In this document: one piece after another, positions 1-64,000 of the stretch
How positions within the stretch are numbered: the first letter of the stretch is position 1
Layout of the letters: each line of letters begins with the position of its first letter
Source: Physcomitrium patens
Taxonomy: Eukaryota > Streptophyta > Bryopsida > Funariales > Funariaceae
NCBI RefSeq assembly: GCF_000002425.4
Contig: NC_037261.1
Location: 7,554,701 to 7,618,700 of the forward strand
Direction of reading: 5' to 3'
DNA length: 64,000 nt
The notes under the pieces: generated by a model
What the model saw: the letters and a program-made list of their open reading frames with translations, nothing else
Told to the model about the DNA's origin: nothing
The model's database searches: none
Position numbers and translations under genes: made by a program

Positions 1-1020
1 TTCTTGTAAATTCCAATCTTAATCAATGAACTTTAATAGGTTGTAACATCCAATCCGACTATCCACTTGATGTGGAATTTTGCATGCAATTTTTAATATA
101 AGTCTTCTATATGCTCAAGAATTTTTAGCCCAATCCAACTTACAAATTGTGAGAAAACCTCCAAAAATTGCATTGATGTCACTCAGCCACCAACTTCAAA
201 AGCATAGCAGAAATCCTAGCAATGATTTTTTCCTTTCTAATAATTAACTTTGTCTCAAAATTCGTATGTAGCTTTATCTTTAAGTCCTTCAACACTGTTC
301 CAATTTTCATCCTAGTCCAACTAATAGATCTTTAGATATCATAGAAATCCTACTCAACCTCAAATTGCCACTTTATGAAATCCTCTTGTACTAAAAATTA
401 GATATCTCAAAACCACGCCATTAGATTATCAAAAAAAAATTTATAAACTTAGCACATCCAATAATTCAAATAGTATCAAATTTTTGAATGTAGATGTTAG
501 ACCAATTGTACGAACTAGCCAAAATTACTAGCTCAAATTATATTATATAAAATCCAAATCACTGATACAAATCCTAACTTCGAATAACAATTGCTAAATC
601 TTGAAAAATCCTCCAAAAATAATCCTTATGCCTCTAGAAAGAACTTCAAGCTAACTCTCAAACCTTATCCTCTGATCTTCAAATGAATCCTTAACTTGCC
701 CTCGGTGGTCATTTTAGAGACCAAAGGAGTGATTTCGACCCTGTTTCACAAATGGTCGATCCTTGGGTATCAATCTAACTTATACTAAGGATTTTTTAGT
801 CCAATTCTATCCTTAACTTGACCTTAGTATCAAACATACTTCTTCTATCCTAATTTTATAAATTTATGGTCTTTCTAAGGTAGTAGAAGAGTCTCTACAA
901 CCTAAAAGGTAAAATTACTAACTAACTTTCAATCTACTAACTATTAAGATGAGAAAATAATCTAAGAGGCTTTTATAAAAGCCAAGTTTAGATACCTCAA
1001 ATTAAAATTGAACTAAGATA
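1..1020. other. AT-rich unclassified DNA, no gene seen
   Basis: No coding region is visible on either strand. The composition and phrasing resemble the long-terminal-repeat-like DNA elsewhere in the window, and it abuts a minus-strand copia fossil. It could be the remains of an LTR or of a neighbouring repeat, but no terminal motif or duplicate was found. Confidence 0.3.
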
Positions 1021-1021
1021 G

Positions 1022-3560
1022 TTAGATATTAATTAGAAATTCAATTTTGATTATAATTTCACTATATAATCGTGTTACATCACGACAACATGAAGATATA
1101 ATTTCTATTGACATATCATCATTAATTGATGGTTCCATATGTTTAGTAGGAACTTCTATAAAAATAATACTAGAATTAGCACATATTATGACCTTCTTCT
1201 TACATGATTGGTTATCTAATCTATTAGTCTTTTTTATTTTTGATGTTATAACCTGAGGTATATTAGTTAGTGATATTGCAATCTGAGCAAGTGCATTTTG
1301 AGCTTCATTAATGGGAACTCTTTTAATTTCAGGCGCATCATTGAAGTCATTAGGTATTTCATCCACAATCTTTTTTAAATATAAAATCTTGATAATTTCA
1401 ATTTCAATCAAAGATGTTTTAGGATCAAGATTCATTGTAAATATTTATAGTACTTTGAATACAAATATTTTATTTTTTTGTTGATTAGATATTCTTCTTT
1501 GAAGAGATAGAAATATTTTCTCTTCAAAATGGCAATTTCAAAGATGTACATGTAATAATGTATCTGTTGATGGATCAAAAATACAACTAATGCTTGATAA
1601 ATCAAAATCAACATATATGCCTTCTTATAAATGAGCTCCAATGGTACATCGTTGAGGTTTTGGTAATAGAATTCAAACATGGCAACCAAATATTCATAGA
1701 TGAGATACATTTGAAATATGACCTGAAATGAATCCTTATGATATAATAATTTTAAGAAGAAAATGATGGAGGCATATTAATATTGTAGTATGCAAAACTA
1801 CATGATTCCACATAGATGCAGGTAAATTTACCTAAAGAAGAAAAAGCTAGGTAATAAATTAAATATTCTTTATAAATGACTCTACAAGTCTATTTTGAGT
1901 ATATTCATATAGAATATAATATTTGAATTTAATTCTTATTATAGTATAATAGTCTTTAAAAGAATTTTATGCAAATTCTTTTGTATTATCCATACACAAT
2001 GTTTTGATAGGATAATCAAGAAAATATACTTGAAAATAAATAAGCATAGATATAAGATTAGCAAACAACATATTTTAAATTGATAATAATGAAACATGTG
2101 ATTATTTTTTCAATTGCATCAACAAAGACCAAAAAATAATTAAATGGTCCAAATATTGGATTAATAGAACCACAAATATCACCATGTAACCTTTCAAGGA
2201 TTGATGGTAACTCTTGTAGAAGTTTTTAAATTAAAGACCAAGCAATCATCTTGCCTTGCACACATGCATAACATAATTCTATAGAATCTACATTTAGAGG
2301 TCTTAAATTATGTTTAGACATACATGTAATTATCTTCTAAAATAATTTGGATTGTGGATATTCCAATCATCCATGCTAGAAAGAAACATGACTCTTTGTG
2401 ATAGATGATATAAAATTAAATATAATGAGAGGTTAGATTACAATCCAATATAAACCATTTATTGCAACAAAGGATTTTTTAACAACTTTATGGTTCTATG
2501 TAAAAATCAAAACCTTTCATCTATCTAAATTAGCAATAAAGAGGTGCTAACCATTGGCATGCAGATCTTGGTAGTTGATCAAATTTTGAGGTGTTGAGAG
2601 TATGAATATTGCATGTTTATATTTTATGGTAGAGCCCGCAGATAATTTTACTATTGTTGTTTCTTCTTGGAAACAAAATGCATTTGTTCCAACTATGGTT
2701 ATCAAAATTTTAGTTTTCCAAATTGAAGATTTTTTAATAAAAAAATATCCATTTTACAAGATAGTATATATTATTGCAGAATCAATGAGTGTATTATTTG
2801 GCTCATCATTAGAGGTTTTGTCATTCATATGAGCTTTTAAATTATCAGCACTAATTAAATCCATGGACATATCTATGGTATAAATTTTACAAGCCTCAGT
2901 TCAAAGTTTCTTATTTTTTTAGAATATTTTAATAAAATATTTTAAAGTAAGATAAGTATGTACTAAATATCCAATCATTTCACATTTATTATAAGAATGC
3001 ATCTTTGATTTTTATTCTATTTTAATTAGTAGTAGAATATATATTTTTTCCACATAGTTGGAAATTGTCACAACCATGACTACCTTGGTACTTATGAGTA
3101 CTTTTTTTTATATTTGCATAATTTTTTCTTAGATTTTAAAGTATTAAATGCATGAGATTTTGGAACCATAGATTGAATGAACTTTCAATATTATGTAAGA
3201 GTAGCTCATTTTGTTTCTCTACAAGAAGTAGATAAGACATGAGATTAAGATGGTTTTGAAATTTTATATTCTTACATTGTTGTGCAAGCTTAGCAAATGT
3301 GGGAAGAAATGTACAAAGAGTTTTTTCAATCATTTCTTCTTTAGAGATTCTTTGTCTAGACAATCATAATTGTAAGATAATATGATAGATTTTATTATTG
3401 AAAGCATTTAAATTTGGAAAATCTAAGATATGTAAATGTGTCTAATCATAATATACATGTAGAAGGAAAATGGTCTTTTGATGATCAAATTTGGATTTAA
3501 AATTCTTCCAAGGTTTGAGTGGATCTTCCATTTCCAAATATTGATGTTGTAATACAAATG
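1022..3560 (-). pseudogene. Ty1/copia retrotransposon fossil (gag, zinc knuckle, integrase)
   Basis: Read on the minus strand, the order is gag, zinc knuckle, then integrase, as in plant Ty1/copia polyproteins. The gag piece (about 3540-3136) includes KSKFDHQKT and the run ISKEEMIEKTLCTF, a typical copia gag signature. A decayed knuckle lies near 2985-2960. The pre-integrase/integrase junction (about 2200-2130) reads LERLHGDICG followed by FGPFNYFLVFVDA. The post-integrase linker reads YVDFDLSS then FDPSTD (about 1640-1560). The last open piece (1435-1022) starts NLDPKTSLIEIE, a known copia linker style. Reverse transcriptase and RNase H are missing, so the element is truncated at about 1020. 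Frames are broken by stops and indels. Assignment to copia is firm; exact ends are not. Confidence 0.75.
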
Positions 3561-4140
3561 CAAGATGATAGTGAAAAAGAAGTACTTTTCAATGGATAAT
3601 AAGAAGAATAGAAGTACTTACATTAAAAGATTCTTCAAAAAAAATTGCATCCAAGAATTGTTTTGTAAATAAATTTTCTTTTTTTATTTTTTATATAATA
3701 AATAATTATTTTTATTAACAGCCAATGGTAGAAATAGAAGAGCTTAAAAATGTTGGAATGCAATGGAGATAATTGAAAACATAGTAGAAGCAATTGAAGA
3801 TGTTGAAATACTTATTATAAATAAATTAATAAAAAAAAATACAAGATCAAGTAAAAAAGATTGAGTAAAATGCACCTTGAAATGTAAAGCCAAATAAAAT
3901 GATAAAGTTGAACTTGAATGATTGAGATTTTGAGGTTTATTGTCTCCATGCTCAGGTGGCTTCGATGCACTTGTACCGTGCGAACAGATACAGAGTTTCT
4001 TCAAAATTTTAGGCCTTTAATGCAAACGAACGAGGCTATATCTGAATGCCAGTTGCAAGGTTTTCATGGGTGCCGTGTGCTGCAATTTTGTATATTAAGT
4101 TTGAAGGATATAAATGCCATTGAATGCATCTAACCACTTA
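3561..4140. other. AT-rich spacer, no gene seen
   Basis: AT-rich at first, becoming less AT-rich after about 3900. Short open frames on both strands show no recognisable domain. Confidence 0.4.
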
Positions 4141-5330
4141 AAAAATCTGGTTTTTGTTTTTCATTGTCGCAAGTAATGCAGATTTTGTGGACTAGCAAGA
4201 GTATCTCGCGAATGTAGCTTCAATGGAAGGATTTACTCACGGAACCAAAAACACGATCGTGAGATACGTGTGAACGGCGGTGGCGGCCTCCAACATTTGC
4301 ACGATTGAACATGTTCCTCATTAAGATATTGCTAATTCACCGGAGATCATCATCGATAAGGCGTGTTGTGCTGTTAAGAAAATCGCTGTCCTGGCAGGAG
4401 TTGAAGAAAAGAGCTACTATTTTGATGAGTTGAAAGAACAGAATTTTCAGCGTGTGGTGAAGAGAAACTGATTCTTTGTCGTTCCTGCGGCACTACCAAT
4501 CTCCGTGGTCTACTCTCTCGCAACTTCAGTTGTTTTTACTCTTCATTTCAGTGACCTATTAATCACAATGGCTACATACTCATTCTGATTGTTGACCATG
4601 ATGCATCGGATGACCTAAAAACCACTCAGTGGCTTTGCTCGGGCAGCGTGCTGGCTTTGTAAAGTTCAAGGCTCAGGTTGTTCACCTTCAAATTGGCGCA
4701 TAAGTGTAAATTCCAAGCACTTCTACGATTTCTTTTTTAAGAAGTCCTCGGCTGCTAAATCCAGTCGACTTCGGTGGTAGCTGGCACTGCAGTTGGTTAT
4801 ACACTTTGGTTCAAGAGGGATTGAGCACGGCAAGAACCTTTTACTCAACCATGCATTCCACGTTGTGTTATTATGATGGCAACTTCCTGCTACTGTGTTT
4901 GCATGACGCAGTGCAGGTGCGATCCTCACGTCATGGAAATGCGGAGGAAACAAGCATGTAGTTGTCAATGAATTTGCACGCAAAGTCCTTCACAAATTTG
5001 AACATTCTCTTCTGCCGAAAGAGAATGTACAGGCTGAGCACAATGGTTGGTATCTTCTGAGACCCAAACGATAACAGGACTGAATTTCGAAGAATGTAGA
5101 GCTTTTGACCAGACTTGCATTCTTGAGGAGAGGTCTAATATGAAGCTTCCAGAGAGTGTTCTGGATGATGATGATGCTGCTGGTTTTGTCGGAACCAATG
5201 CTCGTGGAGTACAGAACTATCATTTTCTTTAGCTGAAAACGTCTTTCAATCTGGGTCTTGCGCCTTTCTTCGACATGCACGTGGACTGTACATTATTTTT
5301 CTTTCTTTCTCTTCGTCCTTGTTCACTTCA
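4141..5330 (+). other. Moderate-GC stretch, possible decayed gene
   Basis: Base composition rises compared with the flanks and codon-like runs appear on the plus strand. Examples are 4341-4470 (reads KKIAVLAGVEEKSYYF) and 5047-5231 (61 codons containing LPESVLDDDDAAGFVG). The runs are short, lie in different frames and are separated by stops, and no family was recognised. It may be a decayed pseudogene, exons of an unrecognised gene, or transcribed non-coding DNA. No function is proposed. Confidence 0.25.
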
Positions 5331-6200
5331 TGATAATTTGACGTGTTGAAGAGGGAAGAAGAGACAATCTATTACCTACTCGTTCCACTGCTTTTGCTCA
5401 TTTTAAATTTCTGGCGCTTGATGAGCAATTTCTCCAACAAGGCTTGATGCAGAGATGCCCAAAGGCCAGATGTTCAAGATTTAGAGAAACCTGGACAACT
5501 GAAGACATTCTGATGGCTCCCACCTTCTGAATGGAATGACAATATATCCTCAGAGTTGACATGTTGTTGCAATTTGAACAACTGGATGGTGCAATGTTGT
5601 TATGGTGTAGATCCTACTTGCTTGCATTAAATGATTGGGCAACAGTTTGGATTGTGACTATGGGGCTCTTTCATTTTGGAAACTGCAGCATGTCATGACA
5701 AGGCATTAAATGCTTTTCTCTCTCAACTGGTTTGAGAGCAGGATGTCACATAAATAACCATGCTGAGTATAGCATGCTGAAACATTGCAAATTCTGAACT
5801 AACTTATATTATCCACTATGGAAATACTAGTACCAACAGCGAATCCTTATTTTCCTTGTAACCTTTGACTATTTTGCTGATCTGAATTGCAATTGAAATG
5901 CAAATTTTAATGTACATCAAATTTGAAACCAGATTCTATGTCCAAGAGTTTGGCTAGCATTCAAAATCTTCTATTCAAATGAAAACAAGGCTGGGCTTCA
6001 ATATTCAGAATTTTTGCATTTACACAATTGCAGATGTTTTTGAGGAATTCATAGCTCTCTTACTAGTACATCCTTGCAAAAATATATTCAATCTATTTAT
6101 AAAAACCTTACCACATCTGCTACATTATGTTTTAGTTGTTACAAGAAACACTACAATCAAAGCTTCCTGTGGTTCACAATGTCCAAAGAGAAATGCTCTG

Positions 6201-6207
<7 letters not shown>

Positions 6208-6235
<28 letters not shown>
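6208..6235. repeat. (CT)n microsatellite
   Basis: An uninterrupted CT dinucleotide tract of about 28 bp, directly visible. Confidence 0.95.
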
Positions 6236-6240
<5 letters not shown>

Positions 6241-6617
6241 CTTTTCTCCCCTTTTTTTTCCTTCATTACAAAAAAATTCACTCTTTAATTAATAAAGAAA
6301 TGTTCACATCTTTCTTAACACAAGTTCATCATGCAGACAGTTAAAAGCATCAGGGGACTGCAAAGTAAGTTTAGGTAGACCCATTGACTTGCTAACTCAC
6401 TTGCTTTCGCATCTAAATGTTAAAAAGCTGTCAGTGTCTAGTTGAGTGAAGAAATCATACACACACAAACACTATCTCATATATCTATTCATAATTCTTT
6501 GGATGGGAAAAATGGAAGGTTACAGACCATGAAGAAATCAATGTCCACATGCATACTGCCATCATCTAACTACAAGTCACCCCCCCCCTCCTGCATGTCC
6601 CACTAGCAGAACTCACC

Positions 6618-6761
6618 ATGTGCAATTCAGAACTTGAGGATGCTGCTGATGTGCATGGCTTGCATCACCTCCAGCCGATGACCTCATCATCCTATAATAA
6701 AGAGCCTTCACCTAAGAGCAAGGAGAAGGGAATGCCCTGTTTTTGCTTCCCAACTTTCTGA
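6618..6761 (+). other. 47-codon small ORF, unknown
   Basis: The ATG at 6618 opens a 47-codon frame ending in TGA at 6759-6761. The product is mixed in composition, with an acidic start (MCNSELEDAADVHG), a serine/lysine-rich middle (KEPSPKSKEKG) and a cysteine/phenylalanine-rich tail (MPCFCFPTF). There is an in-frame stop about 50 nt upstream. It sits in a locally higher-GC patch, and the codon use is not obviously random. No family was recognised. It could be a small peptide gene, an upstream ORF, one exon of a larger gene, or chance. Confidence 0.2.
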
Positions 6762-7294
6762 CTCTTTTTTGATGTCTTCATTGGTGGTGGTGGCAGATGT
6801 GGTACCCAGGACTACTGGCTTTTTTCCATGCAACCAGGATTTGAGCTGCTTTCTGCTATTGATTGCATAGTGTTGAATTTGAGGAAGCCCTTGACCTGCC
6901 TCACACCATCCCCTAACTGTTCACCTTATCCTACCTAATCCCAGCCAATTCCAGCCTTCCCTAGCCTTTCCACCTCATCATTAGAGGGTGTCTTTTTGAG
7001 CAACTAGGCTTGGCAGAGAGGAGAGGAGAACAGATGGGGAGCTGGAACACATGTGTCATTGGACGAAGATGCATTGAGTTTTGGCAGTTGGTGACTTTGC
7101 TTGTGAGTTTTTTTTGTAATTTGCTTCTGATCACATGCATTGCTTTACTGTAGCTGTGCATTCATTCAAACCGTAGAGAGAAGCACTTTTTTCAGTTTCT
7201 GTTATTAATTTGAAGTATGGAATCAAGTACTGCATCATGATGACAACTACTAGGAATGAAATCTTCCTGCCACTCAATGAAGCCACATCCATAT

Positions 7295-7335
7295 GTATAT
7301 GTGTGTGTGTATATATGTATATATATATATATCTC
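7295..7335. repeat. GT/TA compound microsatellite
   Basis: Alternating GT then TA dinucleotides, directly visible. Confidence 0.85.
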
Positions 7336-7866
7336 CAACAAATGTGTAAGTTGGGAACCAGATACATTGACCCAACATTCTAAATGGGCTGAAGGATCCG
7401 ATTTAGTTTGAAACTTGGAGAGGGACTATGGAGGTCTGTGCTTTTGGTGCCAAACAGAGTCAAGAAAGGTGTATGTACTAGTGCAGCTTTGGTTGCATCT
7501 ATAAGAACTATTACGTAGGAGCAGGATGTGGCATTTGGGGGTACTGTAAATCTAGTGGTAATTTCACATTGTTTCATCATTTGCAGAAGGTCTTATTATT
7601 GATCTTTTCAGATTTCAGGATTGGATCAGGTTTTTATAATGACAATATTTAATAGAGAGTAAATGAAGAAACATTTAGTTGAAGAGAGGACTTTATGTTG
7701 AAAGAATTCATGTGATAATGTAGAAATTGGATTCCATATTTTTTTGCCAAAAAACAAAGAAATGAGCCATTACAAAAGCTTTCACTTTACATTGGAGGAA
7801 TAGAAAACCACATTTGACCAAAAATGTGCATGGTGAATAATTATTTTTTTAGATAATCATGTGTGA

Positions 7867-7871
<5 letters not shown>

Positions 7872-7899
<28 letters not shown>
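7872..7899. repeat. (TA)n microsatellite
   Basis: TA dinucleotide tract in AT-rich surroundings. Confidence 0.9.
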
Positions 7900-9186
7900 T
7901 ATAAATTTATATAATAAACATAGATATTCACCTAACCAGATGTCAATATTATTTAGATACCATTGAACCATTCAAAAATTAGTTTTTTAGCATAGATGTT
8001 AAATTTTATTCTGAAGCAATATAGATCCTAAAATTAAAACTATGTAGAACAAAATAAAAATATTATTTGATTTATATTAATAATTTTACTAATTATAATA
8101 GCCTATCAATAAAATACAGGTTCTATCTAATTACTAACCATAAAATTAAAGGCAACTAGAATGGAAAAGAGACTAAACTTAATAAAATTAATGCCTTAAA
8201 ATGACAAAAAAATACTTGATTGAACTTTAAAGATTGTTATGGTTAAAAGAAGGCTAATAAAAAAGATAAAAAAATCAAACTTTAAGACTTGGTTATACCA
8301 ACTAGCAAGAGAATATTGATTGAAAAATATTTATTTTAGTGAATACATAATCTATGTAAAAAAGAAAAAATATATATAAATTGAATTTGTTGAAGAAGTC
8401 AAATAAGCCACATAAGTTGTAATTAGAAAAGAAATGAATTCATTATAATATTATTTTGAAATTTTAAGAATCTAATCAAAATTTATTATTTTAAATAGTA
8501 ATCTTCATATACTTAAGAAATTATTTCTGTAATATTTAAAATTTATTTAGGATACTTTAAAATATGAGCATGTAAAAAAATTGAAGCTAATTATGCTTTA
8601 GTGTTGAAAAATACAAGTCAAAGTATAGATTCTATTCATAGATTATACAATTTCTATTTGCATTCATGAAGGAATTTTAAAACCAAAGAATAATTTGGTT
8701 TCTTTAAAACATTAGAATTGAGAAATAAATCATAATAATTGAAAAATTAAGAAATTGGGTTATAGAAGCCATCCAATTGCTAAACATGGCTTCCAAGTTG
8801 ATTGCCATAGTCCCAATTCTAGTTTTTAAAAAATCCTAGTTTGAATCTTAGCTATAACAGAGTTCATCTCTTTGTAATAATAAACAAATGCAATATATTT
8901 TATAATGCTAAAATCAAAGGAATTAAGTATCAAATCAAACCATCTTCTATTGTTTAGCAATTACATTGCAAGATATTTTGTTCTTGTATACCATACTACA
9001 AACATGTTGAGATTGTATACAACTATATTGCATGAAAAAACTAAGCCATTTTGCTTTTAGACAAGTTGATATCAAGAATATGTGGATGGATTGTTTAAAT
9101 AAAATAAAAAAAATACTTCGATTGTTCATAAAGAAATATTAAGTGATACACACAAGACAACTTATTTGGGCTAAACCCATGCATTA

Positions 9187-9564
9187 AGGGGATTTAGATT
9201 TAATGTTTTTGAATAACCAAATATCTCATGTTTTTGGTTTTTTGAAACCCAAATATTAGAGATCACTTGAAATATCACCTCCCCAAATATCACTAATCAA
9301 ACTTTATTACCTCTTTCAAGTTTTTGAAGTATCACTTGATATTTTGGTCATTGAGAAAGTCAAGGCAGAGGGAAGACACTTAAGGCAAGCAACTAAGTTT
9401 GTGATATTTCACCGGCCCCTCTTTTGATATTTGGATTTCAAAATCACCCACCATCCAAGGTGGGTGATTTTGAAGTATCAAGTAATATTTTGAAATATCA
9501 CATGATATTTTGAGATATCATCATGGGTGAAATATCACCCAAAAACCTCAAGTCTGAATCCCCT
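9187..9564. mobile_element. 378-bp MITE with TA target duplication
   Basis: The two ends are inverted copies of one another over about 31 bp. The left end begins AGGGGATTTAGATTT and the reverse complement of the right end begins AGGGGATTCAGACTT, with about three quarters of positions identical. Both ends are flanked by TA (9185-9186 and 9565-9566), as for Tc1/mariner-superfamily insertions. The interior has no ORF. It is built from variants of TGATATTTCAAAATA in both orientations around a perfect 16-bp hairpin (arms 9437-9452 and 9459-9474, 6-nt loop). A non-autonomous Stowaway-like element is the best reading. Confidence 0.75.
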
Positions 9565-9566
9565 TA

Positions 9567-12552
9567 CTGGTTGTGATCATATGATGTGAAAATCTACCCA
9601 CAACAAAATATAAAAACAACCATATACACATCAGCTGAGGGTAATATTGTATAATAACTTTTGTAAGCTTACGTCCACCCTGCAACTAGGGTGCTGTGTT
9701 TTCATAGCTGTTTAATTAATGCATGCAACTGGTATATCCCACCTGTGACACTGTTACACCCACATGCAATTAAATTATTCCTAATATGCTAATCTCACTG
9801 TGGGCTACAGCAAAAAGGAATATGCTGAATTAACAAATTGAAAATGAACTTAAAAAAAAAAAATAGAAAAAAAAGGTAAGTGGAAAGGTTTTGTGGTTTT
9901 CAAGCAGGAAATGGAAATTTCCAACCAATGATAATGTATCTTATTTATTTATTTATTTATTTATTTCCTGAAATGGATGCAGGCAGCTTAAGGTAGTTTG
10001 AACACAAGAAAATAGCATTCATTATTCCACTTTTAGACCATGCAAACAATAAGTTTTTTCTAATAAATGTGTTGCCCTCTATGTACAAGTAAACATTTAA
10101 AGGGCCCTTGCACTCTCTTGGTAAGAAGCCCAAAAGTAGAAAGCAAGGAGCAAAATGAACCACTACATGTAAAAAAGCAGCAGGCTGTCCTTCTGTACCC
10201 ATGTGCATGTTATCCATTACTGAAAATCCTGAATTAATTTTTATTTTTCTGCTTGCTCCAGTGTGAGTGGTGTACCACCAAAATTGAGGACCCAATTTCC
10301 ACATCATCTTTGAATGAGTAACTGTTTTGTTTATGTGGTATGTGTAGTTATGATCCCTCCACATGAGTATAGCTTAGCTTAGTCATCATGGTTATGTTTG
10401 TACACCACAAGATTGCTTTGGCAGGGGTTATTAGATTGCCTTGTGGTACATATTAAATCATTTCACTGTATACACTTAAACAATGTGACCGACTTCTGGA
10501 TGTGGATGGTGCAGGGTTATTGACTACTGACTAACACACTGTTTATTCTAATTATATTCTTTCATATTATTTTCTGTTCTTTCTTGTAATCAATGAAATA
10601 TAAGAAGAAATGGGAAGTGGTTGCTGCTACTAGGAAATAACTCAAGGCCATTTACAACACAGCATGAAGTAGGTGAATTGGTTAACAGTGGAATATTGCT
10701 TCAACAAATCTCTGCAGAACATATGGTCCAGCATTTGGGGAGAAAATAATCTGCAGCTTGATTCAGAATGAATTTCTTCTGAAAAAATATTTAACAACTT
10801 GCAACTTTTTTGTTGTCACTTGTGTCTACAGGGTTCATGTGTCATTATTGGTATTGTATTGAGTTTGTGATTTGTATACCATACATGCTGTTGGATACTG
10901 AAGTCAACTCATTTGCACAAAATCTATCATAAAATAAAATGAAATACAATTGTTGGATGCTTACCAAGCATAAACAGGTAGGAAACACAAATAAACAAAA
11001 GAAACAAAAGAAAAAAGAAGAAAGAAAAAAAGAACCAATTTCTTTGTATGAGCCAGCCATAAGAAGGCCCATGGCCATAACCTTCTTTGATGTCGTGAAA
11101 GGCTAAACCACTCTAAAGCAGGGGTATTCAGTTAACAAATGCCAAAATTGAACTTTCTTGCAGTAAAGGCTCTCAGCCCAATATGCCCCTGTGTTTTTGT
11201 GGCTAAAGTTGAAGGCATTGAGGGAGGTGTTGGGAGAAAGTGCAACATGAGTCATGAGTTGAGCTCTGAAGCTGATTGACTGCAAAGCCTCCAGGCCATA
11301 CTGCAGCATTGTAGAATGGGTTCCATGTATTTTCATGTAATGCTACCTGTTTCTTTGTGTACACACAATTGGTCATGGATGAATAGATATATGGATGGAT
11401 AGCCTTGGATTGGCCTGGCTTCATACCAGGTCTTGCTTTGAGGTTTGCTGCTGCTGACTTAGGCATGACTGTATCCAAAGATGCTATTTTCCCCCCCTTA
11501 GTTTGCCAAACTAGAGTATTGAAAAATATTTGAACAGCATTTTGTTAAGATTTGTTTTGCCCCCATGGGGGTTTGGGACCTCCTTTCCTTCTACTCAAGT
11601 CTTCTGTGGATGTGTTTATGTAATGTGGTCAAAAGACTATACTGTTTTGTAGCTCAAGTCTAGGGTTCAAATGATAGAAAATATTCTTCAATATTGTCAA
11701 ATCAGTTGGTAGCCAGAACAAGTTGATACACAAGAATTCTACTGAGTATAAGGGCTTATCTGCTGGAAAAAGAAAAAAGTCTGGTTTGTTAATGAAGCCT
11801 TCATCTACAATGTTGCAGATGAAGTCTGGCTCAGCCCTCAGTAATATTTAAAAAAAAAAAAAAAAAAAAAAAAAACTCTTTCAGTTCCAATGAAAGTCTT
11901 GAAAACTTTTATATAATGGTTTAAAGAAATTGAAATTAAATATTGATTAAAAATAATAGCACTTAGTGTAGAAAGAGAAATTTTTGGTGTTACCCAAGAT
12001 TAAAACATCATTCAATGAAATTAGGTTTATAATGCAATAGTATCACCACATCATCTTTGACATGAATGAAAGTTACATTTTTGACCTTGACTAAACTAGC
12101 TATGGATTTAAGTAGGTTGATCACTCAAGATAAAAGAATTATGTTTGCTTTGGTACTAATAGAATGTAAAGGTTGATTCCCACAGAGGTTTTAGAGCTTC
12201 TACAACAAATATAGAAAGTTATGATATTATGATGTTAAATGTGGTGTATCACTAATAAGATTGTAGTGGTGCAATAATTTGGTCATATGCAGCATGAATC
12301 AATTTTGTAAAACAAGTTCCTACTTTTAACTATGATGTTTTTACATCATCCATCCATTATTCATGTATATCATCCATACCAATGAGTTATCAATTATTGT
12401 GAGTCTTTAAAATATTAGCAAGAAAGATGCAAGGTTAAGACTTTAAAATTTTATATTATTAAAATATTAAATCAACTCACACTTTTCTTAAATCAACCTA
12501 TTGAAAGTAGAACATAGATCCTACTTCTACTAGATCCATTCTTCTCTATTTT
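9567..12552. other. Intergenic stretch without a recognisable gene
   Basis: Short open frames on the minus strand (for example 9957-10364 and 11203-11478) show no domain, and several lack a convincing start. A 26-nt A run lies at 11850-11875. Nothing else was recognised up to the truncated LTR at 12553. Confidence 0.45.
11850..11875. repeat. Poly(A) tract
   Basis: 26 consecutive A residues. No retroposed cDNA was recognised next to it. Confidence 0.9.
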
Positions 12553-12888
12553 CAAGCTAACAATGTGGCCCACACATAGAAAAACTTGCCTTGTAAGTCA
12601 AGGCATGTATCTTACAAAATCAACACATATTGGAGGTCCTATAGAATGTCGCCACATAGCCCTTATTAAGATAGTATATATAGAGACAAGAGTGAAGCCC
12701 TCTTCACTCTTGTCAATTCTTTTCTTGCTTCTAGTCTAATTTCAAGGATCTTTGATTTTCTTGTCTTTTGACAATAGCCATTCCAGTTTCTTTTTTAATA
12801 TACATATTGAGTTATTTCTATTTTTTCATCTTTCTTTGAGAGAAGTCTTACTTGTTTATTTGTCTTTATCAAGTTCTTGTCCTTGACA
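12553..12888 (+). repeat. 5' LTR remnant of copy A
   Basis: Matches the downstream part of the copy-A 3' LTR (18178-18736), starting at CAAGCTAACAATGTGG and ending CCTTGACA. The upstream U3 portion is missing. It keeps the TATA box (12675-12682), the inferred transcript start (12706) and R/U5. Confidence 0.9.
12675..12716 (+). promoter_or_regulatory. LTR TATA box and inferred transcript start
   Basis: TATATATA lies at 12675-12682. A perfect 13-bp inverted repeat (12685-12697 and 12702-12714, 4-nt loop) follows. ACTCTTGTCAA (12706-12716) begins 31 nt after the first T of the TATA box, the usual distance to a start site, and is the exact complement of the primer site at 12891-12901. The start site is inferred, not mapped. 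The 3' LTR repeats the arrangement (TATA 18523-18530, candidate start 18554). Confidence 0.6.
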
Positions 12889-12890
12889 GA

Positions 12891-12901
12891 TTGACAAGAG
12901 T
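12891..12901 (+). other. Candidate self-primer binding site (copy A)
   Basis: TTGACAAGAGT begins 2 nt after the LTR end. It is perfectly complementary over 11 nt (12 counting the preceding A) to the inferred 5' end of the transcript at 12706-12716. A tRNA-type site starting TGG is absent here. An orphan TATCAGAGC (12912-12920) lies about 23 nt downstream of the LTR edge. The same 2-nt spacing is seen in copies B, C, E and F. Confidence 0.65.
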
Positions 12902-13072
12902 ACATTTATAATATCAGAGCTTTGTCTAATCTTGATTAAGAGTGGATTATCCCTTTCTTTTGATAAGATATAAGCGTATTAGAAGTTGTGGATTACCCTC
13001 TTCTAAACTGATATTTTCCCTAGTATTTTCTTCGTTTTCAAATCCTCTCTTTTATTTGTCTTGAGCGATAAT

Positions 13073-13074
<2 letters not shown>

Positions 13075-13103
<29 letters not shown>
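13075..13103. repeat. Poly(T) tract in the gag leader
   Basis: About 29 consecutive T residues just before the gag start of copy A. It is absent from the same place in copies B and C, so it arose after insertion. Confidence 0.9.
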
Positions 13104-13115
13104 CTAAGTGTTATC

Positions 13116-14100
13116 ATGGCAGAACTTGCTGAAATGAAGAGTGCAATGGCACAAATGCAAGGGCAATTGAGGGAGTTAATGTTTGCGATGCATCAACTCA
13201 ATTTACCACGACAAAGAGCAACAAGATTGGCAAGAAGTGAAGATATAGAAATGATTGGAGTTGCTTCAACACCTACACCAAATCATGTCTCTTCTCTTAT
13301 GGAGGAATGTCCTTCCAATGTTAGAGAACCTAGAATTGCCCTATTTGAGAAGTTTAATGGTACCTAATCAAAGTTTAGAGGATTTATCAATCAAGTACAA
13401 CTTGTGATTGAACTTCAACCCCTAAGCTACCCAACTTCAGGATCACAAGTTAGATTCATTGGTACGCTTCTTTCAGGTTCAGTATTATCATGGTTTTCAT
13501 CTTTTCTTGAACGATGAGATCCAATATTAGATAATCTTGAGGCTTTTTTGGTGGAGTTTTGATTCATGTATGGAGAACATGATACAATTTGTATTGCAAC
13601 CAAGAAGATCCGTATTTTACAACAAGACAATCGATCAATAGTAATATATGCTTTATAGATTTGACAACTTGCAATTAATATCAAGTGGGATGATGCTGCA
13701 CTTATTAGCCAATTTCTCTACGGATTACAATATGAGGTAAAAAAATTAATGCTCAATTTACCTGATCTTCAAACATTAAGTCAAACAATTGACTTTGTTA
13801 TGAAGTGTGACAATTATCTTTTTGAATTCTGATCAGAGAACCGTACAAATAGACCTCAATATTACTATAATTCAATGGCAATACTAATACTATTAAACAC
13901 ATACATTTGAAAATAGAGGATATGCAAATCGATGCGGTACATTTTAAACCACTTATTGAGCAAGAAAAGACTTACCGTCGTCAAGAAGGATTGTGCTTAA
14001 ATTGTGGAGAACCTAAACACACTGCTCAACATTGCCCATAGAAGTGATGCAACCATAAAATGAGGAGTATGGCGATCAAAGAAGATAATATGTTGAAAAA
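13116..14100 (+). pseudogene. Gag of copy A, broken
   Basis: Starts at the ATG at 13116 (MAELAEMKSAMAQMQGQ), the same start context as copy B. After a leader helix comes the retrotransposon gag core, with readable pieces LFEKFNGT, FRGFINQVQLVIELQP, LSGSVLSWFSSFL and DDAALISQFLYGLQYEVK. Near the C terminus is one zinc knuckle, CLNCGEPKHTAQHC (13994-14035, CX2CX4HX4C), which packages the RNA. The N-terminal and knuckle parts are in different frames, and several stops intervene (for example at 13364 and 13516). The product would be the virus-like-particle coat protein; this copy cannot make it. Confidence 0.85.
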
Positions 14101-14119
14101 CGAATTTTTCTAGTTACAA

Positions 14120-17100
14120 TAGGGACCGTGTCGCTGGAACCTTGTACAATGCCTAGTGAAGGTCCTATCCTCTCCTCAGAACCCTGTCCATATTTTACGA
14201 TAAATATTATTCTATGACCTAAATATCACAAAGCCTCTGCCTTACTAGATTCAAGAGCCTTAGCATATTTTTTAGATGAAGAATTTGCTAAAAGATATAG
14301 CATATTTTTAGTAAAGAAAACTAAACCTATTCATATAGAAGTCATAGATGGTTGCTTGTTATCTTCAAGAGATGTTATTCATGAAATCCTTCCTATAGAA
14401 GTAGCAAATAATGGTCATAGTAGCTTTGTAATATTTAATATCATTAGATCTCCCTCTAATCCAGTCATTTTAGGTTTATCATGGCTAAAAAAATACAACC
14501 CTAAAATAGATTGGACTTCTCGTAGTCTTGACTTTTCTGAAAGTACAATTAAGAGCGTAGTTAATCAAGTAAAAAGTCATAAGTCTAGTATAATTAAACC
14601 TGTATTTGTAGGTGCAAGTACTTTTTTGCATGTTGCAAAAAAAAGATCACCTTGTGTCATTTATGCCACACCTGTTTCTATTGGTGGAAAGACTTCAAGT
14701 AGCATTCCAAGCCAATATCAAGATTTTGAAGATGTATTTGAGAAGAAAAATATGGATACTCTTCCGGAACATCGTTCCTATGACTGTTCAATTGATCTTT
14801 AAGAAGGAACACAATCGCCATTTGGACTAATCTATAATTTATCTCAAAATGATTTGGCTGAACTCAAGGAGTATATTGAAGAGAATCTAGACAAGAACTT
14901 CATACGCCATTCCAAATCTCCAATAAGAGCTCCAATTTTATTTGTGAAGAAAAAAGATGGATCATTGTAGATGTGTGTTGTTTATCGAGAAATCCACAAA
15001 ATCACCATCAAGAATAGGTACCCGCTACCTTTGATATTTAGATTCCTTGATCAGTTGAATGAAGCTAAGATCTATACAAAAATAGATCTACAAGGAACAT
15101 ACAATCTAGTACGTATTAAAGAAAAAGATGAATAGAAGACTGCATTTCGAATAAGGTATGGATATTTTGAATGCAATGTCATACCTTTTGGACTTACAAA
15201 TACACTAGCAGCATTCCAACATCTAATGAATGATATCTTTTGGGAGTTTTTAGATGATTTTGTTGTTTGTTACGTAGATGATATCTTAATCTATTCTAAG
15301 AACTTAGAAGAACATAAACTTCATGTTCGTCGTGTGTTACAAAAACTATGAGATGCAGGACTCTATGCCAAGATAGAAAAGTGTGTATTTTAGACTACTC
15401 AAGTCGACTTTTTAGGATACATCATTTCAAATGATGGACTTATAATGGATCCTAAGAAAATTCAAACTATTATGGATTGGAAGATCCCCAAAACGGTAAG
15501 AGATGTCCAATGCTTTTTGAGATTAACCAACTACTATCGGATCTTCATCAAAGACTTCTCTCAAGTTGTAGCTCTACTTACACGTTTGACTTGTAAAGAC
15601 AAACTTTAATAAAATCAAGAAGCAGAAGTAGCATTTGGAGCTTTGAGGACAACCTTTATCTCTGCACCAATCTTGTATTGCATCAATTTTTCTAAGCCAT
15701 TTTTTATGGAAACAGATGCATCAAAATTTTCTTTGCATGCCGTATTTTCACAAATGAGAACAGATAATAAACTTCATCCAATAGCTTTTTATTCCAGAAA
15801 ATTTTCAGTAGCCGACATCAACTATGAGATCCACGATAAAGAACTTCTTGCAATCGTAGATTTGTTTTAAGAATGGCGCCATTATTTAGAAGGTACTTCT
15901 AACTTTAATCATAGTATATGCAGATCACAAGAACCTTGAATATTTTATGTCAGCATGTGTTTTGAAGCATCGCAAAGCCCGTTAGAGTATGTCTTTTTGA
16001 AGATTCGAATTCAAGATCACTTATCAACTAGAAAAACAACAAGGTTTGTGAGATGCACTCTCTAGACGATCTTACCTTGTATCAAAGGAAGGAGATGTTA
16101 CTTTTGATCAACAATGGATAATTCTCTTGAAGCCAAAGCATCTTCATCTTCGGGCAATAAAATCAACAATAACTATTGATTCAACTTTCATTAAGCAAGT
16201 TTAGTCAAGTATGTCTTTTGATCCTCTTATTCGTGATATAAAGAGAAATCCTTCAAAATATCATGATACTTTCAAGTTTGAATTCAAGACAAAATCTACT
16301 ATATTTTGAGGGACGTCTATATGTTCCAGAAGGTGAAGCTCGATTACGTATTCTCCAAGCTCGTAATGACTTTCCAGTAGCAAGACGTTTTGGATACAAT
16401 AAAACTTTGGAACTAATATCCAGAGACTTTTGGTGGCCACAAATGTGGAAAGCAGTCAAAGATTTTTTACAATCTTGTGATATTTGCTCAAGATCAAAAA
16501 CTCATTTTCATCGACCTTACAGACTTTTTCAGCCATTACCCATCCTAGAACAATCATGGTCTTCTATTTCTATAGAGTTCATCATGAATCTTTTAATCTC
16601 AGATTCTTATGACTCTATATTCGTGATAGTAGATCGTTTTACCAAGATGGCACATTTTGTACTATGTACAAAATCCATCACACATAAAGAAACAGCCAAG
16701 TTCTTTTTTGACAATATCTATTGCTATCATGGATTACCCAAGGATATTATATTAGATAAGGGAACCCAGTTTGTATCAAGTTTTTTGTGGATTCTTTTCA
16801 AGATTCTAAAAGTGGATATAAAACTATCTTCGATATTCCATCCTCAAAGTGATGGACAAATGGAGCATGTTAATCAAGTATTGGAACAATATTTAAGAAG
16901 TACTATCAACTACCAACAAGATGATTGGACAACTCTTTTGCCATTGGCAGAGTTTGCTTACAATAATAAGATACATTCCTTTACAAAACAAACATCTTTC
17001 TTTACTAATTATGGTTATCATCCACGACTTGATACTTTTGACTTTTCAAAAGTTGATAATCTTGCTGTGAAAGATTTGACAATTCATTTATCAGAGCTAC

Positions 17101-17600
17101 ATGCAACGACAAAGGCACAGTTAAAAGAAGCTCAAGAATAACAAAAGGTCAATGTGGATGTGTGTTGAAAGGAACAACCACTATTCCACATGGGTGATAA
17201 GATATGATTACTTCATAGCAATATTAAGACCACTTGTTCTTGTGACAAGTTGAACTATCGAAGGCTTGGACCATTTTTTATTTCTGCACAAATCAATGCA
17301 ATTGTATATCGTTTACATCTATCGGAGTCAATGAAAATCAATCCAATATTCTACGTATCTCTTCTTGAACCATACAAGATAGTGGACATACCAAGAAGAA
17401 GACAAGCTCCACCTCCTTCTATAAAAGTAGACAATAATGAAGAGTTTGAAATGGAAGAAGTCTTAGATTCAAGGCGGCGTCAAAATAAATTAGAATATCT
17501 TGTCCATTGGCATGGTATGATATTAGTAAATGCACATGGGAGCCAGTAAAGAATCTTGCAAATGTAGCAAAGGTGGTAGAGACTTTTTATTGACAACATC
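14120..17600 (+). pseudogene. Pol of copy A: protease, RT, RNase H, integrase, chromodomain
   Basis: Domains in order. The aspartic protease core is near 14238 (ALLDSRA, where the family has DSGA; G to R by one transition). Reverse transcriptase spans about 14760-15560, with FVKKKDGS and YVDD at 15271-15282. RNase H spans about 15640-15900, with METDAS and EIHDKELLAI. The integrase zinc finger lies at about 16350-16490 (CDICSRSK). The integrase core includes VIVDRFTKMAHF, DKGTQF and FHPQSDGQ, with the catalytic E nearby (16610-16900). The integrase C terminus includes LDYR-like RLGPF. A chromodomain follows (about 17448-17585: EEVLDSRRRQNKLEYLVHWHG, then a one-base deletion before CTWEPVKNLA). 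The largest open piece, 16263-17141, covers most of the integrase. Multiple frameshifts and stops make it non-functional. Chromodomains guide insertion to marked chromatin. Confidence 0.92.
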
Positions 17601-17711
17601 CATCAAAATCAAGATGAAAACCTTCTTTATAAAAGAAACAAGATATAGGTAAGATAACATTCTATTTTCAATCTTTGTTTGTAGCTTCTTTATAGTTCTG
17701 ATGCTTTGGAC

Positions 17712-18134
17712 ATGGAGAACCAACAACTAGCAGATTCGACTCAAGAGCCTTCATTTGCTGACCTCCCAGATGAGACATTACAATTGTCACAACTTTCAAG
17801 ACGATGCAATCGAGATGATGATCTTCAAGAACAACATGTTCTCTCTTTAACAGATGGCAAGATACAACGCATTTGGTATCACGACCTTTGAAGGGACTCG
17901 TGATATTTGATAATTTAACTACAGGTAGGAACAACTCCTGACAGTGTTTTAAATAATTTATTCGAAAGAAGTTATGAAGGCCTCAACAATGATGAAATAA
18001 TTGGGTGGTCTTCCCGCCCTGGTATGGGACACTATCGATGGTTGAGAGGCCCTATCAATCATCTTCAAAGAGAACAAAGAGTAGAGTATTTGGCAAATAT
18101 AATTTATCGTATCATAGATTTTCTCAACATATGA
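17712..18134 (+). pseudogene. ORF3 of family 1 (copy A), unknown accessory protein
   Basis: A 141-codon frame (140 residues plus stop) begins ATGGAGAACCAACAA, after the chromodomain and just before the polypurine tract. It reads MENQQLADSTQEPSFADL at the start, GKIQRIWYHDL in the middle, and SYEGLNNDEIIGWSSRPG then YRWLRGPINHLQ towards the end, finishing DFLNI. Three internal stops (TGA, TGA, TAA) interrupt copy A; copy C supplies sense codons at those places. Copy B has exactly the same 423-bp length and end codons; copy C differs by 2 bp. No known family was recognised: it is not gag, an envelope or a chromodomain. A G-T-A-A-G...T-T-T-G-T-A-G stretch of about 40 nt lies just upstream in copy A, but the donor is not kept in B and C. 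Confidence 0.7.
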
Positions 18135-18162
18135 TCACCGCTGCTTGTGAAATTCGTCCCTA

Positions 18163-18177
18163 GAAGGGAGAGGGTAA
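18163..18177 (+). other. Polypurine tract of copy A
   Basis: GAAGGGAGAGGGTAA directly precedes the TGTCAC start of the 3' LTR, the expected place for the plus-strand primer. Confidence 0.8.
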
Positions 18178-18736
18178 TGTCACGGACATACGCATATAAG
18201 CCAGTAATTACATGTATAAATAGATAGAAGTAAGTAAAAATATGTAAAAGTAAGTTAATTCTATAGTATTTGATCTGAAAGCTTTCGAGAAGCTTTATAG
18301 ACACTGCTTTGACTTTATAAGTGTCTTTAATTGACTTTTTGGGATTAAAAACGTGGTCAATAAGTAGGCTATGTGCCACACATGTTGTTAGCTTGAAGAC
18401 CAAGCTAACTATGTGGCCCACATATAAAAAAACATGCCTTGTAAGTCAAGGCATGTGTCCTACAAAGTCAACACATATTGGAGGTCCTATAGAACGTCGC
18501 CACATAGCCCCTAATAAGATAGTATATATAGAGACAAGAGTGAAGTTCTCTTCACTCTTGTCAATTCTTTTCTTGCTTCTAGTCTAGTTTCAAGGGTCTT
18601 TGGTTTTCGTGTCTTTCGGCAATAGCCATTCTAATTTCTTTCTTAATACACATATTGAATTATTTATATTTTTTCATCTTTCTTTGAGAGAAGTCTCACT
18701 TGTTTATTTATCTTTATCAAGTTCTTATCCTTGACA
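18178..18736 (+). repeat. 3' LTR of copy A
   Basis: 559 bp, beginning TGTCACGGAC and ending CCTTGACA, followed by D-element sequence. This junction, like those of B and C, shows that the LTR does not include the primer-site region. Confidence 0.92.
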
Positions 18737-18740
18737 TATA

Positions 18741-20054
18741 CTTAATAGAAGTGAAAATATATTTTTAACTTTTATAAATCTTTGTAAGCTTATCAACAAT
18801 TTTAAGATTTTATTTATTATAGTATTAATATCAACTATAGAAGTACTATTCTTTCACATGTGAGAGAAGTTAATAATGAAGTCAAATGTGTATGCCAAGA
18901 AGTTGTATAATTAAGAGAAGCAATCAAATCAACTTCATAAGTGAATCCAAAAATCTTGCTATTATGAATATGGAGGATGCAAAGATTAGTATACCAAAGA
19001 ATTTTCATAGAAAAAGATCAAAATTTTGAGGATTTCTACAATGAATCAAGCTTTATTTAAAGTTACATTTTTTAATATACTAACAAACTTATTGAAGTTT
19101 AATTTATAGGTGCATTTTTTTGATGGAAAAGAATTTACAACTATTATATGATCTAAATTATTTCTTGAAAGTATTTGCATCCAATTTTTGAAAGATATAA
19201 ATTATTTAAAATTAAAAAGAATCTCTTTTAAAGATAAATAAGGTTTTAAAGTATTTTTCTATATTTTGGAAGTTCTTATATATATAGAACTACTTTATTT
19301 GATGTTATTTCTCTCATAAAGATAATTTTTATATTAATTAAGAAATTTTCTTATTTTAAAATTTAATTGATAAATTAATGAAAACCAAAAGTTCAATGTT
19401 TTTTGATACAAAATTTTTCTACTCACATTATAAAGATAGAATCTTCTACAATGCATTGTGAAGGTCCTATTTTTTATTTAGAATCTTTATTTTTTTAAAA
19501 AATAGGATACTTTTCAGGACCTAAAATTTATAAAGCTTTTGTCTTTATAGATTTAAGATTCTTAACTTTTTTTAGATAAAGACTTTGATAAAAGACATGA
19601 TATATATTTGATATAAAAAACTAAGTCCATGCATGTAAAAGTTATAGATGGTTGTTATTTTTCTTAATTTTTTTCCATGAAATTATCTTTATAGGAATAA
19701 TAGAAAATAATCATAATATTTTAGTAATATTTAATATTATTATATTTCTTTATAAATAAATAATTTTAAGCTTATTGTATCTAAGAAAGTATATTCTTAT
19801 AATAGCTCGGATTTTTTATAATCTTGATTTTTTTATAGCATAATCAAGACTTTTACTAAATAAGTAAAAATTCATAAGTCTAATATAATCAAAACCTTAT
19901 TTATAGCTAAAAGAGCTTTTATACATGTTGCAAAAGTATGGTCATTTTTTATTATTTATACCACAATTATTTCTAATCGTATAGAGGGTTGGTTTTGAAT
20001 CAAGTTCAAAACTAAAATATTGGGACATAAAATTGCATGCGACAATAAATAGAG

Positions 20055-20085
<31 letters not shown>

Positions 20086-20277
20086 TTAATTCTTTTCAAT
20101 TTTTATATAGTTTTTGACAAGAAACTTGATGGAATTTCTATGAGCATTAAGTTTGAAGGATTTGAGTGCATATTAACTTTGTGAAAGCTTTACAAAGTTA
20201 TTATTATTTTGGGTGACTCTAATTTTTGTGGAATATAAAAGAGATTTTATTTTGATGATTTATATAAATTTTGAAGG

Positions 20278-20319
<42 letters not shown>

Positions 20320-21130
20320 GTGTAAATTTTTAATATTTATTATATTAAATTTTAATTATAATTTTCAATTCAATTAAATAATCATATTAAATATGATTAA
20401 AGTTAAAATAAATTAGGATTTCAAAAATTGGATTTTAAAGATCTATAGAAACATTTTTATTTAATCTTAGAATACAAAAAAATATAAATTTTTAATTTGT
20501 TTTATATTACAAAAACTTAAAGATGCAAGATTATACATTAATATAAAGAAGCGTATATTTTTTACAATTCAAGTTAATTTTTTAGGATATATTATTTCAA
20601 ATGATGGCCTTGCATTGGATCTTATAAAATTTTAGGCTATGATATATTAAAAGATTCCAAAAGTATTAAAAGTCATCTAATGCTTGTTATAATTTATCAA
20701 TTGTTGTTGTATCTTTATCAAAAAGTTGTTTTAGATTGTAGTTTCACTTATTTATTTGACTTACATAGACAAACTTAAGTAGGATAAAGAAGCCAAAGAA
20801 ATATTTAAAACTTCAAAGATATTTTTTTCAAAAGCACCAATCATATATTGTGTTCATTTTTTTATAACATTTTTTATTAAAACAAATACATCAAAATTTC
20901 TCTTGGATGAAATATTATCACAAATAAAAAAAACTTATAAATTCTATTTAATAGCTTTTCATTCAAGAAAAATTTCAATAGTCAAGATCAATTACAACAT
21001 CTATAATAAATATTTTTTTTACAAATATTAATTTATTTTAAGAATTGAGTTATTATTTGGAAGGTATTTTTTTTAGTAACTATTTATATAAATCACAAGT
21101 ACTTTAAATATTGGATTCTCAATAATACAA
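18741..21130 (+). pseudogene. Family-1 relative, fragment D (gag to RNase H)
   Basis: Very degraded plus-strand copy of a related subfamily. It begins within gag, at sequence shared with E and F (CTTAATAGAAGTGAAAAT). Protease-region similarity follows at about 19440-19660, and RT C-terminal similarity at about 20570-20680 (GYIISNDGL style). RNase H similarity runs at about 20750-21120. A repeat insertion (about 19990-20510) and much deletion separate the parts. It stops where minus-strand fragment E begins. Host site of copy A. Confidence 0.7.
19990..20510. repeat. AT-rich insertion in fragment D
   Basis: This stretch interrupts the protease-to-RT collinearity of D. It contains a poly(T) run (20055-20080) and a TA run (20281-20317). 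Its phrasing resembles parts of 42820-43150, so it may be a related repeat. Ends are approximate. Confidence 0.4.
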
Positions 21131-21473
21131 GTATAAACCTTCGTAATAATGATGAATATGTTTTTCCTCAATAAAAGGTTTAAATTGTACTGTATCAATT
21201 TGTATGGACTTTAATTTGAATAAGTAATCTTTAAAAAACTTAGAAGATGTTGCTATATCTTGACGTGTATTTCTTCAACCAAATCTTTATTCATGGCACC
21301 TTTTAAAGAATCAATTGATAAAAGAAAGATTTTAGAATTTAGTAACATATTTGATAGTTGAACATGATTTTTGTTGTAGTAATATAAGCTTAGTTCTTGC
21401 TATTCTTTCTCAATTAATTTCTCCAAATATATCTATTAATACTTCCCAAAATGAATTCAAGTCATAGAATAGA

Positions 21474-21521
<48 letters not shown>

Positions 21522-22180
21522 AAGATGAAAATCAAAAGAGAGCTTTTTCTAATAAAAGTGTGTCTATAAATCCTACTTAAGTAAATCTATCAAGATATTA
21601 GAAAGGATGCAACTTTAAATTGAATTTAATTTATTGTAGGAATTCTTAAAATTTTGATCTTATTCTATCAAACTTCTAAGACATACTAATCCTTGCCTCC
21701 CTTATGCTTGTAAAAGCAAGACTTTTTGGATTTGATTATAAAGTTAATCTATTTCTTTCCTTCAATTATACAACCTTTTGGCATAGACTTTGGACTTCTT
21801 TTATATGTGTATAAATAGTATCTCCATTATTCACATTAGAAGTACATGAAAGTTTTAATCTTAGAGTATTGAAAAACTTGAGAAGATTTTTAATAGTTAC
21901 CAATCTATTTTCACTTCTATTAAGAATAGCATCCATAATCTTTTCTTTTATTGATAACTCAAAAAACTTCAAAAAATTAAATTAAAAGAAGATAATTTGT
22001 AACCTCTAATATCAAATAAAAATTTCTAAAAATAAGATAATTTATATTCTTTAAGAAAAAAAATCAATATCAAAAAAATAAGCTATTTGTTTAAAAGTAG
22101 ATAATCCACTACCTTCAAAATATAACAATAAAAGTGAGATAATCCACTCAATTTTAAAATAAGACAAGAACAACAAGTTA
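21131..22180 (-). pseudogene. Gag of fragment E, broken
   Basis: Read on the minus strand from about 22180, the leader and gag match copy F closely (for example the piece around 21960-21900 coding KEKIMDAILNRSENRLVT). It runs to the start of a zinc-knuckle-like region at about 21135, where it is cut off against fragment D. A poly(T) run (about 21479-21515) interrupts it. Confidence 0.65.
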
Positions 22181-22195
22181 GCGCTCTTATCAAAT

Positions 22196-22535
22196 TGTAA
22201 AGGACATGAATCTTCAAAAAAGAAATCTTCCATATATTCTTATGTCACTTAAAAAGACTGAAACAATCACTCAAAGATGTTAATATAATGAACTAAAATG
22301 GCTATTGCCAAAGACAAGAAAACTAGAAAGTCTTGAAATAAGATTAAAGACTAAAAAAACATTGATAAGAGTGAAGAAGATTTTATTTTTATTTTTATAT
22401 ATACTATTTAATTAAAAGCTACAGGATAATATTCTATAGAACCTCTGATACATGTTGACTTTGTAAGACATGTATCTTAACTTACAAGACAAGTTTTCTA
22501 TATGTGCACCATATAATTAGCTTGTTTTACAAGTT

Positions 22536-22583
<48 letters not shown>

Positions 22584-22768
22584 CATAGTTAACTTGTTGA
22601 CTAAGTTTCTAACCTACCAATTAAACTACAAATACATGTAAAGTCAAAATTGCATCTATACAGCTTCTAGAAAACTACTCTAGAAGATATTATGAAATTA
22701 TTTTATTTTTACCTACTTCTATTTAATCATATAGATAATTATTAGAACAAGTATGTATGTTTGTAACA
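22196..22768 (-). repeat. 5' LTR of fragment E
   Basis: On the minus strand it begins TGTTACAAACATAC and ends CTTTACA, and aligns with the family-1 LTRs. It is lengthened by a TA run (about 22541-22581). Two nt after its end comes the 11-nt primer-site candidate (22183-22193), complementary at 10 of 11 positions to the candidate start at 22362-22372. Both sites carry the same G-to-A/C-to-T pair relative to copy A, so pairing is largely kept. Confidence 0.75.
22541..22581. repeat. (TA)n microsatellite in the E LTR
   Basis: TA dinucleotide run of about 41 bp inside the LTR. Confidence 0.9.
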
Positions 22769-22839
22769 ATAGCATCTTCTAAAAGTGACAAAATCAAAGT
22801 TATTTTTTCAAGCTGTAAATGAATTACTAGACCATAGAT

Positions 22840-22870
22840 TGTTTTTTTTTTTTTTTTTTTTTTTTTTTTT
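22840..22870. repeat. Poly(T) tract
   Basis: About 27-30 consecutive T residues near the left end of Gypsy-2. Confidence 0.9.
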
Positions 22871-22879
22871 CTTCAAGTT

Positions 22880-24020
22880 AGAATAGCCAAAGGTAGTTTT
22901 ATCACCAATTAAAGAAAGATCGAGGAGGCAATGAGCCTCATTGCTAAGCAATAGTATGTGAAGTCTAGAGGATTTGAGAGAAGGATGGAAACAATATAAG
23001 TGATAGTTATAAAAACTCTAGAAATAACTTTGTCTACTTCTACTCTATTTAGCTCTTTAAGGAATAAGAATATAGATGAAGAAATCCTTGAAGAGTTGAT
23101 GCATGACATAAAAGAATTAAAATTAGAAATAAGTGCTTTAAAGAAAAGCACAAGGTTAGGTATTTCATGACCGACTAAAGGATCAAAGGGATTTGTAGTG
23201 AGGTGCATTTCATATGATGATCCAAACTACAAATGTGGTGATTGTGGATTGTATATAAATGCTATGAAGAATGGCATTATTACCTTCAAAGAAGGTAGAA
23301 TTAGAGATGCTACAACAGATGATTTTTAGGGACTAATTTTTAGAGAAGAGACATGAAGAAATTAATAGAAGGAAGATTGAAGAGAAGTAGCTATTTTATG
23401 TAGAAAAAAGATAGAAACTTATACCATGGAAGTTCAGTACATCAAGGTAGAAACCTCTATACATGTATCTAAAGAAGTAATGGTGAAAGAAATATAAGCT
23501 ATTAAATAACTAAATAAATGAGATGTTCTAATTGACGCAACCACCATCAAGGCTTATTTGATGACTGAGCATGAAGAGAAGAAACCTTATGATGTATCAG
23601 TAGAAATCAAGAAGAATAGAACTGGTGAGGAAGATGAGGTAAAAGAGCCACCTAATAAGAAAAAGGTTTTAAGTGGTAGAAAGACTACTCCAAGAAAAAA
23701 AACTAATAAGCATCTTAAAGAAGAAGGAAGGTACAAGGCCTTTTGCTTCACATCAAAGAGCTAATGTTCCACTTCTCAAAAAAAAGTCAAAAGAGAGAAT
23801 AAGTAATAATAAACGTAAGAAGAAGGAGGACAACATTAAAGGAAAAAATAAGGCACTAGCCTATAAACTTCAATGTGATATTGAATCCTCAATTGACATG
23901 AAGGGCATCTTAGAAGAGAGGATTTTGAATGTCAAAATTGAGTTTACTTTAAAAGGAGCTTTTGATATTACTAAGAAAGATTTTTATGAGCTCATCATCA
24001 ATAATATCAAGAGAAAAAGT
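22880..24020 (+). pseudogene. Gypsy-2 gag C terminus and gag-pol linker
   Basis: A knuckle-like region (about 23185-23330) reads KGFVVRCISYDDPNYKCGDC followed by AMKNGIITFKEGRIRDATTD, a layout known in fungal-type gypsy gag. A basic linker follows (23558-23764: MTEHEEKKPYDVSVEIKKN). Next comes ALAYKLQCDIESSIDMKG then ILEERILNVKIEFTLKGAFD (about 23855-24000), the conserved helical segment before the protease of this lineage. Stops and frameshifts are present. The open pieces at 23558-23764 and 23673-24023 overlap in different frames. Confidence 0.7.
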
Positions 24021-24039
24021 TAAATTACAAGTGAAACAA

Positions 24040-24180
24040 TGATGACAAGAGCATTGAATACTCTAATAAACAAGAGTTGTAAGATCAAAATCTTATTCAA
24101 AAAGATTTATGAAAAAGACAAGTAGCCAATTGATACCAATTATGGATGGATGTTGAAAGCTATTAACAATAAAAAATTAA
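24040..24180 (+). pseudogene. Gypsy-2 protease remnant
   Basis: Reads LINKSCKI, where an aspartic protease would have a D-H-G or D-S-G core (the catalytic Asp appears as Asn), then PIDTNYGWMLKAINN. The sequence after it is deleted or rearranged. Identification rests on position and the second motif. Confidence 0.5.
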
Positions 24181-24299
24181 CCTTTATTGAACATGTTCTA
24201 TAAAGGTTACTTTTTTGATACCTAGTAAAAATAAGAAGGATTAAACATAATTTTAATGGAGGAGACATTAGCCAAGCTAAAGATTGGAAGAACTGAGTT

Positions 24300-24500
24300 C
24301 TTGAAAGAATTTGAGAAGATATAAACATGAATTTATATGATTTTTTAAATCCATATTTTTATCTTCTCAAATTTTTGAGAAGATGTATATATCAATTCAT
24401 ATATATATATAATATGAATTGATATGATCTTCTAAATCTATATTTTTATCTTCTCAAATTATTGAGATTAATTTCAATTCATATTTATATCTTGTCAAGA
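24300..24500. repeat. Palindrome cluster with a direct repeat
   Basis: Two palindromes are visible: 24361-24384 (11-bp arms, 2-nt centre) and about 24391-24423 (12-bp arms around a TA run). A segment of about 45 bp with TATTTTTATCTTCTCAAAT recurs about 90 bp apart. It lies where the Gypsy-2 RT should be, so it replaces or interrupts RT. Confidence 0.7.
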
Positions 24501-24599
24501 TGCTACTAATCTAATAGCTCATATGTAGAATGCTATGAACCAAATCCTAAAGAATTTTGCACCTAAAAAGACTATTATTTTTTTAGATAATATATCTAT

Positions 24600-25414
24600 C
24601 AAATGATGCAAAGAAAAGACTAGAGACGACATTGGATGTTGATAGATGAAAAAGATTTCTAAAAAATGACATTGAAGATATGAAGAAGATTTTGAAGAGA
24701 CTTAAAGAGATAGATTTAATCTTATCCAATGATAATTTTAAGTTTGAAATTAATGAGATTGTGATGGTTGAACACTTATGTAGAAGATATGGTATAAAAG
24801 TTAACTCTAAGAATATTGATGCTATTAATAGGATTAAAGCATATTATAATATCACTAAAATAAGAAGATTTTTAAAAGCCTATGTCTTCTATCCAATTTG
24901 GATTCCTTACTTTATTCATATAACTAAATTATTATATAATCTCTTAAAAAAAGGGACTAAATTTAAATAGAAAAAAAAGCAAAAGCTAGCTATGGATAGT
25001 TTAAAGGAGATTTTAAAGTCACCACCAGTCTTGAGATAAATGAATTATAATTATAGCAGATTAGTTGTTATTACTATTGATATAAGTCCTATTGATATTA
25101 GATGGACTACTGGTTAAGATGATGTAGAAGGCAAGAAGTTTGCTATTAAATTTAGAGAAAGAATTCTCACCAATAGCTAGAGAGCATATCTACAAGTAAA
25201 AAGAGAGCTTTTAAGAATACTTACAGCTATGAAAGTAGAAAAAGATTACTTAATTGGAACTAATGTGGTGTTAGAAATTAATTGCTTATTATAATTGGAT
25301 ATGATTGTTAATTTTTTATTTTTAATATTGCTATGTTGAAGTAGATATTTTACATCAGATCACTCAATCTTGTATTGATGCACATTTTTGGCAAGAAGAA
25401 TTTTGTAGCAAATA
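24600..25414 (+). pseudogene. Gypsy-2 RT C terminus and RNase H
   Basis: The open piece 24680-24970 reads VMVEHLCRRYGIKVNSKN, then AYVFYPIWIPYFIHITKLLY: the RT thumb/connection of this lineage. RNase H follows, with VVITIDISPIDIRW (the TVDxS motif region), DDVEGKKFAIKF, RAYLQVKRELLRIL and YIRSLNLVLMHIFGKKNFVAN. The reading stops at a TA dinucleotide (25413-25414), where the Tc1-like element inserted, and resumes at 35788 with ILSKIRN. Most of the RT core is missing. Confidence 0.75.
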
Positions 25415-25630
25415 CAGTGACTCAAAAAATTGTTTCAATATTAATATATTTTAGAAAGAATGGTATATTACACATGAATTATAGTAAATAATGACATGTG
25501 GCTTATATAGAAAATAAATTATTCCTTTATAACTATCAAATGACTTTAAGTTGAAAAAAATTTATTAAATAATTGTAGAGCTATGACCAATCAAATTTGG
25601 AGTAGTATTGAAACAATTTTTTTGAGTGCG
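25415..25630 (+). repeat. Left terminal inverted repeat of the Tc1-like element
   Basis: Matches the reverse complement of about 35590-35785, including the shared internal TGTAGAGCTATGACCAAT. An inverted copy of the terminal motif occurs near 25595-25620. Confidence 0.8.
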
Positions 25631-26088
25631 GTGTCTAATTTTTGAATTCTATCAATTATTTAATATTACAACATTCTATCATCATTAAATTTACTATAAT
25701 AATAATATTATTAATTTAGTGATATCATTAATACTTATTAATAGCTATAAAAGTATCATTTTTAATCAAAATTCTTAGCATGGATATATTCCAAATTATC
25801 ACATTCTAGAACCTTTTAGAATCTTTTAGAATCCTCAAGAAATTTTTAGAATCTTTTAGATATTCATAGAATCTTCCACAATCTTTAAGAAAGTTTCATA
25901 GGCATCTAAAAGTCTCTTTAGACTTCTAAAAACTTTTATAGAAAGTACCATAGACTTTTGTAACCTTCATTATTAAATATAAATATGAGTCTTAAGAATC
26001 AGTTTTGCTATCAATCTCAACCTTTGTCTTTAATCTTGATATACTTCTTTATCAAATTCTAGTATCTTTGACAATTCTTTGAATAACT

Positions 26089-26949
26089 ATGAAATCCATT
26101 CCTTGCTCTCTCTCTAAGAAAATATCACTTCTATTCTTCTTCATTTTTAAAAATCTAATTAGTCAAATTACTTTTGAACTTGATTGTAGTAAGGCTATTA
26201 ACTCTAGGCTAGTAAAAAAGATCACTTTTAATAGGAAGAATCTTAAATTAGGCAAATCAAAGAAGCTCATTATAGTACATAAAAGGTAATTATTTACCAA
26301 ATCAATATTTAAAAGGTTAAAAATACTCTTGAGATTACTAAAAATCTTAACAATATTATTAATAGTCATGTATCAACTGAAACCATTGAAAATTTTCTCA
26401 AAAAATAGAATATGAAAGCCATGGTGAAGAACAAAAACCACTATTATCTGTTTGCCATTAAAAACAACACTTGCATTTTGCTCTGAAGTATAAGGAATGG
26501 ACTATAGAAGATTGAAAGATGATTATTTGATTAGATGAAATAAAAATCAATAGATTTAAGTCAGATGATAAAAAGCAAGTGTGGAAACAAAAAGATCAAT
26601 CCTTGCTTGTTAATAAGGTTTAAGAAATAATTACAAATTCAGGTGGAAATATAATTGTATGGAGTTATATGGGATGGAATGGAATTGAAAAGATGGTAGA
26701 GATTGAGGAAAGGATAGATGCCAAGAAATTTATAGAAATTCTTGAAAAAAACTTCGTAGCATTAAAGATTTTGGCATTTTTCAGGAAGAAGAGATTTTTC
26801 AGCAAGATAATAATTCCAAGCATAATTCAAAGCTAGTATGGAAGTGGTTAGATCATCATGGCATTAAAGTAATAGATTGGCCTACCAAGTCTCTTGAACT
26901 TAATTCTATTGAACATCTATAGGAATACCTCAAATGCTAGTTCAACACC
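26089..26949 (+). pseudogene. Tc1-like transposase, N-terminal and catalytic part
   Basis: The DNA-binding N terminus is recognisable (helix-turn-helix region reading LISQITFELDCSKA). Next come EWTIEDWKMIIWLDE (first catalytic Asp at 26534-26536) and GGNIIVW, then DAKKFIEILEKN. FQQDNNSKHNSK carries the second Asp at 26806-26808, and LNSIEHLWEYLK carries the Glu at 26911-26913. The second Asp and the Glu are separated by exactly 34 residues, in one frame without indels: the DD34E spacing of Tc1 transposases. Frameshifts and stops occur earlier. The reading is cut at 26949 by copy B and resumes at 35422. The start codon is provisional. Confidence 0.85.
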
Positions 26950-28287
26950 TGTCACAAATATACACATGTAAGCCAATAATTACCTATATAAATAAATAGA
27001 AGTAGGTAGAAGTAGGTAAAAATAAGTTAATTCTATAATATCTTCTATGAAAGCTTCTTAGAAGCTTCATAGATATTTCTTTGACTTTATAGGTATCTTT
27101 AATTGACTTTTTGGATTAAAAACATGGTCAATAAATTGGCCATGTGTGATTGTCGTTTTACTTATTCTACATTTGCTTCTAGAATAAATCTATATAAGAG
27201 AATTCGAACACAGAGAAAGACTATGCACATGAATTTCACTTGTTAGGGTCACACAATTCATTGTATTCCAAACCACTAAAACATTAAGAAACATTAGAAT
27301 GCTTCCTCCCAGTAATAATACTCCTTCATCAGCTGATAACCACAACGTGCAACCCTATACTCTCAAAAGACCACTCAGAATTCAATAAATTCCATCCAAT
27401 ACCAGGAATAACAAACTTCACTCCAACCAATCTGAATTCATAGAATTCCTGTAATCGCAGACTTCCTCTGTCGAAACACACACATAAAACTCTCAATAAA
27501 CAACAATCATACTCTTCCATCTATAATCAATCTTTCAATAACTTCTCATATAATTCAATCACTCAGTACTCCAATTACATAATCAATAACTCATAAATCA
27601 GTCTCTGATTTATTCCACAGATTCACTTCTTAGTATTCAAAAACTATCCATTACTCTTGAACAATAAAGAAAACAAAAGAAAAAAAACAAAGAGGAAGCA
27701 CAAAGCTTAATCCCAGCTCATGACTATGACAGTCTGGCCCCTTGACAAACTTCTACAATTCTTATATAATTGCTATTGATTTCTACATTCTAACCGTAAT
27801 CCTATAATAATCACTTTTAATAACTGAATCAATCATTCATCCTCCTAAACTGACTATTCTATGGACTATTAGTTTATTTTACCAATATCTTACAAAAATG
27901 AACTAATATCTATTCTACACCATGTGCAACACATATTGCTAGCTTGAAGATCAAGCTAACAATGTGGCCTACACATAAAAAAACTTATCTTGTAAATCAA
28001 GGCATGTGTCCTACAAAGTCAACACATATTAGAGGTCCTATAGAACATCACCACATAGCCCTTAGGTAGATAATACATATAAAGATAAGAATGAAGTGCT
28101 TTTCTTTCTTGTCAACTCTTTTTTTATTTCTAATCTAGTTTCAAGAGTCTCTAGTTTTCTTGTCTTTTGGCAATAAGACTTTCTATTTTTTTTTAATATA
28201 TATACTTCCTTATTTCTATTTTGTCACTTTTTCTTTGACATAGATTTCATTGGTTTATACATCATCTTTTAGTTTATCTCCTTGACA
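26950..28287 (+). repeat. 5' LTR of copy B, interrupted
   Basis: Begins TGTCACAAATAT and ends CTCCTTGACA. Without the 773-bp insertion (27147-27919) it is about 560 bp. Two nt later, TTGAAAAGAGT (28290-28300) is the decayed primer site. The candidate start sequence is at 28105-28115, with two changes. Confidence 0.9.
27147..27919. mobile_element. 773-bp insertion in the copy-B 5' LTR, possibly a solo LTR
   Basis: Begins TGATTGTCG and ends TCTACA, so it has TG...CA ends. It is flanked on both sides by the 7-bp CCATGTG (27140-27146 and 27920-27926). Removing it restores the LTR collinearity. No coding region is visible. A solo LTR is the simplest reading, but the repeat is longer than the usual 4-6 bp. 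Confidence 0.6.
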
Positions 28288-29014
28288 AATTGAAAAGAGT
28301 ATACTTACAAGATCAGAGCTTTGTCTTGTCTTGATTGAAAGTAGATTATCTCTTTGTTATGATAAGACATAAGCATATTAGAAGTTACAGATTATCCTCT
28401 TCTAAACTGATATTGTTCTTAGTATTTTCTTTGTCCTCAAGTCCTTTCTTCTACTTATCTTGAGTGGTATTAGATATGTTTTTGAATATTATTATGGCAA
28501 AGTTTATTGAAATGAAGAGTACAATGGCATAAATATAAAAGCAATTGAGGGAGTTAATACTTGCGATACATCAACTTAGCTTACCACCACAAAGTTCAAC
28601 AAGAATGGCAAGAAGTGAGGATATAGGAATGATTAGAACTGCTTCAACATCTACGCCAAATCATGTCTGTCCATCCATGGTAGAACATCCTTCAAGTATT
28701 AGAGAACCAAGAATTGCCATGCTCAAGAAGTTTGATGGTACAAGATCCAAATTTTGAGGATTTATCAATCAAGTACAACTTGTGATTGAACTTCAACCTC
28801 AAAGCTATCCAATTCTAGAATCACAAGTTAGATTCTTTGATACACTTCTTTCAAGTTCAATACTATCATGGTTTTCATCTTTTCTTGAATGATGAAATCC
28901 AATATTGGATAATCTAGAGGCATTTATAGCAAAATTTTGATCTATGTATGAAAAATATAATACAACTCATGTTGCAACCAACAAGATCCATATTTTACAA
29001 TGAGGCAATTGATC

Positions 29015-29111
29015 TGTAACATGGTTAAGATAGAGAGAGTTTGCCTCAAGAAAGCATTGGTCCTAGCTGCCACTAATTACTCAATCAAGTCTTGAAATAA
29101 GAAAGATCAAG

Positions 29112-29194
<83 letters not shown>

Positions 29195-30333
29195 AACATT
29201 TTTAAGATTAATTACATCAAATATATAAGTCTTAAGTCCTCAAAACATCCAAAATATGATTAAAAAAAACTCTAAATCCTTATATATCCTTATGGGGTAT
29301 TATTCTTGAACTTCAAAAACTCATAACTTCTAATTAGACCATTCAAATACACTCAAATTTTATATGAAGTATTGATATACTTCTAAAAACTACCACAACA
29401 AATTTCAATTGCAAAATCATTGAAAAACTTAAAATATTACCAAAATCCTAATAGTAGCTTCAAACCTTAGTTTTTATACACCCACATATAATTTTCTTTA
29501 TATCTCACAAATTAAACATCTAAAGACCAAAAAGTTTATATGTATAGTTTTTTAACATAATTATCTAACTTTTTTAAAAATTTTGAGCCAAAAATACTTT
29601 CAAAAATTCAAGATATGGCTCGAATTATTACTATGAACAAAATCACTTACTTATTGCCTTTGATTTGGATGCTTTGACTTCAATCCTCTATAACTTCTTC
29701 ATCTAAACTCCAAATTCATCAAACAATAGTTAAAAAAGTTTTCTCTCCAATTCCAGTTGCCGATCTTTTATTGCTCTCCATAAACGTATATTATGTCTTG
29801 AAGAGTGACAATACGTATGAAATTGATACCTTAACTTTGAGCACCAATAACTCCTTCATAAAAACTCCAAATCACACAAAATTTGTATCCAATCCATATC
29901 CAAAAACCTAAACTCACTGATCTTAGTCTCCCAAGTTCAAATGACTTTGAAAGAAAAATCCTAATTCCTAATAAGGCCTTAGGCAGCCTCCTTGAAGTCC
30001 ATTGGGCATGGCCTTTGACCAATAAGAATGAAGATCTCCATTCTTTGCCTTCATCCAATCATGCCTTACTTTCATCCCTCCCAATAAGCCTCCTAATAGT
30101 TAAGATTTTCTTCTTTGGGCTCTAATCTCTTCTCAAGGCTTCATACTAAATATTTAGGTCTTATAATTTTTTTAAAATGCTATAATCAAAAAAGATAAAA
30201 CTCAAAATAAAGTTTTTTAAATCTACTTTCTTTGAATTAATTTATTAATCATTCTAACATAAATCTAGATTTATTAACATATAATATATTTTAACTAATT
30301 TTTACATACTATAGGCTTTTATAGTATGACAAT
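29015..30333 (-). mobile_element. 1.3-kb solo-LTR-like repeat in copy-B gag
   Basis: TG...CA ends (TGTAACATGG at left, GTATGACA at right). Read in reverse complement, its central and terminal parts match 45480-45670 and 45990-46056, the DNA following Gypsy-2 integrase. It is therefore most likely a solo LTR of the Gypsy-2 family or a close relative, in minus orientation. No clear target duplication was seen. It carries a 79-bp TA run (29113-29191). The open frames inside (29831-30125, both strands) show no domain. Confidence 0.6.
29113..29191. repeat. (TA)n microsatellite, 79 bp
   Basis: Uninterrupted TA dinucleotides, the longest such array in the window. Confidence 0.95.
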
Positions 30334-30814
30334 GTTATATGCTTGACAATTTCAATAACTTGCAACTCATATCAAGTAGGATGATGCTACACTTATTAGC
30401 CAATTTTTTCTATGGATTACAATATGAAGTAAAGAAATTAATATTAAACTTACCTGATCCTCAAATATTGAATCAAATAATTAACTTTGCTGTGAAATGC
30501 GAGAATTGACTTTTTGAATTTCAATCTAAGAGTCATACAAATGGGCCCCTACGTTACTACAATTTGATGGCAATACCAACATCTCTTCAACACATACATT
30601 TAGAAGTAGAGGATATGTAAATTGATGCAATATGTTTTAAACTTCTTATCGAACAAGAAAAGATTCATTAATGTCAAGAAGGATTGTACTTATATTATAG
30701 AAAATCTAAACATACTGCTCAACATTATCTAAAGAAGCAACAAAATCACAAAATGAAGAGCACAAATATCTAAGAAGACAATTTATCAAAAAATGAATTT
30801 ATCCAACTACAATA

Positions 30815-33800
30815 GGAACCGTGCGGTTGAAATCTTATACAATTTTTAATGAAGGTCCTATCTTCTCTTCAAAATCTTCTCCTTGTATTATAATAGATGT
30901 GCATTTAGGATCTAATGATTATAAAGCCTCTGCCTTCATAGATTTAGGAGCCTCAGCTTGTTTCTTAGTCATAGAATTTTTTAAAAATCATAAAATATTG
31001 TTAGTACAAAAAATCAAACCTGTTTATGTAGAAATCATAGATGGTCCTTCATTATCTTATGAAGATGTTACTCATGAAATACTTCCTATTGATGTAGCAA
31101 TAAATGGTTATTGTAGTTGCATAATCTTTAATATAATTAGATCTCTTTCTAATCCAATCATTTTAGATTTATCATGATTAAAAAAATATAATCTTTGTAT
31201 AGATTAGATTTCTTATATCTTTGACTTTTCTAAAAGCATAATTAAGAGTGAAATTAATCTAGTAGAAAGTCATAAGTCTAGTACAATTAAACTTATATTT
31301 GTAGGTGCAAGAACTTTTTTGCATGTTGCAAAAGAAAGATCACCTTATGTCATTTATGCTACAATTGTTTCTAATGATGCAAAGACTTTAAGTAGTATTT
31401 CCAGCCAATATCAAGAATTTTAAGATATATTTGAGAAGAAGAATGCGGGTACTCTTCTAGAACATTGTCCCTATGACTACTCAATTGACCTTCAAGAAGG
31501 AGCACAACTGCCATTTGGACCAATCTATAGTTTATCACAAAATGAATTGGCTAAACTCAAAAAATATATTGAAGAGAATTTGGCCAAGAATTTCATATGC
31601 CATTCCAAATTACCACTAGCAACTCCAATCTTATTTGTGAAAAAAAAAGATGGATCATTGCAGATGTATATTGATTATCGAGGACTCAACAAGATCACCA
31701 TCAAGAATAGGTACTCTTTATCTTTGATAATCAAACTTCTTGATTAACTGAATCAAGCTAAGATCTATACAAAAATAGATCTTAGAGAGCATACAATCTA
31801 GTACATATTAAAAAAAGAGATGAATAGAAGACTACATTTTGAATTAGGTATGGGTATTTTGATTACAACATCATGCCTTTTGGACTTATAAATACATTGG
31901 CACCTTTTCAACATCTAATAAATGATGTTTTTTGAGAGTTTTTAGATGATTTTGTTGTGTGTTATTTGGACCACATCTTGATCTATTCTAAGAATATAGA
32001 TGAATATGAATTTCATGTTTGTCGTGTATTACAAAAATTAAGTGATGCTGAAATCTATGCCAAGATAAAAAAAAAGTATATATTCTACATTATTCAATTT
32101 GACTTTATAGGATATATCATTTCAAATGATGAATTTATAATGGATCCTAAGAAAGTTCAAACAATTATGGATTGGAAGATTTCAAAAAAGTAAGACATAT
32201 CTTATTTTTTTTGAACTTTATCAAGTATTATTGGATCTTCATCAAAGACTTCTCTTGAGTTGCAGCTCTACTTACACATTTGATTTATAAAGACGAACTT
32301 GAGTGGAGTAAAGAAGCTGAAGCATCTTTTGAAACTTTGAAGTCAACTTTTATTTTTACACCAATCTTGTATTGTGTCAACTTTTCTAAGGTATTTTTTA
32401 TAGAAACAAATGCATAAAATTTTGCTTTAGATGCCATATTATTACAAATAAGAGTAGATGATAAACTTCACCTAGTAGCTTTTTATTCCAAAAAATTTTT
32501 AGTAGCCAAGATTAACTATGAAATCCACGACAAAGAGCTTCTTACAATTATGGATTCATTTCAAGAATACCATCATCATCTAAAAGGTGCTTCTAATCTA
32601 ATCAATGTGTATACGGATGACAAGAATCTTCAGTAGTTCATGTCAACATATGTTTTAAATCATCGCCAAGCTTGTTGGAATATGTCTTTATCAAGATTTG
32701 ATTTCAAGATCAAATATCCACCTTAAAAACAACAAGATTTATCAGAAGCCCTTTCTAAATGTTCTTATCTTGTACCAAAAGAAAGAGATGCCTGTTTTGA
32801 TCAGCAAAGAATAATTTTCTTGAAGCTAGAGTATTTTCATCTTCAAGTAATGAAATCAACATTGACTGTTGATTTGACCCTTGTGAAATAAATCCAATTA
32901 AGTATGTCTTTTGATCCTCTTGTATACAATATTAAGAATCCTTCTTCTAAGCCCCAAGATACTTCTAAGTTTGAGCTCAAAAACAACCTACTCTATTTCA
33001 AAGATCAATTATATGTTCCATAAGGAGAAGCATGATTATGTGTTCTTCAAGCACATCATGGCTTTCTAATAGCAAAACATTTTGGATACAACAAAACTTT
33101 GGAGCTTATATCTAGAGATTTTTGGTGGCCACAAATGTGAAAGGGTGTTAGACTTTGTTCAGTCATGCGATATTTGTTCAAGATCAAAAACTCCCCGTCA
33201 TTGATCTTACAGACTTCTTCAACTATTACCCATTTCAAAACAACCATGGTCTTTTGTTTCTATGGATTTCATCAAGGATCTTTCAATCTCAAGTTCTTAT
33301 GACTCTACATTCGTGATAGTAGATCGTTTCACCAAGATGGCACATTTTGTACCATGTACAAAATCTATCTCGTGTGAAGAAACAACTAAGCTCTTTTTTG
33401 ACAATATTCATCGCTATCATGGATTATCCAAAGATATTATATTAGATAGGAGAATTCAGTTTGTATCAAGATTTTAGTAGACTCATTTCAAGATTTTAAA
33501 AGTAGATATAAAACTATCTTCGTTATTCCATTCTCAAAGTGATGGACAAATGGAGCATGTTAATCAAGTTTTGGAGTAGTATTTAAGATGTATTATAACT
33601 ACCAATAAGATGATTGGACAACTTTTTTGCCATTGATAGAGTTTGCTTATAATAATATGGTACATTCTTCTACAAAACAAATACTTTTTTTTTTCCAATT
33701 ATGATTATTATCTATGACTTGATACTTTTGACTTTTCAAAAGCTGATAATCTTGTAGCAAAAGATTTGGTAAATCATTTGTCAGAGCTACATATAACAAT

Positions 33801-34290
33801 GAAGGCACAATTAAAAGAAGCTCAAGAATAACAAAAGATCAATATGGATGTCTATCAAAAGGAATAACCACCATTCTACATAGGTGACAAGGTTTGGTTA
33901 CTTCATCGCAATATCAAGGCTACTTTTCCTTGTGACAAGTTGGACTATCGAAGGCTTGGATCCTTTTCTATTTTTCCACAAATCAATCTAACTGCATATC
34001 GTTTATACCTATCGGAGTCAATAAAAATCCATTTAATATTCCACGTATCTCTTTTTGAATCATACAAGATAGAAGACATACCAAGAAAAAGACACGCTCT
34101 ATTTCTTCCTATTAAAGTGGACAATAATAAAGAGTTTGAAGTGGAAGAAGTCTTAGATTCAAGGCGGGGCCAAAATAAATTAGAATATCTTATCTATTAG
34201 CATGGATATGATATTAGTGAATGCACATAGGAGCTAATAAAGAATCTTGCAAATACAACAAAGGCAGTGGAGGCTTTTTATCGATAACAT
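30815..34290 (+). pseudogene. Pol of copy B, broken
   Basis: Collinear with copy A. The protease has FIDLGASACFL (the D-x-G core retained; about 30930). RT has [20 protein letters not shown] (about 31640-31700) and YLDH in place of YVDD (about 31963). RNase H (about 32390-32580) has lost the TDAS aspartate context. The integrase zinc finger lies at about 33060-33200. The integrase core at about 33262-33560 keeps IVDRFTKMAHFVPCTKS and DRRIQF, and the C terminus has YRRLGSF. The chromodomain lies at about 34140-34270 (EEVLDSRRGQNKLEYL, then GYDISECT and a stop). Many stops and frameshifts. Confidence 0.9.
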
Positions 34291-34402
34291 CTATCAAAAT
34301 CAAGATGAAGACCTTTCCTATAAAAGAAACAAGGTCTAAGTAAAATAACATTCTACTTTTAATCCTTGTTTGTAGCTTCTTTTTAATTGTGACTCTAAGG
34401 AG

Positions 34403-34825
34403 ATGGAATACCAACAACCAACGGATTTGACTAAAGAGCCTTCATTTGCTAACCTGTTGGATGAGACATTGTAATTGTCACAACTTCTAAGATGACACAA
34501 TCGAGATGAAGATCCTCGAGAATGACATGTTTTTTTTTATATAAATGGCAAGATATAATACGTTTGGTATTATAAACTTGGAAGAGACTTCCCATGTTTG
34601 GTAATTTTATTAGAGATAGAAACAACTCATGACAGTATTTTAAATATTTTATTTGAAGGAAGTTATGAATGCCTCAACAACAATTTGATAACAAGGTGGT
34701 CTTCCCGCCCTAGTATGAGATACTATGGATGGTTGAGAGGCCCTATCAATCATTTTTGAAGAGAACAAAGATCTAAGTATGTGGTGAATATAATTTGTTG
34801 CATCATAGATTTCTTTAACATATGA
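34403..34825 (+). pseudogene. ORF3 of copy B
   Basis: Exactly 423 bp, as in copy A, from ATGGAATACCAACAA to AACATATGA. It is in frame throughout, with five internal stops that can each be derived by single transitions. Shared readable pieces include EPSFANL, ILFEGSYECLNN, RWSSRP and GWLRGPINHF. The equal length despite heavy substitution shows this was a real reading frame in the ancestor. Function unknown. Confidence 0.65.
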
Positions 34826-34866
34826 TGACCACTCCTTGTTGAACTCGTCCCTAGAAGAAGAGATAA

Positions 34867-35416
34867 TGTCACAAACATATGCATGTAAGCCAGTAATTAC
34901 ATGTATAAATAGATAGAAGTAAGTAAAAATAAGTTAATTCTATAATATCTTCTATAGAAGCTTCCTAGAAGCTTCATAGACATTGCTTTGACTTTATAGG
35001 TGTCTTTAATTGAATTTTTGGAATAGAAACATTGTCAAGAAGTTGGCCATGTGCCACATATGTTGTTAGCTTGAAGACCAAGCTAACTATGTGGCCTACA
35101 CATAGAAAAACTTGCCTTGTAAGTCAAAGCATGTGTCTTACAAAGTCAACACATATTTGAGGTCCTATAGAACATCACCACATAGCCCCTAGTTAGATAG
35201 TATATATAGAGACAAGAGTGAAGCCCTCTTCACTCTTGTTAACTCCTTTCTTACTTCTAATCTAGTTTCAAGAGTCTCAAGTTTTCTTATTTTTTTGGTA
35301 ATAAGCCTTTTCTAATTTCTTTTAATATACATATTTTTTTATTTTTATTTTGTCATTCTTTCTTTGACATAGATTTTATTGATTTATGCATCATCTTTTA
35401 GTTCATATCTCTCACA
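34867..35416 (+). repeat. 3' LTR of copy B
   Basis: 550 bp, TGTCACAAACATATG to TCTCTCACA, followed by the target duplication and the rest of the Tc1-like transposase. Confidence 0.92.
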
Positions 35417-35421
35417 ACACG

Positions 35422-35577
35422 TGGAAGATAAAAACAAAGGAAGTTTGAAAGTTATGGAAAAGAATAGCTATGGAATGAATTAATATTGAAATAATTTTGT
35501 GCCAAAAGTTAATAAAAAGTATGCTTAGGAAGTTGGAAGTAGTTACCAAGGCCAAAGGAGGTCTTATAAAGTACTGA
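35422..35577 (+). pseudogene. Tc1-like transposase, C-terminal part
   Basis: Continues the transposase cut at 26949. The piece at about 35450-35577 reads LCQKLIKSMLRKLEVVTKAK then GGLIKY and a stop, the typical end of Tc1-like transposases (basic helix, then KGG-x2-KY). The right terminal inverted repeat follows. Confidence 0.8.
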
Positions 35578-35589
35578 TATATAATTGGA

Positions 35590-35785
35590 TACCACATTCA
35601 AATTTTTTTTTAATATTGTTTTAAACTGAATTGGTCATAGCTCTACAATTACTTAATGGATTTTTTTCAATGTCGGCTTATTTGATAGCTATAAAAGAGT
35701 ACGTGTCATTATTTTCTACAATTCATCTATAATATATCATTCTTTTGAAAATATATTAATATTAAAATAGTTTTTTGAGTGACTA
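35590..35785 (-). repeat. Right terminal inverted repeat of the Tc1-like element
   Basis: Reverse complement of the left repeat, ending TTTTTTGAGTGACTA and followed by TA. Confidence 0.8.
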
Positions 35786-35787
35786 TA

Positions 35788-36188
35788 TATTATCTAAAAT
35801 TAGAAATATTTATGACAAATAAATGGCAACACAAGATATTAATAAAGATGATGAAGATGAGGACTATGGCTAAGTAGTAGATATTAATAAAATAAGCTTA
35901 TATAATAAAGAGGAGGCTTTTAAAAAAGATCTTTATCAAGGCTAGTCAAGAAATATTGGCATCTATTTGAGTACCATGAGAAGGCAAGAAGGTTCTTTAG
36001 ACAAGGCCTTTAAAAACATCAAATAACATTCTTATGACTATATTTTGAGAGATAGTCTTATTATAGAAGCAACCAAAGAAGAAAGCTGGAATATCATTGA
36101 GAATGGTAGATGATACAAAAACCAAGAATCAAGTTCTCAAGAACTTTCATGATACGCTTTAGATAAGCTATAAATGAGTTTGAGCTAC
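35788..36188 (+). pseudogene. Gypsy-2 RNase H-integrase linker
   Basis: Resumes the Gypsy-2 frame with ILSKIRN, then a very acidic linker (INKDDEDEDYG). Next comes GIYLSTMRRQEGSLDKAF then HSYDYILRDSLI, the segment that precedes the integrase zinc finger in this lineage. It ends at GCTAC (36184-36188), the target duplication of copy C. Confidence 0.65.
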
Positions 36189-36749
36189 TATCAAGGATAA
36201 GAACTCGATGAAAAAGCAATTCAGTCAAGTGAGCCTTCACTCAAAGAAAGGTAACAAAATATAAATAAATAAGTATCTATATTGAAAGAGAAATTGGAAT
36301 GGCTATTGCCAAAAGTCAAGAAAACTAAAGACCCTTGAAACTAAACTGGAAGCAAGAAAGGAGTTGACAAGAGTGAAGAAGGCTTCACTCTTGTCTCTAT
36401 ATATACTATCTAACTAGGTGCTACGTGGCAACGTTCTATAGGACCTCCAATATGTATTGACTTTGTAGGACACATGCCTTGACTTACAAGGCAAGTTTTT
36501 CTATGTGTAGGCCACATAGTTAGCTTGGTCTTCAAGCTAACAAAATATGTGGCACATGGCCAACTTATTGACCACGTTTCTAATCCAAAAAGTCAATTAA
36601 AGACACCTATAAAGTCAAAGCAGCATCTATGAAGCTTTTAGAAAGCCTCTATACTAAATACTATAGAATTAACTTATTTTTATCTACTTTTACTTACTTC
36701 TATCTATTTATATATATAATTAGTGGCTTACATGAATAGGTCCGTGACA
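36189..36749 (-). repeat. 3' LTR of copy C
   Basis: 561 bp. On the minus strand it runs from TGTCACGGACC to CCTTGATA. The candidate transcript start ACTCTTGTCAA is intact at 36364-36374. Confidence 0.95.
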
Positions 36750-36790
36750 TTACCCGCCCTTCTAGGGATGAGTTCCACGAGGAGTGGTCA

Positions 36791-37211
36791 TCATATGTTG
36801 AGAAAATCTATGATGCGGCAAATTCTATTCGCTACATATTTTGATCTTTATTCTCTTCGAAGATGATTGATAGGGCCTCTCAACCATCGATAGTCTCTTA
36901 TACTAGGGCAAAAAGACCACCCAATTATTTGATCATTGTTGAGGCCTTCATAACTTCCTTTGAATAGAACATTTGGAACACCATCAAGAGTTGTTCCTTC
37001 TTCTAGTAAAATCACCAAACATCGGGAGTCTCTTCCCAAGTCATGATACCAAACGCGTTATATCTTACCATCTATTCGAGGAAGAACATTTCGTTCTTGA
37101 AGAACTTCATCTTGATTGCGTCATCTTGAAGGTTGAATAATCGTAATGTGTCATCCGATAGATCAGTAATCAAGGCTCTTGAGTCGAATCCGCTGGTTGT
37201 TGGTTCTCCAT
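36791..37211 (-). pseudogene. ORF3 of copy C
   Basis: Minus-strand frame from ATGGAGAACCAACAA (37211) to AACATATGA, 2 bp short of the 423 bp in A and B. The open C-terminal half (37039-36848) reads GRDSRCLVILLEEGTTLDG, then LFKGSYEGLNNDQIIGW and YRWLRGPINHL. It fills the places where A and B have stops and so gives the best view of the ancestral protein. Function unknown. Confidence 0.7.
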
Positions 37212-37289
37212 CTCTTGAGTGTCACAACTACAAAGAAGCTACAAACAAGGATTGAAAGTAAAATGTTATCTTGCCTAGATCTTGTTTTT

Positions 37290-40200
37290 TTTATAAAGAA
37301 GGTTTTCATCTTGATTTTGATGGGTGTCGTCGATGAAAAGCCTCCATCGCCTTTGCTACATTTACAAGATTATTTACTAGCTCCCATGTGCATTTACTAA
37401 TATCATATCCATGCCAATGGATAAGATATTTTAATTTATTTCGGCGCCGCCTTGAATCTAAGACTTCTTCCACTTCAAACTCTTCATTATTGTCTACTTC
37501 TGTAAGAAGACGTAGAATTTATCGTCTTCTTGATATGTCCACTGTCTTGTATGGTTCAAGAAGAGACATGTGGAATACTAGATGGATTTTCATTGACTCT
37601 GGTAGATGTAAACAATATGCAACTGGATTGATTTGTGCAGAAATAGAAAATGGTCCAAGCATTTAATAATCCAACTTGTCACAAGGACAAGTGGTCTTGA
37701 TATTGTGACAAAGTAGCCATACCTTATCACCCAAGTGGAATGGTGGTTGTTCCTTTCGATAGACATCCGCATTGATCTTTTGTTCTTTTTGAGCTTCTTT
37801 TAACTGCGCCTTTATTGTTGCATGTAGCTCTGACAAATGAATTGCCAAATCTTTCGCAACAAGATTATCAACTTTGAAAAAGTCAAAAGTATCAAGTCGT
37901 AGATGATAATCATAATTAGCAAAGAAAGGTGTTTGTTTTGTAGAAGAATGTACCATATTATTATAAGCAAACTCTGCCAATGGCAAAAGAGTTGATCTTG
38001 AGCAAACATCACATGATTGTACAAAATCTTTGACTGCTTTCCACATTTGAGGCCACCAAAAATCCCTAGATATCAGCTTTGAAGTCTTATTGTATCCAAA
38101 ATGTCATGCTACTGGGAAGTCATGACGAACTTAAAGAACATGTAAATGTCCTTCTCTTTCTGGAACATATAAGCATCGTTCGAAATAGAGTAGGTTATTT
38201 TTGAGCTCGAATTTAGAAGGATCATGAGATTTAGAAGAATCATTCTTGATATCATCAACAAGAAGGTCTGAAAACATACTTCACTGGACTTCCTTGAGAA
38301 AAGTTAAATCCACAATCAATGTTGATTTTATTGCTCGAAGATGAAATTGCTCCGGCTTCAAGAAAAACATTCTTTGTTACTCAAAAGTTGCATCTCCTTC
38401 TTTTTGTGCAAGATAAGAATGTCTAGACAAGGCATCACACAAACCTTGTTGTTTTTCTAGCGCATAAGTGATAATGAACTTGAATCTTGATAAAGTCATG
38501 CTCCAACGAGCTTGACGACGATTTAATATGCATATTGACATGAAATACTCGAGGTTCTTGTGATCCGTATACATGGTGACAGGATTGGAAGTACTTTCTA
38601 GATAATGATGTCATTCTTGAAAAGAATCCATAATTGCAAGAAGTTCTTTGTCATGGATCTCATAATTGATTTTTGCTGGTGAGAATTTTCTTGAATGAAT
38701 GACTACTGGATGAAGTTTGTCATTTGTTCCCATTTGTGACAAAATCGCACCTAGAGCAAAGTTTGATGCATTTGTTTCCATAAAGAACGCTTTGAAAAAA
38801 TCAACATGATACAAGATTGGTGTAGAAACAAACGGTATCTTCAAAGATTCAAAAGCAACTTCCACTTCTTGATTCCATTGGAATTTGTTTTTTTAAGTCA
38901 AACGTGTAAGTGGAGCTGCAATTCGAGAAAAGTCTTTGATGAAGATTCGATAGTAGTTTGTAAATCCCTAAAAGCATTGGACATCTCTTACCATTTTTGG
39001 AATCTTCCATTCTGTAATAGTTTGAACTTTCTTAGGATCCATCATAAGTCCATCATTTGAAATGATGCAACTTAAGAAATCGACTTGAGTAGAGTGGAAT
39101 ATATACTTTTCTATCTTGGCATAGAGTCCCTCATCTCTTGATTTTTGTAATACACGACGAACATAAAGTTTATATTCTTCTAGATTCTTTGAATAGATCA
39201 AGATGTCATCTAGATAACAGACCACAAAATCGTCCAAAAACTCTCAAAAATATCATTCATTAGATGTTGGAATGATGCTGGTGCATTTGTAAGTCCAAAA
39301 GGCATGACGTTGTATTCAAAATGTCCATACCTAGTTCAAAATGCAGTCTTCCATTCATCTCCTTTTTTGATGCATACTAGATTGTATGCTCCCTGGAGAT
39401 CTATTTTTGTATAGATCTTAGCTTGATTCAACTGATCAAGAAGTCCATATATTAAAGGTAGTGGACACTTGTTCTTGATGGTAATCTTGTTGAGTCCTCA
39501 ATAATCAACACACATCTGCAATGATCCATCTTTTTTCTTCACAAATAGAATTAGAGCTCTTGCCGAAGATTTAGAATGACGTATGAAATTCTTAGCTAGA
39601 TTTTCTTCAATATACTCTTTGAGTTTAGTCAACTCATTTTGTGATAAACTGTAGATTGGTCCGAATGGCAGTTGTGCTCCTTCTTCAAGGTCAATTGAGC
39701 AATCATAGAGATGATGTTCTAGGAGTGTATCTGTATTTTTTTTTTCAAATACATCGTGAAATTCTTGATATTGGCTTAGAATGCCACGTGAAGTCTTTAC
39801 ACCATTAGAAACGAGTGTGGCATAAATAATATATGGTGATTCTTTTATAGCAACATGCAAAAAAGCTTTTACACCTATAAAAATGGATTTAATTGAACTG
39901 GACTTATGACTCTCTATTTGATTAACTATACTGGTAATTATACTTTTAGAGAAAGTAAGAATTTGAGAAATCCAATTTATTTGAGGGTTGTATTTTTCTA
40001 ACCACGATAAACCTAAAATGATTGGATTAGAGGGAGATCTAATGAATTTAAATTCTACAAAGCTATTATGATCATTGATTATTACTTCTATAGAAAGGGT
40101 TTTGTGAGTAATATCTCTAGAAGTCAATGGACAACTAACTATGATATCTACATGAACAGGTTTAGTTTTCTTTACTAAAGATATGCTATATCTTTTAGTA

Positions 40201-40395
40201 AATTCTTCATCTAAAAAATACGTTGAGGCTCTTGAATCTAACAAGGTATAGGCTTTGTAATGTTTAAGTCCTAAAATAACATTTAATATAAAACAAGAAG
40301 AAGGTTCTGAGGAGAGAATAGGACCTTTACTAGATGTTGTGCAAGGTTCCAATTGCACGGTCCCTATTGTAGTTGGACAAACTCGTTTTTCGATA
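37290..40395 (-). pseudogene. Pol of copy C, integrase core deleted
   Basis: The open piece 40358-39498 covers protease (LLDSRASTYFLDEEF) through the start of RT ([16 protein letters not shown]). RT continues at 39237-38968 with [11 protein letters not shown] (YLDD box). RNase H at 38865-38377 has METNAS, EIHDKELLAIMDSFQE and YTDHKNLEYF. The integrase zinc-finger piece (38046 downwards) reads MWKAVKDFVQSCDVCSRS and then jumps straight to TLLPLAEFAYNN. The whole DDE core is therefore missing, at a junction near 37985-37996. The integrase C terminus and a chromodomain (about 37480-37390) follow. The copy could not integrate on its own. Confidence 0.92.
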
Positions 40396-40399
40396 TATT

Positions 40400-41371
40400 G
40401 TCTTCTTTGTCAATCATACTATTCATTTTGTAGTTGCTTCATTTCTTTGGACAATGTTAAGCAGTGTATTTTGGTTCTCCACAATATAAACATAATCCTT
40501 CTTGATGACGACAAGTCTTTTCTTGTTCAGTAAAAAGTTTGAAACATATTATATCGATTTGCATATCTTTTATTTCTAAAGATATATGTTGAGAAGACGT
40601 AGGTGTTGCTATTAAATTGTAATAATATTGAGGGCTACTTATGTGACTCTCAGATCGAAATTCAAAAAGTCGATTGTCACATTTTACAGCAAAATCAATT
40701 GCTTGACTCAATATTTGAGGATCAAATAAATTGAGCATCAATTTTTTTACCTCAAATTGTAGTCCATAAAGGAATTGGCTAATGAGTGCAGCATCATTTC
40801 ACTTAGTATCAATCGTAAGTTGTCAAAATTGTGAAGCATATGTTGTTACAGATCAATTTTCTTGTCGCAAGATACAGATCTTATTTGTTGCAACACGAAT
40901 TGTATCATGTTCTCCATACATAAATCAAAATTCTACCAAGAAAGCTTCTAAATTATCCAATATTGAATCTTGTCGTTCAAGAAAAGATGAAAACCATGAT
41001 AATGTAGAACTAGAAAGTAGTATTCCAATAAACCTGACTTGTGATCCTGGAGTTGGATAGTTTTGGGGTTGAAGTTTGATTCTTAATTTTACTTGATTGA
41101 TAAATCCTCAAAACTTTGATCTCGTACCATCAAATTTCTCGAGTAAGGCAATTCTTGGTTCTCTAGCATTTGAATGGTGTTCCACCATGGGAGAAGGAGT
41201 ATGATTTGATGTAGATGTTGAGGCAGCTCTGACCATCTCTTCATCTCCACTTTCTGTTATTCTTGTTCCTCCTTCTGTTAGTGAATTAAGTTGATGCATT
41301 ATAAGCATTAATTACTTCAATTGTTCTTACATTTATGTCATTGCACTCTTTAATTCGACAAGCTTTGCGAT
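40400..41371 (-). pseudogene. Gag of copy C
   Basis: The expected start codon is ATC at 41371-41369 (copies A and B have ATG). Readable pieces include the mid part around 41308-41108 (NAREPRIALLEKFDGTRSKF) and the C-terminal piece 40741-40457, which ends with the knuckle CLYCGEPKYTA. The leader shows the repeat-like MQxQLRELM style of copy A. Confidence 0.8.
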
Positions 41372-41567
41372 GGTAACACCTAGAAAAAAAATATCTAATA
41401 TTACTCAAGACAAGTAAGAGAAAAGACTTGAGAACAAAGAAAATACTAAAAATAATATTAGTTTAAAAGAAGGTAATCCACAACTCTTCATACGCTTATG
41501 TCTTATCAAGAAAAAGGGATAATCCACTCTTAATCAAGAAAAGACAAAGCTCTGATATTGTAAGTAT

Positions 41568-41578
41568 ACTCTTGTCAA
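41568..41578 (-). other. Candidate self-primer binding site (copy C)
   Basis: TTGACAAGAGT on the minus strand, 2 nt after the LTR end (41581). It matches the intact start sequence in this copy's 3' LTR over 11 of 11 bases. The 5' LTR start sequence (41756-41766) has since gained two transitions. Confidence 0.65.
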
Positions 41579-41580
41579 TC

Positions 41581-42141
41581 TGCCAAGGACAAGAACTCGA
41601 TGAAAAAGTAATTCAGACAAGTGAGCCTTCACTCAAAGAAAGGTAACAAAATATAAATAAACAAGTATGTATATTGAAAGAAAAACTGGAATGGCTATTG
41701 CCAAAAGTCAAGAAAACTAGAGATCCTTAAAACTACACTAGAAGCAAGAAAGGAGTTGATAAGAATGAAGAAGGCTTCACTCTTGTCTTTATATATACTA
41801 TCTAACTAGGGGCTACATGGCGACGTTCTATAGGACCTCCAATATGTGTTGACTTTGTAGGACGCATGCCTTGACTTACAAGGCAAGTTTTTCTACACGT
41901 GGGCCACATAGTTAGTTTGGTCTTCAAGCTAACAACATGTATGGTACATGGCCAACTTGTTGATCACGTTTTTAATCCCAAAAAGTCAATTAAAGACACC
42001 TATAAAGTCAAAGCAGCATCTATAAACTTCTCGAAAGCTTCCATATAAAATACTATAGAATTAACTTATTTTTATCTATTTTTACTTACTTCTACCTATT
42101 TATATATGTAATTATTGGCTTACATGAGTAGGTCCATGACA
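41581..42141 (-). repeat. 5' LTR of copy C
   Basis: 561 bp, minus strand, TGTCATGGACC to CCTTGGCA. Confidence 0.95.
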
Positions 42142-42380
42142 GCCACCTACTATAAGATCAAAGAAGGATATTAGTAGAAGAGAGACAATAAAGATGTGGA
42201 GGAATTTGTGGCTTTTTACACTGAATGCCAATTGTAGTCCAAAATTATGAGATGAAATGCATCCTACCTATTCACTTGCTATGAATTTTCAGTAAGCAAT
42301 TGACTTGGTGGCTATGTCATTGAAATTATGGGGTATAAAGTATCTTATTTTGGCAAGAAAAGAATTCTCAAACTACATTG
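42142..42380 (+). pseudogene. Gypsy-2 integrase, first core part
   Basis: Reads KDVEEFVAFYTECQ (zinc-finger end), DEMHPTYSLAMNFQ, then AIDLVAMSLKLWGIKYLILA and RKEFSNYI, matching the zinc-finger and first-Asp region of gypsy integrases. It is interrupted by a 1.5-kb element after ACATTG (42375-42380) and resumes at 43915. Confidence 0.7.
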
Positions 42381-43908
42381 TTTTGATATAACATAGCTAA
42401 TGAATGAAAGAAAGATAAAAACATTATATTATAAAAGATCTTATTTTAAAATATTATAGAAAATATCTTATAAAATAGGTAATAGTCAAAAAGATAGTAA
42501 AACTAAAAGATACTATTACTGCCTTTTTATGAAATAAGCTTTCATTTATTTTGTAAGGCCATAAATAAGGCAAAAAAAAATAGATTAGAAATTAAAATAA
42601 TATAAGTATATGTAGGAGAGAATTAAGAGTAGATTTTAGTAAAAATTATCTCAAGAAGCCAAAAATTGATACCCAAAGAGGACCAATTGTCAACCTGGGT
42701 CAAAATTAGATCCCAATATACAAAACTATGCACATACAATGACTCTGGAGTTCTTTGAGAGATTAAAGAGTGGAATTTGAAGGCAAGCTTGATAAGATTT
42801 TTATAAACATTAATTTTGTGTGATTTACATTTATACTACCTTTCTAAGAGCTTTAAAAAACCAAGGTTGTTTCAGATAATTTAGATTTTTTTGAAATAAA
42901 ATAGGATTGATGTTTTAGATAATTTTAGGAGTATTGTAGTAGATCTATAGATGTAATTTTGTGGATTGGTGTATATAGTTGTGCTTATTATGTGTTATGA
43001 ATTTAAGATCAATTTAATAATTAGATCAAAGTATGTAAATGTTTTTATAGATTAAGGTCTCAAAAATTGGAATTTGAAGATTAGTGAATATTTTTAAGAT
43101 CTTTAGAAATTTTTCAATTTAATTGAAGTGAATTTTTTTTATATAAAGACTACACTTGATTTTCAATAATTTAAGTGAATTTTGGAAGAAAATAAATAGT
43201 TCAAATAGGAGATATTGGCACTAGAAGCTCAACATTTAGATTCGAAAAAGAGGTCGACCATTACCTAAGTGGATTTTAGGATTTTTCTTCCATTTGGTAA
43301 GTGCAATAATCTTCAAATTTGTTGTAGTGGTTTTCAACTAGGAGATTAATAGGTATGTAAATTTTTAAGCAAGATTAATAGTTTGATCAATAGATATTGG
43401 AGTTCTAATTTGCTATAAAATTTGTCTAGGATTTGGTTTAGGATTAAGAGTTTGTCTACAATTTGATTTAGAATTTAGGAATTGTCTAGGATTTGGTTTA
43501 GAATTTAGGATTTATTTAAGATTTGATTTAAAATTTAAGTTTTATTTAAGGTTTGCTTCAGGACTTAGGATTTATGTAGGATTTGGTTTAAGATTAGGAT
43601 TTGATTTAGGATTTAATTAAAAACCATTAAGATTTCAATTAGGATTAAAGTAGAATTTGATTAAGATTTATTTGAGATTTATTTAAGACTTCTCTAATAT
43701 TTTTTAAAGATTTCTTTATGTTTCTTTTATAATTTCTATAAGATATCTTTTGAATTTGATTAAAGCTTAATTAATATTATTAAGGTTTAATTAGACTTTA
43801 TTTTAGATTTTATTAGAGTTTTTAAGATCTTATTGTTGCACTTTTTCTTCTATCTTCTATAGCCAAGTGCTTGATGCATTATCAAATAAAACTTTATGTA
43901 ATATGATA
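42381..43908. mobile_element. 1.5-kb insertion of unknown type in Gypsy-2 integrase
   Basis: Flanked by ACATTG on both sides (42375-42380 and 43909-43914). Removing it restores the reading N-Y-I-E-D-R-A. The ends show weak inverted similarity (TTTTGATATAACATA versus TTATCATATTACATA). It contains no recognisable protein and a degenerate minisatellite (about 43430-43640). Some interior phrases recall other AT-rich repeats in the window. Class unknown. Confidence 0.6.
43430..43640. repeat. Degenerate minisatellite rich in GGATTTGGTTTAG
   Basis: Tandem variants of a unit of about 25-30 bp built on GGATTTGGTTTAGAATTTA. Seven to eight diverged units are visible. Confidence 0.75.
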
Positions 43909-43914
43909 ACATTG

Positions 43915-44790
43915 AAGATAGAGCTTTGAAGACCAAGACCACAGAAAGAATGTATAGATTCATATTAGAGCATATCTTTAATAGATATTATAGCATTCAA
44001 AGGATGAAAGCTGATTAAGGAGAATTTGATACAACAAAGCCTAGAGATTTTTTTTCAAAGATATGATATGAAGTTGACGTTGATAACTACTTATAACCTT
44101 GAGGCTAATAGAAAAAGAGAAAGAAAGGACATCCTTCTATCATTAATGTTCTTATAAAGGCTTGCAGAGATAAGTCAAAGTAGTTTTTAAAACTTCTATT
44201 ATTTGCTTTATGGGCAAATAGAACCACTCATAGCATTGTTACTAGTTATATGCCTATTGAGTTGATATTAGGTCAAAAGATAATTATGCTTGTAGAAGAT
44301 TTTGTAGCTACTTGGATACTACTAAATTAGAAGGATGAAATTATAAGTAAGAGATTATTAGATCTCCAAATTCAGTAGCTTAAAAGATTACTTGAAGATC
44401 AAGAAATTGCATTAAAAAAAATTGAAGGTTACCAAGTTGAGCAACTAAAAGAGGTTTGACAAAATCCACTATTTGAAATCTAACCAATTAAAGTTAAAAA
44501 TTAAGTGTTAGTATTTGATAGTAGTTTGGAGTACCAACATAGCACTCTTAGAAAGTTTGCTTGAAGATGGTTTGAATTATAAATGGTGGTAGCAATGTAT
44601 GACAATGCCACTTATTTGTTTTATGAGTTGGATGGTACAATGTTAAAAATATCTATGGTTGAAAAGAAAATCAAGGCATTTAAGAGAAGAGATGGCAAAT
44701 TTATTTCAAGTAATCTTTTAGATTTTAAAATATTAATTCTAGACCAAATAGAAGATGCAAAAAAAGATGGAGTTGATGAAGAAGATAAGA
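43915..44790 (+). pseudogene. Gypsy-2 integrase, C-terminal part
   Basis: Reads RALKTKTTERMYRFILEHIF (second-Asp region), GHPSIINVLIKACRDKSK, FALWANRTTHSIVTSYMP, then VFDSSLEYQHSTLRKFA. The open stretch 44583-44796 (MYDNATYLFYELDGTMLK, then KIKAFKRRDGKF) is the integrase tail of this lineage, ending in acidic EEDKNG. No chromodomain was seen. Confidence 0.75.
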
Positions 44791-44831
44791 ATGGTTAGAT
44801 TTGTATATATTGGAGGATGTGCAGGTTTTAA

Positions 44832-46056
44832 GGAGGTGAATTTTATATTAGAAAGTAGCATAATATATAAAAATAATATGAAATGTTATGAAATTTTGAA
44901 TTGTATTAAAAAAATTAATTTAAAAAAATTAAAATACTTATTTAATTTATTTAAATTTATAGTTTAAGTTTTATAATTAAAGATAGAAGTTGTAGGATTT
45001 ATTGGTAAAGAATTTAGATGAATTTTGGTTTCAAGGATATAATATTTTGACTTTTAAGTTATGCCATATAGAATAATAAGACAAGTTGATGGAAGGTTTC
45101 ATTTCTATTGATTGAAGATCATGCCTAATAGACTTCAAGATGTTGGTTGAGTCTAAATTAAGATTTGAAGCTACTTTAAGATAGCCATTTAAAGTTCAAA
45201 GATTATAATTTATTATTTTGTAGTAAAAACTATAATTTTCATATAAAAAACAAGGAATTTGAAATTTTTATGAGAGAGAAATAGATGATTGAAGTTAAGG
45301 TCTTGAAATTGTACCTATTACAATCTTTTTGAGTATAAGAAGTTATATGACAGCTTTTGGAGATCAAAAATTAAGATTCAAAAGTTGACTTAAAGAATTA
45401 AAATTAATATTAAAGAATCAATAAATTCAAATTCAAAATAAAGAAGAAAGTATTATTGAAAGTTAATACTTCAAAATTGAAGTTTGTAAGTAAGTTCTTT
45501 TCATAGAGGTTTAAATTTAGGCCATATCTTGAGTTTTTTAATAAATTTTTGGTTCAAAATTTCTACAAGTATAGATGACTATGTTAAAAAGTTATATAGA
45601 AAAGTTCATAATATTTGAATATTGGATTTTTGAAATATAGTGGATTTTATATGTAGGTATCTAAAAATTGAGTTGTTTAGCACTTGATAAAAAATAGGCA
45701 ATATATAAAGATCTATAATGCATCTATAGTTGATTCATTTTTATAAAAGTAATTAAAGATATATGTTAATTTATAGAGAAGTGTGAATCCAATTGGATAG
45801 TTAGATTGAGAGTTATTAGGTTATACAGATTCAAAAGGAGTCTCCATAAGAATAAAAGTAGTTTTAGGATATATAGTCACATCTTGGAAATTCTTGTACA
45901 TCTAAGACTTATATATTTGATGTAATTATCTTCATAAAGATAAGCTATAAATAAAAAAAATTATTTTATAAATTTGTAACTTATTTGAATAATTAGTGGC
46001 AGCTAGAGATCCAATGCTTTTTTGAAGTAAAATATCTCTACTACAACAATATATTA
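44832..46056 (+). repeat. Probable 3' LTR of Gypsy-2
   Basis: Follows the integrase end after a purine-rich run (GGTTTTAAGGAGGTGAA). Its middle (45480-45670) and end (45990-46056, with TAATTAGTGGCAGCTAG) match the reverse complement of the solo repeat at 29015-30333. The left boundary is approximate. Confidence 0.55.
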
Positions 46057-46400
46057 GTAGCTTGTGGAACAAGCTAATTATGTGACGTACATATAGAAAA
46101 CTTGACTTGTAAATTAAATATGTGTCTTATAATTTGAACACATATTGGAAGTCTTATAGAATATTGCGACGTAACTCTTAGGGAGATAGTATATATAGAG
46201 GTAGGAGTGAAGCTTTCTTCACTCTTATCAATTCCTTATTTGCTTCTAGTCTAGTTTCAAGAATCTTTGATTTCCTAATCTTTAGAAATAGCCATTTTAT
46301 TTTATTATTAGATGTATTCACTTACTTATTTCTATTTTGTCATTATTCTTTGATTTATTTCTCATTTATTATGTATCTTCTTGAATTCTTGCCCTTGATA
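46057..46400 (+). repeat. Family-1-type LTR fragment
   Basis: Aligns with the downstream two thirds of family-1/F LTRs, keeping the TATATATA box, TTCTTCACTCTTATCAATT and the end CCCTTGATA. The upstream part is missing. A TA run (about 46419-46444) follows. Confidence 0.8.
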
Positions 46401-46411
46401 CTTATATATTT

Positions 46412-46448
<37 letters not shown>

Positions 46449-46480
46449 TCTTTTATTTTATCATATTTTTTTAATTATAA

Positions 46481-46790
46481 GGCATTTTAAAAACAATAAG
46501 ACCTTAAAGTTAATCTCAAGAATTTATTAGTGGTTTCAAATGTGAAATGCAATTATAGACTTATTACAACAACATTATATTTGTTGAAGATCAAAGAATC
46601 CTTGTCATTGACTTTTTGGACTTCTTCAACCACTATATACACCAAAACAACCATAGTCATTTCTTTGTATTGATTTTATTATAAATCATTTAATCTTAAG
46701 TTCTTAAGATTCTATATTTGTGATAGTAGATTTTTTTATCAAGTTGGAAATTTTTTTACTATGTACAAATTGAAATTAAATTTTACAAAC
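46481..46790 (+). pseudogene. Family-1-type integrase fragment
   Basis: Aligns with copy A at about 16385-16680: integrase zinc-finger region through IVIVD and the following residues (46720-46760). Strongly decayed and AT-shifted. Confidence 0.65.
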
Positions 46791-47211
46791 CAACCTCACA
46801 AGAACGTAGCATAAATAATATCTACAGATTATACCAAATTATAAGCCTTATAACAAAACATTGTAACCATTTTATAACTTGAAAAAAAATTAAAAATTAA
46901 AACTACCAATTTTTAAATCAAAAACCATAACTAAGATGAGTTCCAATCATGATCTGTAAACAATCAATCAATGAAAAATATAAAAATTGTGTAAGCACAC
47001 ACAGAGGTAGGTATATGTAAAAAGCGAGAGAGAGAGAGAACTCATCCTATTTTAAAATTGAAGTGGAAGAATTAATCTTCACACAAAGACTGGGTATAGA
47101 TCCAACACAGCAAGATAGGAATTTTAGCATATGCAGGCATCATGCATCACTAAAACCAAGCCATTTTGCTGAATCTCTGCTGATACAGTAAAACCAAAAT
47201 TCTTAGCTACA

Positions 47212-47274
47212 GCTACTATGTATCTTGCTTTCTATCTAGAGGGGTCTAAGGTAGAAAGCAAGATGCATAGTGGC
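47212..47274. repeat. 26-bp near-perfect hairpin, 11-nt loop
   Basis: Arms 47212-47237 and 47249-47274 pair at all 26 positions as RNA when transcribed from the plus strand (23 Watson-Crick, 3 G-U), with loop 47238-47248. The 3' arm includes TAGAAAGCAAGATGCATAG. No known microRNA was recognised. The stem is shorter than most plant pre-miRNAs. A MITE relic is the main alternative. Confidence 0.6.
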
Positions 47275-47467
47275 CCTATTACAGCATTGTATATAAATAC
47301 TCCATGGGGCCTTCAACGCTGGAGCTCTTTGTAGAAGCGTACAGTGGAGACCAACCACCACATTCCTGTGGATGAAACAACACAGCAAAACAAAAGCGAC
47401 GCAGAGAAATGACATCCAAAGTTCGGATGCAAAAAGCAACGTTTCTTCACAATCGAGAATCCTTTCC

Positions 47468-47477
47468 TTCACGTGAA
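47468..47477. promoter_or_regulatory. Palindromic G-box (TTCACGTGAA)
   Basis: CACGTG in a 10-bp palindrome about 1.24 kb upstream of the JAZ start codon. MYC2-type factors bind G-boxes in JAZ promoters, giving feedback control. Assignment here is inference from motif and position. Confidence 0.4.
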
Positions 47478-47864
47478 AACAACCACAACACTCCTAAGCA
47501 AAACCTTGTCACACATGTTTTGTACCTACCCTCGTTGCAAACCTCACACATCCAAATTTAAGAACAATGTGCTGCTACAAAAAACATTAACAACGTTTAA
47601 TATTAGGGTTCACAAACCACGGAGCACAATTCCAAAACCAGCACATCGTGATTATTCCAGCCACGTAGCATGCACCACTACTGAGCAAGAAAATCCGGGA
47701 TGAATAACCCGGTGGATTCCCGAAGCACAATATGACGTCCAACACTGAGGGTTACCGATTGTGAAAAATTAGATAATGTACTCTAAATATAGTAAAAGAG
47801 AAAGTTGGGGGTAGTTTGGCCGACAGTGGCCTAGCGAAGGCGCCATATAATTTTCAGGGAGGGC

Positions 47865-48715
47865 GTGGAGACGATTAGGGGAGTGGATTTGAGGAAGACC
47901 TGGCAAAACCTTGTGACGTTGCCAAGGACGTGGGTTGACGAAGGAGTGACGCTAGGTGGGGGGAGTGGGGGGGGACACGGTGGGGCCGCGCCCTTGCGGC
48001 CGTTTGTCTCTTCGTCGTACCTGACATGCCTGCTTGCCTGCCTTCCTGCAAATACTCACACAGTATTTTGCTTTTGCTACGCGCTTCATCGTCGATTTTC
48101 CCATCACCTCACAGCTACTCCATGTGCTAGTCGCGCCTGCACAACCTCGAGCACCAGCTGGTTGTGGACGGCTTACCATCAATTACTTTGCGATCGCCCT
48201 GCGCTCTCGTATCAAGCTCTTATCAATCTGCCCTCGCGTTTCCGGAAGTGGGTGGTGCGTTTAATACCAGCTTGCTTGAGTGATCTTCAAATGCTTTTAT
48301 CAGTTTCACGCGTGTGGAGCAGTAGGCAAGTGGTGAGAGAGGGAATGGAGTTTGCTTGAGGTGGTGGCAATCTGGAGATTGTGGTTGTAAAGGTCTTGGT
48401 TTATTTATTTTTTATTTTTTTTATTTTTTAAGGGCCTGTTGATTGCTAGCGAGTCGTCGAGGCGAGGAGCGTGGGAGTGGTGGCGAGCCGGCGCGGGGCA
48501 AGAGGAAGGAAAAAGGATAACGGAGTGTATGTGCCGTTGGTTTGCTTCATGTGGGTGACCTTAATAGTGGAGCATCAGAGTTTGTGTGGATGGGTACGAG
48601 GTGAACGGAGAGGAAAAACATGATGGTGGGTGTTGCCTTGAGGGTTGGAATTTGAGAGCTACATGTTTTGGACGAGGTACCTCGGGCATTTGTTGAGGGG
48701 ATCTGTGAAACGCGG
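47865..48715 (+). other. GC-rich region upstream of the JAZ start, probable 5' leader
   Basis: GC-rich with many CpG, unlike the rest of the window. A long open frame (47865-48359) lacks an ATG near its start and shows no domain. An in-frame TGA at 48653-48655 separates it from the JAZ frame. It may be leader sequence, with or without an unseen 5' exon. Confidence 0.4.
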
Positions 48716-51488
48716 ATGTCCCTGATGAAGGGAGATGGAGATGAAAGTGGTGACCGGGATCTTTTGTCGCTTGGAAGCACGAGCAGAAGCACAAGCAGCA
48801 GTCAGGGGGAAGTTTTTCCAACGAAGCAAGCAAGTGCAGGAGTAGAGGATGAATCCATGTATCTTACCATGTTGTGCTCGCTCTCGAGGAATGGCCTGAA
48901 CATGCTGGCGGGTGGTGCGAACGGTGGATTTAGTCTGAAGTCTCCTGCTATCGGAAATTTGGATGTCACTCCTGGAATTTCAGGCTTGCGGAATTTATCG
49001 CTGGGGGCTGGGAGTGAGAGGACGAGTACGGTTTCTGGCGGTGGATTTACAGAATTCTACAGGTCCAGTGTGCCTAAGATTCGATCATCATTGTCAGAGA
49101 CAGGATTGCGGTCCGTAAGCGATGACATAAAGGTCAACGGCGAGGGAAGGGAATCTCCCTCTCACCGAGAAGAGATTGGTAGGATTTCTGGCAAAGTGGG
49201 ATTTCCGCTTAAAAGCGATGTTACAAATTTATCAACAGATGCATGCTGGAGGCTAATTCTCAAACTTGGTAAGCATGAGTTTCTTTCCCTGTGCACGTTC
49301 TCATAAATTTCGCGTTCTAGTTTTATGCAGTTTCTGGCATGTTTTAGTGAAATGTAAGTCAAGTGATAGGAAGAACTTTTTCATGAGCTTTTTTTAGAAA
49401 GTGCACCTTGCAAGGAAGTTGGATTTCTTTTTAAAGAGCACTCATCCTTTTCAGCTGACTAATGTCATGGGTGCAAAATGGTTAGTATTATGTAAGTTCA
49501 GAGCACCTGAAGCATATATCATAGAATCAGTTTGGTTGTTTGGATGTTGATTTTAATTAGCCCCGTCCTTTGTTGTAGTGAATAGGGGCAGGTCATGCTG
49601 TATCAGTTTACAGATGTTCATGGGAGTTATAATTTTATTTATCCAGGGATGCGTTGGCCTGCTTGGAATGGAACAACGGCATCACTAGCAAATGTAAGCT
49701 TTCTTTACATGGCCGCTCAGCCTCACGATGAAATTCACATTTGCACAGACTCATTCCTTGGGTGAGGGAGCATGGTCTGCTTGTTTAAAACTTACAAACT
49801 ATTGTTGTACTTCTAAAATTCTGAAGTGTCTGCTTGTTATTTGATGCAGCAAGAGGTGATAAAAGACAAAGAAAACGAAAATGAGGAGCAAGGCGGAAAG
49901 CCGGAGACTCTTCATCAAGGACAAAACTCTTTAAGATTGCTCGCTAGCCGGGCCTTAGAAGCGCTTGCTCAGGCACCTTCTGATCATTATGGCAGACGTG
50001 CTGGAGGTAAGCCACTTAGTTGAAAGTCCTCTTAATTAAAGAATTAATCAACTCATTATTTTTTAATCATCGTCATGTATCGCTAAATTTTTAATAAGTA
50101 GCTGTGGTGGACAGATATGCTGGCTCCAAAACAGAAATCACAGGCGATATTAGAAACAAAAGCAGCAGAGAATGCATCGCATCTTCCAAAATCAGTTCAG
50201 CAAAGCTTAATTGCTTCTAAGCAGTCAACTTTGGTGGCCAAAGCATCCACTATGTCACGAGAAATGTAAGTCTTTTTTCATTAGTAAGTTTTGCTTATGT
50301 TACTTAGTGTTGTGCGCTTCACTTTTTGCGACAGGTTGTGGTAATGACAATTATTTATGTCTGACAATGAGTGATGTGTGAATAGGCTTGCCCCGAAGTC
50401 TACATTTAATGAGTCTCGAACTGCATCCCTAACAATCTTTTATGATGGAACTGTGAATGTCACTGACAATGTCCCAGCAGACAAGGTAAACTGCTTTCTT
50501 TGTGTCTGGTATTTCCCTGTTGTACTTCTTGGTTGATTATGTAGCACCCAGTTTCTAATGCTCGTCTTGCGCATATTTTTGACAATATTTCTTTTAGCGG
50601 ATACAGGCACGCCTTATTATGTTGATTGCTGAAAATTCTGGAACAACTCATAATACGAAAGCATTGAAGAATGTAGCCCCAATTTCAAGACCACTTTCGC
50701 AAGTCCGGCCTATCCTAGTTCCTACCTCTCCCTCAAAAGTAGACCCGTCGCAATATCTCCCGCAATCCAAGCCCTTTTCTGTTCCCTCTGACCAGGCACC
50801 CTCTGCTAATCGTATCGAAGGTTCAACCTTCGATCAAGGACCTGCAGAGGATTCAAATCCTGCAAAGACGGCCTCTGCTGAACAGCCTCCAGTGCCTCTC
50901 AGTATGACTGTTACCACTGAAAGCACTCGGTCACAGAATGTGCTAATGATGGCTAAACGTATTTTTATCAGTGCATTTGCATTTCGATGTTTTTGATCAC
51001 TATACATCACTTTTTCATATTCATGTTTGAGTTCTATTAGTTGACCCATTCCTATGTTATTGTTTTCTCGCAGCCCTACCAAATGCTCGGAAAAATTCAT
51101 TGGCGCGTTTTCTGGATTCACGAAAGAGGTGAGGCAATGTTAAGAGCTTTGGTAGATGCATTTTGATTTAGTTTCATTGGTTGATTTGGTTTAGAGAATG
51201 GCAACGATTACTAAAGCCAAGGTCGTTATTTTTGTTTGATGTACCTTTTCTCTGATTTGAGTTAACAGGAGCAGAGGCCAATGCTCGGAGGGTACATTAG
51301 CGAAGAAACCAGTCTCTTCACAGGGTCGGTCATCTAATGCAAAGGATTTAAAGGGTGGTGGGAAGTCACCTATGCCAGACTTGTGTCGTAATATACCTTT
51401 GGAAAAGGAAGGGCCATCTACCATGTTAGCCAAAGCAGCAGACAAAATATCAACAGATGTTGAGATGAAGGAATCGCTTGCGAAGTAG
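48716..51488 (+). CDS. TIFY/JAZ-family jasmonate ZIM-domain repressor
   Basis: JAZ proteins bind MYC-type factors in the nucleus and, through TIFY, recruit NINJA/TOPLESS. Jasmonoyl-isoleucine triggers their degradation by COI1. Exons: 48716-49268, 49647-49693, 49850-50006, 50115-50265, 50386-50485, 50607-50958, 51074-51128, 51269-51488. All introns are GT-AG, the phases join, and the total is 1635 bp (544 residues, long for JAZ). TIFYDGTVNVTDNVPADK lies at about 319-336 and continues as ARLIMLIAENSG. The Jas motif begins LPNARKNSLARFLDSRKR (455-472). The first in-frame ATG after the TGA at 48653 is taken as start. The N terminus and the serine/proline-rich linkers were not recognised. Odd: the final exon lacks the R-x5-P-Y end of Jas. 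Closest in style to the JAZ3/4/9 type (LPxARKxSLARFL), from memory. Family sure; gene number not assigned. Confidence 0.88.
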
Positions 51489-52391
51489 GAGTTGGCTATG
51501 GAAGTACGTCAGGCCAAGAAGTCAATATTACTTGTCACATAGATAATAAATAGGTTAGAGATTTTTGTTAGAGGTCACCTTTCTTTTCGCTTGGTGTTGA
51601 AGGTGAAACCTTGTATAGGATGCATCAAGGTAGAGATAATTAATTTAGGAACAAAGAAAAATTCCAGCACTTGAAGGTCTTAAAATCTGTGTCCCACCAG
51701 TTCACAGATTCATAAAAACTAACCATGTGCCTTGTCAGGTGCTGGTGATCTTGAGTTGATAGATTTTAAAGAATTATATTGCAGAGTAACGTAAGGATTC
51801 ACTCGATCTTTAGGATTAGTGAGGAAGCCGGCCTTGTTGCTAGATGAGTACCTGATTTGGAGCGAGATGGAGTTCTTGTGGTGATGAATTGATGTCTTTC
51901 GAGCATTTTGCAAGAATTTGATGTCCAAAACTTTCTTTTTAATGGGAATGGGATGTACGACTGCATCAACTATGATTCTTTTTTTTTTGGCCCGTTGTTT
52001 AAAATTGTGTTCAGCAAAGGTTGATGTCTTACTGGCTTATAATGTCTATTTTTTCATATAAATTCTCTTCAAATAAAGAATTTTTTTTGGGTTCACAATG
52101 TATTTTTGGTGGTTGCATAAAATAAATTTGGTTTTAGCACATGAAAATTTGAATATTTGGTTTGAACTTAAGATATTTATTCAGAACATTAGAAGGATAA
52201 TCTAAAACAAAGATATTTTCTAATTTTTTTTTGATAAAGAATGAACAGATGGGTTGAAAAAGACATGGAAGAATATGTGAATAGAAAATGTTAAAGTGTA
52301 AGAAAATGGTAAAAGAGTTGACAAGAAAGTCTTAAACTTTTGTAGAATTTAATTTTTAAGTTTTAAATACAATTATATTTTTAATGTAAAA

Positions 52392-52424
<33 letters not shown>

Positions 52425-52659
52425 TATATATATATATATATATATAGCCATATCTTTGTTAGGCACATATATCTAATATTTGATAGAATTCCTATTTTAT
52501 TTCCTTATATAATGTATAATTTCACATCTTTATTTAAGTGAGGTCAATATTTGTTATGAATAATTTAAGTTATATAATTTCTATGGATCAATTTTTTTAA
52601 AATAATACATCTTTCTTAAAGAAATATAATATATTGTAGAATTCTACTATTTTTTAATA
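51489..52659. other. JAZ 3' flank and AT-rich spacer
   Basis: Candidate poly(A) signals AATAAA occur at 51545-51550 and 52072-52077. No gene is seen. An AC/AT compound microsatellite lies at 52393-52445. Confidence 0.45.
52393..52445. repeat. (AC)n(AT)n compound microsatellite
   Basis: About 30 bp of AC followed by about 22 bp of AT, directly visible. Confidence 0.95.
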
Positions 52660-54600
52660 ATAAGAATATTTGTAAAAATGTTACATTTAGAAATACATAA
52701 AAAAAATCTTATTAAGATCTGCTTTTTCCACTTGCAATGGTTTATTTGCCATTAGTATTATCTTGTATCTTACAAACTTATCAAATTCATTATTTTGATA
52801 TAAAGTATTCACTAAGATTTTTTACTGGTAGAATCTTATGAAAGAGGCATTAATTCTATTGTTATGATTCTTTTAAACAATTTATAAATTTCTTTTATGG
52901 TATTTCCTACTTGATTGGATTTCTTAGTCTTATCACCTTCCAAAATATCAATTTATTATTTATAACGTTACATTTTAATATTTTTTATATATCCTTAAAA
53001 GATGTGTTTTTTGTACTACTTCCAAATATTCACAAACCGTTTATGTTATATTAATGTTTATTTAAGATTTTGCTTCTACTTATATAATATGAGCTTAATT
53101 AAATAACAAGATTTTATATCTTCATTTTCTCTTTTAGAGATCAATTATTTTGTCTTTCTTAGAATTATTGGTACTTTTTGATATTTTTTTTTTGTATATT
53201 TGAAACCTCAAAAACTTAAAAATGTATTTAAACTTATATAAATTCTCTAATTTAGATACATCTCCAAAATTGATCAATGTCCTTATCTTCTAAAACTTTT
53301 ATTCCAAAATACAAGCTTGGTATTTTTGCATTAATTTTTATTTATTTATATAATTTGACACTATTTCATATAAAAAGTATTAAAAAATTCTTTAACACTA
53401 TATCATAATACTTGTTATACCTTAATGCTTCTTCATGCATCATTGATACAAAAATAATTTTTAGGCAATGATTATGTGATTATTTAATATTTTTCCATTA
53501 GTTAGATTCAAAATATGTGATTGAAGTAATAAGCATTAAACATGTTTTTTACCATATATTATTATAAAATTTAATCTTCTTGACTTATTTTTTCCTTTTA
53601 GTATATAATATAAGAATCCACATTTTGCCTTGTAATTTCATTTTTTTTAAAAAAATCAACAACCTACTCAAAGATAAATCTACTTTAAATATTTATTCTT
53701 ATTACTTCAAACTTTTTGTTTTGATTTTTTTAAATTTTTTATACAAGTACTGAAAAATTTATGAATTTTTTAAAACAAATGTTTCTAGCATTAAGTATGT
53801 ATATCTACATTTTCTTGAAGAAGCCATCAATAAAGGTTACAAAATATTAAATTTCGCCTGTAGATATGTTTTTCATTACGATATATAAAATAACAAGCAC
53901 ATTTTTCAAATTTTATTATACATCATTTTATCATTTAAAAATAAAAATTATTGTAGATAATATATTTTACTTATTTTTCTTACAGTCTCCCTTCAATTCA
54001 ATGTTTAAATAATAAAGCTTAATCAAGAGTGCTTATTTTCTATGCAATACTGGAAAATATATTAAACTATTTTTTAATCTAAATGCATTCATATTTATAC
54101 TTAATATATAATCAAAATTTTCCACATAATACTTTAAAGTATTCTCATCACAATACAATCTTTCAAAACTAATGTTTTTAAAATCTTTTATCTTCTAAAA
54201 TTAAAAATTAATTTCAATAAGCAGTTTTAATTACTGATTTTTAAAAATAATAATAAATATTTACTCACCTATTAATTGATAATTCTATGGAGAAAATTTG
54301 AAATAAAAAATATTAGTATAAATACTTATTTTGAACTATGATAATTAAAAATAATAGATTTTTTTGATCAAAAGAGATTATTCAAGATTTTAGAAAAAAT
54401 AAAAAATCTTTAAAAGCAACAACTTTGAGGTTGCTGATAAATTGCAATTGAGTTTAATTATCAAGATTCTTTCAAATTTTATAAATATGAGTTCTATTTG
54501 TAGGCTGTAATCAAAGTTTAAAAAGTTGTACATGTTATATATTGTTTTTACATTTTAACTGCATGTAAAGTTAAAAATTCATAATTTGTAGATAAAAAAT
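52660..54600 (-). pseudogene. Ty1/copia integrase fossil
   Basis: Strongly AT-shifted. On the minus strand at about 53900-53400 it reads as a copia integrase core: a YFVTFIDGFFKKM-like piece, then RFIFEQVVDFFKKNEITRQ (where the family has SKEFxxFCKxNGIxRQ), then MVKNMFNAY (family MVRSMLxA). Pre-integrase similarity to the right and post-integrase similarity to the left are weak. Stops and frameshifts are everywhere. Ends are approximate. Confidence 0.5.
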
Positions 54601-55019
54601 AATACAAGAATTATAAAATATGCAAGTATTTTTTTTTAATTAAATTAGAGTTGAAATATCTTGTATTAACAAAAAATAAAATATTTACATTATGCACAAA
54701 ATCTTTAAAATCACTACAACCATTTTACTTTATAATATGTAAATTAATACAATAAATGGTGATTAAGACTTTAAAATATATAATATTTTAGATATAATAA
54801 TAAATGGGTTTTAAATTAAATTAAATTATAATTCAATGAGTTAAATTTTAAATTAAATAATAAACAAATAAATGCTATATTTTAAAAGATTAAAAAGATA
54901 AATATTTTTCTATGAAATCGAAATATAATTTAATCAAAAAATTATAATATAATATTTTTAAGTCTTTTTTATTCACATACTAATTTTATGCACATAAATT
55001 ACAATAAAATTCTAAAAAT
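54601..55019. other. Very AT-rich spacer, nothing recognised
   Basis: No coding or structural feature identified. Confidence 0.4.
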
Positions 55020-55315
55020 AAGAATATATTCTTATTTCACTAAAAGAGAAAAAATAGACAACTGAAAGATAGACATAGAATTAAAACTAAAGTGACTATT
55101 GTCAAATACAAAAAGACTAGGAAGTCTTGAACCAAGATAGAACACAAAAAAAGTGATGATAAGAATAGAGGCTTCATTCTTACCTTTGTATATACCACAT
55201 ATTGAAGAAGTATATGACAATGTCCTATAAGCCATATGACACATGTTTAACTTACAAGATACATGTTAAATTTATAGAACAAGTTTCTAACAAAAGTACC
55301 ACGAATGCAACTTGT
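55020..55315 (-). repeat. LTR fragment of the E/F subfamily, inverted
   Basis: Matches the minus-strand LTR of E (for example AGTCTTGAA followed by TGATAAGAATAGAGGCTTC and the TATATACC box region). It abuts the LTR of copy F head to head. Confidence 0.7.
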
Positions 55316-55833
55316 TGTCACAGATATACATATTTACTCTAATATTTATCTATATGATTAAATAGAAATAAATAGAAATAGATTTATTTTGTAGTATTTT
55401 TTTAAAGAAGCTTCTAGACATTGCTTTGACTTTACATGTATATGTAGTTGATTGGTAGGTTGGAAACTTAGTCAATAAGTTAACCATGTGTTGGTAGCTT
55501 ACAAAACAAGCCAACTATGTGGCATATATATAAAAAACTTGCCTTATAAGTTAAGATATGTATCTTGCAAAGTCAACATATTTTAGAGGTCTTGTGGAAC
55601 ATTGCCACATAGCTCTTAGTTAAGAATATATATGAAGATAAGAGTGAAGTTTTCTTCATTCTTATTAATGCCTTTTTAGTCTTTAGTCTTGTTTCAAGTC
55701 TTTTTAGTATTTTTGTTGTTGGTAATAGCTATTATAGTTAAATATTATATCAGCTTTGAATGATTTTATTGTCTTTTTGAGTGACACAAGAGTTTATTGA
55801 TCTTTTAATTTTTCGAGGTTCATGTCCTTAATA
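55316..55833 (+). repeat. 5' LTR of copy F
   Basis: 518 bp, TGTCACAGATATAC to CCTTAATA. Two nt later, TTAACAAGAGT (55836-55846) is the primer-site counterpart. The start counterpart is ATTCTTATTAA (55658-55668). Differences from copy A are all transitions. Confidence 0.8.
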
Positions 55834-56063
55834 GTTTAACAAGAGTGCTAACTCATTGTTTATGTCTTATTTTAAAAGTGACTGAATTACCTCACTTCTA
55901 TTATTGTATTTTAAAGGTTATAAATTATCTATTTTTAAACAAAGTATCCAATTTTTAGTACTGATTTTTTTCCTCAAAGAGAGTGAATTATCCCTCTTTT
56001 GACATTAGAAGTTGCAGATTATCTTTTTTTAATTTGACTTGAGGATTTGTTAAGTTACTTGAA

Positions 56064-57090
56064 ATGAAAGAAAAAATTATAGATGCTTTATTTAATACAA
56101 GTGAGAATAGATTTGCAACTATTGTAGAACTTCACAAACTTGTCAACATTCTTAGGATAGAAATTTTATGCATCACTAGTATCAATCACGAAAACATTAA
56201 TCCTACATCTATGGAAGAAGTTCACAATATGAGTTAAGAAATTGTACTTTTGAAGGAAATAAGTAGATCAAGCTGTCAACCAAATCCAAAAAGTTTTTCT
56301 TCTATAAATATAATAGGAATAAGGATTAATATGCCCACATAGTTTGATGGAACAAGATCAAAGTTTTGAAGATTTTTACAACAAATTAAGTTCTATTTAA
56401 GCTTACATTCCTTCCAATATGCTAGTGGATTTGCTCAAGTTGAATTCATAGAAGTACTTCTATCTAGAAGTATTCTCTTTTGATTTGTACTTTTGATAGA
56501 AAATAATTCACGACTCCTTTATAATTTGAATTCATTTTTAAAAGTATTTACAATCACATTTGGAGAAAGCAATTGAAAAAAAGTAGCAAAGACCAAGCTT
56601 GTATTTTTATAACAAGAATCATGATCAGCTACCATATATGCTATTAAATTCCAAAATCTTGCTTGTGACATAGACTAAAATGACAAAGCCCTTATCAATC
56701 AATTTTGATATGAATTGAAGGATAATGTCAAAGATTTCTGATTAACAATGTTGAAAGTAAAATCATTTGAATAATTTATTACTCAAGCCATTATATACGA
56801 TAATTGATTATTTGAAAGGTATTGAGAACAAAGATTTGGCTAAAGAGGAAAAAATTAAGTAATGATGGCAACTCCCAAGTTTTCAAAAACTTATTCAACA
56901 AGACTAGAACCAATGTAAATTAATATGGTACGTTTTAAATCTTTTAATGAATAAAAAAGACTTATTATTATCAAAAAGATTTGTACTTATATTGTGGAGA
57001 ATCCAAGCATACTACTCAATATTATCCAAAAAAATAATGCAATCACAAAATAAAGAGCATGGTTGCCAAAGAAGACAATATGTCAAAAAT
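56064..57090 (+). pseudogene. Gag of copy F, broken
   Basis: Opens MKEKIIDALFNTSENRFAT, the form shared with E. The gag core is at about 56330-56830, and a damaged knuckle (LYCGESKHTTQYY) at about 56980-57030. Many stops. Confidence 0.7.
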
Positions 57091-57099
57091 GAATTTTTC

Positions 57100-57317
57100 T
57101 ACCTATAATAGAGGTCGTATGGCTAGAATCTTATATAACTCCTAATAAAGATCTTATTCTTTTCTCAGATCCCTCATCTTTTTTTACAATAGAAATTTAT
57201 TTAGAATCAAAAAATTACAAAATCTTAGCCTTTTTGGATTTGGAGACCTCATCTTATTTTATAAACAAAGATTTTTTCAAAAAAATAAGAGATCTTTAGT
57301 TAAGAAAATCAAGCCTA
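57100..57317 (+). pseudogene. Protease start of copy F
   Basis: Collinear with copy A at about 14130-14340. The active-site region reads AFLDLETSSYFINKDFF, with the D-x-G/S core altered. Interrupted by the insertion at about 57318; the next residues (VEVIDGF) follow at about 60128. Confidence 0.6.
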
Positions 57318-59029
57318 TGCATATTGTAAGTGGTTTTTTTTCCTCTCACTTGAATTTGATTTAATTAGATTATAACTTAGATTAGAGTCCAATATTAATT
57401 GATGTGGAGATGCAAATCATATATAAGATAGAAAAAATAAAATGATATAATAATCAAAATTAATCCAACAACACAAACAAGTTAGTTATACATATTTATG
57501 ATTTAATTTTTTAGCATTTGTAGTTCATTTAGTTAAGTACCTTCCAAGACTTATTCCATCAAACTTAAACTTTGAAAATTACAAATTAGTATAAAAAAAA
57601 GAGAGGAAAAAAAAAAATCAATCAATTAATACCATGCTAAAGTACTAATCTAGGACTTTCCATAAAGATATTAAACCATATGAACCAGAGATGTATATAG
57701 GAAGTTATCCATGGATGAAGTTTTGAAGATCAAACTTCATCAAAAATTGAAAATCATGTAGTAAATAGCCTTAAATATTTAAGTTTAGCACTAACATGAA
57801 GTTAATATTTATATGATAAAAGATGAAAGTTGGAAGATTATAAAATAAAAAATAAAAAATAAAATTAAAATTAAATTTAGAATTAATAACTAAAAATTAA
57901 GTAAAAAGTTTAAAAGTGACAGAAGTAAAAGTTGAAGATTAAAATTAAAAGTTTAAAGTTGAAGATTAAAATTAAAATTTTAAATATTAAGGTTAAAAAA
58001 AACAAGAGGAAATTAAAAGATCAGATTAATTTTTATATTTTATATTTTATTTTATCCTTAAAGGATAAAATGGATAAAAAGATAAGAATTTAAGATTAAT
58101 TTCCAAAGTAAAGTAAAAAGTTATTTAAAATTATTAAATAATATTAATTAATAAAAATAAGATGAATGAGTGATAATATAGCAATTTAGGTGCTAAAAAA
58201 TGTGATTAGAGGTTAATTAAAGAAAGAAAACTTACTTAGAGTATGTCGAGTTGAAGCAGCAAATCCCTTGTTGTTCAGAAATTTTCCAAGATTCTCCCAC
58301 AACTCTTGTGTACTTGAAAATTTTTGTGGTTGAACTCAACTTAGGAATGTTTCTATCTTCTAAATTTTGTGGTGATCCAATGCTTGACGGTTGAGATATG
58401 AATTTTCAAAATAATAAGACTTAAGCTACCTAAGCAGCAAACCCCCTTGAACTTAAAAATTTATTAGAAATTGGCTAATGATTCAAAGTTCACAACTCTA
58501 TTTTTTTCTAAAAATATATTTTGTATTACTTCTTTTCCAATAAAATTCAATACAAAGACATAAGTAAATCTGAAGGTATGATTTTTTCAAAGATAATTGT
58601 TCTAACTACTAAGGCAGCAAAATCTTTCTCACTTAACAGTTTATTATGAATTTTTTATAGCCTAGAAGTAAGTTATTTAAACTTAATAATAAACTAGACT
58701 TCAAAGCACACTCATTCTAACAATTCACATCAAAGTTGAGGTAGGGATCACTAAGTTATGGATTTTTCAACTCGATGCTTTTACACTGCCAAGAGCAGTA
58801 GATCCTTGCCACTTTAAAAAAATTTCAAAAATCCGTCACAGCTCCAAATCAAGCATACATTATGCTGTTACCAAGATAAGAAAGATTAAAATTTGGCTAC
58901 AAAATTTTATGAGAAGAAAATGAAAATAGATAGATTGAGCAAAAAAAAACCGAGGTAGCATAAGTTAAGGGATAAGATATGCATTCACAAAATGGAGAAA
59001 TATTTTGCCATGGATTCGCCACAAGAAAA

Positions 59030-59065
<36 letters not shown>

Positions 59066-60119
59066 CGGCCACCCAAGCCCTCTTAACCAGGTGGGAGGAG
59101 GCCCAAAAGTGGCAGACACATCTCCACCATCTAGATCAAAAATCCCTAATCAAGATCAAAGGTCCACAGTGATCCTACGCCTAAATCCCATTTTAAGTCT
59201 AGAATTGCCTATATCTCACAAACTAATGCCCTTTTGATAAAACTAACATCACTAATGTATCCAAAACACATTTTTACTCTGATTTCGATTATTCACAAGT
59301 CCAAATCTAATTTCTAAATCTTTAAAACTAATTAATTTGCTAATCTAGTTATAAATTTTAATTAGATTTCTAATTCTAATTATCCTAATTAAGTGATCAA
59401 CAAGGATTCTTGCCATCAAAGCCTTTATGATCACCATTCTTCAATTTAAACTCCCTTAAGTATGAACTCTTAGCAAATCCAAAACCTAATTACAAATTGG
59501 CCTTAAAATAATATGCCTGTGATTTTTATTTTTATTTTTTCTTTTTTTCATATTCAAATAGTAATTAAAATCACTATGAGAGGAAAATCCACCAACAAAT
59601 TTAGCTTGTCTTCATCTTTTTAAGATCATCATAAATTTAATAATTGGATTTTATATTTTTAATCCAATTAAATTGTAAAATAAAATTTAAGCTTAAAAAT
59701 CTTAAATATAATTAAGAAGATAGAACAATTAGGTTTAAGCAATTTTCTAACCATTTTTAAATTAGAAATTAGCCTTGGAATTGAAAACTAAGATTGTAGA
59801 TTAATTCAAGATATAATTTCTAGAATTTAAAAGAAAAATTCTATTAAAATCCTAATTTTAATACCAAAAGAGGATTTAAACCAAATCAAGAAAAAAAATC
59901 ATAGATCTTCTAAACTTACTATTTTAGAATTTTTAACAATCATTCAATCTAATAGCTAGAAGTATCTACCTAGTTAACAACCTAAAACTATAAATTAAGT
60001 CATAATTAATTAAAAAAATAATTTAGATCCATAAATTAATCATATTAGCATTAAAATTAATAAAAATATGTTAAAAATCACAAAAGTGATTATAACTAAC
60101 CATTGCAGCTATTAATTAT
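57318..60119. mobile_element. 2.8-kb insertion in copy F, type unknown
   Basis: Copy F reads I-K-P-M-H before it and V-E-V-I-D-G after it, so this is inserted DNA. Possible short flanking repeats GCATA and ACATG are too weak to fix the ends. No protein was recognised. A GA run (59035-59063) is embedded in a moderate-GC patch (59040-59180). The rest is AT-rich and LTR-like. An LTR-only or internally deleted retroelement is possible. Confidence 0.55.
59035..59063. repeat. (GA)n microsatellite
   Basis: GA dinucleotide run of about 29 bp. Confidence 0.95.
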
Positions 60120-61644
60120 ATTCATACATGTAGAAGTAATAGATGGTTTCTTTTTATTGATAATCATAGTTAAAAAGGTACAATCTTGAAATAGATTGGA
60201 TTTCTTGCAATCTTGATTTTTTTCATAGTTTAGCCCAAGATTTTGGTAGGCAAGTAGAAATCCATAAGATCAATACATCCAAATTATTATTGGTAGGTAC
60301 AAGGACTTTCATGCATACTATAAAAAAAGGATCAACTTTTGTTATATATGCCACACCTATTATTGATAGAAAAAAGATTTCAAGTAGCATTCCAAGCCAA
60401 TACCAAGTTTGTTAAGATATTTTTGAAAAAAACATGCAATTTTTTTTTCAAAGAATTGTTCTTATGATTGTTCCATCAATCTAAACAAAAGTGCTCAACT
60501 ATTATTTGGACCAATCTATTGCCTAACACAAAATGAATTGGCTACACTTAAGATATACATTGATGAAAATTTGGCTAAAAGCTTTATATACCATTCTAAA
60601 TCTTTGAATAGAGCTCTTTTTTTATTTGTGAAGAAAAAAGAAAAATCTTTGCAAATATGTCTGGACTATCAAGGAATCAATAAGATCACTATCAAAAATA
60701 AGTATCTTCTATTCTTTATTTTAAGACTTTTAATCAATTGAATCAAGCAAAGATCTATACAAAAATAGATCTACAATGAGTTTATAATCTAGTATGCATT
60801 AAAAAAAGAAACAAATAAAAAATTACATTTTGTACCAAGTATAGGGATTTCAAATATAATTTCATGCCTTTTGGACTTAGGAATATATCAATTGTTTTTC
60901 AATATCTAATAAATAATGTCTTTTGTGAGTTTTTTGATAATTTTATAGTCTATTATTTAAACAATAACTTGATATATTCTAAGAATATAAAAGAGCATAA
61001 ACTTCATGTTTATTGTGTATTATAAAAATTAAGAGATATTAGATTATATGCTAAGATGGAAAAGTGTATATTTTATACTACTCAAGTTAACTTCTTACAA
61101 TACATTATTTCAAATAATGGTCTTATAATGGATCCTAAGAAGGTTCAAAATATTATAGATTAATAAATTATTTTAAAATTTACCAATTATTACCAAATCT
61201 TCATCAAGAACTTTTTTTAAGTTGTCGCTTCTCTTATACGCTTGACATGTAAAGAAAAACTTGATTGCTATAAAGAAATTGAAGCAACTTTTAAAGCCTT
61301 AAAGTCAACATTTATTTTTAGACCAATCTAGTATTACATTGATCTTTTGAAGGCATTATTCATAAAGAAAAATACATCAAACTTTTCCATAGATATTATT
61401 TTATCACAAATAGGAAAAATTAACAAGCTCTATCTGGTAGCTTTTTATTCCAAGAATTTTTTAGCAACTGAGATTAATTATGAGATCTACAATAAAGAAC
61501 TTCTTGTAATTATAAATTCATTTCAAGAATGGCATCATTATCCAAAAAATACTTCTAATCTAGTTATTATAAATACAAATCACAAAAATCTTTAGTACTT
61601 CATATTGGCACCTATTTAGAATCATCACCAAGTTCATTAGAGTA
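60120..61644 (+). pseudogene. Protease end, RT and RNase H of copy F
   Basis: RT start at 60538-60740 (KIYIDENLAKSFIYHSKS, FVKKKEKSLQICLDYQGIN). The YLDD box has become YLNN (about 60950). RNase H at 61340-61600 reads KNTSNFSIDIILSQIGK and EIYNKELLVIINSFQEWHHY. The sequence ends at 61644, within the RNase H-integrase linker, where Gypsy-3 is inserted. Confidence 0.8.
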
Positions 61645-62180
61645 TGTCAAAAATAGAACTAGTCTATCTCAAGTATCCAAAAACTTTCTAATCTACGGTA
61701 ATATAAAATATTATTTCAAAATAAGATAAACTAGATCAAAATAAAACTAAGTAAAACTAAATAGAATGAGATACAAAAGATAAAATTGAGTAATCAGAAT
61801 TAGAACAAAATAGAATAAAACAAAAAGATACAAAATCCAATTATATTAAGAAAAAAGGTGTGAAGCTATACCTGACCAGATGCCTCAAAAAGCCCTAATC
61901 AGTGCTATTTATATTTTTTTCTACCACCTTAGACTTTCTAAAATGTTTTTAGATGATGGACCTTACGTAGATAACTGCTTCAATGTCCTTTTAGAAGGTT
62001 CTATGGTAGGCTCCATCTACATAAATGTCCTAAACTCTTTCTAAAATATTCCATAGTAGATTCTACTTGATCCATTAATTTAATTCTAATTCTAAAAACT
62101 TTTATAATTTCTCAAACATGGTTCTAACTATCTATCCATATGTGGCAATATTACAAATATCTTATTTATACCCTGTTATA
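61645..62180 (-). repeat. 3' LTR of Gypsy-3
   Basis: Ends (minus strand) ATTTTTGACA at 61645. The proposed start is TATAACAGGG at 62180, directly after a purine-rich GGAGGGAGATTAAT (62181-62194). An alternative start TGTAATATTG lies at 62155. Confidence 0.6.
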
Positions 62181-62194
62181 ATTAATCTCCCTCC

Positions 62195-64000
62195 ACTAAA
62201 ACAAAATGTCTTTGTTTCCCTCTCGATGGTATCTCCAAATTGTTTCTTGACAATGGGTGAGATTTTGTGCAGGTTCATACGTTGCATTATGGATGGGATA
62301 ACCTTGCCAAAGAACCTCATACTAAAGTTGTGGACATCCATTTCTACAATGAAAGTAGCAATGCTCCAAAATACTTTCTACTTCATATTCTTGTTGGTCA
62401 TCAACTACAACTCGTGGTGGTGGTAGTTGGTGTCAATCCAAAAAGTACTTTGGCTTGGTATGAAATTCCTTTAGATATAAAACATAAAAAACTAGATGGA
62501 CCTAACTATGTGGCAAAAACTCAAGGTAATATGAGACATCAAAAATTACTATAAAAATATATAAAGATCCAAGCTATTGAGGTGCTAGTTTATGGATTTG
62601 GGTTCATGTAGCAAGTAGCAAGTTGGCATTAGAAAATAACACTTGATCACCATTTCAAAAGATCTTATGTTGCTCATGGTTATCCACATACTACTTTTGT
62701 AGATTTTGTGTAATAAAGAGGTAGTGTAGTACTTTTTGTAAGGCCATTATATAAATTCCTTTGTTATCCTGTTATTAGTATTGATAGGAAGATGAAAAGT
62801 TGTTGACATAATTGGATGTTGATAAGTGTTGATGAAAAATGGTAAATGACTTGTATTTGTTTAAATAATATCATTGTAAGAAAATTCCAATGGTATCAAG
62901 TATTCATCCCAATCATTATGATGAACCATCACAAATGCCTATAGCATATCTTCTAAGGTCTGATTTGTACGCTCTATTTGTCTATCTATTTGAAGATAGA
63001 AGGCTATAGACATAGTAAGCTGTGTACCTAATAGCTTCAATAAGGTTTACGAAAAATTTCTTGTAAAGCATGGATCTTCATTTGAAATGATAATACATGG
63101 TAATCTATGGTGATAAAAGAAAGTATCAAAAAAGATTCATAGAAGAACTAAGGCATTAATATCTAAGCACACCACGGCCAAATAAAATTGTTTCAAGAGT
63201 CAATTCACAAAGATGGCAATCATGGTATGATTATGAGGCATCTACAACAAATATGTAATGAGATCCATTGTTACCTGCTTTCAACATACCATACATAAGA
63301 AAATTGGCTACAATAGTCTAGAAGATGTTACGTTGTTTTATAATGTTGACATGACTTGCAAGAGTATATAAAAGCTCAAACATTACAATCCAAACTTGCT
63401 CAAAATCATGTCCTTGAGATTCATTTTAGAGTCTTTTTTTGCTTCAGATGTCCAAATATATGAATGTCATGTTTCTCTTGAAATATACATGTTTGGAATA
63501 TAACATTGTCAAATACATAAATCCACTTCTTGAAATAGAGCAAGCCATTACTAAGATTGTAATCTTGATATCGTATATCGTCTACCTTCAATCGATTGTA
63601 AACCATCTTAAAATAAACATTCCAATGTATAGCTTCCAACTATTCTATCTCTTTGGTTAGATTTAAAATTACATTACTAATGGTAGCGACTTCTGCTTTG
63701 TTTTTTGCTTTGTTTTTCAAATCTTGTCTTGACAATAAGCTATTTCATACAATATGTTGTCTCCTTTGCTTGTATTGAAGCTAAATATTAAAAAGCTACA
63801 ATAGTTCTTTTAAATAATAATCTCGTGATTTCATATTTTTTAGATGCAAATCATATAGAAAGGATCAATGGTCAATCCAAACAACCACTGGCTTCTTCAA
63901 TAGATAGTGTCGCCACACCTTTGTGGCATGTACAATTACTAATTGATCTTGATTACATATAAAGTAATTGTGCTGTATCCTTCTAAGCTTACATGATTCA
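62195..64000 (-). pseudogene. Pol of Gypsy-3: RNase H end, integrase, chromodomain
   Basis: Right to left on the minus strand: RNase H end (about 63960-63870: VIVHATKVWRHYLLKKPVVV). The integrase zinc finger follows (63639-63300: NGLLYFKKWIYVFDN, EKHDIHIFGHLKQKKTL, CKSCQHYKTT). The integrase core at about 63010-62870 reads YLQIDRQIERTNQTLEDML, then HNDWDEYLIPLEFSYND. The chromodomain at about 62405-62235 reads QEYEVESILEHCYFH, then EVLWQGYPIHNATYEPAQNL. The region holding the first catalytic Asp is largely unreadable. Broken by stops and frameshifts. Confidence 0.75.

Follow-up and report, generated by a model that had tools for sequence, protein, structure and literature searches.

A moss Ty3/gypsy chromovirus family with the layout of Tf1-type self-priming in Physcomitrium patens

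Most plant LTR retrotransposons are primed by tRNAs, and the question raised by the locus described here is whether a gypsy family of the moss Physcomitrium patens instead begins reverse transcription from the folded-back 5′ end of its own RNA. In Tf1 of Schizosaccharomyces pombe, the founder of the self-primed group, the primer binding site (PBS) pairs with the first 11 bases of the RNA, the RNase H cut falling between bases 11 and 12, as described in PMC7175516. The window, by which we mean the whole 64,000-nucleotide stretch that was analyzed, holds worn copies of one gypsy family (family 1) at 12553-18736 (copy A), 27922-35367 (copy B), and 42141-36191 on the minus strand (copy C), with older relatives near 22.7-22.2 kb (minus strand), 46.1 kb, and 55.4 kb. 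The letters of the sequence-only reading were taken to mean 27922-35367 for B, about 22741-22183 (minus strand) for E, and 55406 onwards for F. The features are collected in Table 1.

The PBS of copy A, TTGACAAGAGT, is the exact reverse complement of ACTCTTGTCAA, which lies in the 5′ LTR of the same copy. The LTR terminus, CTTGACA at 12888, is followed by GA, a 2-nt gap, and then by the PBS, and ACTCTTG begins 31 nt after the first T of the TATA box TATATATA. The arrangement first read from the letters of copy A, with an 11-nt PBS, a 2-nt gap, and an exact complement 31 nt after the TATA box, was confirmed together with its coordinates. The start of R is predicted to be the A of ACTCTTGTCAA, given the distance from the TATA box and the C-A step at this place. 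The C before R and the A after the PBS are unpaired, so that the helix stops at the predicted +1, and one extra T-A pair is present at the opposite end; some copies carry a G after the PBS, which could give one added pair before +1. Because the 5′ LTR of copy A is without its first 223 nt, no target-site duplication is visible for this copy. The LTR ends are fixed independently by L011, a copy elsewhere in the genome, in which TATGT flanks both sides of TGTCA...TTGACA. The earlier claim that copies A, B, and C all fix the LTR end at TTGACA held for the 3′ LTR of A; the 3′ LTR of C ends in TTGATA and that of B is worn at its end.

Table 1. Coordinates of the priming features and LTRs in the window
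Feature	Position	Strand	Basis or remark
5′ LTR, copy A, first 223 nt missing	12553..12888	+	BLAST against 3′ LTR, 92%
TATA box TATATATA, copy A	12675..12682	+	sequence
Left arm GACAAGAGTGAAG of U3/R inverted repeat	12685..12697	+	13/13 complementary to 12702-12714
Right arm CTTCACTCTTGTC, overlaps self-primer	12702..12714	+	sequence
Predicted R start / self-primer ACTCTTGTCAA, copy A	12706..12716	+	exact PBS complement, 31 nt after TATA
PBS TTGACAAGAGT, copy A, 2 nt past LTR end	12891..12901	+	sequence, shuffle test
gag-pol region, copy A, worn, with stops	13117..17600 (limits approximate)	+	open stretches
3′ LTR, copy A	18178..18736	+	BLAST; own primer copy at 18554-18564
PBS TTGATAAGAGC, copy E	22183..22193	-	sequence
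R start ACTCTTATCAA, copy E	22362..22372	-	sequence
5′ LTR, copy B, worn	27922..28287	+	BLAST; partner 28105-28115
PBS TTGAAAAGAGT, copy B	28290..28300	+	sequence
3′ LTR, copy B	34867..35367 (BLAST limits)	+	partner 35232-35242
3′ LTR, copy C	36191..36749 (BLAST limits)	-	exact primer copy at 36364-36374
PBS, copy C, exact	41568..41578	-	sequence
5′ LTR, copy C	41581..42141	-	BLAST; worn partner 41756-41766
R start ATTCTTATTAA, copy F	55658..55668	+	sequence
PBS TTAACAAGAGT, copy F	55836..55846	+	sequence

Dinucleotide shuffles of the LTRs were used to ask how often such pairing arises by chance. The 11/11 pairing reported earlier for copy A, and for copy C when its 3′ LTR is used, was equalled in 0 of 1000 shuffles in either case, and the same result was obtained for L009, L011, and the family II copy described below. 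The partner in the 5′ LTR of copy C itself is worn to 9/11, which is not above chance. Pairing had also been called recognizable in B, E, and F; this was borne out for E, which pairs at 10/11 (equalled by 7 of 1000 shuffles), and not for B (best 9/11, via the 3′ LTR) or F (9/11), which taken alone do not exceed chance (233 and 170 of 1000 shuffles, respectively). In E, where both partners were said to have changed so that pairing was largely kept, there is indeed one G-C to A-T double change that preserves the 10/11 pairing, but the change is of the C-to-T decay type and is therefore weak evidence. The K2P divergence between the LTRs of A, B, and C is 0.086, 0.154, and 0.091, respectively; in six further copies on contig 1 it is 0.004-0.007, apart from L010 with 0.048. 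Exact pairing was seen in five full family-1 copies with LTR divergence of 0.004-0.007, all of them found through the motif. Elsewhere in the window, a repeat of six copies with a 30-nt step lies at 43390-43629, the stretch 47400-52000 seems G+C-richer by eye, and an open frame at 48656-49306 has 95% identity to a protein and is perhaps a host exon.

Across the 470.4 Mb and 101 contigs of the genome searched, the 11-mer occurs 20,479 times (10,188 + 10,291), compared with 123 (64 + 59) for the reversed pattern. A 26-nt genomic primer published for P. patens (PMC4228350) has 10 exact matches in this genome, and its reversed control has none. Copies were also sampled independently of the motif, by searching with the leader just after the PBS and fetching 20 of the 39 other places listed; 19 of these 20 pair at 11/11 and one at 10/11, the copies being near-identical (leader 99%) because the search ranks the best matches. 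A de novo scan for a TATA box, R, and PBS was dropped, since its reversed-sequence control was invalid: complementarity survives reversal of both strands.

A second family in the same genome, family II, carries a different primer and PBS pair, AGTCTCGACAA/TTGTCGAGACT. It was recognized on the minus strand of L018, in an element related to family 1 whose reverse transcriptase (RT), with one stop and one frame break, is 72% and 85% identical to that of L011 in two pieces and whose LTR divergence (K2P) is 0.046. The LTR of this copy terminates in CCGTGACA, followed by GT and then by TTGTCGAGACT, so that the gap between LTR end and PBS is 2 nt as in family 1, and AGTCTCGACAA lies in the LTR 32 nt after TATATA. 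From 3301 first-look candidates in a DNA search, 40 copies with 96-100% identity were scored and 30 loci were cut out. The site was judged present in 29 of the 30 loci (the exception being L049), with pairing of 11/11 in 27 of the 29 and 10/11 in the other two. The family II primer departs from that of family 1 at three positions (2, 6, and 8), each of which is matched by a change in the PBS. Duplexes formed across families are weak, at -6.5 and -3.2 kcal/mol, relative to those within families (-14.4 and -16.2 kcal/mol).

Compensation was then sought at the level of single copies. LTRs with variant R sequences were picked by pattern (412 genome matches, with 40 fetched of about 100 listed); 20 of the 40 have a readable PBS, two further matches look spurious, and the remainder are without a PBS. 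In the ten family-1- or III-like copies with a change at R6 the PBS always keeps A, and in the ten II-like copies with a change at R2 it always keeps C, so that none of the 20 readable PBSs compensates a private primer change. A pattern for II-like LTRs with T at R6 gave 384 genome matches, from which 20 tiny stretches were fetched, eight with a readable PBS. The matching A is present in three of these eight and a wobble G in five, but A is also present in four of nine PBSs of II-like copies with C at R6; an association between R6 and the PBS is therefore absent. Family III (the E/F type; 20 fetched of 39 places besides F) was set aside as too worn. The ten II-like LTRs with C at R2 (L116-L125), nine of which share ACTCTCGACAA, are unmatched in every readable PBS and possibly represent a subfamily that has spread with imperfect pairing. 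Compensatory changes, which the sequence-only reading proposed to look for across subfamilies, thus exist between families 1 and II, at three positions, and not in individual copies (0/20).

These results bear on the explanation that the family-wide matching reflects mere common descent of two old lineages and is silent on present function. Most copies within a family are identical at these sites and so are not independent, and the private changes are uncompensated, as this explanation would have it. Against it, two lineages that differ at three primer positions each pair at 11/11 in most loci examined, and the five low-divergence copies of family 1, found via the motif, pair exactly. We consider it very unlikely, and Tf1-type self-priming better explains the matching.

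Upstream of the primer of family 1 there is a further element, in the order GACAAGAGTGAAG, 4-nt spacer, CTTCACTCTTGTC, the last nine bases of CTTCACTCTTGTC being primer bases 1-9. The two arms form an inverted repeat across U3 and R that pairs at 13/13 in 32 of 60 LTR rows and at 12/13 in 17 more; since six rows repeat a place from an overlapping locus (two rows look spurious), the count for distinct places is 43 of 54 with at least 12/13. Most family II loci have GTCGAGGYTGAAG as their left arm, which pairs at 13/13 with the right arm when G.U is allowed. At R, the PBS, and the left arm, the three variable places were tabulated for 89 five-prime ends with at least 8 paired bases, a table that excludes L100-L139 (chosen for R variants) and in which overlapping loci are multiply counted. 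Of these ends, 44 have CTT/GAA/GA(A or G) and 26 have GCA/CGT/CGT, so that one of the two family sets is present at all three elements in 70 of 89 rows; the other 19 are mixed, mostly with single changes.

This inverted repeat could be taken to mean that the complementarity is a core-promoter DNA dyad, and that the PBS-like copy is the same regulatory motif and no primer site. The repeat is conserved between the TATA box and the predicted start (49 of 60 rows have 12/13 or better), and GACAAGAGT is common to the left arm and the PBS. A promoter motif does not account, however, for a third copy that in both families sits precisely at the place required of a PBS, 2 nt inside the LTR edge, nor for the 11/11 match of that copy when the left arm tolerates G.U-type changes, and we regard this explanation as highly unlikely.

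If family 1 is self-primed, the inverted repeat may have a role of its own. The left arm lies about 10 nt after the TATA box, upstream of the predicted start, and should therefore be present only at the RNA 3′ end. It is possible, though we hold it only tentatively, that the repeat is a working part of self-priming, in which a 3′-end hairpin would mask the second primer copy, so that the 5′ copy alone would pair with the PBS and be cut, and in which PBS, R start, and U3 left arm would evolve together. In copy A the hairpin (-18.8 kcal/mol) is stabler than the R-PBS duplex (-14.4 kcal/mol). In the family II copy of L018 the two are about equal (-15.7 and -16.2 kcal/mol), and the masking idea is weakened there because the hairpin is no stabler than the duplex. 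A hairpin of this kind in self-primed elements was not found in the literature searched, including the available text of PMC3601003; the search was limited and the negative is a weak one.

Folding of the leader was examined in an alignment, in which the R-PBS helix is picked unprompted. Among 14 copies this helix has a mean pairing probability of 0.79-0.96 in eight; the value is 0.16-0.36 for A, C, and L009, whereas for B, E, and F, which are worn, it is close to 0. The leader folding energies are ordinary (z of -0.56, -0.43, and 0.00). As for a Tf1-like 'pretzel', the alignment fold gives the central helix, and the two flanking duplexes were not established. An approximately 110-nt unit, ATATCAGAGC...GCGGATTACCC...CTGATAT, follows the PBS in the leader at 12902-13018 of the window and is repeated in family II (L018 minus strand, about 7375-7102); as a guess, it is a candidate packaging or dimerization signal.

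The protein domains of the family were assigned on L011. This copy encodes gag, protease, RT, RNase H, integrase, a Tf2-type SH3 domain, and a chromodomain (Pfam Chromo). In EEFEVEEILDSR..YLVYWYGY, the chromodomain has F, W, and Y at the places that we take, by HP1, to form the aromatic cage. At 2065-2131 of L011, gag and pol overlap by about 22 codons, with pol in the -1 frame, and around this overlap no canonical slippery heptamer was found in four copies. The L011 RT shares 62-68% identity with five fungal rows and 57-65% with eight from vertebrates, compared with 53-56% for eight from the daisy family and 53% for an amoeba. In an RT tree of 42 rows, ten moss RTs group with fungal, frog, fish, amoeba, and unnamed RTs, and eight daisy-family RTs split off at 100/100, whereas the fork uniting fungi and vertebrates only reaches 86/90. 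The tree was midpoint-rooted and includes a single Tf2-9-labelled fungal protein in place of named Tf1, sushi, Tcn1, Galadriel, CRM, and Reina references. The placement of the RT with Tf1, sushi, and Tcn1 that had been proposed is therefore answered in part: the moss RTs stand beside fungal and vertebrate relatives and apart from those of the daisy family, in a tree without the named elements. Two family LTR-PBS junctions in the same orientation, 855 bp apart at L012 114 and 969 (= L027 1914 and 2769), are a nested or tandem arrangement.

Taken together, the placement of the site, the exactness of its match, the compensated primer of family II, and the kinship of the RT give good support to the proposal of a Tf1-type layout in a plant genome. 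Family 1 is best explained as a Ty3/gypsy chromovirus of the Tf1/sushi kind (Tcn1 in plants), and on the evidence of its sequence Tf1-type self-priming is very probably how it is primed. In such a mechanism the RNA would start at the A of ACTCTTGTCAA, and its first 11 nt would fold back to pair with the PBS, which lies two bases in from the LTR edge; the RNase H of the element would presumably cut after base 11, and the freed RNA end would then prime minus-strand DNA. Less securely, the U3/R left arm, being only at the RNA 3′ end, could hide the second primer copy. It is extremely unlikely that the primer at the LTR edge is instead of cellular origin, whether a tRNA 3′ end, a half tRNA, or some other small RNA, with the LTR match being incidental. 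PMC6317226 describes tRNAs as the primers of most plant LTR elements and half-tRNA primers in some lineages. However, the mark of tRNA-primed chromoviruses, a TGG 0-5 nt after the LTR that is complementary to the tRNA 3′ end, was not found at the LTR edge (TGG is absent within roughly 20 nt after it in copy A and the other rows examined). Nor would a cellular primer lead one to expect two families whose PBSs differ and in each case complement the family's own R start exactly.

Family 1 resembles Tf1 in having, at the LTR edge, a PBS complementary to the predicted first 11 RNA nucleotides, and in its chromodomain integrase, going by the accounts of Tf1 in PMC7175516 and PMC10085805. It differs in its plant host and in having gag and pol in separate, overlapping frames; cleavage after base 11 is reported for Tf1 and predicted for family 1. 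The U3/R inverted repeat conserved in family 1 is unmentioned for Tf1 in the literature searched, as far as the texts available go. PMC10085805 states that Tf1 self-priming requires a three-duplex RNA, and that Tf1/sushi elements are present in non-seed plants. The sequence-only reading knew of no described plant example, and this does not stand: PMC6317226 had already predicted self-priming for most members of the plant Tcn1 clade, from moss and club-moss, these being without tRNA sites, unlike other plant chromovirus clades, and it likewise predicts self-priming for the TAR copia lineage. The plant Tcn1-clade chromoviruses, including PpatensLTR2 and SM-Tcn1, share with family 1 the host group, an aromatic-residue chromodomain, and, for the majority, predicted self-priming, according to PMC6317226; PpatensLTR2 is likened to family 1 by its description. 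SM-Tcn1 of Selaginella differs from family 1 in that PMC2864245, in its available text, found neither a tRNA site nor self-priming in it. The most abundant P. patens element, RLG1, is described in PMC7466625 as having a chromodomain, protonema expression, a place in heterochromatic islands, and 5092 complete elements; it fits the abundance of family 1 seen in the 11-mer count and, going by host and abundance, may be the same family.

The self-priming proposed for family 1 is thus of a known kind, in a host group with a prior prediction, and is not new; what remains of interest is the co-varying 13-bp U3/R inverted repeat and the base-level evidence from two families. Two abundant families in one genome with different yet compensated primers are a clean natural experiment, and they give family-scale, base-level support to a mechanism whose occurrence in mosses had been a prediction from pattern searches. 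If the hairpin does mask the 3′ primer copy, it would explain how a self-primed element avoids pairing of its PBS with the wrong end of the RNA.
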